A stretch of 47,861 nt of DNA, taken from contig JANQJV010000360.1 in assembly GCA_028281465.1 (NCBI GenBank), forward strand, positions 1 through 47,861, given 5' to 3'. This DNA is from Azospirillaceae bacterium. Lineage in GTDB: Bacteria > Pseudomonadota > Alphaproteobacteria > Azospirillales > Azospirillaceae. Of this stretch, positions 1-47,861 are shown one piece after another; the first letter of the stretch is position 1, and every line of letters begins with the position of its first letter. Below the pieces are notes generated by a model, which saw nothing but the letters and a program-made list of their open reading frames with translations, made no database searches and was not told the DNA's origin. A program made the translations under genes and the position numbers.

Positions 1-22
1 CCATCCGACGGCGGCCCCCGCA

Positions 23-118
23 CCGGCGTGCACACGAGGCCGACGAGGCGTCGGCGCTCCCACGCAAAGGCCTCCCCGGATGGACCCGTTTGCCCAACGG
101 CACCGTCAGTTTCTTGTT
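23..118 (+). repeat. Left copy of a ~96-bp dispersed repeat (inverted against window end)
   Basis: This stretch reappears, reverse-complemented, at 47766-47861. The first 41 bases (23-63) match the other copy exactly, and the rest aligns with two 2-base indels and a few mismatches. It contains a hairpin with arms GCCGACG (39-45) and CGTCGGC (49-55), and an imperfect hairpin around TGCC..GGCA near 92-102. The outline resembles a REP/BIME-type intergenic element. No ORF is associated with it. Confidence 0.85.
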
Positions 119-614
119 GGAGTCCGGCGCTTTTCTGGCTGCACGAGGCGCGCTGAAGCACGCCCTACGAGAATAGACCCATGAGTCAATCCGATCGTTT
201 GTTGGTCTAAGTTGTTCTTGGCGATGTTGGCCAAGATAGGCCCCGCTCCCTCTGGGCTTGCGGCATTCACACATCTCTCTCGCATTTCCGTAGGGTGTGG
301 CGATCTGCCGGCACGGTCTTGCGGGTATCGAGGGCTTCGGGGCGGATCGCCACAACATCCGGTCTATCAGCCAGCGGCAACGCCAGATGTTGGGGCATGG
401 CGCCTCTGCGCTTGTCCTGGAAATCCGCGGTCCGTGCGCGCCGTGCCCCAACCTACGATTCATAACGCATTGATTTGGCGTTACTTTTCAACTCTGCGGT
501 GATCCGTGGGCCGGATCCTGCCGCCTCTCCCCTGGCATTCGGCGTCGGACCCGGTCTAGGCTCCCCACCGAACGACGATCTCCGGTTCCGCGTTTCGCCC
601 GTGATGAGGGGGCC
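119..614. other. Intergenic region without a recognisable gene
   Basis: No reading frame here has a convincing protein pattern. An ORF at 212-502 exists but is Cys/Pro/Arg-rich, has no Shine-Dalgarno sequence and no family resemblance. A weak palindrome pairs GGGGCATGGCGC near 393-404 with a complementary stretch near 438-453, perhaps a degenerate REP. The end of the region holds the ribosome binding site (GAGGGGG, about 605-611) of the next gene. Confidence 0.5.
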
Positions 615-1382
615 ATGCCGATATCCGCACGCTATCCCAGTTTGACCGACCGGCCGGTGCTGATTTCGGGCGGCGCCAGCGGCATCGGCGAGGCCTTGGT
701 GCGGGCGTTCTGCGCTCAAGGGGCGCGGGTTGCCTTCCTCGACATCGCCGACGGAGTCGCGGCGGCGGTGTGTGACTCGGTGGCTGCCGAGGGGCTGCCG
801 CGGCCGGTGTATCGATACTGCGATCTCCGCGACATCGACGCCCTGCAGCGCGCCATCGCAGACGCGGCGGCCGAAGTGGGCGAATTCCGCTGCCTGGTCA
901 ACAATGCCGCCAACGACGAACGCCATGCGCCGGACACGGTCACCTCGGCCTATTGGGACGAGCGCATGGCGGTGAATTTGAAGCACCAATTCTTCGCATC
1001 CCAGGCGGTCGCCCCCATGATGCGTGCGGCCGGTGGCGGCTCCATCGTCAATCTGGGGTCTATCAGTTGGAAACTAGGCCAGGGCAACATGCCCTGCTAC
1101 ACCACGGCCAAAGCGGCCGTCCATGGTCTTACGCGCAGCCTGGCACGCGACTGCGGCCCCTTCGGCATCCGTGTCAACACGGTGTTGCCCGGATGGGTGA
1201 TGACCCGGCGTCAGATCGAGAAGTGGTTGACACCGGAGGCCGACCGGGCCCGCGCTGCCGGCCAGTGCCTCAAAGGACGCCTGGAACCGTGGCATATCGC
1301 TGCCATGGTGCTCTTCCTGGCCGCTGATGAGTCCGCCATGTGCACCGCGCAGGAATTCACCGTCGACGGCGGCTGGGCATAG
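615..1382 (+). CDS. SDR-family sugar 1-dehydrogenase (D-xylose/aldose 1-dehydrogenase-like)
   Basis: A 255-residue classical short-chain dehydrogenase/reductase. It has the cofactor motif GGASGIGE at 19-26, NNAAN at 96-100, and the catalytic triad Ser149, Tyr162 and Lys166 (YTTAK). The C-terminus is GGWA. Many blocks match what I remember of the Caulobacter D-xylose 1-dehydrogenase XylB: YPSL near the start, FLDIAD, NDERH, YWDER.AVNL, GSISW.LG and AAQCLKGR. That suggests oxidation of an aldose to its lactone with NAD(P)+ in the cytoplasm. The substrate (xylose, arabinose, galactose or fucose) cannot be decided here. The ATG has a good ribosome binding site (GAGGGGG). The gene stands alone, with no dehydratase or lactonase beside it, and converges on the helicase gene. 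The family is sure; the sugar specificity is inference. Confidence 0.88.
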   Translation: MPISARYPSLTDRPVLISGGASGIGEALVRAFCAQGARVAFLDIADGVAAAVCDSVAAEGLPRPVYRYCDLRDIDALQRAIADAAAEVGEFRCLVNNAANDERHAPDTVTSAYWDERMAVNLKHQFFASQAVAPMMRAAGGGSIVNLGSISWKLGQGNMPCYTTAKAAVHGLTRSLARDCGPFGIRVNTVLPGWVMTRRQIEKWLTPEADRARAAGQCLKGRLEPWHIAAMVLFLAADESAMCTAQEFTVDGGWA

Positions 1383-1394
1383 CATCCGCGTCGC

Positions 1395-1478
1395 GGGATG
1401 CGCCTGGCACATCCCACCGGCCGTCGACTCCGTCAGGTGCACCGGGGAATCGGCACGTCGGATGCGCCGTGGGCATCC
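1395..1478. repeat. Two REP-like palindromes between convergent genes
   Basis: Two hairpins share the core GGATGCGCC. The first pairs GGGATG (1395-1400) with CATCCC (1410-1415); the second pairs GGATGC (1460-1465) with GCATCC (1473-1478). They lie between the convergent SDR and helicase genes and may end transcription from both sides. The same core recurs at 5352, 9718 and 26066. Confidence 0.55.
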
Positions 1479-1491
1479 CGGCTGCCGCCGG

Positions 1492-4400
1492 TCAGACGGC
1501 GCCGAACAAGTAATCCAGGTCCTCGTTTTCCATGGTGCCGACCCAGCTTCCTTCGTGCAGCATGGCACCGGCCAATGACCCCTTACGCTTCTGCAGTTCG
1601 ACGATGCGTTCTTCCACCGTGCCGGCTGCGATCAGCTTATAGACGAACACCGGCTTCTGTTGGCCGATGCGGTGGGCGCGGTCGGTCGCCTGGTCTTCCA
1701 CGGCCGGGTTCCACCATGGGTCGTAATGGATCACCGTGTCGGCGGCGGTGAGATTCAGGCCTTTACCGCCGGCTTTGAGGCTGATCAGGAAGAGTGGGCA
1801 CTCACCAGCCTGGAATTGGCGCACCGGCGCTTCCCGGTCCGTTGTGTCACCCCGCAATTCCAGAAACGGGATGCCGATGGGGGCAAGCGAACGTTTGATC
1901 AGGTCAAGCATGCTCGTGAACTGGGAGAATACCAGGATGCGGCGTCCGGATTCGATCATCTCCGGCAACATCCCCATGAGAGTATCCAGCTTGCCGCTGC
2001 CAGTCACTTTGGCTGCCGACTTGAGCTTGACCAGACGTGGATCGCAGCACGCCTGACGCAGCTTGAGCAACGCATCAAGAATGACGATGCGGCTGCGTGC
2101 CAGGCCGACACGGGCGATCTCGTCGCGCACCTTTTCGTGCATGGACAATCGGATGGTTTCATACAGGTCACGCTGATCCGTGGCCAGTTCCACGTGTTGG
2201 GCGATCTCCGTCTTTGGCGGCAGGTCGGTTGCGACCTCCGCCTTGGTGCGGCGCAGGATGAACGGTCGCAGCCGACGCGCCAGTTGGGTGCGTTTACCGG
2301 TGTCTTCGTGCTTCTCGATCGGGATGCGGAATTTGGTGGCGAAGTCGCGGTGTGTGCCCAACAGACCCGGCATAAGGAACGCGAATTGCGACCAGACCTC
2401 GCCGAGGTGGTTCTCGATCGGCGTGCCCGACAGGCACAATCGATGGTCAGCCTTGAGTCGGCAGGCAGCCCGAGTCGCTTTGGCTAGGGGATTCTTGATC
2501 GCCTGCGCCTCATCCAGCACCACCATGTACCAGTCGAATTCTGTTAAAAAATCATTGTCGCGTGCCAGGATCGCATAGGTGGTGATGACCACGTCGGCCA
2601 CTGCCATGGCATGTTTGCGGTCGTGCCGGTCCGGGCCATGCATGATCAGCACGCGCAAGCTGGGCACGAATTTGCCGGCTTCTGCCTTCCAGTTCGGTAC
2701 CAGACTGGTCGGCACCACGATCAGGATCGGACGATCGAGCCGGTCTTCGGATTTCTCCACGGCAATATGGGCCAGGGTCTGTGCCGTCTTGCCCAAGCCC
2801 ATGTCGTCGGCCAGAATGCCGGCCATGCCATTGCCGCGCAGGAACTGCAGCCAATCTAATCCTTCCTGCTGGTACGGGCGCAGCGATGCCCGGAAGGTCG
2901 GTGGCGGCGGCACCTCCTCCAGCCGATCCACCGTGCGCAGACGTCGGCCCAGTTCACGCAGGCGAAAGCCACCGTTCCAGCGCGTGCCGACGATGTCCTC
3001 CAGGTCGGTCAGCGTGGCCGCATCAGCATTATTGAGGGCCAGCTTGCCGTCGCGCGTCAGACGGCCCAGCGACAACATCTCTTGCAGAGTCTCGAGGAAC
3101 TTCGACACACGTTCGGCTGGCAAGGACAGGATGCGGCCATCATCCAAAATGGCCTTCACGCGCCCATCGTCCTTGAGTGCGGCGCGTAGGCCGCCACGTT
3201 CCAGAATGCCGACCAGGATCGGCAACAAGGGGTAACGCTGCCCCTCCACGTCAATGCCGACGTCGAGCGAGAACCAGTCACGCCCGCTTTCCAGCAGCTC
3301 GACGTCCCAGTCATCCGAGACTTCGATGATCCGGTAACGGAAATTCTCGCCCAGTTCGACCCGCCAACCTTGGCGGCGCAGTGTCTCGGCGCCGTCGAGC
3401 ACGAACTCGGCCCATAGCTCGGTGGCCGTGCGGCTGCGGAAGGCATAGCCACGCGCCGGCGCGCCTTTGCCCTGGTCCAGCGTGATGCGCACGTTCGAAA
3501 GGCCCATTTCGCGCAAGGTTTCGCCGGCGCGGTCTTCCTCCTCGCGGACCCGACGCACGAAGACTGGACCGCCGTCGCCGTCGATGCGGGCAAATTGACC
3601 GCCGTCGTCTTCGGGCACCAAGCGGCCGGCATAGTCGAAACTGAGCAACAAGGCGTTGAGCGAGCCGTCGGCGCCATCGTCCACTGCCGTGGCACCGGAC
3701 ACCGCGGTTAGTACCGGCACCGGTTCGGTGTCGATGACGACCACCTTTTCCTCTGGGCGGTCCGGCCTGGGCATGCCGCGCGGGTTGCTGCGGAAGCTTT
3801 GTGCTGCGACCTCTTCGATCTCGGCGCGGCCGGTCAATCCGGTTGCAGTGTCCACGTACCAAGCTGGATCGGAGCCGATGATACGAGTCTTGGGTGACAG
3901 GTTGATGGGCCGGCGCACGCCGGTGCGGGCATGGCGCTCCATGAGCACCTGGCGGTCTGGTCCTTCCTGCAGCGGCGTTCCGTTACTCGCCCACCGTCCC
4001 CGATCGGTGGACAGTAGCAAAGCCATCAAGGTCTCGACCCGTTCGTCTTCCGATAAGGGGATGGGCACCAGCGGCAAGCTGCGCGGGCCAATCACCTCCA
4101 GAATCTCCCGGTCCATCTCGGCGTCATCATCCTCGGGCAGCGACTGCAGGGCCCGTTTCGGCGTGGTTGCGGTGCGTTGCGGTGTGCCCCCCTCAACGGA
4201 CTCGAGCGCCACAGTGACATAAAGCGTGTCGTCACCCTCGGGCACGTCGATGGCGTAGAGAACGCGCATGTCCCGGTACGCCACGGCTGCCTGGGCCGAT
4301 GGTTTGCCCTCGGTCGGTTTGGTCTTAGCCGGTTTGGTCTGGGCCGGTTTGGTCTGGGCCGGTTTGGTCTGGGCCGGTTTGGTCTGGGCGCCGAATAGTT

Positions 4401-4521
4401 TTCGCAATTCGGCGGCTGACACGGCGGCTTCGGCCTTGCGGGCGGCACGCACGGCCGGGCGCCGCGACGTGGTCTCGGCGTCATCGGTCAGCAGGTGGAA
4501 TTGCTTGGCCCGCGCCGCCAT
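1492..4521 (-). CDS. SNF2-family DEAD/DEAH-box helicase
   Basis: A 1009-residue Swi2/Snf2 ATPase that would move along or remodel nucleoprotein using ATP. The N-terminal half (1-520) includes a low-complexity linker with five AQTKP-type repeats (about 45-70), then regions resembling the bacterial SNF2-associated domain. The motor has Walker A (ADDMGLGKT, ending at 579), DEAQ at 670-673, and the C-terminal lobe with DRAHRIGQ at 947-954. Starting at 4521 is favoured over an upstream ATG at 4656, because AGGAGGGG lies just before ATG 4521 and the extra 45 residues look non-coding. Bacterial members are often linked to transcription recycling (RapA) or defence systems; no methylase, nuclease or defence partner is adjacent, so it looks like a stand-alone gene. 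The precise role is unknown. Confidence 0.93.
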   Translation of the reverse strand: MAARAKQFHLLTDDAETTSRRPAVRAARKAEAAVSAAELRKLFGAQTKPAQTKPAQTKPAQTKPAKTKPTEGKPSAQAAVAYRDMRVLYAIDVPEGDDTLYVTVALESVEGGTPQRTATTPKRALQSLPEDDDAEMDREILEVIGPRSLPLVPIPLSEDERVETLMALLLSTDRGRWASNGTPLQEGPDRQVLMERHARTGVRRPINLSPKTRIIGSDPAWYVDTATGLTGRAEIEEVAAQSFRSNPRGMPRPDRPEEKVVVIDTEPVPVLTAVSGATAVDDGADGSLNALLLSFDYAGRLVPEDDGGQFARIDGDGGPVFVRRVREEEDRAGETLREMGLSNVRITLDQGKGAPARGYAFRSRTATELWAEFVLDGAETLRRQGWRVELGENFRYRIIEVSDDWDVELLESGRDWFSLDVGIDVEGQRYPLLPILVGILERGGLRAALKDDGRVKAILDDGRILSLPAERVSKFLETLQEMLSLGRLTRDGKLALNNADAATLTDLEDIVGTRWNGGFRLRELGRRLRTVDRLEEVPPPPTFRASLRPYQQEGLDWLQFLRGNGMAGILADDMGLGKTAQTLAHIAVEKSEDRLDRPILIVVPTSLVPNWKAEAGKFVPSLRVLIMHGPDRHDRKHAMAVADVVITTYAILARDNDFLTEFDWYMVVLDEAQAIKNPLAKATRAACRLKADHRLCLSGTPIENHLGEVWSQFAFLMPGLLGTHRDFATKFRIPIEKHEDTGKRTQLARRLRPFILRRTKAEVATDLPPKTEIAQHVELATDQRDLYETIRLSMHEKVRDEIARVGLARSRIVILDALLKLRQACCDPRLVKLKSAAKVTGSGKLDTLMGMLPEMIESGRRILVFSQFTSMLDLIKRSLAPIGIPFLELRGDTTDREAPVRQFQAGECPLFLISLKAGGKGLNLTAADTVIHYDPWWNPAVEDQATDRAHRIGQQKPVFVYKLIAAGTVEERIVELQKRKGSLAGAMLHEGSWVGTMENEDLDYLFGAV
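4316..4390 (-). repeat. 15-bp minisatellite inside the helicase gene
   Basis: Five head-to-tail 15-base units (GGTTTGGTCTGGGCC on the plus strand). The middle three are identical; the first and last differ at one or two bases. They encode AQTKP repeats, with AKTKP at the end, in the disordered N-terminal part of the SNF2 protein. The unit is a multiple of three, so copy-number change would keep the frame. Confidence 0.9.
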
Positions 4522-4912
4522 CGTCTGCCCCTCCTGCACCCGTCGTTTCATCGTCTTGGTCCAGAACGGCTGCGGCGTTGCCGGCACTCGGCCTCGTGAT
4601 TTCCCGCGGCGTTCAATGACCAGAAAACCGATGTCGCAGCCGCGCCAGGAGACCACATCACCTCAACCATCCTATGACATCTCATCGTCTATCACAAAAT
4701 ATTGCTCGCGTCACCCCTAATGCCACAAAAAATGGTCTCAACCCTATATCTATTGATCGATTGCAAATGCTTACAATTCGAATCTTTTTCTGACGGGTCA
4801 GAGTCAGGATGGCGGTAGGGGGGCAAAGCCGTTGGCCGTGCAACGCTCAAAGCAGGCGTTGCGGTGACAAGGCCGGTCCGAGGCGTTTGGATGGTGGCGG
4901 GCGGAGGGAATC
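4522..4912. other. Intergenic region with an AT-rich core
   Basis: The span between the helicase start and the LysR remnant has an AT-rich core (about 4660-4800) that contrasts with the GC-rich surroundings. It probably holds the helicase promoter, but I could not fix -35/-10 boxes with confidence. Nothing codes here that I can support. Confidence 0.45.
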
Positions 4913-5458
4913 ATGGATCGGTTCGTGGCGATGAGAGCCGTTTAGGCCACGGCCAAATCCAGTGGGTTCGTGATGGCGGTGCGGCCACTGCGGGTGGCCC
5001 AGTTGGTGGTCAGCAAACGTGTCGACCTTTTGGAAACCCATTTGGCGGGACGGTTCTTGCACCGCACCACGCGGCCGGTGTCGCTGACGCGGACCTGCCA
5101 AGCCTATTTTTCTGAACATTGCTTGCGTATCGTGTCCGATGCCGAGGAGATGGAGCAGACGATCGGTCGCCTACACGCCGAACCGCGCGGGCTGCTGCGG
5201 CTGAGCTGTCCAACGTCGTTCGGTACGCTTCACGTGGGACCGGTGTTGTGCGGTTTCCAGAGCCAATACCCGGAGTTGGCAATCGAATTGCTGTCGAACG
5301 ACTGGAATCCCAATCCTTTCGAGGAAGGCTGTGACCTGGTGTACGTGCTGCGGGATGCGCATGGCGCACCCTACGCGTCGCCAGCCACGGTCGGGAGTTT
5401 GGCCATGGCGTCCGTCGCCCACGCCTTTGGGTACCGGCCATCCCGGACCCAGCGGTGA
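4913..5458 (+). pseudogene. LysR-type transcriptional regulator pseudogene
   Basis: Reading from ATG 4913 gives MDRFVAMRAV, then an in-frame TAG (4943-4945), after which the same frame continues as a recognisable LysR regulator. The end of the helix-turn-helix domain reads LLETHLAGRFLHRTTR, followed by the linker segment RLHAEPRGLLRLS and the start of the effector domain (GFQSQYPELAIELL). Intact relatives are about 300 residues; this one ends after about 181 codons, and the last 35 no longer resemble the family. A REP-like palindrome sits at the point where similarity is lost. The recognition helix region is also poorly conserved. It is therefore almost certainly inactive: a premature stop plus loss of the C-terminal half. 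Reading through the stop codon would still give only a truncated effector domain. Confidence 0.85.
5352..5371. repeat. REP-like palindrome in the LysR remnant
   Basis: GGGATGCGC, then ATG, then GCGCACCC, followed by TACG. It is a near copy of the palindrome at 9718-9736 and lies just upstream of a RAYT pseudogene, the class of transposase known to mobilise such elements. Confidence 0.6.
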
Positions 5459-5473
5459 AAGCTTGAGTACGGT

Positions 5474-5923
5474 CAGTCGGCGACAGGGGGCACGAGCCGG
5501 TGCTTGACCGGGTCGAAATGGACATCATCGATGGGGGTGGCTAGATCCGCCTCGTCGCACACCCTGTGCGTCCAGAACCGCCGCTGCCAGACGGCCGCCC
5601 CCCCCTGGACCGCGCGGCTCTGGTTCGTCGGCGCTTGGAGTCCGAGAACGGGTGAGGCGGACGGGGAAAACCGCCGCGTGATCCGGGGAATAGCGCGCGG
5701 AGAAATCGGCGCGGCTATCGGGCAAGAGCCAGGCCGCATGCCTGTGGTCAGGGAGGACGACCTAGCCTCGATGGTGAACGGCAGCTCGGTCCAGACCCGA
5801 TCGGACGGCCGCGCCCAGCCGATTCACCATCGCGGGGTCCGCGAAGAGGCGTCGCCGTTCGTGGGTCAGAACCGTGACGCAATACGCCCCGCCGGGAACG
5901 CAGCAACGACGATTGTCGGTCAT
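5474..5923 (-). pseudogene. REP-associated tyrosine transposase (RAYT, Y1_Tnp) pseudogene
   Basis: The N-terminus from ATG 5923 has the typical RAYT opening MTDNRR..VPGGAYCVTVLTHERR. The frame then breaks. A second frame (near 5725-5765) carries VVLPDHRH, the equivalent of the catalytic HUH motif (normally PDHMH or PDHLH), followed by LPDSRADFSARY. A third frame carries the C-terminal block VWQRRFWTHR..DEADLATPIDDVHFDPVKHRLV. At least two frameshifts and loss of the last residues make it inactive. Intact members are about 150-180 residues single-strand HUH nucleases that bind REP palindromes, several of which occur in this window. A GGGAGAG ribosome binding site precedes the ATG. The tyrosine nucleophile is not recognisable with certainty. 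Confidence 0.87.
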
Positions 5924-5959
5924 GCGTCTCTCCCCTGAGCCCGCGCGCCCAGGCACGCG

Positions 5960-6475
5960 TTAGGATTGTTGTTGGGCGATGCGGAGTTGGCGGGCGCGGG
6001 TAAGGATGGTGTCTTCCAACTGGGTCGCCGTGTTGTCGATGGTGGGGGCATCGCTCCAGCCGGCGTCGTCGCGCTGCTGGCGGAACACGGACACCCGCAG
6101 GCCATCCGAGCGCAGTTGTCGGCCGAGGATGTAGAGATTGACCTTGAAGCGTTCCTGCGGCGTTTCTGGTGGCGAATACCAGTCGGTGAGAATCACGCCG
6201 CCAAATGGGTCGGCCGAGGCGATCGGCATGAACGACAACGTGTCGAGCGACGCGCGCCACAGGAAACTGTTGACGCCGATGCGGCCACCTTCCTCTTCGT
6301 CGCTGCCGCCCAGATCCAATAGGGAGATGCCACCGCCACCGCCGAAAATGCTGCCAGCCCTGGCGTCTCTGGTTTCTTCCTGCGTCTGCGGTACCTGCGT
6401 GGCGGTCTGCTGGCCGCAACCAGTACAGAGGACGGCGACGAAACAAGCGCCCAAAATCCTCGCGTATTGGCTCAT
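5960..6475 (-). CDS. DUF3576 family lipoprotein
   Basis: A 171-residue protein with a lipoprotein signal peptide: a short hydrophobic segment ends in the lipobox LCTGC with the acylated Cys at 20. A Gly-rich and acidic linker follows, then the conserved DUF3576 domain (about 65-170) with the recognisable blocks FLWRASLDTLSFMP, ASADPFGGVI, TDWYSPPETP.ERFKVN and ILTRARQLR. The family is widespread in alphaproteobacteria and its role is not established; it is presumably periplasmic and membrane-anchored. It lies downstream of the porin gene on the same strand but is separated from it by a strong terminator, so it probably has its own promoter. No strong Shine-Dalgarno precedes ATG 6475, leaving the start slightly uncertain, although the signal peptide fits it. 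Confidence 0.88.
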   Translation of the reverse strand: MSQYARILGACFVAVLCTGCGQQTATQVPQTQEETRDARAGSIFGGGGGISLLDLGGSDEEEGGRIGVNSFLWRASLDTLSFMPIASADPFGGVILTDWYSPPETPQERFKVNLYILGRQLRSDGLRVSVFRQQRDDAGWSDAPTIDNTATQLEDTILTRARQLRIAQQQS

Positions 6476-6583
6476 GATGTCTATACCCGATCTCGATGAA
6501 TTCCGACGGGAGGATATCTAGCCCAGCTTTCAAGGGAGCGCGAGACCGAACGTGTGTCCGGATCGAGATCTCGGGCAATCGGC

Positions 6584-6617
6584 AAACAAAAAAGGTGGCG
6601 CCCGAAGGCGCCACCCC
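6584..6617 (-). terminator. Rho-independent terminator of the porin gene
   Basis: On the minus strand a perfect 9-bp stem (GGTGGCGCC/GGCGCCACC, plus-strand arms 6594-6602 and 6607-6615, 4-base loop) is followed by six T residues and a further T-rich stretch. It begins 27 bases after the porin stop codon. Confidence 0.93.
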
Positions 6618-6643
6618 TGCAACCGTCGAGGACGGCTGTGGTC

Positions 6644-7975
6644 TTAGAAGCGAACCCGAACGCTGGTGACAAACGCGTCGCCGTCGACTTCGACGTCACC
6701 GCGGCTGTTCAGCGGGGTGATTTCGGTTTCGGTGTGATAGTAGTCTGCTCTGATCTCCAGGCCGTTGGCGATCTGGTAGCTACCACCAACGGAAATCTGC
6801 CACTCGTCGGCGACGTCGTTACCACCGATGCTACCCTGGTGTTCGCCGTAGCCGATGCCAACCCCGACCGGGCCCTGCTCGTAGGTGGCCGCGACCGCCC
6901 ACTTATCGATTTCCGCACCATCGATGCTGGCGGCGGCGTTCCAATCTGAAGCGGTGAAGTCGTCTTCGTCGGTTTGACCATAGACGCCACCCAGGGAGAA
7001 GCCTGCGTAGCTGAAGATTGCGCCAATCTGCCAAGAGAACAGATCGCCGAACCGCTGCTCGTCGACGGCGTCCGCGTAGCTACCGTTGAAGCCAACCTGA
7101 ACGCCGACGCCGTTGAACTCGCCGTCGTAGGTCAGGCCGAAGCCGAAGATATCTTCGTAGTCGTCGTCGACGCTCTGCTCATTCAACTGCGTAAGCGTTG
7201 CGTTACCCTGCTCGCTGCCTTGACCAAAGTTCGGCTGGTAGCTCACACCGGCCTGGAAGCCCATGAAATCCGGGGTGAAGTACACCAGCTTGGTGTCGTC
7301 GCCGGTGTTGAACGGCTCGATGTAGTTGACGTTGCTCTGGATGACGTTGAGCCGGCCAGCAATGGCCACGTCCGCCTGGCCAGTGGTCAAGGTGCCGTTG
7401 TTGATCAGGTTGACCAGGTTGGTCGAGAAGTCAGTCCGGCTGACGATGTCGTTGGTCGCGTCCGTGTCGGCCGCACGAATGGTCTGGGCGTTACCCAGGT
7501 TGGCAGTCAAGGAACCGAGATTGGCTTCGTCGAGATAATCGCCCGCGCTACCGTCGAGCTGGCCGATACCAACGGTTGGGAAGAAAACCGCCAGCGTGTC
7601 TGCGCCGTCGTTGTCGCCGAGGCGAACTTCACCAAATGTACCGGAAACATAAAGCCACGCTTCGTCAGTATCGAGGTCGGTACCGGCGGCGTCGAAGTCC
7701 AGCTCAAGACCGAACTCCAGGCCGTTGTCAGCCACGGCGTCGGCATTGATGATGAAGTCGTAGTCCGTGTTTACCGCGATATCAGCTTCTTCGGCAGTGC
7801 TGGCGCGGGCATTGTTCAGCCCTCCGGCCTCTTCGGCCAGACTGTCTTCGTCGAACCAGCCGAATTCGAAATTGACGCTGCCCGACAGTTCGACCGTGAA
7901 TTCCTGCGCGGTGGCCGGTTGCGCGAAAGCCGCAAGGCCGGCGATCGCCGTGGTAGCAAGAAGAATGCGCTTCAT
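6644..7975 (-). CDS. Outer-membrane porin
   Basis: A 443-residue general porin of the alphaproteobacterial type. It starts with a Sec signal peptide (MKRILLATTAIAGLAAFAQP, cleaved near residue 23 after ATA). The mature part is acidic and shows alternating beta-strand patterns, an early block GEVRLGDNDG typical of Gram-negative porins, and a C-terminal strand ending in Phe (VRVRF) for Bam-dependent assembly. It would form a passive channel for small polar solutes. ATG 7975 is chosen over TTG 7984, because GGAGG lies nine bases before the ATG but abuts the TTG. Single-gene transcription is implied by the terminator just downstream and a long leader upstream. Specificity cannot be read from the sequence. 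Confidence 0.93.
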   Translation of the reverse strand: MKRILLATTAIAGLAAFAQPATAQEFTVELSGSVNFEFGWFDEDSLAEEAGGLNNARASTAEEADIAVNTDYDFIINADAVADNGLEFGLELDFDAAGTDLDTDEAWLYVSGTFGEVRLGDNDGADTLAVFFPTVGIGQLDGSAGDYLDEANLGSLTANLGNAQTIRAADTDATNDIVSRTDFSTNLVNLINNGTLTTGQADVAIAGRLNVIQSNVNYIEPFNTGDDTKLVYFTPDFMGFQAGVSYQPNFGQGSEQGNATLTQLNEQSVDDDYEDIFGFGLTYDGEFNGVGVQVGFNGSYADAVDEQRFGDLFSWQIGAIFSYAGFSLGGVYGQTDEDDFTASDWNAAASIDGAEIDKWAVAATYEQGPVGVGIGYGEHQGSIGGNDVADEWQISVGGSYQIANGLEIRADYYHTETEITPLNSRGDVEVDGDAFVTSVRVRF

Positions 7976-8350
7976 AGCCTTCAACCTCCGTTAGATAGGC
8001 CTCTCATGGCCTCCGTTTTTCCGCCCTTGTTCCCGACAGTCGCCTCGCGCCACCAGGAGCACCGGAGAACCTGGATCGGTAAATAATCCCGGGCTGGCAA
8101 AGTCGGGAAGGTCTAATTTGCTTTTCGGCAACTAAACCGCCCCCCTGTGACGGGTCCGCAACAAATACCGATCGCTCAACCGACCGACCGAGCACGTTCG
8201 GATGTTCAATCGCTGCTCTTCAATCTCGAATGGACTCTAAGATGTGCGTCATATTTGGCACACGAATACAGAGGCGGTCTTTATGGGGGCATAAAGTCGC
8301 TAGAAAAGCGGCGAACGCGTGGGTGGTGGTATGTTTTTTGCTTTAAATTT
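7976..8350. other. Porin upstream region
   Basis: About 375 bases without a convincing gene. The stretch nearest the porin start must hold its leader and promoter. An imperfect inverted repeat (GTGCG..CATATTT..GGCAC) occurs near 8241-8262. No sigma-70 pair could be assigned confidently. Confidence 0.4.
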
Positions 8351-8468
8351 TCTCTCACCCACAGTGGGAGAGGGTGGCCGGGTGAGGGTGGGGCAACAGG
8401 GACGGGGGAGCCAGCATCGTTCGGGTCGAGACCCCCCTCACACCATCCCCTCTCCCAACGGGAGAACG
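8351..8468. repeat. Complex intergenic repeat (paired CTCTCCC palindromes, BIME-like)
   Basis: A left block has the hairpin CTCTCACC..GGGAGAG (8352-8372) followed by GGTGAGGGTGGGG. A right block has CCCCCCTCACACCATCCCC followed by CTCTCCCAACGGGAGA. The two blocks are inverted copies of one another around a ~30-base centre. Such elements are common dispersed repeats in proteobacterial genomes. It ends 27 bases beyond the 3' end of the JmjC gene. Confidence 0.7.
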
Positions 8469-8495
8469 GTTTTAACGCTTTGATTAATAGTGATT

Positions 8496-9686
8496 TCACT
8501 CGGGTTTGATCACACCCATGTTGGTCATGTCACCCAGCAGTTTTTCACGTGCGGCTGGGGCCAGATCCGGGAAGGCGGCGGAAAAATCGGTTTCGGCAAA
8601 GGCCTGTTGGTCGACGATCCATTGGACGGCCGTATCCAAACCGGGCGGTATCGGTGCCCCTTTCTTGGCCGAGCCGATCCACCAGCGGTTGTCGCGTTGG
8701 AACACCGAGACGTTGGTCGCCGATTTCCGGAATCGGCGCTGCACCGCATCGTCAGGGAGTGTCAGCGTCCAACGTGGATAGCGGAACCGTTCCATGTGCT
8801 TTTCAAATTGGGCGACCAGGTCGGACTCGCGTGGATAGGTGGCGAGACGGTTGCCCAGCTCGGCAAGGTGGTCTGCGAAGGCACGGCCCGCGCCGTGTTT
8901 GGGCGACGGCACGGTAGCGCGGAACAGCGGGTCGTGCACCGCGCGTTCGAACACCATGGCCAGCAGGTCGAGGCCGATCACCGTCGTCATGCCGAAGGCG
9001 ATGTGGAAGGTCGCCTGGCTGGTGGCCAGAGCGTGGTGATACCAGCCGCGCGGGATATACAGCAGGTCGCCTGGCTCGAGCGGTGCTTCCAGCGACAGCG
9101 GCCCTTTGTTTTTCTCGTGGAATTCATCGCTGAGCGACTTGAACACCGGGTGTGCGATCGGGTCCTGGAAATGGCGCTGGTAGATGTGCCAAGTCTTTTT
9201 GCCGGCTACATGCACGGCGTAGACATCGTGGGTGTCGAAATGGCTACCGAAGCCTTGGTGTGCCTTCCACGAGCAATAAAGGTTGCCCTGCGCTTTGGCA
9301 TTGAGTTCGGTTTCCAGGACCGATGAGATCGCCTTCAATCCCGGGGTGAGCGTATCGATGTCGTTCAGGACCAGGGATGCACCGCGGCGCAGCCAGGCCG
9401 ACACTTTGCCGAAATCGACCAGCATGTTGTCGCGTCCGTCCCGATCCTTGCCCGGATAGCAGTACTCGGGCGGTTGCAGGGGGCGCGTGTCCATCACCAT
9501 GGCCAGGGCATGCCGGGTCCAGATGTTGTTTTGGTTGAGCAGGCCCGAGAGTCCGTCCCAGGTTAGCACCGAGTCGAATTTCCCCGGCCAGCCGGTGATG
9601 TGCACCGGTTTCTTGCCGTGGTACTCGGCGTAGAAGGTCTCCGGCGTCATCGGGGCAATGAGGTCGGCGAAGCTGGCGATGGTCAC
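8496..9686 (-). CDS. JmjC/cupin domain-containing protein (ribosomal oxygenase-like)
   Basis: A 396-residue protein with a JmjC-type double-stranded beta-helix. The Fe(II) ligands can be placed as H149-x-D151 (in GSHFDTHD) and a distal His at 217 or 218 (GWYHH). The GDLLYIPRGWYHH block is typical of the bacterial cupin_4/JmjC branch that contains the 2-oxoglutarate-dependent protein hydroxylases such as YcfD/RoxA. The substrate here is unknown. The start is set at GTG 9686 (GAGG nine bases upstream) because the longer ORF would begin inside a REP palindrome. It follows the molybdopterin oxidoreductase gene by about 50 bases on the same strand, so the two may be cotranscribed. Whether that link is functional is unproven. 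Confidence 0.83.
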   Translation of the reverse strand: MTIASFADLIAPMTPETFYAEYHGKKPVHITGWPGKFDSVLTWDGLSGLLNQNNIWTRHALAMVMDTRPLQPPEYCYPGKDRDGRDNMLVDFGKVSAWLRRGASLVLNDIDTLTPGLKAISSVLETELNAKAQGNLYCSWKAHQGFGSHFDTHDVYAVHVAGKKTWHIYQRHFQDPIAHPVFKSLSDEFHEKNKGPLSLEAPLEPGDLLYIPRGWYHHALATSQATFHIAFGMTTVIGLDLLAMVFERAVHDPLFRATVPSPKHGAGRAFADHLAELGNRLATYPRESDLVAQFEKHMERFRYPRWTLTLPDDAVQRRFRKSATNVSVFQRDNRWWIGSAKKGAPIPPGLDTAVQWIVDQQAFAETDFSAAFPDLAPAAREKLLGDMTNMGVIKPE

Positions 9687-9717
9687 GGCAAACGTCCTCA
9701 GGTGGTTGGAGTCGGTG

Positions 9718-9736
9718 GGGTGCGCGCGGCGCACCC
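9718..9736. repeat. REP-like palindrome at the 3' end of the oxidoreductase gene
   Basis: A perfect hairpin with arms GGGTGCGC and GCGCACCC and a 3-base loop. The TAG stop of the gene read on the minus strand is the first part of the repeat. Near-identical to the element at 5352-5371. Confidence 0.7.
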
Positions 9737-12033
9737 TACGTGATCAGCTTCCAGAGTTTTTCCGGTGTTGCCGGCATGTCGACGTGTCGCACGCCGTAGT
9801 CCGCCAGGGCATCGACGATGGCGTTGATGACTGCTGGCGGTGCGCCGATCGCCCCGGCCTCGCCGGCCCCCTTCATACCCAGGGGGTTGGTTCGGCACGG
9901 CACCGGCTCGAAATGCAAGTCTATTGGGGCGATTTGGTCGGCGCGCGGCATGCAGTAGTCGGTGAATGCGCCGGTGATCAATTGGCCGCTGTCCGGATCG
10001 TAGAGGCAATGCTCGAACAGCGCCTGGCCGATGCCTTGGCCGATGCCGCCGTGCACTTGCCCGGCAACCAGCAAAGGATTGATCATGGCGCCGAAGTCGT
10101 CGACGACGGTGTATTTGACGATCTCCGGAACACCGGTTTCCCGATCGATCTCGACCTCGCACACATGGGTGCCATTCGGGTAGGTGCCCGCCGGCGGTTG
10201 CCACTGTGCGGATTCGCGGAACGCCAAGCCGCCATCGGCCGGGGCCACCGCCCGGGCGACCTCGGTGAAGCTGGCGCTGCGGTCGGTGCCAGCGATGGTG
10301 AAGCGGCCCTCGGCGAAGACGATGTCGGCGACGGCAGCCTCGAGAACGTCGGCGGCCTGTATGGTGGCCGTCGCGATCAGCTTGTCAGCGCTATCCGCCA
10401 AGGCTGCGCCACCGACCGGTCCGGAGCGGGAGCCGCCGGTGCCTTTTCCGAACGTCACACGCGCGCTGTCGCCCTGGATGACCTCGATCTGGTCCGGATC
10501 GACGCCGAGCCGGTCGACGATGATCTGCTTATAGGCGGTTTCATGGCCTTGGCCGTTGCTTTGCGTTCCGATCAGCAAGGTGATGCGGCCGTTGCCGGTC
10601 ACTTCCAAGGTTGCCTCTTCCGGAGCGCCGCCGGCGCACGCCTCAATGTATGTGGCCAGGCCCAGTCCGCGCAGCCGGCCGCGTTCGGCCGCCAAACGCC
10701 GGCGCTCTGCGAAGCCGGCCACATCGGCCCGGTCGAGCGCGACATCTAAGAGGCGTCCGAACTCGCCGCTGTCATAGGTTTTGCCACCGGCCGTGTCGTA
10801 CGGCATCTGGTCGGGCGCGATGTAGTTCAAGCGTCGCAAATCCGCGGGTGCGATGCCAATCTCGCGCGCCGCCATGTCGACCAGTCGCTCGATCACATAG
10901 GCTGCCTCGGGGCGTCCGGCGCCTCTGTACGCATCAACCGGGACCGTGTTGGTGAACACGCCACGGACACGTACATGGAGGGACGGCATGTCGTACACGC
11001 CAGGCAACATGCCGCTACCCGCATCGGTGGGAATGAAAGCGCCGAAATTCGACAGATACGCCCCCAGGTTGGCGATCGTCGACACGCGCAGGCCGAGAAA
11101 CCGGTGGGTGGTGTCCAACGCCAATTCGGCGTGGGTGACGTGGTCGCGTCCATGGTCGTCGCTGATGAAGCCTTCCGTACGTTCCGCGCTCCAGCGTACC
11201 GGCCGTCCCAGTTTCAGGGCGGCATACAGAAGCGAGGGATACTCCGGATACATGAATATCTTCATCCCGAAGCCGCCGCCGACGTCCGGCGTGACCACCC
11301 GCATCTGCTCCGGCGACCGACCGAACATGGTGCATAGCTGTCCTCGTAAGCCATGGACACCCTGGCTCGATACGTACAGAGTCAGTACGTCGGCGGCCGG
11401 ATCGTAGTCGGCGATGGCCACGCGCGGCTCCATGGAATTGGCAACCACCCGGTTGTTGATCAGGTCGAGGCGGACCACCCGATCGGCCTTGGCAAAGGCC
11501 CGGTCGACGGCGCCGGCATCGCCCCGTTCCCAATCGAAGCAAAGGTTTCCCGGCGCTTGCGGCCAGACCTGCGGCGCGTCCGCGGCGAGGGCACCGGCTG
11601 TGTCGGTCACGGCCGGCCGGTCGTCGATGCTGACCTCGATCAGTTCCAGCGCATCGCGTGCCGCTTCGTGGGACTCGGCGACGACGACTGCGATCGGGTC
11701 GCCGACATGACGCACGGTGTTGCGCGCCAGTGCCGGGCGCGGCGGTGTGATCATGGGCGAGCCGTCCCGGCTGGTGACCTTGGCTATTGCCTTCAGCGTC
11801 CCGATCCCATCCCGATCCAGATCCTCAGACGTGAACACAGCCAGAACGCCAGGAGCAGCCGCGGCCGCAGCCGTGTCGATCGTCGTGAGCGCGCCATGGG
11901 CATGCACGGACCGCAGCACAGCCGCATAAGCCGCGTTGGGCAGCGTGATGTCGTCGGTGAAGCGGCCGCCGCCGGTGACAAGGCGACCGTCTTCCGTGCG
12001 GGGCACCGCTTGACCAATGCCGAACTTCATCAT
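9736..12033 (-). CDS. Xanthine dehydrogenase/CO dehydrogenase-family large (molybdopterin-binding) subunit, form II type
   Basis: A 765-residue protein spanning the a/b hammerhead (about 15-125) and the two molybdopterin-binding domains. It carries GGGFG near 255, the form II CoxL signature AYRGAGR at 368-374 (rather than AYxCSFR of true CO dehydrogenase), GTQSNGQGHETA, and the catalytic Glu in KGAGEAG at 725. It would act as the molybdenum hydroxylase subunit for an aldehyde, purine or other heterocycle; the substrate is unknown. The medium (FAD) and small (2Fe-2S) subunit genes that normally accompany it are not adjacent. ATG 12033 is taken as start; a TTG directly upstream and the next ATG are alternatives. 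It diverges from cysQ, and the JmjC gene lies downstream. Confidence 0.9.
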   Translation of the reverse strand: MMKFGIGQAVPRTEDGRLVTGGGRFTDDITLPNAAYAAVLRSVHAHGALTTIDTAAAAAAPGVLAVFTSEDLDRDGIGTLKAIAKVTSRDGSPMITPPRPALARNTVRHVGDPIAVVVAESHEAARDALELIEVSIDDRPAVTDTAGALAADAPQVWPQAPGNLCFDWERGDAGAVDRAFAKADRVVRLDLINNRVVANSMEPRVAIADYDPAADVLTLYVSSQGVHGLRGQLCTMFGRSPEQMRVVTPDVGGGFGMKIFMYPEYPSLLYAALKLGRPVRWSAERTEGFISDDHGRDHVTHAELALDTTHRFLGLRVSTIANLGAYLSNFGAFIPTDAGSGMLPGVYDMPSLHVRVRGVFTNTVPVDAYRGAGRPEAAYVIERLVDMAAREIGIAPADLRRLNYIAPDQMPYDTAGGKTYDSGEFGRLLDVALDRADVAGFAERRRLAAERGRLRGLGLATYIEACAGGAPEEATLEVTGNGRITLLIGTQSNGQGHETAYKQIIVDRLGVDPDQIEVIQGDSARVTFGKGTGGSRSGPVGGAALADSADKLIATATIQAADVLEAAVADIVFAEGRFTIAGTDRSASFTEVARAVAPADGGLAFRESAQWQPPAGTYPNGTHVCEVEIDRETGVPEIVKYTVVDDFGAMINPLLVAGQVHGGIGQGIGQALFEHCLYDPDSGQLITGAFTDYCMPRADQIAPIDLHFEPVPCRTNPLGMKGAGEAGAIGAPPAVINAIVDALADYGVRHVDMPATPEKLWKLIT

Positions 12034-12111
12034 CAAGACCTACAACCCGAGTTGGAGATGTCCGGTCGATCGCCAAAGCAGCGCCGGTTTGTCGCCTGAC
12101 GTGACCCGACG

Positions 12112-12128
12112 GGTGATGTACCATCACC
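12112..12128. promoter_or_regulatory. Palindrome between the divergent oxidoreductase and cysQ genes
   Basis: GGTGATG-TAC-CATCACC, a perfect 7-bp dyad in the 143-base gap between divergent genes. It could be an operator or a small hairpin in the cysQ leader. No regulator can be named. Confidence 0.4.
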
Positions 12129-12176
12129 AAGCCTTTCGGGCACCCCCGAAGCTGCTACCAATCCTGAGGACGATGC

Positions 12177-12956
12177 ATGCATCCAGCCGATCTCGCTCCA
12201 CTCCTGCCAATCATCCGGGCTACCGCCGTCGAGGCCGGAGAGGCTGTCCTGTGGCATTATGGGGGCACCGTATCGGCCGAAACCAAAGCAGACGGTTCGC
12301 CGGTCACGGTTGCGGATCGAGCGTCGGAGGCGGTGATTTTGGCGGCCTTGGGCCGGGCGACGCCCGGTTGGCCGGTGGTGTCGGAGGAGGCGGCGGCCGG
12401 CCAGGCGCTTGATGGGCCGCCGGGGCCAGTGTTTTGGCTGGTCGACCCTTTGGATGGCACCAAGGAGTTCCTGGCTCGCACCGGCGAATTCACCGTCAAC
12501 ATCGCATTGATCGCCAACCAGCAGCCAGTCCTCGGCGTGGTTTTTACGCCGCCGCGGCAGGAACTGTTCCTCGGTCATGTCGGCGTTGGCGCGACCGCTG
12601 CATTCGGGCGTGATGATGTCGATCGGCCGATTGCTGCAAGACGGCCGTCGCCCGACGGGTTGGTCGTGATCAGCAGCCGGTCGCACGGCAATCCCGAGCA
12701 GATCGCGCGCCATTTGGCCGGGCGGCGTGTGGCAGAGTCCCGGCAGGCCGGCAGTTCGCTGAAGTTCTGTGAAATCGCGCGTGGTGCGGCCGATGTCTAT
12801 CCGCGGTTTGGCCAGACCTCAGAGTGGGACACGGCAGCCGGTCAGGCTGTGCTGGTCGCGGCCGGTGGGCGCGTCGTCGACCCGGATTCGGGGGCGCCAA
12901 TCCGCTATGGTAAACCTGGGTTGCAGACGCCGGCTTTCGTTGCCTGGGGAGGCTGA
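12177..12956 (+). CDS. cysQ: 3'(2'),5'-bisphosphate nucleotidase CysQ
   Basis: A 259-residue member of the inositol-monophosphatase fold that dephosphorylates 3'-phosphoadenosine 5'-phosphate to AMP, clearing the inhibitory by-product of sulfate assimilation. The Mg-binding residues are visible: SEE at 69-71, DPLDGTKEF at 90-98 (the CysQ version of the motif) and WD at 217-218 in SEWDTAAGQ. Length is typical. The ATG at 12177 has TGAGGA seven bases upstream; an overlapping ATG at 12173 is out of frame. The next gene starts four bases after the stop, and its Shine-Dalgarno lies inside the end of cysQ, so the two are probably cotranscribed. Confidence 0.95.
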   Translation: MHPADLAPLLPIIRATAVEAGEAVLWHYGGTVSAETKADGSPVTVADRASEAVILAALGRATPGWPVVSEEAAAGQALDGPPGPVFWLVDPLDGTKEFLARTGEFTVNIALIANQQPVLGVVFTPPRQELFLGHVGVGATAAFGRDDVDRPIAARRPSPDGLVVISSRSHGNPEQIARHLAGRRVAESRQAGSSLKFCEIARGAADVYPRFGQTSEWDTAAGQAVLVAAGGRVVDPDSGAPIRYGKPGLQTPAFVAWGG

Positions 12957-12960
12957 CGGC

Positions 12961-14091
12961 GTGGTCTGCTGGCAACGTGGTGGCTTGGGCCGGGCGGTTC
13001 CGTTTGGCGTGGGGATGGCTCTCTTGTGCCTGGTGGTGGCATCGGCCAGCGCGGCCGAGCCGGATTGGCGCCGGGCGGTTCAACAGGCCCTGCCATCGTT
13101 GTGGCAGCTCGAGAGTTTGGCATCACGAACACCCGCCGATGCGAGCGATGACGCAGGTGCTGGGGAGAGCTTTGTTCGATTCACCGCCCCTGTTGCCCTG
13201 ACCGAGGCCACGTTCACTGTGGTGCGGCGGCAAGGACCGTTTACCATCGTGCGTCCCGTGGCACAGGCGGGCCTGCGCAAGATCGTGACCGGTCGTCTCC
13301 GTGGGGCTGGCAACGGGGGCAACGACGCCCCTTGGGCAGTCGATTTCGACAACCCCGACGTATTAGCCCATATCGGTTTGCCGCTTACGGTGATTCCAGG
13401 CCGACCGCTGGTGCTCGGTTCGGCGGAGGGGGAGGCCGAGCTTGCTGCCCTGCGCACGGAGGCCGAGGCGAGCCGGCGTGCCGCGGCGGTGGAGCGGCAG
13501 CGTCTTGAGGCACAGTTGGCGCAGGAGCGCGCCGCCGCCGAGGCGGAAGCGGCCGTTGTCGATGCCCGGCGCCGTGCCGTGGCGGCGCGGGCCGAGGCTT
13601 TGGCGGCCCTGTATCGCCAGTTCGGCAGCGCCGAGCATGCCGAACGACGGGCGGCACTGGAGGCCGGCATGGCGGGCAGCGATCCAGCCGTGCGCGCGGC
13701 GGCATTCGAAGCCGCTTACACCGGAGACGATGCGGTGGCCGCCAACCTGGCCCTGCGCTTGTTTCTGAACAGCCGGGCCGTGGTTCCAATCAGCCTGTTT
13801 GCGACTCGGGACAACCCGCAGTCCGGACGTGTGCTCGGTAATTTGGGAGCTTTGACTCTGACCATCGATGGGTTTGATCCGGTCGGTGGATCATTGTCCG
13901 GCCGCCTGGGCGCCCCCGGATTCACCGTGACCAGGGAATCGAGCGTGGTCGGCAGCTTGGCACGCACGCAACTCACCTTGGCCACCCATGCCTGTACGCT
14001 CACGCTGCGGCTGTCTCCCTGGCAGACCTTGGACGGTATCTACCGTTGTCAGACACTGCCGACGCTGATTGCCAGGATCGCGCTGGAATGA
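12961..14091 (+). CDS. Exported coiled-coil protein of unknown function
   Basis: Not recognised. The 376-residue product from GTG 12961 (GGAGG nine bases upstream, inside cysQ) begins with a signal peptide: Arg6 and Arg11, a hydrophobic core, and ASASAA at 27-32. Residues about 33-155 form a globular N-terminal region. A long Ala/Glu/Arg-rich coiled coil follows (about 155-230), then a C-terminal domain (about 240-376) with beta-like segments such as GALTLTIDGFDPVGGSLSGR, and two Cys near the end (ATHACTL and YRCQT) that might form a disulfide. The longer ORF upstream overlaps cysQ and is not credible. The stop overlaps the start of the next gene (ATGA), implying translational coupling. A periplasmic envelope or scaffold role with the SH3b protein is a guess. 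Confidence 0.78.
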   Translation: MVCWQRGGLGRAVPFGVGMALLCLVVASASAAEPDWRRAVQQALPSLWQLESLASRTPADASDDAGAGESFVRFTAPVALTEATFTVVRRQGPFTIVRPVAQAGLRKIVTGRLRGAGNGGNDAPWAVDFDNPDVLAHIGLPLTVIPGRPLVLGSAEGEAELAALRTEAEASRRAAAVERQRLEAQLAQERAAAEAEAAVVDARRRAVAARAEALAALYRQFGSAEHAERRAALEAGMAGSDPAVRAAAFEAAYTGDDAVAANLALRLFLNSRAVVPISLFATRDNPQSGRVLGNLGALTLTIDGFDPVGGSLSGRLGAPGFTVTRESSVVGSLARTQLTLATHACTLTLRLSPWQTLDGIYRCQTLPTLIARIALE

Positions 14092-14855
14092 TGGCGGAAG
14101 GCCCACTCTACGGCCGTTCGGGTGAGGAAGCACCAGGACGCTCTCCCTCAGGGCGTGGGTGGCAGCACGGCAGCCGGTTGAGGCGCGCGCTGGATGCGCG
14201 GTGTCAGCAGGCTTGCCAGGTCGAGACGCCGCCACGACAATCCCTGTCCCGAAGGCAGAGGGGGTCTTGGTGCAGCCTCGCGGTGGTCATGGCATTGACC
14301 GCATGGCTCGCGACCAGACCCGTGGTCTCCGCCCAACCGATCCCATTGCCCGAAACCCCATTGCCCGAAACCCCATTGCCCGAAACCGCTGTGCTGCCGC
14401 AGGCGCAGGTGCCGGTGTTGGTGCCCATGGCACGCGACGGCACCGCCAGCGCCGAACCTCCCCTGCCGAGCGTGGATTTGGGGCCACAGCCAAGGCTTGA
14501 GTGGTTTCGATCGTCCGCCGGCGTATCGCCCGCAGCCGGGACAAGTTCCTCTGAGCACGCTATCGTGACGCCGCGTCAGCGCCCGACTCCGCAACGTGAT
14601 GGGGGGCGAATCCGTTGGACCACCCTCGATTCCAATGTGCGGGCGGCTCCGAGCAAAACCGCCCGCATCGTAACGGTAATGCGCCGGGGGAGCCGGGTCG
14701 AGACGGTTGGCGGAAAGGTGAACCATGGCTGGTATCAGGTGGCCCGGGATGGGAAAGTTCTGGGCTATGTTGCGGGGTTTCTTCTTTCGTCCCGGTCGCC
14801 CGGTGAATCCGGACGCCCACCGCTTCCCCGACACCCTCCGCCCGGCCATCGGTGA
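14088..14855 (+). CDS. Membrane-anchored SH3b domain protein
   Basis: A 255-residue protein starting at ATG 14088, which overlaps the previous stop as ATGA. A basic N-terminal stretch (about 60 residues) precedes one hydrophobic segment (60-82), a signal anchor or signal peptide. A Pro-rich part with three PLPET repeats follows, then a bacterial SH3 (SH3b) domain at about 173-235 containing DSNVRAAPS, VMRRGSRVE, GWYQVARDGK and GYVAGFLL. Bacterial SH3b domains commonly bind peptidoglycan or other envelope ligands, so a periplasmic envelope role is plausible. The Pro/Gly/Arg-rich tail of 22 residues is low in complexity and overlaps a possible small ORF. The unusually long cytoplasmic leader raises the possibility that a later in-frame codon is the true start. 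Confidence 0.78.
   Translation: MMAEGPLYGRSGEEAPGRSPSGRGWQHGSRLRRALDARCQQACQVETPPRQSLSRRQRGSWCSLAVVMALTAWLATRPVVSAQPIPLPETPLPETPLPETAVLPQAQVPVLVPMARDGTASAEPPLPSVDLGPQPRLEWFRSSAGVSPAAGTSSSEHAIVTPRQRPTPQRDGGRIRWTTLDSNVRAAPSKTARIVTVMRRGSRVETVGGKVNHGWYQVARDGKVLGYVAGFLLSSRSPGESGRPPLPRHPPPGHR
14342..14386 (+). repeat. Three perfect 15-bp tandem repeats (PLPET coding)
   Basis: CCCATTGCCCGAAAC occurs three times head to tail, encoding PLPET repeats just after the membrane segment of the SH3b protein. Because the unit is 15 bases, gain or loss keeps the frame. Confidence 0.92.
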
Positions 14856-15024
14856 GCCCGCCCCAGGTACTGATCAGACTGGCGGCGAGCGTACGGATAT
14901 CTGCAGCGAGCTGGCTGACATGGAGGCCACCGCCTTGCGCCATTTGGCCGAGGCCCAGGAAAACCTGGAGAAGGTGCGCGCTTTGCAGAGGAAGGCCGGG
15001 TGCCGGTCGATCCGCTTGAATTGA
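14767..15024 (+). CDS. Possible small protein of unknown function
   Basis: A doubtful 85-residue ORF. The C-terminal half (SELADMEATALRHLAEAQENL) looks like a genuine amphipathic helix or short coiled coil and would be unexpected in random sequence. The N-terminal part overlaps the end of the SH3b gene by 89 bases. The 3' end overlaps the GTG start of gluQ by 25 bases. ATG 14767 follows GGGAAAG; an ATG at 14725 after AAGGTG is equally possible. No family resemblance was seen. It would fit the tight packing of this cluster, but overlap on both sides argues for caution. Confidence 0.35.
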   Translation: MLRGFFFRPGRPVNPDAHRFPDTLRPAIGEPAPGTDQTGGERTDICSELADMEATALRHLAEAQENLEKVRALQRKAGCRSIRLN

Positions 15025-15899
15025 CGGCTGCCCCGGCAGAGATGCCGATGGTTGGTATCCAAGGCACGATCACCCGATTCGCACCCAGTCCGACCGGGTT
15101 GTTGCATATGGGCCACGCCTATTCGGCGGTTTTAGCCTGGAGACGCGCCCGCCAGTCGGGTGGCGATTTCCTGCTGCGTCTGGAGGACATCGATCCGGGC
15201 CGATGCCGGCCGGCCTTTGCCGAGGCGATCCTCGACGATCTGACTTGGCTGGGGTTGGATTGGGACGGTCCGGTGCGTCGACAGTCCGAGCACTTGGCCG
15301 ACTACCGGCACGGCCTGGAGCGCCTTGCCGCGCTTGGCGTGACCTATCCCTGCTTCTGTACGCGTGCCGAGATAGCGGCCGAGATTGCCCGAGCCGGCCA
15401 GGCACCGCATGGACCGGACGGCTCGCGCTACCCTGGCCTGTGCCGTGGGTTGACTGAAGCGGAGCGGCGCCGACGGTTGCTGGCCGGCGATGCCTATGCG
15501 ATTCGACTCGACGCCGGCGCCGCGTGGGCATTGACCGGTCCCCTGCCTTGGCACGATCGGCACGTTGGCACGCAGACGGTTGCCAGAGCGCACATCGACG
15601 ACGTGGTGCTCGCGCGCAAGGATGTGCCGACCAGCTATCACCTCAGCGTCACCATAGATGATGCCCTGCAGGGTATCACTCTGGTCACGCGTGGAGCCGA
15701 TCTAATGGCCGCGACGGCGGTCCATCGTGTGCTCCAGGCGGTTCTGAAGCTTCCGGTTCCGCAATACGAACACCATCCGCTGGTCACCGATGACACCGGC
15801 CGGCGTCTGGCCAAGCGCGACCGGGCGCAGACCCTACGCGCCCTGCGCCAGGCTGGCGTCACGCGGGAAGAGGTTTTGGCCCGACTGCCGGCGGTTTGA
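15000..15899 (+). CDS. gluQ: Glutamyl-Q tRNA(Asp) synthetase
   Basis: A 299-residue truncated glutamyl-tRNA synthetase paralogue that attaches glutamate to the queuosine base of tRNA(Asp). It has the class I signature in the form HMGH (36-39) within APSPTGLLHMGHA, RLEDIDPGR, and the zinc site typical of GluQRS: CFC at 118-120, Tyr144 and Cys148. The second signature is LAKRD near 272, equivalent to KMSKS. It lacks the C-terminal anticodon-binding domain, as expected. GTG 15000 has AGGAAGG eight bases upstream; an internal ATG at 15042 lacks a comparable site. It ends the plus-strand cluster starting at cysQ and converges on the NUDIX gene. Confidence 0.94.
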   Translation: MPVDPLELTAAPAEMPMVGIQGTITRFAPSPTGLLHMGHAYSAVLAWRRARQSGGDFLLRLEDIDPGRCRPAFAEAILDDLTWLGLDWDGPVRRQSEHLADYRHGLERLAALGVTYPCFCTRAEIAAEIARAGQAPHGPDGSRYPGLCRGLTEAERRRRLLAGDAYAIRLDAGAAWALTGPLPWHDRHVGTQTVARAHIDDVVLARKDVPTSYHLSVTIDDALQGITLVTRGADLMAATAVHRVLQAVLKLPVPQYEHHPLVTDDTGRRLAKRDRAQTLRALRQAGVTREEVLARLPAV

Positions 15900-15924
15900 C
15901 ATTGGCATCCAGGCCACCGACGGC

Positions 15925-15945
15925 GGGATACGCATGACGTATCCC
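15925..15945. terminator. Palindrome between convergent gluQ and NUDIX genes
   Basis: GGGATACG and CGTATCCC form a perfect 8-bp stem with a 5-base loop, touching the NUDIX stop codon. It has no T tract, so it is either a bidirectional terminator without U-run or another REP-type element. Confidence 0.5.
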
Positions 15946-16794
15946 TCACCGGTGCAGGCCACGCACGATGGCGACGTAGTCCGGTGTATCCGGCGTGAGA
16001 TAGCCGTGGCGTATGAGGAAATCGATGACGACCAGGTTGCAGTTGAATTTATAGCGGTCGGTTTCGCGCACCGTTTCGGCCACCTGTTCGAGCGGCCAAA
16101 GCTCAAACCGTTCCACTTCGCCGTCGTGGTTGCGTGGTTCGAAATCGGCCGGCATTGCCAGGTCATAGACGAACAGGGTATCCGGTCTCAGGCCGCTCTC
16201 GGTTTCCAGGAGGTAGGTGATGGCCCCGGTCGGACAGGCCTGCATGGCCAAAGTCGACGGCAAGCCTGCCTCCTCCTCGGCCTCCTTGATCAGGTTGTCT
16301 TGAAGCGTGAAACCGGCCGGCTGTCCGCCGCCAACCAGGTTGTCCAGCTTGCCCGGTGCGACCAGACGGTCTGGGGCACGGACTCCGACCCACATGTGCA
16401 TGTCACCATCATCGCGCCGGACATAGCCGTTGACGTGCAGGCCATAGGCGGCAAGGCCGAACACGGCGATGGCGGCACGATCGATCTCCAGCCACGCCGG
16501 GGCATCCCACTCTGTCTTGACCGCATACGGTTCCTCACGTCGTCCGCCGAGCAAATCGTCGGTGAGGAGGCGGTCCACTGCCGCCGCCATGGCCCGGGTG
16601 CGGGAGTCGTACGTGTCGAACCGCGCCAGCAAGGCGATACCGTCGCCGGCAGGGGCGAAAAGGTCGCTCTGGCCGGCCAGCCAGTCGGCCAGCGCATGGC
16701 GAACGCGTCCGACCCGTTCCCCGCCCACGAAGAACGGTTGATAACCGCTCAGGTCATGGCGGTTACAGGCTTCGATATGGCGCAAATACCCCAT
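15946..16794 (-). CDS. NUDIX hydrolase with N-terminal DUF4743 domain
   Basis: A 282-residue protein. The N-terminal ~115 residues match the DUF4743 type (opening GYLRHIEACNRHDLSGYQPF). The NUDIX fold follows, with the box at about 153-178, where GGGQPAGF and KEAEEEAGL are recognisable; Lys replaces the usual Arg of REUxEE. This combination occurs in the thiamine-diphosphate-related Tnr3-like hydrolases, which remove damaged thiamine diphosphate, but the substrate is not proven by the sequence. ATG 16794 is preferred over GTG 16800; neither has a strong ribosome binding site, which would fit translation coupled to the gene ending 18 bases upstream. It is the last gene of the tldD cluster on the minus strand. 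Confidence 0.87.
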   Translation of the reverse strand: MGYLRHIEACNRHDLSGYQPFFVGGERVGRVRHALADWLAGQSDLFAPAGDGIALLARFDTYDSRTRAMAAAVDRLLTDDLLGGRREEPYAVKTEWDAPAWLEIDRAAIAVFGLAAYGLHVNGYVRRDDGDMHMWVGVRAPDRLVAPGKLDNLVGGGQPAGFTLQDNLIKEAEEEAGLPSTLAMQACPTGAITYLLETESGLRPDTLFVYDLAMPADFEPRNHDGEVERFELWPLEQVAETVRETDRYKFNCNLVVIDFLIRHGYLTPDTPDYVAIVRGLHR

Positions 16795-16812
16795 GGTCAC
16801 GCCAGAGTCCGA

Positions 16813-17097
16813 TCAGAACCAAGAGCCGACGGCCACCATGCGGCTGATGTTGCACGCGCCACGTCCGACTAGGGTTATGGATGCGGCGCGGCCAAAGAAC
16901 ACGCCGAGCACACGGCCACCGGTGACGAAATCCACCAGAACGATGGCCGCGGTCACTCCGGCCGCCGCTGTGGCGTAATACCCATAATCCTCGGTCGTGA
17001 GTGGCGTTGCCACCGAGGTCCGCTCGAAACGTGGAGAATTGGCATGGGCTGCCACTGGAGTCAGTACCAGCAGCAAAAGCAGCAAGATACGACGCAT
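16813..17097 (-). CDS. Small exported protein of unknown function
   Basis: A 94-residue protein with a clear signal peptide (MRR, seven Leu/Ile residues, VLTPVAAHA, cleavage near 21). A short polar stretch is followed by a hydrophobic segment (about 40-75, containing TAAIVLVDFVTGG and GVFFGRAASI) that may span or associate with the membrane. One Cys occurs near residue 80. ATG 17097 is preceded by GAGAGG six bases upstream, whereas the longer ORF from 17175 has no such site. It lies between the deaminase and NUDIX genes on the same strand. No family was recognised. Confidence 0.75.
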   Translation of the reverse strand: MRRILLLLLLVLTPVAAHANSPRFERTSVATPLTTEDYGYYATAAAGVTAAIVLVDFVTGGRVLGVFFGRAASITLVGRGACNISRMVAVGSWF

Positions 17098-17181
17098 ATC
17101 AGGCCTCTCGACGCTGACTCGGATGCATGCGAACGGGTCGGCAGAGAACCGAAAAGTCGTGCGCATTGCAAGCATCGTGAG

Positions 17182-17637
17182 TCACGGCATTGGCCATGGA
17201 AGATGGGCATTGGCGGCGCGGACGCCGGCGCCGGGTCCGGTGTCCTGCACCACCGCGATGCCAGCGGCGCGCAGCATCTCTACGCCGCGGCCGTCGACGA
17301 AGGTTCCGGGTTCTTCCAGGCAGAACACGACGCGGGCGAGGCCGGTCTGGAGGATATGGTGCGTACACGAGGGTTTGCCTGACAAGCGGGTGCTGCAGGG
17401 TTCGAGCGAAGCGTACAGGAGGCAGCCGGACAAGCCGAGACCGGCCCGGTGCGCCTTGTGGATGGCGGTTTCTTCCGCGTGCCACCCGGGGCCGAGCTCC
17501 CGGCTATAGCCGGTGGCCAGCACCGCACCGTCGGGACGGGCCAGCACGCAGCCGACCGAGAAGGCGCCATCGGAGGGCGGGCATAGGGCAGCCAGGGCCA
17601 CCGCCCGGTCGAGCAGCCGGCGATCCCGGCCGGTCAC
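17182..17637 (-). CDS. Cytidine/deoxycytidylate deaminase-family protein (RibD deaminase-like)
   Basis: A 151-residue zinc deaminase. The catalytic H53-A54-E55 and the metal Cys81 and Cys91 (PC-x9-C) match the RibD/CDD fold, with ASLEPC typical of the RibD deaminase half. There is no reductase domain, so it is not a complete RibD. It could deaminate a pyrimidine precursor or an unrelated nucleoside. It starts with GTG 17637, overlapping the upstream stop as GTGA, which implies coupling to the 95-aa gene. Function within this cluster is unknown. Confidence 0.87.
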   Translation of the reverse strand: MTGRDRRLLDRAVALAALCPPSDGAFSVGCVLARPDGAVLATGYSRELGPGWHAEETAIHKAHRAGLGLSGCLLYASLEPCSTRLSGKPSCTHHILQTGLARVVFCLEEPGTFVDGRGVEMLRAAGIAVVQDTGPGAGVRAANAHLPWPMP

Positions 17638-17921
17638 GGCAGACCATGCCGACTGACAGGCACCCGGGTCTCGTCCAATGGATCATCGAGACCATAGGCA
17701 CAGGTGGTGGGGAGACCGTCCGGCCCGAGGTCGTCCCGTTGCGGACCGCCGTTGGCGAAGCGGCGGCCGAGTCGCCAGCATCGCGGCAGGTCGGCCGGCA
17801 GGCGGGCCCGCAAGTGCCGCGCTTGCGTCTCCGCCCAGGCGGCGAAATCCGCGTGGTACAAACCGGCGTCCGACGGATCGACCCGGTTCGCCGGCGCCGC
17901 ACCCGCCACGGCGGGTTCCAT
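17634..17921 (-). CDS. 95-residue protein of unknown function, coupled to tldD
   Basis: Easily missed because a longer shadow frame hides its start. ATG at 17921 overlaps the tldD stop codon (TGATG), and its own TGA overlaps the GTG of the deaminase gene, so it sits exactly in a translationally coupled slot. The protein has a segment GLYHADFAAWAETQARHLRA (about 19-38) that resembles the N-terminal part of DUF29 proteins, but the rest (RRFANGGPQRDD, TTCAYGLDDPLDETR) does not fit that family. It is soluble, with two Cys and no signal peptide. I do not recognise it. Its position between TldD and a deaminase makes it a candidate partner of either. Confidence 0.75.
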   Translation of the reverse strand: MEPAVAGAAPANRVDPSDAGLYHADFAAWAETQARHLRARLPADLPRCWRLGRRFANGGPQRDDLGPDGLPTTCAYGLDDPLDETRVPVSRHGLP

Positions 17922-19354
17922 CACGCGGCGGTGCCGCCGACGGTCAGGCCGTCCAGGCGCAGGGTCGGCTGACCGACGCCGACCGGCACACCCTGGCCTT
18001 CCTTGCCGCAGACGCCGATCCCAGGGTCGAGCGCCATGTCGTTGCCGACCATGGACACGCGGGTGAGCGCATCCGGGCCATTGCCGATCAGCGTGGCGCC
18101 CTTGACCGCCGGACCGAGTTTGCCGTTCTCGATCAGATAGGCTTCGTTGGCGGAGAACACGAACTTGCCCGAGGTGATGTCCACTTGGCCCCCGCCGAAA
18201 TTGACCGCGAACAGACCCCTGTCGACCGACGCGATGATTTCCTCCGGTGCGTGGTTGCCGTTGAGCATGACGGTGTTGGTCATCCGCGGCATGGGGTGGT
18301 GTCCAAAGCTCTGGCGCCGGCCGTTGCCGCTCGGTTTCATGCCCATGAGCCGAGCGTTCATGCGATCTTGCATATAGCCGACCAGAATGCCGTCCTCGAT
18401 CAAAGTCGTGCATTGGGTCGGCGTGCCTTCGTCGTCCACGGTGAGACTGCCGCGCCGATCCGCCAAGGTGCCGTCGTCGACCACCGTGATGCCGGCGGCG
18501 GCCACGCGCTGGCCGAGCAGGCCGGCGAACGCCGAGGTCTTCTTGCGGTTGAAGTCACCCTCCAGGCCGTGGCCGATCGCCTCGTGCAGCAGGATGCCGG
18601 GCCAGCCGGGACCGAGCACCACGGTCATCTCACCCGCCGGAGCCGGCACCGAGTCGAGGTTGACCAGGGCCTGGCGCAGGGCTTGATCGACATGGTGGCG
18701 CCAGGTCTCAGGCTCGAGCAAAAGGTCGTAGCCGATCCGGCCGCCAGAGCCATAGGTGCCGGTTTCCATGCGGTCGCCGGCGCCGACCACGACCGATACG
18801 CTCAGGCGCACCAGGGGCCGCACGTCCGCCACGCGGGTGCCGTCGCCCCGGATGATCTGGATCGCCTGCCAATCCGACGACAAGGACGCACTAACCTGGC
18901 GGACACGTTCATCCCGGCCGCGAGCGTAGGCGTCGATGTCGGTCAACATGGCAACCTTGGTTTCGAATGGCACCGGCAAGACCGGGTTGCCGTCGTCGTA
19001 CAGTCGCCGGTTAGTGCCCGGTGGGGCCTCGCCAAGGGTGCCGGCGTAACCGGCGTGCACGGATTTGACCGTGCTGGCCGCGCGCCGCAGCGCCTCCTCG
19101 GTGATTTCCGCGGCATGGGCATAGCCGATGGCTTCGCCGGCGACCGACCGCAGGCCGAAACCCTGCGCTGTATCGAAGCCGGCGCTGCGCAGGCGGCCAT
19201 CGTCCCACACGAGGGATTCGGTCTGGCCATACTCCAGGTACAGCTCGCCGTCGTCGGCCCCGTGCAAGGCATCGGCCACGATCGATTCCGTGCGGCTGCG
19301 GTCGAGCCCGGCGCGGGTGAAGAACAGGTCGTCGGTGACGGCAAGCGGGGTCAA
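17921..19354 (-). CDS. tldD: Metalloprotease TldD
   Basis: A 477-residue TldD, the metal-binding half of the TldD/TldE (PmbA) peptidase, which degrades unfolded or leader peptides and matures microcin-type peptides. The metal motif HEAIGHGLEGD begins at His257. The C-terminal TldD core is seen in SGKFVFSANEAYLIENGKLG and GPDALTRVSMVGNDMALDPG with the conserved Cys in GVCGKEGQGVPVG. Length is typical. The start is TTG 19354 with GGGAGGG seven bases upstream; the nearby ATG is out of frame. The TldE partner is not in the window and may be elsewhere. It heads a five-gene minus-strand operon. Confidence 0.95.
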   Translation of the reverse strand: MTPLAVTDDLFFTRAGLDRSRTESIVADALHGADDGELYLEYGQTESLVWDDGRLRSAGFDTAQGFGLRSVAGEAIGYAHAAEITEEALRRAASTVKSVHAGYAGTLGEAPPGTNRRLYDDGNPVLPVPFETKVAMLTDIDAYARGRDERVRQVSASLSSDWQAIQIIRGDGTRVADVRPLVRLSVSVVVGAGDRMETGTYGSGGRIGYDLLLEPETWRHHVDQALRQALVNLDSVPAPAGEMTVVLGPGWPGILLHEAIGHGLEGDFNRKKTSAFAGLLGQRVAAAGITVVDDGTLADRRGSLTVDDEGTPTQCTTLIEDGILVGYMQDRMNARLMGMKPSGNGRRQSFGHHPMPRMTNTVMLNGNHAPEEIIASVDRGLFAVNFGGGQVDITSGKFVFSANEAYLIENGKLGPAVKGATLIGNGPDALTRVSMVGNDMALDPGIGVCGKEGQGVPVGVGQPTLRLDGLTVGGTAA

Positions 19355-19465
19355 GGAACATCCCTCCCGGTGGGTCTGTCATGGCACACTGTCACGAGAT
19401 GACGACGCGACGACCGGTCGGCAAGGGGCACGGCCGGCACCCGACGCGCAGAGGGCGCGACCGGA

Positions 19466-19684
19466 ATGGCCGATGTGCGGTTCCCCTTGGCGGAATGCCT
19501 CAACGAGATGTGCCCATTTTCTGGCAAACCGGTGGCCGCCGACAGCCTGACCCAGTTCGAAGGCCGGGTGGTCGGGTTCTGCAACCCCGGTTGTAGGGAC
19601 ACCTTCGCCGCTGATCCCGCGGCGTTTCCCGAGGTCATCGCCGTGTTCCGGGCGGCTGCCTTGGCCGCAACGAACCGTAGCTGA
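19466..19684 (+). CDS. Small YHS/TRASH-like zinc-binding protein
   Basis: A 72-residue cytoplasmic protein with CPFSGKPV (Cys16) and VGFCNPGCRDTF (Cys38 and Cys42), the arrangement seen in small proteins from many alphaproteobacteria that are sometimes mis-annotated as glutathione S-transferase. Three Cys suggest metal binding, perhaps zinc or copper, in the manner of YHS/TRASH domains. It diverges from tldD and precedes the cytochrome oxidase region, but no functional link is shown. The ribosome binding site is weak, so the start is chosen mainly by codon position and the conserved block. Confidence 0.75.
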   Translation: MADVRFPLAECLNEMCPFSGKPVAADSLTQFEGRVVGFCNPGCRDTFAADPAAFPEVIAVFRAAALAATNRS

Positions 19685-20245
19685 TCGTCGTCGGGTGCGC
19701 CGAGGGGGACCGGACCGGCAGCCGCCTGATGGGGGGCACCGCCGACATACCGTCCGCGCCCGCGTCACTGCCGTCACGGTTCTCGGCGTTCGGTGCCGAC
19801 GGTGTCACTTGGGCAGTGTGCTTTGTTGAATCTAAAATCCAAGATGATGATGGTAAGTGATCGCGTATTCACACTTTGAACCGACAGGCGATGCATCGAT
19901 GGTTTTGAAAACGTGGTATGAAATTCGAAAAAACTCGACACTCGTCTTTTCAATTCAGGGCTGGGCTGGGCTTTATCCATCTGCGTCAGAATGTCGCGAC
20001 GATCCATGCGACATTGCAATAACTCCAAATTCCGCAGCAAAAGCCTGAAACAGCTAGCCCTGTCTACCTTGCCAGGCCGCCCGGGTGTCGGCTTGTATCC
20101 GCTCTTGCGTGTCGTTAAGGTCGCGCCGCGTCGCGTTGTCACAGGGAGCACGGCGGACGGCGGATAAGGCGTTGATCGGGGCGGCTCCGGGCCCGGCGCG
20201 GGGCAAGGCCGACGGCGCGCGGCGGACAAGGGACAGGAGAGCACA
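19685..20245. other. Intergenic region upstream of the cytochrome oxidase operon
   Basis: A 561-base gap with an AT-rich part (about 19820-20060) containing several A and T runs. No ORF here has support. It probably contains the cox promoter and leader. The end, from 20100 to 20240, is GC-rich and carries the coxB ribosome binding site (AGGAGA 20235-20240). Confidence 0.5.
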
Positions 20246-21121
20246 GTGGTGAGGATGACCGTGCACAGACTCGGTGCGTGGATCGGGGCTTTTGCTGCGC
20301 TGCTGGTCGGGCTGGTGGCCGGGCCGCAGGTGCTGGCGCAGGGTGTCGTCGGCGAACCCCAGCCCTGGCAGATGGGGCTGCAGGACGGCGTTACACCGGT
20401 TAGCCGGATGATGATCGAATTCCACGATCTGCTTATGGTGATCATCACGCTGATCGTGCTCGTGGTCCTTGGCCTCTTGCTGTACGTCATGGTGCGGTTC
20501 AACGCCAAGGCGAACCCGACGCCGTCCAAGATGACGCACAACACCCTGGTCGAAGTGGTGTGGACGGTGGTGCCGGTGCTGATCCTGATTGTGATCGCCG
20601 TGCCGTCGTTCCGCCTTCTGTACTTCGCCGAGCGGCTGCAGAACGCCGAGATGACCGTCAAGGTGACGGGACGGCAGTGGTATTGGGAATATGACTACCC
20701 GGACCATGGCGGCATCAACCTGATGAGCTTCATGCTGCAAGACGACGAGCTGGAACCTGGCCAACGCCGACTGCTTGAGGTCGACAACCGGTTGGTTCTG
20801 CCGGTCGACACGGACATTCGCATTCTGGTCACGGCCGGTGACGTGTTGCACTCCTTCTATGTGCCCGCGTTCGGCATCAAGATGGATGCGATCCCGGGTC
20901 GGTTGAACGAGACCTGGGTGCGCGTCGAGCAGGAGGGCGTCTATTACGGCCACTGCACAGAATTGTGCGGCGTCGGCCACGCCTACATGCCAGTGGCGGT
21001 CGAGGCCGTTTCGAAGCAGGCCTTCGAGGCCTGGGTCACCGAGACGCAGACAGCGCAGGGCCTTGTCGTGCCGGCGCAAACGGATCAAGACGTGGCCCTG
21101 GCGGGGCAAACGGCACAGTGA
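20246..21121 (+). CDS. coxB: Cytochrome c oxidase subunit II
   Basis: A 291-residue CuA-containing subunit that takes electrons from cytochrome c. It has a signal peptide ending near LAQG, two transmembrane segments (about 63-85 and 104-126), and a periplasmic cupredoxin domain. The CuA ligands are His202, Cys237, Glu239 (backbone), Cys241, His245 and Met248 (GHCTELCGVGHAYMP). GTG 20246 follows AGGAGA by five bases; another GTG and an ATG follow within nine bases. It is the first gene of the operon. An unusual feature is the ~20-residue C-terminal tail after the domain. Subunit family is certain. Confidence 0.96.
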   Translation: MVRMTVHRLGAWIGAFAALLVGLVAGPQVLAQGVVGEPQPWQMGLQDGVTPVSRMMIEFHDLLMVIITLIVLVVLGLLLYVMVRFNAKANPTPSKMTHNTLVEVVWTVVPVLILIVIAVPSFRLLYFAERLQNAEMTVKVTGRQWYWEYDYPDHGGINLMSFMLQDDELEPGQRRLLEVDNRLVLPVDTDIRILVTAGDVLHSFYVPAFGIKMDAIPGRLNETWVRVEQEGVYYGHCTELCGVGHAYMPVAVEAVSKQAFEAWVTETQTAQGLVVPAQTDQDVALAGQTAQ

Positions 21122-21192
21122 CAGTAACGGACGGAATGGGACGGGGCCCAGGCGGCGCACCGCGCGCGCGGCCTTTCGGACAGAGACGGTGA

Positions 21193-22818
<1,626 letters not shown>

Positions 22819-22922
22819 TCGCGTCCGGCCCGGGTCGGGCGTTTCCGGCCGGGGCCGACCATCCCGGCCGGTGCCGTAGGACAAAGACATAATCTTATGA
22901 ATGGAACCGGGTGCCGATTGCC

Positions 22923-23861
22923 ATGACCGACACCACTGTGCAAAGTCCACCCCAGGCCGTTGGCCGGGATGGGCTGCGGAGCGACGCGACGGTGCGGGAT
23001 TTCGTGTTGCTGCTGAAACCCCGCGTGATGTCTCTGGTGGTATTCACCGGCTTCGCTGGTCTGGTGGTGGCACCGGGAAGTTTGCATCCACTTCTGGCGG
23101 CCGTGGCAGTCCTGTGCATCGCCGTCGCTGCCGGTGCCGCTGGCGCCATCAACATGTGGTATGATCGCGACATCGATGCCGTAATGGCGCGGACCTGTCG
23201 GCGGCCAATCCCACAAGGTCGCGTGGCTGCGGGGGATGCGCTTGCCTTCGGGGTCGTGCTCAGCGTGGGGGCCGTCATGGTGATGGGATTGGCGGTCAAC
23301 TGGGCCGCCGCCGCATTGCTTGCGCTCGCCGCGGCGTTCTACGTGTTCGTCTACACCATGTGGCTGAAGCGGCGCACGCCGCACAACATCGTCATAGGCG
23401 GTGCGGCCGGAGCGTTCCCACCCATGATCGGTTGGGTCGCGGTCACCGGTGGTATCGATCTTCCGGCGGTGGTGTTGTTTTTGATCATCTTCATGTGGAC
23501 ACCGCCGCACTTCTGGGCTTTATCCCTGTTCCGTCGCGGCGATTATGAGAAGGCCGGTGTGCCCATGATGCCTGTGGTGGCGGGGACGGCGGAGACCAAG
23601 CGGCAGATGCTCCTGTATACCCTGCTGCTTTGGCCGCTGTGCATGGCGCCGTACGCGTTCGGCTTGGGTGGCCCGGTGTACCTGGCGGTATCGGCGGTGC
23701 TCGGTGGTTGGTTCGTTGTGTGCGCGTTGCGCGTGTTGCGTGGTCAGGGCGAGGCGGCGGCCCGGCGCATGTTCCGGTTTTCCATTCTTTTCCTGTTCGG
23801 CGTGTTCGCCGCCTTGATAGTCGGCGAGTTGGGACGGGCGCTGGTACGGGCGTTGGTTTGA
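22923..23861 (+). CDS. ctaB: Protohaem IX farnesyltransferase (haem O synthase)
   Basis: A 312-residue polytopic prenyltransferase that farnesylates haem b to haem O, needed for the a-type haem of the oxidase. Asp-rich motif N77-x-W-YDRDID (77-85) and LKRRTPHN are characteristic; a second conserved stretch is RRGDYEKAGVPMMPVV. About nine membrane helices are visible. ATG 22923 is chosen; an in-frame GTG at 22911 would add four residues. Located between coxA and the small coxF gene, as in other alphaproteobacteria, so regulated with the operon. Confidence 0.95.
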   Translation: MTDTTVQSPPQAVGRDGLRSDATVRDFVLLLKPRVMSLVVFTGFAGLVVAPGSLHPLLAAVAVLCIAVAAGAAGAINMWYDRDIDAVMARTCRRPIPQGRVAAGDALAFGVVLSVGAVMVMGLAVNWAAAALLALAAAFYVFVYTMWLKRRTPHNIVIGGAAGAFPPMIGWVAVTGGIDLPAVVLFLIIFMWTPPHFWALSLFRRGDYEKAGVPMMPVVAGTAETKRQMLLYTLLLWPLCMAPYAFGLGGPVYLAVSAVLGGWFVVCALRVLRGQGEAAARRMFRFSILFLFGVFAALIVGELGRALVRALV

Positions 23862-23900
23862 GGGAATGGGGTTTGCAAGAATGGGGTGTGAGGGATGGCG

Positions 23901-24074
23901 ATGACGGAGACGCCTGACGGCGGCCGTCCGGGCGGATCGGAGGCACAGGCTCGGCATGAGGGGCTGGAGCGCCACCGCCAGATGCGCGGGCGCAATCTGG
24001 CCGTGGCCGGCGTGTTGATCGGGTTGGTGGTGCTGTTTTATCTGATCACGATCGTACGGATGGGGGCGCACTGA
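23901..24074 (+). CDS. coxF: Small CoxF-like membrane protein of the oxidase operon
   Basis: A 57-residue ORF, below usual length cut-offs. ATG 23901 has GTGAGGG six bases upstream (ATG 23895 would abut it). It is hydrophilic and charged at the N-terminus (EAQARHEGLERHRQMRGR), then has one membrane helix (about 32-52). The stop is one base before the next ATG (ctaG). Small single-span proteins lie at this position, between ctaB and ctaG, in alphaproteobacterial oxidase operons (CoxF in Rhizobiales terminology). Its role is probably assembly; the assignment rests mainly on position and topology. Confidence 0.82.
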   Translation: MTETPDGGRPGGSEAQARHEGLERHRQMRGRNLAVAGVLIGLVVLFYLITIVRMGAH

Positions 24075-24075
24075 C

Positions 24076-24732
24076 ATGGATGCACGCGGCAACCCATCGG
24101 TGCACAGCCGCAACCAGCGCCTTTTGCTGACACTGCTGGGCGTGGTTGTCGGCATGATCGGCCTCTCGTTTGCGTCGGTGCCGCTGTACCAACTATTTTG
24201 TCAAGTCACGGGCTTTGGCGGCACGACGCAGGTTGCCGGCGACCTAGAGGGGATGGTGGCGAGCGAACACCGGATCACGGTGCGCTTCAACGCGGATGTG
24301 AATGGCGGTTTGCCGTGGCGTTTCCGCCCGGAGGTCCGCGAGATCGACGTACGCTTGGGGGAGGGCCGGCTCATCGCTTACCGGGCCCGCAACCAGGCCG
24401 CCCGCCACACCACCGGCACGGCTATCTACAACGTGACACCGTTGAAGGCGGGGCTGTACTTCAACAAGGTACAGTGCTTCTGTTTTGACGAGCAGGGATT
24501 GGTGCCCGGCCAGGAGGCAGATTTCCCAGTTTATTTCTTTGTCGATCCGGCGATGGCGGAAGATCCGGATTTGGCCCACGTCGACACCATCACTCTATCG
24601 TACACATTTTATCCGGCGGCCTCGGCGGCGCTGGAGGAAGCGGTCGAGGCCCTGCCGGTGCCGGCCGAGTCCGCCTCCGCCGTGCGGCCTGCCGCCGTCG
24701 CCCAGACCAAGGAATCGCGAAACAATGGCTGA
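24076..24732 (+). CDS. ctaG: Cytochrome c oxidase assembly protein CtaG/Cox11
   Basis: A 218-residue copper chaperone that delivers CuB to subunit I. An N-terminal membrane segment (about 15-37) is followed by a periplasmic beta domain with the copper Cys pair CFCF (C134 and C136). The conserved FASVPLYQLFCQVTG comes just after the membrane segment. Start ATG 24076 is one base after the CoxF stop. The last 8 bases overlap the start of coxC. The Ala/Glu/Pro-rich C-terminal extension of about 30 residues is not part of the core domain. Confidence 0.95.
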   Translation: MDARGNPSVHSRNQRLLLTLLGVVVGMIGLSFASVPLYQLFCQVTGFGGTTQVAGDLEGMVASEHRITVRFNADVNGGLPWRFRPEVREIDVRLGEGRLIAYRARNQAARHTTGTAIYNVTPLKAGLYFNKVQCFCFDEQGLVPGQEADFPVYFFVDPAMAEDPDLAHVDTITLSYTFYPAASAALEEAVEALPVPAESASAVRPAAVAQTKESRNNG

Positions 24733-25633
24733 CACGCACATTGAAGCCGGCACCACCTACGATTTGAATGCGGGCGGCGCCCAGCCCTATCACTTGCTCA
24801 AACCGAGCCCTTGGCCGATCGTCGGCGCCTTTTCGGGCGGCCTGTTGGCCGTGGGCGTCGTGGTGTTCATGCACTCCGACAGCGCATGGCTGATGGTCGT
24901 CGGTCTGGCCGCGGTGCTCGGCACCATGTGGCTTTGGTGGCGCGACGTGGTGAAGGAATCGGTGGTTGCCAAGGAGCATTCACCAGTCACCAAGATCGGT
25001 CTGCGTTATGGCATGGCCTTGTTCATCGCCTCGGAGGTCATGTTCTTCGTGGCGTTTTTCTGGGCCTTCTTCAATGCCAGTCTGTTCCCGATGGCGGTTG
25101 ACCCCGCCCTCTTCCCCGATGCTTTGCCGGGGGGACCGCTGGAACATGCGGCTAATCCGGATGGTGTGTGGCCGCCGCCGCTGGTGCACACGGTCCCGGC
25201 GTTCGATTTGCCGTTGCTCATGACCCTGATCCTCCTGCTGTCTGGCGTGACGGTCACCTGGGCGCACCATGCCCTGGTCGAAGGCAAGAACCAGGAAGCC
25301 GAACGGGCTCTCGGTCTCTCCGTGCTGCTCGGCGTCCTGTTTCTGGGCTTTCAGGTTTATGAATACGCCCATGCGCATTTCGGGTTCCGGGAAGGCATTT
25401 TCCCGTCGACCTTCTTCATGGCGACCGGCTTCCATGGCTTCCACGTCTTCGTCGGCACCATCTTCCTTGCTGTCTGTTGGTTCCGGACCATGAAGGGACA
25501 CTTTACGCCGGAGAGTCACTTCGGCTTTGAGGCGGCGGCATGGTATTGGCACTTCGTCGACGTCGTCTGGCTATTCCTGTTCGTTGCCATCTATTGGTGG
25601 GGTGCGATCCCGCGCGGCGGCGTTCCACACTGA
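24725..25633 (+). CDS. coxC: Cytochrome c oxidase subunit III
   Basis: A 302-residue subunit III with seven membrane helices, associated with the proton-pumping oxidase core. Typical blocks are LKPSPWPIVGAF, RYGMALFIASEVMFF, YEYAHAHFGFREGIFPSTFF, GFHGFHVFVGTIFL, and the C-terminal WYWHFVDVVWLFLF. The ATG overlaps the end of ctaG. Much longer upstream ORFs in this frame run through ctaG and are shadows. The DUF983 gene follows 11 bases downstream. Confidence 0.96.
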   Translation: MADTHIEAGTTYDLNAGGAQPYHLLKPSPWPIVGAFSGGLLAVGVVVFMHSDSAWLMVVGLAAVLGTMWLWWRDVVKESVVAKEHSPVTKIGLRYGMALFIASEVMFFVAFFWAFFNASLFPMAVDPALFPDALPGGPLEHAANPDGVWPPPLVHTVPAFDLPLLMTLILLLSGVTVTWAHHALVEGKNQEAERALGLSVLLGVLFLGFQVYEYAHAHFGFREGIFPSTFFMATGFHGFHVFVGTIFLAVCWFRTMKGHFTPESHFGFEAAAWYWHFVDVVWLFLFVAIYWWGAIPRGGVPH

Positions 25634-25644
25634 CCAGGGGTACC

Positions 25645-26010
25645 ATGACCGAGCCATCTCTGTTTTCGACCCTTCACAAGGCTTGGCGCTGCGTGTGCCC
25701 ACGTTGCGCGCAGGGGCATCTGTTCCAAGGCTTTTTGACTGTGGTGGACCGGTGTGCGCATTGCCATTTACCACTGTCGCGTAACGACAGCGGCGACGGC
25801 CCTGCCGTGTTCCTGACGTTCATCTTGGGTACCCTGCTGGTCCCGCCGGCCCTGTGGCTGTCATTCCAGGTGAGTTGGCCGCTCTGGCTGCACACCGTGG
25901 TGTGGGGTCTGGTCATTCTGGGCTTGACCTTGGGCATGCTGCGTCCGGCCAAGGCCCTGGTGGTGGCGCTACAGTTCAACCACCGGCCGGAGGAGTACGA
26001 CGAGTCGTAG
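25645..26010 (+). CDS. DUF983 family membrane protein
   Basis: A 121-residue protein with two N-terminal CxxC motifs (Cys18/21 with an extra Cys16, and Cys37/40) that look like a zinc ribbon or metal site, and two membrane helices (about 55-75 and 82-104). It is the DUF983 family, which sits at the end of cox operons in alphaproteobacteria. An oxidase-assembly role is inferred from context only. ATG 25645 follows CCAGGGG. A SURF1 gene, often the next member, is absent; the operon ends at the palindrome downstream. Confidence 0.9.
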   Translation: MTEPSLFSTLHKAWRCVCPRCAQGHLFQGFLTVVDRCAHCHLPLSRNDSGDGPAVFLTFILGTLLVPPALWLSFQVSWPLWLHTVVWGLVILGLTLGMLRPAKALVVALQFNHRPEEYDES

Positions 26011-26056
26011 GCGCCGGTCTTCTTGACTGCGCCAGGCGCGACCGACGCCAAACGGT

Positions 26057-26090
26057 GCCGGATAGGATGCGCCAGCGCATCCTATCCGGC
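26057..26090. terminator. Strong 16-bp palindrome between convergent genes
   Basis: GCCGGATAGGATGCGC and its exact reverse complement are separated by CA, giving an almost loop-less perfect dyad. It lies between the end of the cox operon and the end of the convergent DUF2189 gene. The centre (GGATGCGC..GCGCATCC) repeats the REP core seen elsewhere in this window. No U-run follows on either strand. Confidence 0.7.
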
Positions 26091-26097
26091 CTTCGGT

Positions 26098-26886
26098 TCA
26101 GGCAACGATGTGGCGGTATAGATGCCATGTGGCGTGGCCGAGGATTGGAACCACAACGGCAAGACCGACGAAGGCTGGGATCGAGCCGGCCAGCAGCGTC
26201 CCGGCGACGATCAGGCCCCAGACCGCCATGATCTGAGGATTGGCCGCTACTGCCCTGAGCGATGTCGCAATGGCGGTGACGGCATCCACGTCGCGATCCA
26301 GCACCAAGGGAAATGACACCACGGAGATCGCCAGCACCACCGCTGCGAAGACGAAGCCGGTAATGTTGCCGATGATCAGAAGTTGAATGCCGCTCGCGCT
26401 GGAGAACACCAAGTCTAGCAACGCTCCGACGCTGCGCGGTTGCGCCGAACCGAGCGTGGCAGCATAAATCGCTTGTGCCGCCACGATCCAGGCGAGGAAC
26501 AAGCCAAGCAAAATCATGCCAAGCACGAGGATGGACCGCAACCTCCGACCGCGCACCGCGGACAGAGCATCGTACCAGGTTGCGGGCAGACCCTGTTCAC
26601 GCCGCCGGCTGATCTCATAAAATGCCAGGGCAGCGATCGGACCAACCAGGGCAAACCCGGACGCCAGCGGGTACACAAGCTGCAGCAGGCCGCCACCGGA
26701 AAACACGATGGCGGCGATCAGGCCGACCACCGGGTAGATGATCGCCAGGAACACCAGATGGCTTGGTTTGCTGAGAAAATCATCCAATCCCTTACGCAGG
26801 GCCGCCGTCACGTCGTCGAGGCCGATGGTGCGGATTTCGACGTCGCGTCTGACCGGATTGCCGGTCGCCAGGCTTGTCTCGCTCAT
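26098..26886 (-). CDS. DUF2189 family multi-pass membrane protein
   Basis: A 262-residue inner-membrane protein with about six hydrophobic segments. The blocks KGLDDFLSKPSHLVFLAIIYPVVG, ASGFALVGPIAALAFYEISRRRE and the late SFPLVLDRDVDA with SLRAVAANP.IMAVWG are typical of DUF2189. Cytoplasmic N-terminus about 40 residues. Function unknown. ATG 26886 has GGGAGG at good spacing. It is a single-gene unit converging on the cox operon. Confidence 0.9.
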   Translation of the reverse strand: MSETSLATGNPVRRDVEIRTIGLDDVTAALRKGLDDFLSKPSHLVFLAIIYPVVGLIAAIVFSGGGLLQLVYPLASGFALVGPIAALAFYEISRRREQGLPATWYDALSAVRGRRLRSILVLGMILLGLFLAWIVAAQAIYAATLGSAQPRSVGALLDLVFSSASGIQLLIIGNITGFVFAAVVLAISVVSFPLVLDRDVDAVTAIATSLRAVAANPQIMAVWGLIVAGTLLAGSIPAFVGLAVVVPILGHATWHLYRHIVA

Positions 26887-27634
26887 GCTGCTACCTCCCT
26901 AGGGATGGGGTCGCGCCGTCCCGATTCGGCAGGGTACTGAGCGTTCCTGTGCGGCTTTTCCCGCGCCGACAATCGGTCCGCAGGCTTCGGGCAACCGGTC
27001 ACGGAGGCTGAGTTTTCCCCAAGTCGCACCAACCAAGCGGAGGGGCGAACGGGTCGTGACCAACCTTGAGCGTGCCGATCGACCGAATCAGCCGTAACCT
27101 AATGATTTTTGGCAGCCCACACCAATCACTGGTATTTGATGGGCCGGTGTGTCTCAAGCGCCTTGCGCCCACATTGGGCCGCGGAAAAAGTTCTAGCTAT
27201 TTGATTTTCAAAAAATATCGGTGCGGTACCGGAGGGTGCGGTGCGAGCGTTCCCCCGGTCGCCGCCTCGCCGGCTGCCACCACGCTTGGCGGTTCCGCCT
27301 TCTGCTCCGTGGCTGGACGGGGGGAATGCGCCGTTCGCCGCGGTTGCCGGCGAGGCCTGGTCTTGCAATCGTCTCGACCTAAGACTCTGATTGGTTGGAA
27401 ATCATCCGGATTTCCTCAGAAACACCGAGCATCTGAGTGGTCATGTCCAGGTGCTTGGCCAGGTCGCGTTGTCGATGCCGCCGTTTCCCGTGTCGTGCCG
27501 ACTGCGGCAACAGTGTGCTGATCATGGCGCCGTTATGGCCAGACTGGGCTGCCCATCTTGGTGGTTCACAATCCGCAAGGGACTCTCTGGTCCAACGATC
27601 CCTTTTCTATCCGGTTGTTGAGACGATTTGTTTC
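26887..27634. other. Intergenic region with no supported gene
   Basis: About 750 bases. An ORF at 27066-27521 on the plus strand and one at 27126-27368 on the minus strand both look non-coding (Cys, Ser and Gly-rich, without ribosome binding sites). Part of the region (27240-27360) repeats GCCGGCGAGGC and GGGGGAAxGC in inverted form but not in collinear order. Nothing functional is recognised apart from the probable DUF2189 promoter at the left end. Confidence 0.5.
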
Positions 27635-27661
27635 GGAGCGTCGGCTTGAAGCCGACGCTCC
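27635..27661. repeat. Palindromic REP-type element downstream of rpmG
   Basis: GGAGCGTCGGCTT and its reverse complement around one central base, a perfect 13-bp dyad. The core GGAGCG-CGGC also occurs in the repeat at the window ends (GGAGCGCCGACG..CGTCGGC). It lacks a T tract. Confidence 0.75.
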
Positions 27662-27709
27662 CGATTCCGTGTCGAAACAGGAACAAGTCAGCAATCTAAT
27701 AGATTGAAA

Positions 27710-27877
27710 TCACTTGATTTTTGCCTCCTTGAAGGTCACGTGCTTGCGCGCCCGGGGGTCGTATTTGCGGAACTCAAGTTTGTTGGTCGTCTTCTTCGGG
27801 TTTTTCTTCTTGACATAGAAATACCCGGTGCCTTCCGTGCTGAGCAGACGGATCAAAACGGTTGCTTGCTTGGCCAT
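27710..27877 (-). CDS. rpmG: 50S ribosomal protein L33
   Basis: A 55-residue L33 of the Cys-free type ([20 protein letters not shown], then [19 protein letters not shown] and the end [10 protein letters not shown]). It is a basic component of the large subunit near the E site. The absence of zinc-ribbon Cys indicates the zinc-independent form. The internal ATG at 27877 is taken; a longer ORF to 27961 adds unrelated residues. In many alphaproteobacteria it lies near rnr, as here, with the S41 protease gene between. Confidence 0.97.
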
Positions 27878-28018
27878 GGAGTGCGCCCTGCCCTGGTAGT
27901 GACAAAAGCGCACCGACCTTGCCGCTGCGCTTAACAAACCTCCAAAATATCGGTCACCCAAACCCAGGTCAAGGCGGTTGGGGCTGGCATGGCCGCCACG
28001 ACCGATTTTCAGGGAGCG

Positions 28019-29629
28019 CTAGCGCTCGGCCACGATCGTATGGCTGAGTGCGCCGAAATAGAGCTGCCGGTCTCCGAGCAAGGCTTCCGCCACATGCAAG
28101 TCCAGATCCGGGGCATGTGCTTTCCACGGGCAAAGTCGGCGCAGATGGGCCAAGGCCTCCGTGTCTTCCGGTGCTGCATCACGCAGCAGCAGCACCAAAT
28201 GCCGGTCAGCGCCGGCACGGTTGCGCACATCGGCCAAAATGTCCTCTGCATCGGCCGCCTCTTGGCTGGTGCAGATGGTCGGGTGGACACCTTGTCGGTG
28301 CAGTGTATAGCCGGACGGGGCATACAAGCGCGACCAAGTCAGGAACATCTCTGCGTTATTCGGCAAGCGCGTCACCGTTTGGACACTACCCTTGCCGAAC
28401 GATGATGCGCCGACCACGACGGCGCGGCGGCTGTCCTGTAAGGCTGCAGCCACGATCTCCGCAGCCGAAGCCGAGCGACCGTCGAGCAGAACCACCATGG
28501 GCAGCCCGTGCAGGACGTCTTTGCCGGTGGCATCGAAGCGCTGCCAGCTATCCGGGTGCCGGCCGGCGGTGGCAATGATCCGTCCGCGTCGGATGAAGAG
28601 GTCCGCCACCGCCACGGCCTGGTCCAGCAATCCGCCCGGATTGCCGCGCAGGTCGAGGATCACGCCGCGCGCCTTCGCCCCAAGCTGGCCCAGCGTGCGT
28701 TCGATCGCGCGGCGCAGGTTGTGCGTGGTCGCGGCATTGAAGCGCTTGAGCTGCAGGATCGCCACATCGTCATCTACGCGGACGGTTACGGTGTTGGGCA
28801 CGACGCGGGCGCGTTTGATCTGCACGGTGCGCCGGGCCGGGGCGCCGGCTCCGCCGTCCGGTCGGCCGAACTCCAGGGTAACCATGGTTCCGATCGGTCC
28901 GCGCAGACGATTGGAGACGTCGGTCAGGGCGGCGTATCCGACCGGTGTGCCGTCGATGGCAAGGACGACGTCGCCCGACGCCAGCCCAGCCCTGGCGGCC
29001 GGGGTTTGCGGTTCCACCGACCGCACGACAATGCGCCCATCAATGCGGTCGATGATGATGCCAATGCCGCCGAAGCCTTCGCGGGCAGCACGTTCTCGGT
29101 CTGCCTGGTCCGGGCCGGAGTAGCGGGAGTAGTCATCCAGTGAGCCCATGATCGCGTCGAACACGGCCTCATACAGATGGTCGGCCGACGCGCCGCGCAG
29201 CCGCGACGATCGGGTCCGTGCCGCCTTGATCGCTGCCACGGTCAGCATGGCCCAATCCGCCGCATCGTTCCCGTCTGGCTGCGGAAACCGGGCAACTTCG
29301 TCGCGCCCCAAATGCAGCGTAATGCTGCGTTCAGAACGTGCGATCCACAAGTCCGGATCGATATGGGCCAGGCCGCTCAGCCCGCTCACCGTGATGGTGG
29401 TCAAATCGACGGCTTCAAGATAGATCTCTGCGATTCGATCGTAGCCGACGGTGAAGACCTCTTCTCCCAGATGGGCACGGGTCAACCAGGACGCCGCCAA
29501 TGGCGAGGCGGCCCCAGCTACGGCCGCGCTGCCGCGTAGATCCGGCGCACAACCGGCCACGATGAGAAGGGTCGCAGCGATCACGCCGATGCAGGCGCGG
29601 CAGGCGAGAAGGCGACGTGCTGATCCCAT
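28019..29629 (-). CDS. S41 family C-terminal processing peptidase, lipoprotein
   Basis: A 536-residue tail-specific protease. The signal peptide ends in the lipobox VAGC (acylated Cys about 26), so the enzyme is tethered on the periplasmic side. A PDZ domain (about 195-275, FGGIGIIID, AGLASGDVVLAIDGTPV) is followed by the peptidase core. Ser388 in SASAAEIV and Lys413 in FGKGSVQT form the catalytic dyad (25 residues apart, as in CtpA/CtpB). It would trim or degrade envelope proteins. ATG 29629 is preferred, because the longer ORF from 29761 adds Arg-rich residues in front of an otherwise complete signal peptide. It lies between rnr and rpmG on the same strand. It is divergent from the usual CtpA at the N-terminus. 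Confidence 0.9.
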   Translation of the reverse strand: MGSARRLLACRACIGVIAATLLIVAGCAPDLRGSAAVAGAASPLAASWLTRAHLGEEVFTVGYDRIAEIYLEAVDLTTITVSGLSGLAHIDPDLWIARSERSITLHLGRDEVARFPQPDGNDAADWAMLTVAAIKAARTRSSRLRGASADHLYEAVFDAIMGSLDDYSRYSGPDQADRERAAREGFGGIGIIIDRIDGRIVVRSVEPQTPAARAGLASGDVVLAIDGTPVGYAALTDVSNRLRGPIGTMVTLEFGRPDGGAGAPARRTVQIKRARVVPNTVTVRVDDDVAILQLKRFNAATTHNLRRAIERTLGQLGAKARGVILDLRGNPGGLLDQAVAVADLFIRRGRIIATAGRHPDSWQRFDATGKDVLHGLPMVVLLDGRSASAAEIVAAALQDSRRAVVVGASSFGKGSVQTVTRLPNNAEMFLTWSRLYAPSGYTLHRQGVHPTICTSQEAADAEDILADVRNRAGADRHLVLLLRDAAPEDTEALAHLRRLCPWKAHAPDLDLHVAEALLGDRQLYFGALSHTIVAER

Positions 29630-29905
29630 GCCAGTCCCGGTTCCCAATCCGCTGCAATGCCGTGGATATCGGCGGGTCAACGACACCCCGTACCGATCAT
29701 ATCTGCCACGGTGCAGAGCAGTCTGCCATCGTTTCGGTCCCAGAAAAATGCGCCAGCTCATTTTCGGGTCAGTTCACCGCCTTTGCCAAGGGAGGTAATC
29801 CACCGGACCTGCGTTCCAAGGCCGGGCGGGCCCACTGGCCACGCACCGTGCATTCACCGCATGGCTTAATCCGATTGTCGTCGAAAATCGTGCGGGGAGC
29901 CATGC

Positions 29906-32164
29906 TCAACCGCGATGTCGCGACCGTGGAGCTTTTGTCTTGCTGCGGCGTGTGCCCACGCCGCCACGTCCGGCCGTCGTCGCAGACCGGGATCGGCTTG
30001 TCGCTAGGTCCTGGTCCGGCATGTCGACCAAGGCAAGGATGGTACTGCCGGAGACCGGGTCGGCTTCGACCACGCGAATGGACACGGGCATGCCGGCCTG
30101 CAGCACCTTGCCCCAGCGCTGACCGACCAAGGCTTGGTGCGTTTCGTGGTGTTGGTATCGGTCATCCGACAGGGTGCTTGCGGGAATGAAGCCGTCCGAA
30201 CCGGTCGATTCCAGACGAACAAAGACGCCGGAGCGGTTCACACCCGAGATCCGACCGCTCAGGATGCGATCGCTCTGGCCGGCCAAGAACGCGGCCGTGT
30301 AACGGTCTAAGGCCGATCGTTCCGCCGCGGCTGCACGCCGTTCGGTCATGGATAAATGCTCACCGATCTCATCGAGTCGGGTCGCACTGACGTTGTCCAG
30401 CCCGCCGGCTCCCAGATCGAAGGCGCGGATCAGGGCGCGGTGCACGACAAGGTCGGCATAGCGACGGATCGGCGAGGTGAAATGGGTATAGCGCCGCAGT
30501 GCCAGGCCGAAGTGGCCTATATTGTCCGGCGCGTAGACCGCCTGCGCCTGGCTGCGCAGAACCATTTCCGTGATCAGCGGTCGGTGGGGGTGGTCTTCGG
30601 CCTTCTTGAGCACCTGTGTGAAGTGGATCGGGCGCATGGCCTGGCTCTTGACCAGACGGAGGTCCAGACTGGTCAGGAAATCACGCAGCGATTCCAGCTT
30701 GTCCGGCGACGGCTGGTCGTGCACCCGATACAGGAACGGGACGCTGCGCGCCTCCAACGCTTCCGCCGCGGCCACATTAGCGGCGATCATGAATTCCTCG
30801 ATCAGCCTGTGGCTATCGTAGCGCGATCGGGCCGCGATCGAGGCCACACGGCCGTTGGCATCGAGTTTGATCTCGCGTTCCGGCATGTCCAGGTCCAGCG
30901 TGCCGCGCCGTCGGCGCGCGGCGGCCAGGGGCCGATAGGCGCCGTAAAGCGGGGCGATCACGGTGTCCTGGAACGCCGGGTCGAGGTCCGGTGGTGAGTG
31001 GCCGTCGTGGGCTTGCTGCACCGCCTCGTAGGTAAGGCGGGCCGCCGAGCGCATGATGGCCCGGCAGAAGCGGTGTCGTCGGAGTATGCCGCTCGCATCA
31101 ATCCAAAGATGGACAGCCAGGCACGCCCGATCTTCGTGTGGTCGCAGGGAACAGAGACCATCGGACAGCGCCTCGGGCAGCATGGGAACGACCCGGTCCG
31201 GAAAATAGGCCGAATTGCCGCGGGCCAGGGCAGCCCGGTCGAGGGCACTGCCCGGGCGGACATAGTGGGCCACGTCGGCGATCGCCACCACGAGGTGCCA
31301 ACCGCCTTTATTGTCTGCCGCCGTGTCTGGGGTTGCCCAAACGGCATCGTCGAAGTCCCGGGCGTCGGCACCATCGATGGTGACCAGGGGTAGGCTGCGC
31401 AGGTCCTCGCGGTCTTCGGTCGTGATCGGGTGGCCCCGGTTCGCTTCGTCCAGAGCCTCGGCCGGGAACGCGGTGGGTAAGCCATGGTTGTGGATGGCGA
31501 TCAGACTGGCGGTCTGCGGTTCACCGGTATTGCCCAAAACCTCGAGTATCTTGGCCTGGCGCGGGCCGGCGCTGCGGGTCGCCACCATTTCGGCCAGCAC
31601 CAGGGTGCCGGGTGGCGGGGGCGGTTCCCCCGTTGGGGTGAGTGCATAGTCCGTGCGGGCGCGACGGTCCACCGGCACCAACCGGTGTCCACCCGGCCCC
31701 TCGCGCCAGGTGGCCAGAAAACGGTGCTCACCGCGGTCCAGGCGCCGGATGGTCCGTCCCCGGTAACTGCCGTCGGTTTGGCGTTCCAATCGAGCCAGCA
31801 CACGGTCGCCCGTTGCCAGGGCGGGCCGTCCCCGGCGTTCCGGTGCCATGATGATCGGCGGTGGTGGCGTCTCGTTGTGCCAGTGCGCCGGTTGTGCCGT
31901 GACGTCGCCGTCGGCATCAACGGGGCCGATCACGACGATGGTAACATCCGGCAAGGCTGACGGCGGTGCCAGCCGGTGCCGTCGGCCGCGTTCGACGCTG
32001 CCATCCTGTTCCAAGTCCTTGAGAAGCTGTTTCAGCGCCAGACGGTGGGCACCGGACAGACGAAACGCGCGGGCAATCTCGCGCTTGCCCACTGGCACCG
32101 GGCTTTCGCGGATGAAATCGAGAACCGCCTCACGGCTTGGGAAGGCATTGGGCTTCTCGGTCAT
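29906..32164 (-). CDS. rnr: Ribonuclease R
   Basis: A 752-residue 3'-5' exoribonuclease of the RNB family, degrading structured RNA. N-terminal helix-turn-helix region (about 10-60), cold-shock domains, RNB catalytic domain with the Asp cluster DGADARDFDDAV (about 262-273), and a C-terminal S1 domain (about 640-720). The Arg/Lys-rich tail ends TKAPRSRHRG. Start at ATG 32164 (AGGTGG upstream) rather than the longer GTG 32173. Same-strand neighbour of the S41 protease gene. In related genomes rnr usually directly follows topA; here about 3.4 kb separate them. Confidence 0.96.
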   Translation of the reverse strand: MTEKPNAFPSREAVLDFIRESPVPVGKREIARAFRLSGAHRLALKQLLKDLEQDGSVERGRRHRLAPPSALPDVTIVVIGPVDADGDVTAQPAHWHNETPPPPIIMAPERRGRPALATGDRVLARLERQTDGSYRGRTIRRLDRGEHRFLATWREGPGGHRLVPVDRRARTDYALTPTGEPPPPPGTLVLAEMVATRSAGPRQAKILEVLGNTGEPQTASLIAIHNHGLPTAFPAEALDEANRGHPITTEDREDLRSLPLVTIDGADARDFDDAVWATPDTAADNKGGWHLVVAIADVAHYVRPGSALDRAALARGNSAYFPDRVVPMLPEALSDGLCSLRPHEDRACLAVHLWIDASGILRRHRFCRAIMRSAARLTYEAVQQAHDGHSPPDLDPAFQDTVIAPLYGAYRPLAAARRRRGTLDLDMPEREIKLDANGRVASIAARSRYDSHRLIEEFMIAANVAAAEALEARSVPFLYRVHDQPSPDKLESLRDFLTSLDLRLVKSQAMRPIHFTQVLKKAEDHPHRPLITEMVLRSQAQAVYAPDNIGHFGLALRRYTHFTSPIRRYADLVVHRALIRAFDLGAGGLDNVSATRLDEIGEHLSMTERRAAAAERSALDRYTAAFLAGQSDRILSGRISGVNRSGVFVRLESTGSDGFIPASTLSDDRYQHHETHQALVGQRWGKVLQAGMPVSIRVVEADPVSGSTILALVDMPDQDLATSRSRSATTAGRGGVGTRRSKTKAPRSRHRG

Positions 32165-32411
32165 CGTCGCCACCTAAGGCGCCGCTGATTGCTGCGGCGC
32201 AGCATGATGGTCAAGCTGGGCCCCAAGACCGTTTCCCCGCCCAAGCATTTGGTGCATGCCTGCAAATCATGCAGATTCTGCAGGGTAGCGCCCGGAAATT
32301 CGAACCGTCGGATCTCATACGTAAGGCTTATCTCTGGGCCATGGATTTTGCGCCGCAACAACCGCATCCGTGCGGGTCGGTGCTTCGATCGAAGAGCAGG
32401 AGAGAACCATC

Positions 32412-32738
32412 ATGAGCCGCAAACCGCGACAAGCGTCGGTCGACCAAATATCGCTCGACTTCGCCGACATCGAGCGCCGTGCCCATCAACTCCGTGCCGA
32501 GGCGTTTCGAAACATGCTGGTCGGTTTCCGGGACTGGCTGTCCCGCACTTTGTTTTCCTACCATACCGACCACGATACCGGCATCGATGCTTTGTATTCC
32601 ATGAGCGACCGCGAGTTAGCCGACATCGGACTCAGCCGCGGAGATATCCCGAGCATCGCTGACGGGTCTTTCGAAGACAGCCATGGCCGCATGATTTCCA
32701 CGGGGCATCGCGACCTGGAGCACCGGTCGACCGTCTGA
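32412..32738 (+). CDS. DUF1127 domain-containing protein
   Basis: A 108-residue protein whose C-terminal half contains the DUF1127 (YjiS-like) motif: ALYSMSDRELADIGLSRGDI, preceded by basic/aromatic FRDWLSRTLF. The N-terminal half is longer than in most members. In alphaproteobacteria, small DUF1127 proteins act in RNA-related and phosphate/carbon stress regulation, binding RNA through a basic patch; whether this longer one does is unknown. ATG 32412 with AGGAGAG eight bases upstream. It converges on the chemoreceptor gene and diverges from rnr. Confidence 0.88.
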   Translation: MSRKPRQASVDQISLDFADIERRAHQLRAEAFRNMLVGFRDWLSRTLFSYHTDHDTGIDALYSMSDRELADIGLSRGDIPSIADGSFEDSHGRMISTGHRDLEHRSTV

Positions 32739-32825
32739 CCGGTCTGATAATCGGCCTCTCTTTGGTCGTTAGTGTGCGGGTAGACCGGGCCGAATGCAAG
32801 CGATCCGGCCCCACGGGCTTCGTCA

Positions 32826-34415
32826 TCATGTGCCGCGGACCAGCTTGAGGAACGCTGCAACGTCATCGCGAAGCGACTGGAGTTGGTTCGATACGGCACC
32901 GGATGCGGACAGAACCTCGTCGGCGGCCGAATGGCTGGCACCGGCGGCCCCGCGGACGTCCTTTATGTGCTCTGTGACGTCTTGGGTTCCACTCGCCGCC
33001 TGACTGGCGCCGACGGCGATCTCACTCACGGCATTGCGTTGCTGGTCGACCGCCTGTGCGATGCCCTCAGCCAGAAGACGCAATTGACCGATCACGTCGG
33101 CAATATCGCCGATCACTTGCACGGTTTCTTGGGTTGCAGCCTGCACCGTGTTGACCTGTATGGTGATTTCTTCCGTTGCCTTGCCGGTTTGGTTAGCCAG
33201 GTTCTTGACCTCGCTGGCGACCACGCCGAATCCCTTGCCGGCTTCGCCGGCTCGGGCTGCCTCGATGGTGGCGTTCAAAGCCAGCAGGTTGGTCTGATTG
33301 GCGATTCCGTTGATCAGGCTGACCACCTGCTCGATCTGCAGGGCCGCGTCGGATAGGCTTTGGATCATCCGGTTGGCCGCGTCGGCTTTCTCCACCGCGG
33401 AGGCCGAGATCGACGAGGATTGATCCACACGGCTATTGATTTCATCGACCGAAGACGAGAGTTCCTCGGTTGCTGCCGCCACGGTCTGCACGTTGCCGAG
33501 TGCCTGATCGGCCGCGGACACCACCGCTTCCGCCAACTGCAGGGTCTGGGCCGCCGTCTCGGCCATCGATCGCGCGGTACCGTTCAGGTTCTCGGTCGCT
33601 GCGTCGACTTGGTCGATGGCGTCGGAGACCTTGGCATCGAACGCGGTGATCGACTGCGAGAGCGCCTGCGCCTTGCGGTCTTTGGCCGCTTGGCGGGCCC
33701 GGTCGAGACGGCCGATTTCCTGCATCTTCTTGGCATTGGTCTGGAACACGACGATGGCGCGGGCCATGTCGCCGACCTCGTCGGCGCGTTGCAGCGCCGG
33801 GACGGCGACGCCCAGATCGCCCGACGCCAGCGCGGTCATGGCCGCCCGCATCTGCTGCATCGGACGCAGTACCATGCGCAGGCCGATATGCACGACAGCC
33901 ATCACAACGGCAAACATGACCAGGTTGGACAGCACCGCCCGCAACCAATCGGCGTGAACCGCGTCTTCCAGGCTTGAGGTGGCAAAGCCGATTTCGATTC
34001 GGCCCAGAGACTCGTCATCGCGCGTGATCGGTGACGACAGGATGAGCGTGCCGGGCTCGGCGAGTGAGCCATGGTCGTAGGGGACATCATCGTACGGATC
34101 GATGATTTGGGCGCCGCGGAAATTCGGATCCCGCTCAAGGCCTCTGAGGATCTTTCCGATCACCTCATCATCGATGTCCCATAGCGGCGCCGCCAGCGCC
34201 TCGGCCTGCGCCTGCACGAACAGCAAGCTGCGGCTTTCGAACAGCTCGCGCCGCTCGGCGGCACGGCGGCTGGTCTCCAGCACCGTGACGGCCACGAAGG
34301 TGACCGCCATGCCGACCGCCAGAAATGCCATGACCCGAGTGCGGATGCCGAGTCGTGGCCGCCCGGCCGCCGGGCCGGGTGGCCTGGGACCCTTGGCGTG
34401 CTCCGGTTCCGACAT
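32826..34415 (-). CDS. Methyl-accepting chemotaxis protein
   Basis: A 529-residue transducer. Transmembrane segment 1 (about 27-47), a periplasmic sensing region (about 48-163, containing [11 protein letters not shown] and [11 protein letters not shown]), transmembrane segment 2 (164-186), HAMP (about 187-240), and a methyl-accepting domain whose tip is [20 protein letters not shown] (about 371-392). It relays ligand binding to CheW/CheA. ATG 34415 with GGAGGG eight bases upstream is preferred; the longer ORF starts inside the binding-protein gene. A binding-protein gene lies 62 bases upstream on the same strand, which suggests joint sensing. The periplasmic domain is not of an identified type. 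Confidence 0.95.
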
Positions 34416-34477
34416 GACGGCAACCCTCCATACGGATGGGAATGGCCCTCGGTCCCCAGCGGGGACCGGTGTCGCAT

Positions 34478-35242
34478 TCAGTCGAGGTATTGGGCGACGA
34501 TGGAATCGTAGCGACCATCGGCCTTCAGAGTAGCCAGCGCGGCGTTGAGTGCGATCACGGTGCCAGCCGGCACCGATTTGCGCGAAAACATGAAGTGAAC
34601 CGGCTCTTGGGTCACCGGTGTGGGGTGGATCGTCATCAGGCCGCTGGCGCTTCCGGATTGCACCGCCGCTTGGCCGACGAATCGGTCTTCGATGAAGCCA
34701 TCCAGCCGGCCTGCTTTGGCCTTGCGCACATTGAGCGTGGTGCTTCTGGAAGGTTCCACCTGGGCTGTGAAATCGGTGTTGCCCATGAGCCGGTCGAAGA
34801 GACAACCGTAGGCGTAGTCCGTCACCGTGCCAAGGCGGAACCCGGTGCCGGGCAGATCTTCCAGCCCACCAGGGCCGACAGCGCCGAGCTTGTCGGTGAG
34901 GACGAACAGAACGATCTCGTCGTGCCGATACGCATCCGAGAAACGTGCGAAGGTCTCGCGTTCAGGGGTGATCGATGCACCCATGGCGGCATCGATGCGC
35001 CCGGCTTCCATATCACTGAGTAGCCGGCGCCAGGGCAGTTCTTTGGGCGTCACGGTGCATCCGGCGGCGTCTGCCGTCGCCAGGAACAAATCGACGTCAA
35101 GGCCGGTCACGGTGCCGTCACGCTCAAGCTGGAATGGGGCGAAATCCTCCCAGCCAAGGCGGATGGAGCAGGCGTTTGCCGTGGCGGCCGACAGACCGAA
35201 GGCGAGAACCAGGGTCGTGGCCATGACGGGGGCATTGCGCAT
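34478..35242 (-). CDS. Periplasmic solute-binding protein (family 3 type)
   Basis: A 254-residue protein with a Sec signal peptide (cleaved near ANA24; Cys25 follows, but no lipobox). The mature part has the two-lobe amino-acid binding-protein pattern: [59 protein letters not shown], then the second-lobe strand RLDGFIEDR. No ABC permease or ATPase gene is adjacent. Its nearest companion is a chemoreceptor gene 62 bases downstream in the same direction. A receptor-accessory role, presenting a ligand to the transducer, is therefore a better guess than transport. ATG 35242 is preceded by AAGGAACC. Confidence 0.87.
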
Positions 35243-35287
35243 GTCCGGTTCCTTTTCTTGGTGTGTGAAGCAAAAATGACATGATAT

Positions 35288-35312
35288 CCATCACCACTGT
35301 GCGCGGTGATGG
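35288..35312. promoter_or_regulatory. Inverted repeat upstream of the binding-protein gene
   Basis: CCATCACC (35288-35295) and GGTGATGG (35305-35312) face each other across nine bases, about 45 bases before the start codon of the minus-strand binding-protein gene. It could be an operator or leader hairpin. The arm sequence resembles the 12112-12128 dyad, with arms in swapped order. Confidence 0.4.
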
Positions 35313-35600
35313 CGAAACAACAATGAACACTGAATGCACTCGAGGCCCTGTGCCAGGGCAGATCGGTCCGACAGGAGACCATAGTACCTAATCAACCACC
35401 ATACGATACGGTACGGGCGGGGACGACCTATTCCATGTTGGCCGCGTAGTCTCGGTCGTGATTCAAAGACATTGCGACTGGTGGCAGGTGGTCTGCGGTT
35501 GACAGTGGACGGGAACATGGGGACGACGGACGGCGGTCCGTTCGGCGCCGGTCGTGAATCGGCCGCGCGAACTCAACGGCGTGTGCCACGGGGATCGGAC
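35313..35600. other. Intergenic region between topA and the binding-protein gene
   Basis: About 290 bases without a gene. It presumably contains the promoter of the binding-protein/chemoreceptor unit. No clear -35/-10 pair and no terminator for topA could be assigned. Confidence 0.4.
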
Positions 35601-38600
35601 TCAACGGTTTTCCCGTTTCTTCGACCTGGTCTGGGCGCCGGCCGGCCGGGTTTGTGGGCTCCCGCTGGCCGTTGATTTGCGCGATGCAGATGCCGCCGAT
35701 GTCTCCGTAGCCGGCGCCGTGGTGCCATGGTCGGACCCACTCCCGGTGCTCGTCCGCTTCCGTCTGGTGGGTGTGCCGGTCGGTGGGGGGGCCACGGTTT
35801 GCTCCGGTGTTTCTGAGATCGCGGTTCGACGCGCCGATGTCGCCGCGGCACGGGTCGATTGGGCCGTCGTCGCGGCCGTGGCCGTACCGGCCGGTTTTCG
35901 ACCGGCCGTGGGTTTGGCGCCCGCCTTCGATCCAGCCTTGGATGGGGGTGAAGTGGCGGTTTGGGTCGACGCATTCATCGCCGTCTTGGGCCCGGCCTTG
36001 GCGGGTTTGGTCCCGCTGCCGGTGTTCGTGCTCACCTTGGAGGTTTTCTTGGCCTCGCCGGCTTTGGCAAGTTTGGCATCGATCAGTGCCACCGCTTCGG
36101 CCAAGGTGAGGGCTTCCGGTTCGACGCTTCTGGGAATCGAAGCATAGATTTTACCGTGCTTGACATACGGACCGAAGCGACCGCTGCCAAGCTGAATCGG
36201 CTTGCCGTCGGCTGGGTGGTCGCCCAGCACGCGCGCCGGTGCCGTGGCCGCGCCGCGCCGCGCCGATGGTTCGGCCAGCAGCACGACGGCGCGATTGACA
36301 CCAATGGTGAGCACATCGCCATCATCGGGTAGCGATTTGTAGGCCGTGCCATGTTTGAGATAGGCGCCAAACCGGCCGATGCCGGCGGTGATCGGTTCAC
36401 CGCTTTCCGGGTGACGGCCGACCTCGCGCGGTAGGGCAAGCAATTGCATGCCGACGTCAAGACTCACATCGGACGCTGTCAGACCCTTGGGCACTGAGAC
36501 GCGTTTGGGTTTCTCCGGCTTACGGTCCTTGCCCTTGGCCGGCTCAGCCGCCTCGGCCGGCGGACCGAGCTGGATGTAGGCCCCGAACGGGCCGCGTTTC
36601 AGCCACACCGGAAGGGTGCTCTCCGGGTCGTGGCCGAGCATCTTTGGACCGTCGAGCAACGCCTGGCCGTCGCCGTCCTCGCCACTGGGCACGCTGAGCG
36701 GCCGCGTGTACTGGCATTCCGGGTAGCGGGAACAGCCAATGAAAGCGCCATTGCGGCTCAGTTTGAGGCCGAGCCGGCCGGCCGTGCAGGCCGGGCAGCG
36801 CCGCGGGTCATTGCCTTGCTCGTCTGTGCGGAAGAAATGCGGCCCCAGTTCCGCGTCGAGCGTGTCGATCACTTCGCTGACGCGCAGGTCTTGGGTTTCT
36901 TCCACGGCTGCCGAGAACGCTCGCCAGAACTCGCGCAGCACCGTTTTCCAATCGATCCGGCCGCCAGAAACGTCGTCGAGCTGGTTTTCGAGCGCGGCGG
37001 TGAAACCGTAATCGAAATAGCGTTCGAAGAAGGCAACGAGGAAGGCGGTGACCAGGCGGCCACGGTCTTCCGGGTGGAAACGCTTGCGGTCCAGCCGCAC
37101 ATAAGCCCGATCCTGGAGCACCTGCAAGATCGAGGCATAGGTGGAGGGGCGGCCGATACCCAGCTCTTCCAAGCGTTTTACCAGGCTGGCTTCGGTAAAG
37201 CGTGGCGGCGGTTGGGTGAAATGTTGTTCGGGCCGCAGGTCACCCCGTTCAACTGGACCCCCTTCCTTGACCGGTGGCAGGCGGGTCTCTTTGTCGTCAT
37301 CGTGCGCGTCGTCGCGGTCTTCTTTGTAAACGCGCAGAAATCCGTCGAACACCACGACGGAGCCGGTGGCGCGGAACACAACCGAGCCGTCGGGGCAGGC
37401 GACGTCGACCGCGACCTGATCAAGGATGGCGCTGGCCATTTGGCATGCCACCGTGCGTTTCCAGACCAACTCGTACAGGCGCCGCTGATCGCCATCCAAA
37501 TAGCCCGCCACGTCGTCGGGGCGGCGTGACAGGTCGGTCGGTCGAATCGCCTCGTGCGCTTCCTGGGCGTTTTTCGCCGTCGATTTGTACACCCGCGGGG
37601 CGTCGGGCAGATAACCGGTGCCGAAGGACGACCCAATGACCTGGCGCGCTTGGGCGACCGCTTCCTGCGCCAGTTGCATGCCGTCGGTCCGCATGTAGGT
37701 GATCAGGCCGACAGTTTCGCCGCCGATGTCGACGCCTTCGTACAGCGCCTGGGCCGCGCGCATGGTGCGGGTGGCACCGAATCCAAGCTTGCGCGAGGCT
37801 TCTTGCTGCAGGGTGGAGGTGATGAAGGGCGCTGCTGGATGGCGCCGCACCTGTTTGCGCTCGATGGCCGCGATCCGGAATGGCAGCGGCGCGATGCGCT
37901 CAAGCGCAGCATCGGCGGCTCCTTTGTTGCCGAGCGCGAATTTGTCCAGCTTCTGCCCGTCGAGCTGGTTCAGGCGGGCGGTGAAGGTGCCTCCGTCCTC
38001 CGTGGTGAAGTCGGTTTCAATGGTCCAGAATTCCTGCGGCCGAAATGCCTCGATCTCGGCTTCTCGCTCGCAGATCAGGCGCAGCGCCACCGATTGTACC
38101 CGGCCGGCCGATTTCGACCCGGGCAGCTTGCGCCATAGCACCGGCGACAGCGTGAAGCCGACCAGGTAGTCGAGTGCGCGGCGTGCCAGGTAGGCCTCGA
38201 CCAATTCCCGGTTGACGGTGCGCGGCTGCGCTATGGCGGCGCGGACCGCCGATTTGGTGATCTCGTTGAAGGTGATGCGCTGGACGTCGACTTTGGCCAG
38301 CAGTCGCTTGTCCGCCAGTACCTGGGTGACATGCCAGGCAATCGCTTCACCCTCGCGGTCCGGGTCGGTGGCGAGGAAAACGCGTCGAGCCGATTTCACC
38401 GCTCGAGCGATCTCGTCCACATGCTTCTTGGAACGCTCCGACAGCGCCCAGTCCATGGCGAAATCATCGTCGGGCCGCACCGAGCCATCCTTCGGTGGCA
38501 GATCGCGCACATGGCCGAAGCTGGCCAGCACCATGAAGTCCGAGCCGAGATACTTGTTGATCGTCTTCGCTTTGGCCGGCGATTCGACGATCACGACGGT

Positions 38601-38612
38601 GTCCTGAGACAA
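35601..38612 (-). CDS. topA: DNA topoisomerase I
   Basis: A 1003-residue type IA topoisomerase that relaxes negative supercoils. The N-terminal TOPRIM domain starts at VIVESPAKAKTINKYLG. Active-site Tyr306 is in GLITYMRTDG (the usual Ser after Asp is Gly). A four-Cys zinc finger (CPAC..CSRYPEC, about 603-625) and topoisomerase C-terminal repeats follow. The last ~150 residues are an Ala/Lys/Thr-rich, probably disordered, basic tail. A TTG start at 38612 is assumed, as GGAGGG lies just upstream and the protein then begins as usual; the ORF could extend 15 bases further. It follows dprA by 45 bases and is likely cotranscribed with it. Confidence 0.95.
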   Translation of the reverse strand: MSQDTVVIVESPAKAKTINKYLGSDFMVLASFGHVRDLPPKDGSVRPDDDFAMDWALSERSKKHVDEIARAVKSARRVFLATDPDREGEAIAWHVTQVLADKRLLAKVDVQRITFNEITKSAVRAAIAQPRTVNRELVEAYLARRALDYLVGFTLSPVLWRKLPGSKSAGRVQSVALRLICEREAEIEAFRPQEFWTIETDFTTEDGGTFTARLNQLDGQKLDKFALGNKGAADAALERIAPLPFRIAAIERKQVRRHPAAPFITSTLQQEASRKLGFGATRTMRAAQALYEGVDIGGETVGLITYMRTDGMQLAQEAVAQARQVIGSSFGTGYLPDAPRVYKSTAKNAQEAHEAIRPTDLSRRPDDVAGYLDGDQRRLYELVWKRTVACQMASAILDQVAVDVACPDGSVVFRATGSVVVFDGFLRVYKEDRDDAHDDDKETRLPPVKEGGPVERGDLRPEQHFTQPPPRFTEASLVKRLEELGIGRPSTYASILQVLQDRAYVRLDRKRFHPEDRGRLVTAFLVAFFERYFDYGFTAALENQLDDVSGGRIDWKTVLREFWRAFSAAVEETQDLRVSEVIDTLDAELGPHFFRTDEQGNDPRRCPACTAGRLGLKLSRNGAFIGCSRYPECQYTRPLSVPSGEDGDGQALLDGPKMLGHDPESTLPVWLKRGPFGAYIQLGPPAEAAEPAKGKDRKPEKPKRVSVPKGLTASDVSLDVGMQLLALPREVGRHPESGEPITAGIGRFGAYLKHGTAYKSLPDDGDVLTIGVNRAVVLLAEPSARRGAATAPARVLGDHPADGKPIQLGSGRFGPYVKHGKIYASIPRSVEPEALTLAEAVALIDAKLAKAGEAKKTSKVSTNTGSGTKPAKAGPKTAMNASTQTATSPPSKAGSKAGAKPTAGRKPAGTATAATTAQSTRAAATSARRTAISETPEQTVAPPPTGTPTRRKRTSTGSGSDHGTTAPATETSAASASRKSTASGSPQTRPAGAQTRSKKRENR

Positions 38613-38657
38613 GTGCCCTCCGACCAACCCTGACGCACCCGGGCGATCGTGGGTGGG

Positions 38658-39782
38658 TCAGATCAGGCTGACCCGTCCGCCTGGGTGCCGTTCAAGCCGT
38701 CCCGCAAGTTCCAACTCCAACAGGACGGTCGTCACAACCGAGGGTGACAATTGGCAATCCCGGATCAATTCGTCAATTATGGTGGGTGCCGGACCGAGCG
38801 ATTCCAGGATCGCCTGGCGTGCCCGTTGCAGTTCTGCGTCGTCCGGCTGCGGCGGAGCGGTCGGGGCGAAATCGGTCGGCACGATCTCAGCCAAGGGTCG
38901 TGTGCGCAGACCATCCAGGACTTGTAAGACGTCGTCGGCAGTTTCCGTGAGTGTGGCGCCGTCCCGAATCAGGCCGTTGGAGCCGCGGCAGCGCGGGTCG
39001 CGTGGCGAACCGGGCACGGCGAACACCTCGCGTCCCTGTTCGCCGGCCAGCCGGGCTGTAATGAGCGAGCCGGATCTAGGAGCGGCTTCCACCACCAGCA
39101 CGCCCAGGCACAAGCCAGAAATGATGCGGTTGCGGCGCGGGAAATGCCGAGCCTGCGGCTGCGTGCCCAGCGCTGGTTCGGCCACCACGGTGCCGGCCTC
39201 GACCATGCGGTGATATAGCGCCCCGTTTTCCTCCGGATAGATCACGTCGACTCCGCCGGCCATCACGGCCACGGTGCCGGTGGCGAGGGCACCTTCGTGC
39301 GCAGCGGTATCGATGCCGCGCGCCATGCCGGAGACGACGGTGTAACCGGCCCGGCCGACGGCCGCAGCGATCTCCGCGGCGATCAGTCGGCCGTTGAGCG
39401 AGGCGTTGCGGGCGCCGACGACGGCCAGGGCGGCCCGTTGAAGGAGGTGCACATGGCCAAGCACGGCCAGGATTGGTGGCCGATCTTCCAAGGTGCGCAG
39501 CGCGGCCGGATAGTCCGGCTCACACGCCGCCAGGAAGCGCCCGCCCAGGGTCGCCAATGCCGTTTGCTCACGGTCGGCCGCGGCCCGGCTTGGACTCTTC
39601 AACGGTTTGATGCGACCGCCCCGTCGCGCCAGTTCGGGCAGGGCCCGCAACGCTTGGGTGGCGGAGCCACATTGGTCGAGCAGCCGGAAGAACGTCATGG
39701 GTCCAACGTTCTCGGTGCGGATCAGCCGGAGCCAGTCTAGCCGCTCGGACTCGGTCAGGGTGCGTGTCGATGCTGTGGTCAT
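38658..39782 (-). CDS. dprA: DNA processing protein DprA
   Basis: A 374-residue DprA that binds single-stranded DNA and loads RecA. The N-terminal SAM-like helical region (about 10-60) is followed by the Rossmann-like core: VGARNASLNG, TVVSGMARGIDTAAHEGAL, TVAVMAGGVDVIYPEEN, FPRRNRIISGL, VVEAAPRSGSLITARLA, EVFAVPGSP..RGSNGLIRDGA. A winged-helix C-terminus (about 320-374) completes the standard DprA layout. ATG 39782 has a weak ribosome binding site. First gene of the dprA-topA pair. Confidence 0.96.
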   Translation of the reverse strand: MTTASTRTLTESERLDWLRLIRTENVGPMTFFRLLDQCGSATQALRALPELARRGGRIKPLKSPSRAAADREQTALATLGGRFLAACEPDYPAALRTLEDRPPILAVLGHVHLLQRAALAVVGARNASLNGRLIAAEIAAAVGRAGYTVVSGMARGIDTAAHEGALATGTVAVMAGGVDVIYPEENGALYHRMVEAGTVVAEPALGTQPQARHFPRRNRIISGLCLGVLVVEAAPRSGSLITARLAGEQGREVFAVPGSPRDPRCRGSNGLIRDGATLTETADDVLQVLDGLRTRPLAEIVPTDFAPTAPPQPDDAELQRARQAILESLGPAPTIIDELIRDCQLSPSVVTTVLLELELAGRLERHPGGRVSLI

Positions 39783-40176
39783 GCCATAGTATTCGGGCGG
39801 GTCGACAAGCCGTCAACGTCTTCGCTGCCGTGGCACCCAACTGGGGTTCTTCGCGATGGGCCATCATTCCCTGTAGCATGCCCAATCTTGTTCGGACGCT
39901 CGTCTCATAGGGAGCAACCGGTCATGCGAGGAGCGCGATGACGGAGATGCCCGTGACCTCTGCTGCCAATCATCCGGTCGAGGCGGCCTGGTGCTGCTGC
40001 GACCGCCGGCCGACGCCGGCAAGCGCAATCGGTTTTCTGGGTCGCTCTGTGTACTGTGAGCCTTTGTTGTGGTTCGCCCGGTTTAGATTTGGGGGGAGGG
40101 CCGCTCGAACGGTCGCGCGGCTGGCGTCGGGCTGCACGGAATCGCCCCCAACCACGCCCCAAGATTGGAGGTTCCC
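39783..40176. other. Intergenic region upstream of the small membrane gene
   Basis: 394 bases. An ORF at 39938-40186 with AGGAG before its ATG overlaps the next start by 10 bases, but its Cys/Arg/Pro-rich composition is unlike a protein and it ends in the translated ribosome binding site region. It is left out. GGAGG (about 40166-40170) serves the next gene. Confidence 0.45.
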
Positions 40177-40428
40177 ATGGCGATAACAATCGCTTTATGC
40201 ATGGTGATGGTGATACCCGCTGTCGGCCTTGGTTACCTTTTGTCGCTATTGTTGGAGTTTGCCGAGTATCGAGCTGACGCATTTCCGGCAATCATGGCGG
40301 CGATCTGGGGCAGTTGGGCAGCTTTGAGTAGCCGTGTGGTTGCCAACGGCCGGACCAGGACGGTTTTAATAGTCACTGGCAATTTACTCATGGCATTTGC
40401 TTTAGTCAGTATCCTCGGAACCTTGTGA
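40177..40428 (+). CDS. Small membrane protein of unknown function
   Basis: An 83-residue hydrophobic protein with two or three membrane helices (about 2-27, 36-52 and 62-82) and a short polar loop (SSRVVANGRTRT). ATG 40177 has GGAGG six bases upstream, and base composition is less GC-rich at the third position than neighbours. No family was recognised. It sits between dprA and the decayed REC-EAL gene and does not form an operon with either. Confidence 0.65.
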   Translation: MAITIALCMVMVIPAVGLGYLLSLLLEFAEYRADAFPAIMAAIWGSWAALSSRVVANGRTRTVLIVTGNLLMAFALVSILGTL

Positions 40429-40499
40429 CCGACGCGGGCGTCATGACCCGGTTAGGCGCACGCGTTGGCAAGGAGGGTGGCGTGTGGATGATTGGCATG

Positions 40500-41430
40500 A
40501 CTTAAACCGAAACAGCCAACGATGAGAATCCACCGTGGAAGTACCAACCGGAACCAGCGTCTTCTTGCCGGGTCAGAAATACTTCCAATGTCACGGGGGC
40601 CATCGAAATGATCTCGACCGATTTCGCTCAGGCTGTGGTCCACGACGGTCGTATCGGCCTCGCCGGCCGTCAACGACATGTCCATGCCTTCGCCGAGGCC
40701 GACGGTGGCACGGGCGATGACAAAGGCGTCCCGATCGGTGTCGAGGGAGGTGACGATCGGTGGATGTTTCCTTTGGAGAACGGCAGGCGATGCTGCTCTC
40801 CGTGCGATGGGGAGCCGATGCCGAAGTCGTTCAGTGTTGAGGCGACGCCGTGGATGCGCAACGGCATCACCATCGCTGCGGGGACCGACAGTGGCGACAT
40901 GGCTTTCGATTCGATGATCCCCAAGATCAGTTGCGAAGTCGGCAAACCGGCCGTCGTCGCCGCGTCAAGGGCGCTTGACAAAGTCGGGGAACGAGACGGT
41001 GACGGCCCACCGTGAGACCGGAGGCGACGGACCTGCCTGGAACAAGGACATGGGGATGTCCGGCAAGAGCGGACCGCGGTCAGGGTGGAACCTGCGCGCC
41101 AATGTCTCGGCTGCCCATCACCTTGCCATCAGGTCAGACGGATTGTCGGTTGATCGTCTGGCACCACCTGGACCGACGCGCCGGCTCTCTTGGCCTGGTC
41201 TTCAGAGCGTTGAAACCCGACTGCCTGCCGTTTCTCCATCTCCGACCTGAGTGCTTTGGGTTGAACGGTTTGCGCACCAGTGTGACCATGCGAAGGCCGA
41301 AGGACTCCCCAACCCGTACGATGGCTTTTATGGTCCAATCAGCGGTTCCAGTGACGAGCAGTACGGGCGCTCTGCAGCGGTGCAACTGACGACGGAAACC
41401 AGCCAAGCGGCTTAAGGTTTGTCTGCTTGG
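40500..41430 (-). pseudogene. Decayed REC-EAL (c-di-GMP phosphodiesterase response regulator)
   Basis: No single ORF shows it, but successive minus-strand frames spell out one gene. Receiver C-terminus: LHRCRAPVLLVTGTADW and FGLRMVTLVRKPF (about 41265-41390). EAL start: QPTIRLT, then DGKVMG in another frame, then AETLARRFHPDRGPLLPD in a third (ETL signature at 41100-41108). Middle: GLPTSQLILGIIES, LRIHGV and NDFGIGSPS in place of DDFGTG, ending HRLPFSKGNIHRS (about 40755-40975). End: GMDMSLTAGEADTTVV and SEIGRDHFDGP (about 40590-40685). At least four frameshifts are needed, the N-terminal 70 or so receiver residues are missing, and the catalytic DDFG is altered. It was divergently oriented next to the FIST-kinase pair and probably was its output. 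Confidence 0.87.
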
Positions 41431-41451
41431 CGGTGACGGGAGGAGGCGTGA

Positions 41452-42657
41452 ATGGGGATGCGCGCGGCGTCGAGCCATGGCGTTGGGGCGGCTTCTGTCG
41501 AGGCTGCCGAGGCTGCCGCTGCCGCCCTGCGAGGTCGGTTGCCAGGCGGGCCCGATCTCCTGTTTGCTTATGCCGACGGTGACACCGATCTGGCGGCTGT
41601 GGGGCGTGTTCTGGCCGCAGCCTTCCCCGGCACGCCGTTCGTGGGGGGCACCAGTTGCCGCGGTGTGATGACTCAAGAAGGCTTCCACGGTGGGACTGGT
41701 CCTCGATCGGTCGGCCTATTCGGTCTGGTCGATCCGGCTGGGGCGTATGGGACGGCGCTCCTGCCGCTGGACGGGGATCCGCGCCGGGCGGCGGCGGCCG
41801 CCATCGACCTGGCGTTGGAGCGCTCCGGGCGGCCTTGGGAAGCCCCCAACCTGGTGTGGATTTGTGGCGCCCCGGGATTTGAAGAGACCGTTCTGGCTGG
41901 TATTGCCGACGTCGTTGGGCCGAACATTCCCGTGTTCGGTGGCAGCTCGGCCGACAACCGGGTTGCCGGCGACTGGCACCAGTTCGATCAATCGGGATGC
42001 TTAGCCGATGGCTTAGCGGTCGCGGTGCTGTTTGCCGGTGGTCGGCTTGGCACGGCGTTCCAGGGTGGTTATGAGCCGACCGGTGTGTGCGGCCAGGTCA
42101 CGACGGCCGGTGGCCGGATTTTGACACAGATCGACGGCCGATCGGCCGCTACGGTGTACGACTCCTGGACTGACGGGCTGGTGACCGGTGCCGGCGGCGC
42201 CGGTGCCTCGATCTTGGCGCGCAGTACCTGGACGCCGCTGGGGCGCGTGGTCGGCGATGTGGAGGGGGTGCCGGTCTTTCTGCTGATTCACCCCTCGCGG
42301 GTGACCGAAGACGGCACCGGCTTGTCGCTGTTCGCCGAGTTACCGGCCGGTGAAACGGTGCATCTGATGCGCGGCACCGAATCCAGTCTGGTAAGCCGCA
42401 TTGGCCGGGTTGCCCAGGAAGCCCTGGACACGTCCGATTTGGCACCAGACGGGGTTGTGGGTGCGCTCGCCATTTACTGCGGCGGGTGCATGATGGCGGT
42501 CGAACCGCGCATGGAGGATGTGGTGGCTGCTGTCACGGCGGTGCTGCCCGGCATTCCGTTCCTGGGTGCCTTTACCTTCGGGGAGCAGGGGCGGAGCGTG
42601 GCACGAGTCAACCAGCACGGCAATTTGATGATTTCCGTCGTGGTGTTCGGTGCCTGA
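41452..42657 (+). CDS. FIST-domain sensor protein (NosP-like)
   Basis: A 401-residue cytoplasmic protein with FIST N (about 25-230) and FIST C (about 240-395) domains. The family blocks GTPFVGGTSCRGVM, PVFGGSSADN, and the C-terminal IPFLGAFTFGEQG with NLMISVVVFG are visible. In several bacteria such proteins (NosP) bind haem and NO and control a neighbouring hybrid kinase; the haem-ligand His cannot be assigned here. ATG 41452 follows AGGAGG. Its end overlaps the start of the kinase gene by eight bases, so sensor and kinase are made together. The FIST domain is a separate protein rather than fused to the kinase. NO specificity is inference. Confidence 0.9.
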   Translation: MGMRAASSHGVGAASVEAAEAAAAALRGRLPGGPDLLFAYADGDTDLAAVGRVLAAAFPGTPFVGGTSCRGVMTQEGFHGGTGPRSVGLFGLVDPAGAYGTALLPLDGDPRRAAAAAIDLALERSGRPWEAPNLVWICGAPGFEETVLAGIADVVGPNIPVFGGSSADNRVAGDWHQFDQSGCLADGLAVAVLFAGGRLGTAFQGGYEPTGVCGQVTTAGGRILTQIDGRSAATVYDSWTDGLVTGAGGAGASILARSTWTPLGRVVGDVEGVPVFLLIHPSRVTEDGTGLSLFAELPAGETVHLMRGTESSLVSRIGRVAQEALDTSDLAPDGVVGALAIYCGGCMMAVEPRMEDVVAAVTAVLPGIPFLGAFTFGEQGRSVARVNQHGNLMISVVVFGA

Positions 42658-45600
42658 GACCGGGAGCCGAAGGTTGGGCGCGTCGATCGCCGGTCCCCTA
42701 TCCGCGGCGCAGTCGGTACCGGACCGACCGGCGTCGGCGACCGGTGATCCCGACGCGGAGCGGGACGCGTTGCCAACCAGTACCGAAGACCTGCGCGAGG
42801 TGATGCTGGCACTCAAACGGGCGCGCGATGAGGCGGATCGGCGGGCGCTCGAGACCGAGGTGATGCTGGAGATTCTAGAAACGGTCCTGCGCCCCCTGTC
42901 GCCAGCGCGCCTGCTTGTCCGCATCTTGCGCCTTCTGCGACGGGTGATCCCGTTTCAAAGTGCGGTTGTGCTGCATCAGATGCCGGGGGGTGGGCTGACC
43001 GCCGTGTTTTCCAGTCGGTCCGGTTTGATCGGCGGACGGTGGCCACAGGGGCGGTTGTTTGACCGCGTTCTGAGTGGTCAAGTGGTCAATGTTCTCGCAT
43101 TGGGCCGGGCGCCCGATTGGCGCGACGGACCGGCTGCCGCAGCGCAGCTGCCCGGGGCCGGCCTGCTGTTGCCGCTGTATGGCGATGTGAGCGGCATCCT
43201 CGTTCTGGCCTCCGCTGTGGTCGGTGGGTTCGGCGAGGAAATACAACAAACCGGAGTCCGCTTTGCGGTGTTGGCGCGCCAGGTCCAGGCCAATCTGGAG
43301 GTCCGCGATCTTCGGGCCCGGCATGAAACCCTGGCGCGGGAGAAAGAGGCGGCCGAGCTGGCTCGGGCCGAGAGCGACCGCCGGCAGCAAACAGTGGAAA
43401 CCATCCTGGGCGCGATCCCGGTCGGAGTCTATCTGCGCGATCCCCGAGGTCGGTTCCGCGCGGCAAACCCGAGTGCTGCACGGCTGCTCGGGCTCGGGTC
43501 CAGCACCTTGGTGGGGCTGAGCACCGAGACCGTGTTCCACGGCACACTCGCACCGCTGCGAGAAGAGGAGGGGGGCGGACCATCCAGGGTGGCGTCAGCG
43601 ACCGATACGGTGCAGGAGTTGGAGGTGCCGTCGGCGGAGGGCGTCCGCGTCATTGGCGTGAGCAAATCGCGGGTGTCGCTTTTTGGTGAGGAGGTGGTTG
43701 TCGGCACGGTCCAGGATCTCACCCCTTATCGGGAGGCGGAACGGGCGATCACCGAGGCGAAGGAAGCGGCAGAGGCGGCCAACCGAGCGAAATCGGAATT
43801 CATCGCCACCATGAGCCACGAGATCCGCACGCCGCTTAACGGCATCCTGGGCATGGCCCAGGCCATGCTGGCATCGCCGCAATGGCTGGCGCCAGCGCAT
43901 GCGGATGCCTTTAAAGTGATCCAGTCCTCCGGCGACTTGTTGCTCGGTTTGATCGACAATGTGCTGAATATCGCGAAGATCGAGGCAGGCAAGCTGGAGA
44001 TTGTACCGACCGAAACCGACCTGGGAACGCTGGTGCACGACACGACCTTGCTGTGGGCGGAACGGGCGCGGGCCCATAGCTTGGACCTTTTTCGCATCAT
44101 GGATGGATCGATCGCTGCACGCATCCGTGTCGACGGGTTGCGCTTGCGGCAAATTCTGAACAATCTCATCGGCAACGCAATTAAATTCACTGAATTCGGC
44201 TTCGTGCTCATTCGGGTTTCCATGCAACGCACCGAAGCCGGTTCAGCGACCTTGACGCTGCAGATCACGGACACGGGGCCCGGTATCCCAGAGGACAAGC
44301 AACCGCTGTTGTTTCGTCGCTTTATTCAGGTGGGCGACCGGTCACGGCGCAGCCAGCAAGGGACCGGCCTCGGTCTCGCGATCTGTTCCGACCTGGTGAA
44401 GCTGATGGGGGGGCAGATTACGGTGGACAGTCGTCCCGGACATGGGGCTGCGTTCACCGTGTCCTTGCCGGTCGGCGTGGTTGATGCGCGCCCACGATTT
44501 CGGCCGACCGCGGCCAGTCTGCGCGTTGTTCCCTGGCATGCCAAAGGCGGACACGACCCCCTGATAGGGGTTCTGGTAGACCATTTCGCTTCCATGGGTG
44601 GAACGGTGCTGCCGGCGAACCGGGCGGCAACGGATGTCCACGGTGTCATTTGCCATGCCGATGATTTGGCCGAAGCGCTGCCGGCGATCGCCGGCGGGGA
44701 TGGACCAATAGCGGCATTCGTGTTGGGGCACGTCCCGGCATCGTTCGATCCGACCCTCAAACTGGTATCGTTGTTGCGGCCGCTCGGGCCGCTTTCGGTT
44801 TATGATGCTTTGGACCGGGCATTCGGGCTGAAGAGCGCGGAGTTCTACACAGATGTCACCGATGCCACCGGCCCGCACGACATAGCATTGCCGCAGGGGC
44901 GGGTCTTGGTGGCCGAGGACAACATCGTCAATCAGCAGGTTGTCCGGTCCCTTTTGAACGGTCCAGGGTTGGAGCTCCGCATCGTCGCGAATGGTGCGCT
45001 GGCTGTCTCGGCGGCTTTGTCCTGGCATCCGGATGCCGTTTTAATGGATGTCCACATGCCGGAGCTGGATGGCATGGAGGCGGCGCGTCAGCTTCGGGCG
45101 CAGGGGTTTGCCAGGCCGATCATCGCGTTCACGGCCAATATCCTGCCGGAGGCTGTGGCGCAATGTCGCGATTCTGGCATGGAGTACTTTCTGCGTAAGC
45201 CGGTGGAGAGGACTGAGTTGCTGCAGACCCTGCGCAGTGCTTTGGCTCGCACGACCAGTCCGGTCTTGGGCCGGACTGCGGACCGGGCTGCAGCGCCGGA
45301 GCCACCGCATCTGGCATTGCCGGAAGCTCCAAATTCGGCGCCGACGCGCGCGGATGGCCAGACCCGCCGCATCCTCGACCGAACCACGTTGTCCGAGCTG
45401 CGCCAAGTGGTTGGTGAGCAGAATGCCCTGAGGATCGTCGGTTCGTTTCTCGGTGACGGTGGCCGACGCATCGATGCCGTCCTGGCCGCCATCGATGCGG
45501 GCGACGCCGGTGAAGCGGCGTCACAGTGCCATTCCATCAAGTCCACGGCGGCCACGGTCGGGGCGGCAGCTTTGTCGGCCCTGGCGGCGTACATGGAAGC

Positions 45601-45739
45601 GGTCGGGCGCAGCGGTGATATGGCGGCTTTGCAGGCGTGTGCCGGCGAGTTGCGCACCGTGTTTGCCCGAACCCGCGCCGCACTCACCTTCTTGTCGTCC
45701 GGCACCAAAGGTAGGCGGACTGGGTCAGCTGAGGGCTGA
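42650..45739 (+). CDS. Hybrid histidine kinase (NahK-like)
   Basis: A 1029-residue soluble kinase, starting with GTG 42650 inside the end of the FIST gene. Order: coiled coil (about 45-75), GAF-like domain (85-205), coiled coil, PAS (about 250-360, GVYLRDPRGRFRAANPSAARL), HisKA with His390 (SHEIRTPLNG), HATPase (about 495-610, NLIGNAIKFTE, DTGPGIPE, GTGLGLAI), a degenerate receiver (about 640-745) without phospho-acceptor Asp, a true receiver (about 748-865; Asp800 in MDVHMPELDG), and an Hpt domain with His961 (CHSIKS). It has no membrane helix. The partner sensor is the FIST protein. The Hpt would pass phosphate to a separate response regulator; the adjacent REC-EAL gene is dead. Confidence 0.94.
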   Translation: MPETGSRRLGASIAGPLSAAQSVPDRPASATGDPDAERDALPTSTEDLREVMLALKRARDEADRRALETEVMLEILETVLRPLSPARLLVRILRLLRRVIPFQSAVVLHQMPGGGLTAVFSSRSGLIGGRWPQGRLFDRVLSGQVVNVLALGRAPDWRDGPAAAAQLPGAGLLLPLYGDVSGILVLASAVVGGFGEEIQQTGVRFAVLARQVQANLEVRDLRARHETLAREKEAAELARAESDRRQQTVETILGAIPVGVYLRDPRGRFRAANPSAARLLGLGSSTLVGLSTETVFHGTLAPLREEEGGGPSRVASATDTVQELEVPSAEGVRVIGVSKSRVSLFGEEVVVGTVQDLTPYREAERAITEAKEAAEAANRAKSEFIATMSHEIRTPLNGILGMAQAMLASPQWLAPAHADAFKVIQSSGDLLLGLIDNVLNIAKIEAGKLEIVPTETDLGTLVHDTTLLWAERARAHSLDLFRIMDGSIAARIRVDGLRLRQILNNLIGNAIKFTEFGFVLIRVSMQRTEAGSATLTLQITDTGPGIPEDKQPLLFRRFIQVGDRSRRSQQGTGLGLAICSDLVKLMGGQITVDSRPGHGAAFTVSLPVGVVDARPRFRPTAASLRVVPWHAKGGHDPLIGVLVDHFASMGGTVLPANRAATDVHGVICHADDLAEALPAIAGGDGPIAAFVLGHVPASFDPTLKLVSLLRPLGPLSVYDALDRAFGLKSAEFYTDVTDATGPHDIALPQGRVLVAEDNIVNQQVVRSLLNGPGLELRIVANGALAVSAALSWHPDAVLMDVHMPELDGMEAARQLRAQGFARPIIAFTANILPEAVAQCRDSGMEYFLRKPVERTELLQTLRSALARTTSPVLGRTADRAAAPEPPHLALPEAPNSAPTRADGQTRRILDRTTLSELRQVVGEQNALRIVGSFLGDGGRRIDAVLAAIDAGDAGEAASQCHSIKSTAATVGAAALSALAAYMEAVGRSGDMAALQACAGELRTVFARTRAALTFLSSGTKGRRTGSAEG

Positions 45740-45801
45740 CCGCCTCGCAGACGCGCATTCAGGGTTTGTGATCCTACCACTGCGCTGCGGACCGGGTACG
45801 A

Positions 45802-46737
45802 TCAGTACTTCTGTGGAACATACAACTCTCTCGGCAGTACTTGGCGTTCATAGTTGTCGTTGAAAATGCGGTCTGGGAGGGCGATTTCCTGTGCCGGTAC
45901 GTCGGTATAGGGGATGCGGTTCAGCAGGTGATCGATACAGTTCAGCCGAGCACGCTTCTTGTCATTGCCTTCGATGATGTACCATGGCGCTTCAGGAATA
46001 TTCGTGCGCGCCAGCATCTCTTCCTTAGCTTTGGTGTAGTCTTCCCACCGTACGCGCGACTGCAGATCCATTGGGCTTAGCTTCCACTGCTTCAGCGGAT
46101 CATGGATGCGCATGAGGAAGCGTAATTGCTGCTCCTCATCGGTAATCGAGAACCAATACTTAATGAGCCGAATGCCGGAGCGCACCAGCGACCGCTCGAA
46201 GCCGGGAACGTCCTCGAAGAACTGTTCCACCTGATCCGGTGTGGCAAAGCCCATGACCTTCTCGACCCCGGCTCGGTTGTACCAAGAGCGGTCGAACAGA
46301 ACGATTTCGCCGCCGGCCGGCAAATGCGGCACGTAGCGCTGGAAGTACCATTGGGTCTTCTCGCGGTCGCTGGGTGCCGGCAAGGCCACAACCCGACACA
46401 CCCGCGGATTGAGGCGTTGAGTGATCCGTTTGATCACGCCGCCCTTGCCGGCAGCGTCACGGCCTTCGAAGATCACGACGATCTTCTCTTTGTGATGAGC
46501 GACCCAATCTTGCAGTTTGATGAGCTCGGATTGCAAGGTCAGGAGTTGCCGGAAATAGGTGTGCCGATCGATGGTGGAGGGCCGCACCTTCTTATAGATT
46601 CGTCGCAGCTCCAGTGACAGCGCCGGTTCCGACATCTCGAGTTCGTAGTCCTCATCGAGCGTGTCGGCCAACTCCGCTTCGAGCCAGTCCATGGCGTCGG
46701 TCGAAGGACCATCCGTCTCGGTTTTGTCGGTGGTCAT
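45802..46737 (-). CDS. ppk2: Polyphosphate kinase 2
   Basis: A 311-residue PPK2 that transfers phosphate between polyphosphate and nucleoside di/monophosphates. Walker A GRDAAGKGG (about 91-99), Walker B LFDRSWYNRAGVE (about 143-155), lid and conserved WKLSPMDLQSRVRWEDYTKAKEEML are present. One PPK2 domain suggests a class I single-domain enzyme. The acidic N-terminus (ELADTLDEDYELEMSE) is an extension. ATG 46737 has GGAG eight bases upstream; an ORF extending to 46863 is less likely. The gene is converging on the kinase gene and stands alone. Confidence 0.94.
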   Translation of the reverse strand: MTTDKTETDGPSTDAMDWLEAELADTLDEDYELEMSEPALSLELRRIYKKVRPSTIDRHTYFRQLLTLQSELIKLQDWVAHHKEKIVVIFEGRDAAGKGGVIKRITQRLNPRVCRVVALPAPSDREKTQWYFQRYVPHLPAGGEIVLFDRSWYNRAGVEKVMGFATPDQVEQFFEDVPGFERSLVRSGIRLIKYWFSITDEEQQLRFLMRIHDPLKQWKLSPMDLQSRVRWEDYTKAKEEMLARTNIPEAPWYIIEGNDKKRARLNCIDHLLNRIPYTDVPAQEIALPDRIFNDNYERQVLPRELYVPQKY

Positions 46738-47765
46738 CGCTGTCTCCAGTCGTTTCAGATAGGATGAATCAAAGGATTCATTCGATCTTTTGAGCGCAAC
46801 CATACCACCAGAGTCGGCAATGTCACGGTGCGGGTTTATGGCGGGCAGGGCGGGAGAAGGCACCCGCCTCGGGATTTCCTCAAGACGGCGTTCGTGGCGG
46901 CGTACACTTGCGGGTCAAGTATGCCGAGGCCGGGGGGGGCGGAGCCACCTAGGCCAGTGACCAGGCTCCATGCCACGCCATGCGAAGCGTGTCGAAATCC
47001 CCATCGGCGTGACGAACCGCTTGCAGCCAGCGCGTATCGCTAATGGGCGGGCCGCTGGACTCTCCGTGAATCGTCTGCTTGTCGCCGCCTCGAAGATGTT
47101 ACTACTCTGAAGTATAAAGCAGTCTAAAATAATCTATATTAATCACTTAAAACAAAAATATGTTATATTTTACTTCACTTCATTTTATCTTTTTGCATGA
47201 TTGTATAATTACGATCTGTTTTCTGAGAGCACCCTTGAACCTGTGATATTTAATCAGCTTTGGACCGCCGACGGAGGGGCGTTGCCGGCCGGAGCAGGGG
47301 GGTGCCCACGTCACTGCGGGACAGCCCTCTGCCATCAAACTGGTGTCGATTCGGTCGAGTTTGCACGACCTCACACACTACAGAGGGCATGTGCGATGAA
47401 ATACACCACACTTCTGCAACGGCATCGCATGATTGGATGACTGCGTATGGGGAGGGTTTGGAGACCGCAGCCGTGCAGTGGGCGCCATCACGACAGGCGA
47501 GCGATTGCATTCTTGATGGGATCAGATGGGGAAGTATTTGCAATGTGCCATTTCATAATTAAGAATTAAATAGGTTAATTTCCGCAGTCAATAAAAATAT
47601 TTCAAGTTTCGTATATGCGTGATCAATAATCTGATGGTATTTAACCGCCATGGGTGAATTAGTTTCTTAGAGTTCGAATTTTTGGGGGGGACTGATCTAG
47701 ACGGGATCTACGGCATTATTGGAGAATGTCGAGAATTCATGGATACATCAAACTCACTGACGACT
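46738..47765. other. Terminal region with AT-rich blocks and no supported gene
   Basis: About 1 kb. Two AT-rich blocks (about 47095-47240 and 47550-47660), with runs of A and T, flank a GC-rich segment. ORFs at 47201-47440, 47250-47543 and 47260-47562 lack ribosome binding sites and family resemblance. The start of the region probably carries the PPK2 promoter. It may be relic DNA. Confidence 0.5.
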
Positions 47766-47861
47766 AACAAGAAACGAACGGTGCCGTTGGGCACAAACGG
47801 GTCCATGCGGGGAGGCCTTTGTGGGAGCGCCGACGCCTCGTCGGCCTCGTGTGCACGCCGG
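47766..47861 (-). repeat. Right copy of the ~96-bp dispersed repeat
   Basis: Reverse complement of 23-118, with the last 41 bases of the window exactly matching 23-63. It includes the hairpin arms GCCGACG and CGTCGGC. The window ends at the repeat. Confidence 0.85.

Follow-up and report, generated by a model that had tools for sequence, protein, structure and literature searches.

What becomes of a sensor–kinase pair when the output gene beside it has decayed? The question is raised by the window analysed here, a stretch of 47,861 nucleotides (contig JANQJV010000360.1) from an Azospirillaceae genome, in which an intact FIST gene and an intact hybrid kinase gene adjoin the remains of a REC-EAL gene. 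Since decay of the output gene has spared FIST, kinase and Hpt, the relay is probably still in use with its output switched; specifically, we put at roughly one half the probability of the reading that we consider most likely, namely that the phosphorelay has lost a dedicated c-di-GMP phosphodiesterase and would now end on another response regulator. The window may be regarded as a natural experiment, sensor, kinase and Hpt having been kept after the neighbouring output gene died, and the locus is useful for the study of target change in two-component systems.

A REC-EAL pseudogene beside an intact FIST–kinase pair

The FIST gene (41452–42657, plus strand) is a single open frame of 401 residues, and its product is a FIST sensor protein, with both domains above their Pfam gathering scores: FIST N (PF08495) at 90.2 bits versus 23.2, and FIST_C (PF10442) at 81 bits versus 28.5. 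The kinase gene (42650–45739, plus strand), which shares its first 8 bases with the end of the FIST gene, encodes 1029 residues in the order GAF-PAS-HisKA-HATPase-REC-Hpt. Pfam identifies the PAS domain (residues 255–358; 43412–43723; PF08448, 31.9 bits), the HisKA and HATPase_c core (43787–44473; PF00512, PF02518), the receiver (44903–45232; PF00072, 73.2 bits) and the Hpt domain (45434–45679; PF01627, 39.9 bits). The HisKA histidine, ATPase boxes, receiver aspartate and Hpt histidine of a hybrid-kinase phosphorelay are all present, and H390 (codon at 43817), D800 (45047) and H961 (45530) each lie inside an intact motif. The picture given in the earlier note, of an intact FIST gene overlapping a hybrid kinase with receiver and Hpt, is thus borne out.

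The same note had recognised a REC-EAL gene by joining three minus-strand frames, and this too was upheld: among 121 REC-EAL proteins used as tblastn queries, the best give collinear blocks in three minus-strand frames. The best chain, drawn from 13 queries, reaches 124.5 bits on the minus strand versus 20.4 on the plus strand, while none of 500 dinucleotide shuffles exceeds 58.1 bits; chance or antisense frames were therefore dropped as an explanation. By frame-tolerant alignment and chained tblastn, the recognisable gene extends over 40599–41379 (minus strand), from the second half of the receiver to near the end of the EAL domain. It comprises a receiver remnant (41257–41379, equivalent to residues 75–115 of the intact REC-EAL protein of locus L008, described below) and three EAL blocks, at 41025–41111 (found with queries P0136, P0146 and P0153), 40754–40951 and 40599–40751, all located by tblastn and the first and last also by alignment. 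On profile search, one of five minus-strand pieces (40673–41128, which includes the middle block) matches EAL (PF00563, profile positions 98–176) with E = 5e-5 and 23.2 bits, under the curated 31.3, and the other four match no profile on their own.

Frameshift-tolerant alignment with five relatives places five frame breaks in the remnant with every relative, with 28–33 residues deleted internally and the first 52–80 residues unmatched. The start of the receiver has been lost, as had been proposed: about 75 codons are gone, the phospho-acceptor aspartate among them, and this residue, counted back from the first matched codon, would land within the FIST gene. The DDFG motif, in contrast, had been described as lost but is present as NDFG in the middle block, and the EAL motif reads ETL in the first. 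With five frame breaks, no receiver start and both altered motifs, the gene does not encode a functional REC-EAL protein and is a pseudogene; its intact form is predicted to have been a c-di-GMP-degrading enzyme. No terminator emerged from a promoter and terminator scan, whose single promoter-like site is distant from the start of FIST, and an Rfam scan found nothing.

The genome is a draft of 426 contigs, and the gene might be intact, with frame breaks introduced by faulty assembly or sequencing. However, the internal deletions, the missing codons and the altered catalytic motifs are not frame errors, and the nearby genes for DprA, FIST, kinase and PPK2 each read as a single frame; from the deletions and motif changes, we set error aside as very unlikely, to the point of being hardly credible.

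The closest named relative of the locus, in an Acetobacteraceae MAG (L008; JAIYDD010000171.1), clusters intact genes for REC-EAL, a FIST protein 57% identical to that of the window, and a GAFx-Hpt kinase with the same domains. There REC-EAL is unbroken and shares a strand with FIST, whereas in the window it is broken and on the opposite strand, so that the history of the remnant is not a simple one. A separate receiver gene lies within 2.5 kb of the related Hpt kinase in 7/7 cases, and at non-Hpt related loci such a gene is nearby in 19 and absent in 39. At five of the seven Hpt loci the receiver gene has the same position and orientation as the remnant, and this, together with a kinase architecture that matches L008, argues that the remnant once served the pair rather than having arrived as a fragment of some unrelated REC-EAL gene. 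The remnant is also nearer to L008-like REC-EAL proteins (n = 43, median 86.7 bits) than to others (n = 74, 45.1 bits), as groups whose members are not independent of one another. An unrelated piece would be in keeping with the orientation opposite to L008, the missing start and the poor match to P0176, a REC-EAL protein taken as FIST-linked as its contig equals in size that of a FIST match (36.6 bits); we nevertheless regard that origin as unlikely.

The FIST protein and its relation to NosP

The earlier note had read the FIST protein as NosP-like and the pair as fitting a NosP/NahK layout. The layout stands insofar as FIST, kinase and c-di-GMP regulator are arranged as in published NosP systems, but the family assignments do not. 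On the NCBIfam NosP model (NF041558, cut-off 450) the FIST protein reaches 21.4 bits, whereas two other FIST proteins from Azospirillaceae, used as positive controls, score 492.6 (L006) and 486.6 bits (L007), and in a small tree these passing proteins are separated from the window clade by a long branch with full support. The kinase likewise reaches 110.2 bits on NahK/ErcS' and 158.5 on near_NosP_CTERM (NF041831 and NF041832, curated cut-offs 1500 and 400). By model score and tree the protein falls outside the NosP-type families, and NosP identity was dropped; since neither protein reaches the cut-offs, family membership gives no indication of nitric oxide sensing. The FIST N and FIST_C domains would suit a haem sensor for nitric oxide of the NosP type, as would the resemblance in layout to NosP systems, as far as the available parts of the sources describe them (PMC8846402, PMC12570481), and yet the model score and the branch make such a sensor improbable. 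A literature search for NosP with Fe-S yielded nothing on point.

Instead, judged by its sequence, the window FIST protein is a member of a clade other than NosP that carries two extra conserved cysteines. C69 (codon at 41656), C343 (42478) and C346 (42487; all plus strand) are kept in 63/64, 64/64 and 64/64 aligned FIST proteins (the 64 aligned among 120 matches listed); five distant FIST proteins all retain C343, and none has C69 or C346. The clade is defined in this analysis by these three cysteines plus a GAFx domain in the gene after FIST, and the window locus has both. Because the cysteines are conserved, sensing by thiol, redox or metal chemistry is kept alive as a reading and may occur at these residues. 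At E ≤ 1e-40, the window-type FIST occurs in 1/82 Azospirillaceae genomes, the present one only, which places the system outside any stable family core.

In fold, the predicted FIST model comes closest to the FIST domain of human FBXO22 (TM-score about 0.5), a ubiquitin-ligase subunit with 11% sequence identity to the window protein. FBXO22 is described, in the accessible portion of the source, as having a reactive cysteine, Cys326, next to Glu362 (PMC13316043); these lie 36 residues apart in sequence, and the spacing may be compared with the 35 residues between C343 and E378 of the window protein. When solved structures were searched with the FIST profile, the matches were weak and chance-like only, mostly nanobodies.

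The GAF-type domain of the kinase

Ligand binding and signal hand-on by FIST proteins were described as little understood in a 2022 review, in the part of it at hand (PMC8846402), and a GAF-type domain that follows the FIST clade from kinases to cyclases is a concrete candidate docking partner. This domain, GAFx (residues 40–242 of the kinase; 42767–43375, plus strand), is supported by profile match (178.1 bits in the window kinase), comparison of loci and a structure model; Pfam makes no GAF call on the window copy, and the best fold matches of its predicted structure are GAF folds. GAFx occurs in the gene after FIST at 76/80 related loci, where it stands before kinases, cyclases or cyclase-phosphodiesterases. 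The four misses comprise three contig ends and one FIST gene (L073) followed by no GAFx gene, and kinases beside other FIST proteins have no GAFx (0/4). A bolder reading, to which we give somewhat less than even odds, is that the three-cysteine clade serves as a plug-in sensor whose dedicated partner, a GAF-type domain, precedes kinases, diguanylate cyclases and c-di-GMP phosphodiesterases alike, and that in this genome both module and Hpt relay survived the loss of their phosphodiesterase and have come to signal to a different response regulator.

Of 385 genomes in a class sample, 14 match GAFx at E ≤ 1e-8, and six of these reach 142 bits. FIST adjoins GAFx in two of these six; the other four, from one family (f43), have no FIST gene in the 5.8–6.5 kb fetched, and their GAFx lies behind a further N-terminal stretch. 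A strict tie of GAFx to FIST was dropped on this account, and the four genomes also count against the favoured reading of the locus. Two weaker matches (G401, G109) have no FIST nearby. A literature search for FIST with GAF found nothing on point.

Fate of the phosphorelay

In the proposed mechanism, the FIST protein would sense its signal at the conserved cysteines and act on the kinase's GAF-type domain, and phosphoryl groups would pass from H390 to D800 to H961 and on to a separate receiver; the relay would have stayed in use, with a replaced output, while the neighbouring REC-EAL gene decayed. With that gene ruined, the pair would have to signal to another target. The earlier note had allowed for either rewiring or orphaning, and that way of framing the decayed gene beside an intact pair is supported. 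The orphan alternative holds that the output decayed first and that FIST and kinase fell out of use too recently to have broken. In its favour, no replacement output is known, the window has no intact receiver gene besides the kinase's own receiver domain, and the FIST type is confined to one of the 82 genomes of its family. However, the Hpt and phospho-residues are intact, and the 4290 bases of FIST and kinase are free of frame breaks where 27.5 would be expected at the pseudogene's rate, a constant-rate estimate resting on one short pseudogene; at that rate, disuse could have lasted at most about 11% of the pseudogene's decay time. The choice therefore leans to rewiring, with a wholly orphaned system a lesser possibility. 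A FIST gene whose use was lost only recently may be idle yet unbroken.

A published system indicates that the partner of a FIST kinase need not adjoin it, since Pseudomonas aeruginosa NahK, a kinase co-cistronic with the FIST sensor NosP, hands phosphate to the separate protein HptB, according to the accessible part of the source (PMC11784011). NosP is described there as an NO-sensitive haem protein, whereas the window proteins score far under the NosP and NahK cut-offs. The NosP/NosK/NosR system of Burkholderia pseudomallei and the NosP/NahK/NarR system of Legionella pneumophila each encode a FIST sensor together with two partners, a histidine kinase and a receiver protein whose output domain is of the c-di-GMP type, as set out in the available parts of the reports (PMC12570481, PMC8846402); the window FIST differs from both in failing the NosP model. 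In B. pseudomallei, the same excerpt reports NosK as having no recognised sensory domain and the HD-GYP domain of NosR as degenerate in motif (PMC12570481), whereas the window kinase combines PAS, receiver and Hpt with a GAF-type domain, and the output gene beside it is disrupted in its DNA as well as in its motifs.

The best intact REC-EAL gene of the genome, on contig C184, is a candidate replacement output, but one placed beside kinases of its own, which speaks against rewiring to it. At 73.2 bits and rank 69 of 121, its product is not the favoured nearest relative of the remnant, although it outscores the FIST-linked P0176. It shares its domain order, as do the relatives of the pseudogene, with PvrR-type REC-EAL proteins (NCBIfam NF052596), and at 252.7 bits it lies under that model's cut-off of 580. 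Six contigs are apparently common to the listed FIST and the listed REC-EAL matches, as judged by equal contig size, and a class-wide search with the L008 REC-EAL protein (385 genomes, E ≤ 1e-80) returned six matches at 39–45% identity.

An intact FIST–kinase pair beside a REC-EAL pseudogene

The window is its contig end to end, within a 6.33 Mb draft genome. As the earlier note claimed, an intact FIST gene (41452–42657, plus strand; 401 residues; FIST N 90.2 bits, FIST_C 81 bits) overlaps by 8 bases the gene for a 1029-residue hybrid kinase, in which PAS, HisKA, HATPase, receiver and Hpt domains were found. The motifs surrounding the kinase phospho-residues H390, D800 and H961 are intact.

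The claim of a decayed REC-EAL gene on the minus strand also held. Scanned singly, one of five minus-strand pieces (40673–41128) matched EAL, under the curated cut-off (E = 5e-5), and the remaining four gave no match. A translated search with intact REC-EAL proteins as queries recovered collinear blocks, some of them missed by individual queries: the second half of the receiver (41379–41257) and three EAL blocks (41111–41025, 40951–40754 and 40754–40599), all on the minus strand. The top chained score was 124.5 bits on this strand versus 20.4 bits on the plus strand (13/121 queries), and at most 58.1 bits in 500 dinucleotide shuffles. In frame-tolerant alignments with five relatives, every one gave five frame breaks, 28–33 residues were deleted inside the remnant, and the relatives' first 52–80 residues were unmatched. 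Specifically, the remnant starts at residue 75 of the REC-EAL protein of L008, an Acetobacteraceae MAG locus, and therefore the receiver start and the phospho-Asp, whose position we presume from receiver motifs, are gone. The motif loss proposed previously thus stands for the receiver start and fails for DDFG, which is present as NDFG; EAL has become ETL. This is a real pseudogene adjoining an intact FIST–kinase pair, a variant of an already known FIST–kinase–regulator arrangement. Its codon-position G+C (0.61, 0.50, 0.76 for the pooled blocks) is still like the kinase gene's (0.70, 0.50, 0.74), so an ancient origin of the decay seems unlikely. Nearby, a small plus-strand open frame (40165–40428, 87 aa) has a membrane-like look and, in Pfam, only a match at chance level (DUF2568, E = 0.26).

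A FIST clade distinct from NosP, with a GAF-type partner

The FIST protein had been proposed to be of NosP type, an identity we reject: it scored 21.4 bits on the NCBIfam model (cut-off 450) and the L008 FIST 24.5 bits, whereas two of nine further FISTs, both from the window's bacterial family, passed (492.6 and 486.6 bits). Those below were four window-clade members (25.9–57.4 bits), two more from the family (55.3 and 73.1 bits) and the second FIST of the window's genome, which gave no match. The latter (contig C313, 18478–19044; 382 aa) has no kinase gene within the 9.5 kb examined. The two NosP proteins (L006, L007) each adjoin a receiver-bearing kinase lacking the GAF-type domain described below. 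Among 82 genomes of the family, 65 have at least a weak FIST match, and only the window's genome has a window-clade FIST at E <= 1e-40.

Of the 120 relatives listed, 64 were aligned: C343 and C346 occur in every one of these and C69 in 63/64; five distant FISTs all retain C343 and none has C69 or C346. The predicted model (pLDDT 96.7) matched FBXO22 best (TM-score about 0.5), followed by cyclic amide hydrolases. In FBXO22, Glu362 lies beside a reactive cysteine, Cys326 (PMC13316043). That spacing is 36 residues, compared with 35 between C343 and the conserved E378, and the two pairs may mark the same site. For sensing, the favoured prediction is that the cysteines take part in thiol, redox or metal chemistry.

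A named-genome scan with the window FIST alone confirmed no relative; a second scan, with an alignment of relatives as query, confirmed 249, and the 80 best loci were retained. In 76 of these 80, the gene that follows FIST encodes a domain (GAFx) with homology to residues ~28–238 of the window kinase, a count that is partly circular since the profile was iterated on the same loci; the single-sequence search alone found 62 ORFs, four counted as copies of the window kinase. What follows GAFx in the loci that have it is a kinase (receivers and Hpt being present in some and absent in others), GGDEF or GGDEF-EAL. Three of the four loci without GAFx are on contigs that stop <300 bases from FIST; the true exception, L073 (7812–9149), has an upstream kinase-like ORF on the opposite strand. 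Pfam assigned GAF_2 to 43/57 aligned members and no domain to the window's own GAFx, whose predicted model (pLDDT 93.1) matched GAF-containing structures best. GAFx is absent from kinases adjoining four other FISTs of the family (two NosP by score), and within the window's genome only the window kinase matches strongly (167.7 bits; next 30.2). Strict exclusivity to FIST neighbourhoods is contradicted by the class sample, where 4 of the 6 genomes with strong matches (>=142 bits; 385 genomes) had no adjoining FIST. In these four, all from one bacterial family, the kinases (L137–L140) carry GAFx behind an extra ~120–160-residue stretch with no FIST nearby; the stretch might take over the sensor role of FIST. 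A description of this FIST clade together with its GAF-type partner was not found in the open-licence literature searched.

Receiver genes of related Hpt loci

Hpt was recognised in the kinases of 7 of the best 80 loci (six under other search settings; full independence does not apply to the seven). In all seven, a gene for a separate receiver lies no more than 2.5 kb away: EAL (L008), GGDEF-EAL (L020), OmpR-type (L042 and L045 by Pfam, and probably L065, which has the length and place of L042) or NtrC-type (L058, L076). With c-di-GMP enzymes making up only 2/7, output type is not fixed. The other 70 loci with a GAFx gene in this comparison comprise 19 with a receiver neighbour, 39 with complete flanks and none, and 12 with cut flanks (7/0 versus 19/39, Fisher p = 9e-4); some of the 19 neighbours are receiver-bearing kinases, which works against the contrast. 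The receiver gene is upstream of FIST in 6/7 Hpt loci and divergent in five of these, which is also how the remnant is placed and oriented.

L008, the closest of the best 80 loci, encodes on one strand REC-EAL (6545–7765), FIST (7935–9131) and a kinase (9196–12195) with all the window kinase's domains, Hpt included. In addition, six contig sizes (14575, 107498, 13953, 2319, 3795 and 2472) are common to the 120 FIST and 120 REC-EAL matches listed, which would point to linkage; of five whole REC-EALs from these contigs, four scored 84.0–115.5 bits against the remnant and one 36.6. With three truncated proteins excluded and the proteins not mutually independent, the median was 86.7 bits for 43 L008-like REC-EALs (P0121–P0165) versus 45.1 for 74 others (P0166–P0240). 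The remnant is oriented opposite to the L008 gene, and the FIST gene start occupies the place expected for its first codons; its history therefore includes a deletion or rearrangement.

A pair proposed to be still in use, with a changed output

The remnant has five breaks in about 780 bases, a rate that predicts 27.5 for FIST plus kinase (4290 bases), where none was found; on this count, and assuming a constant rate, the pair would have been out of use for no more than about 11% of the time over which the remnant has decayed. Since Hpt is intact and no receiver gene adjoins, the simplest reading is that the relay's target has changed. NahK of P. aeruginosa passes phosphate to HptB, a separate protein (PMC11784011). 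HptB is not known to be encoded next door to NahK, and the case shows that the signalling partner of a FIST kinase can be encoded elsewhere.

The best REC-EAL of the genome, whole and located among its own kinases (contig C184, 14848–16029), scored 73.2 bits against the remnant. At E <= 1e-60 no match to it came from any other family genome (82 in all, with up to 21 candidates scored in each). In this rarity it resembles the window FIST, which is weak evidence for it as a candidate output of the pair. In its region (10000–27000), the intact REC-EAL is followed by kinases; the PvrR model gave 252.7 bits (cut-off 580). Further EAL-type matches with internal stop codons occur on contigs C15 (17062–17823) and C247 (11714–12523) of the same genome, and are perhaps other decayed c-di-GMP genes.
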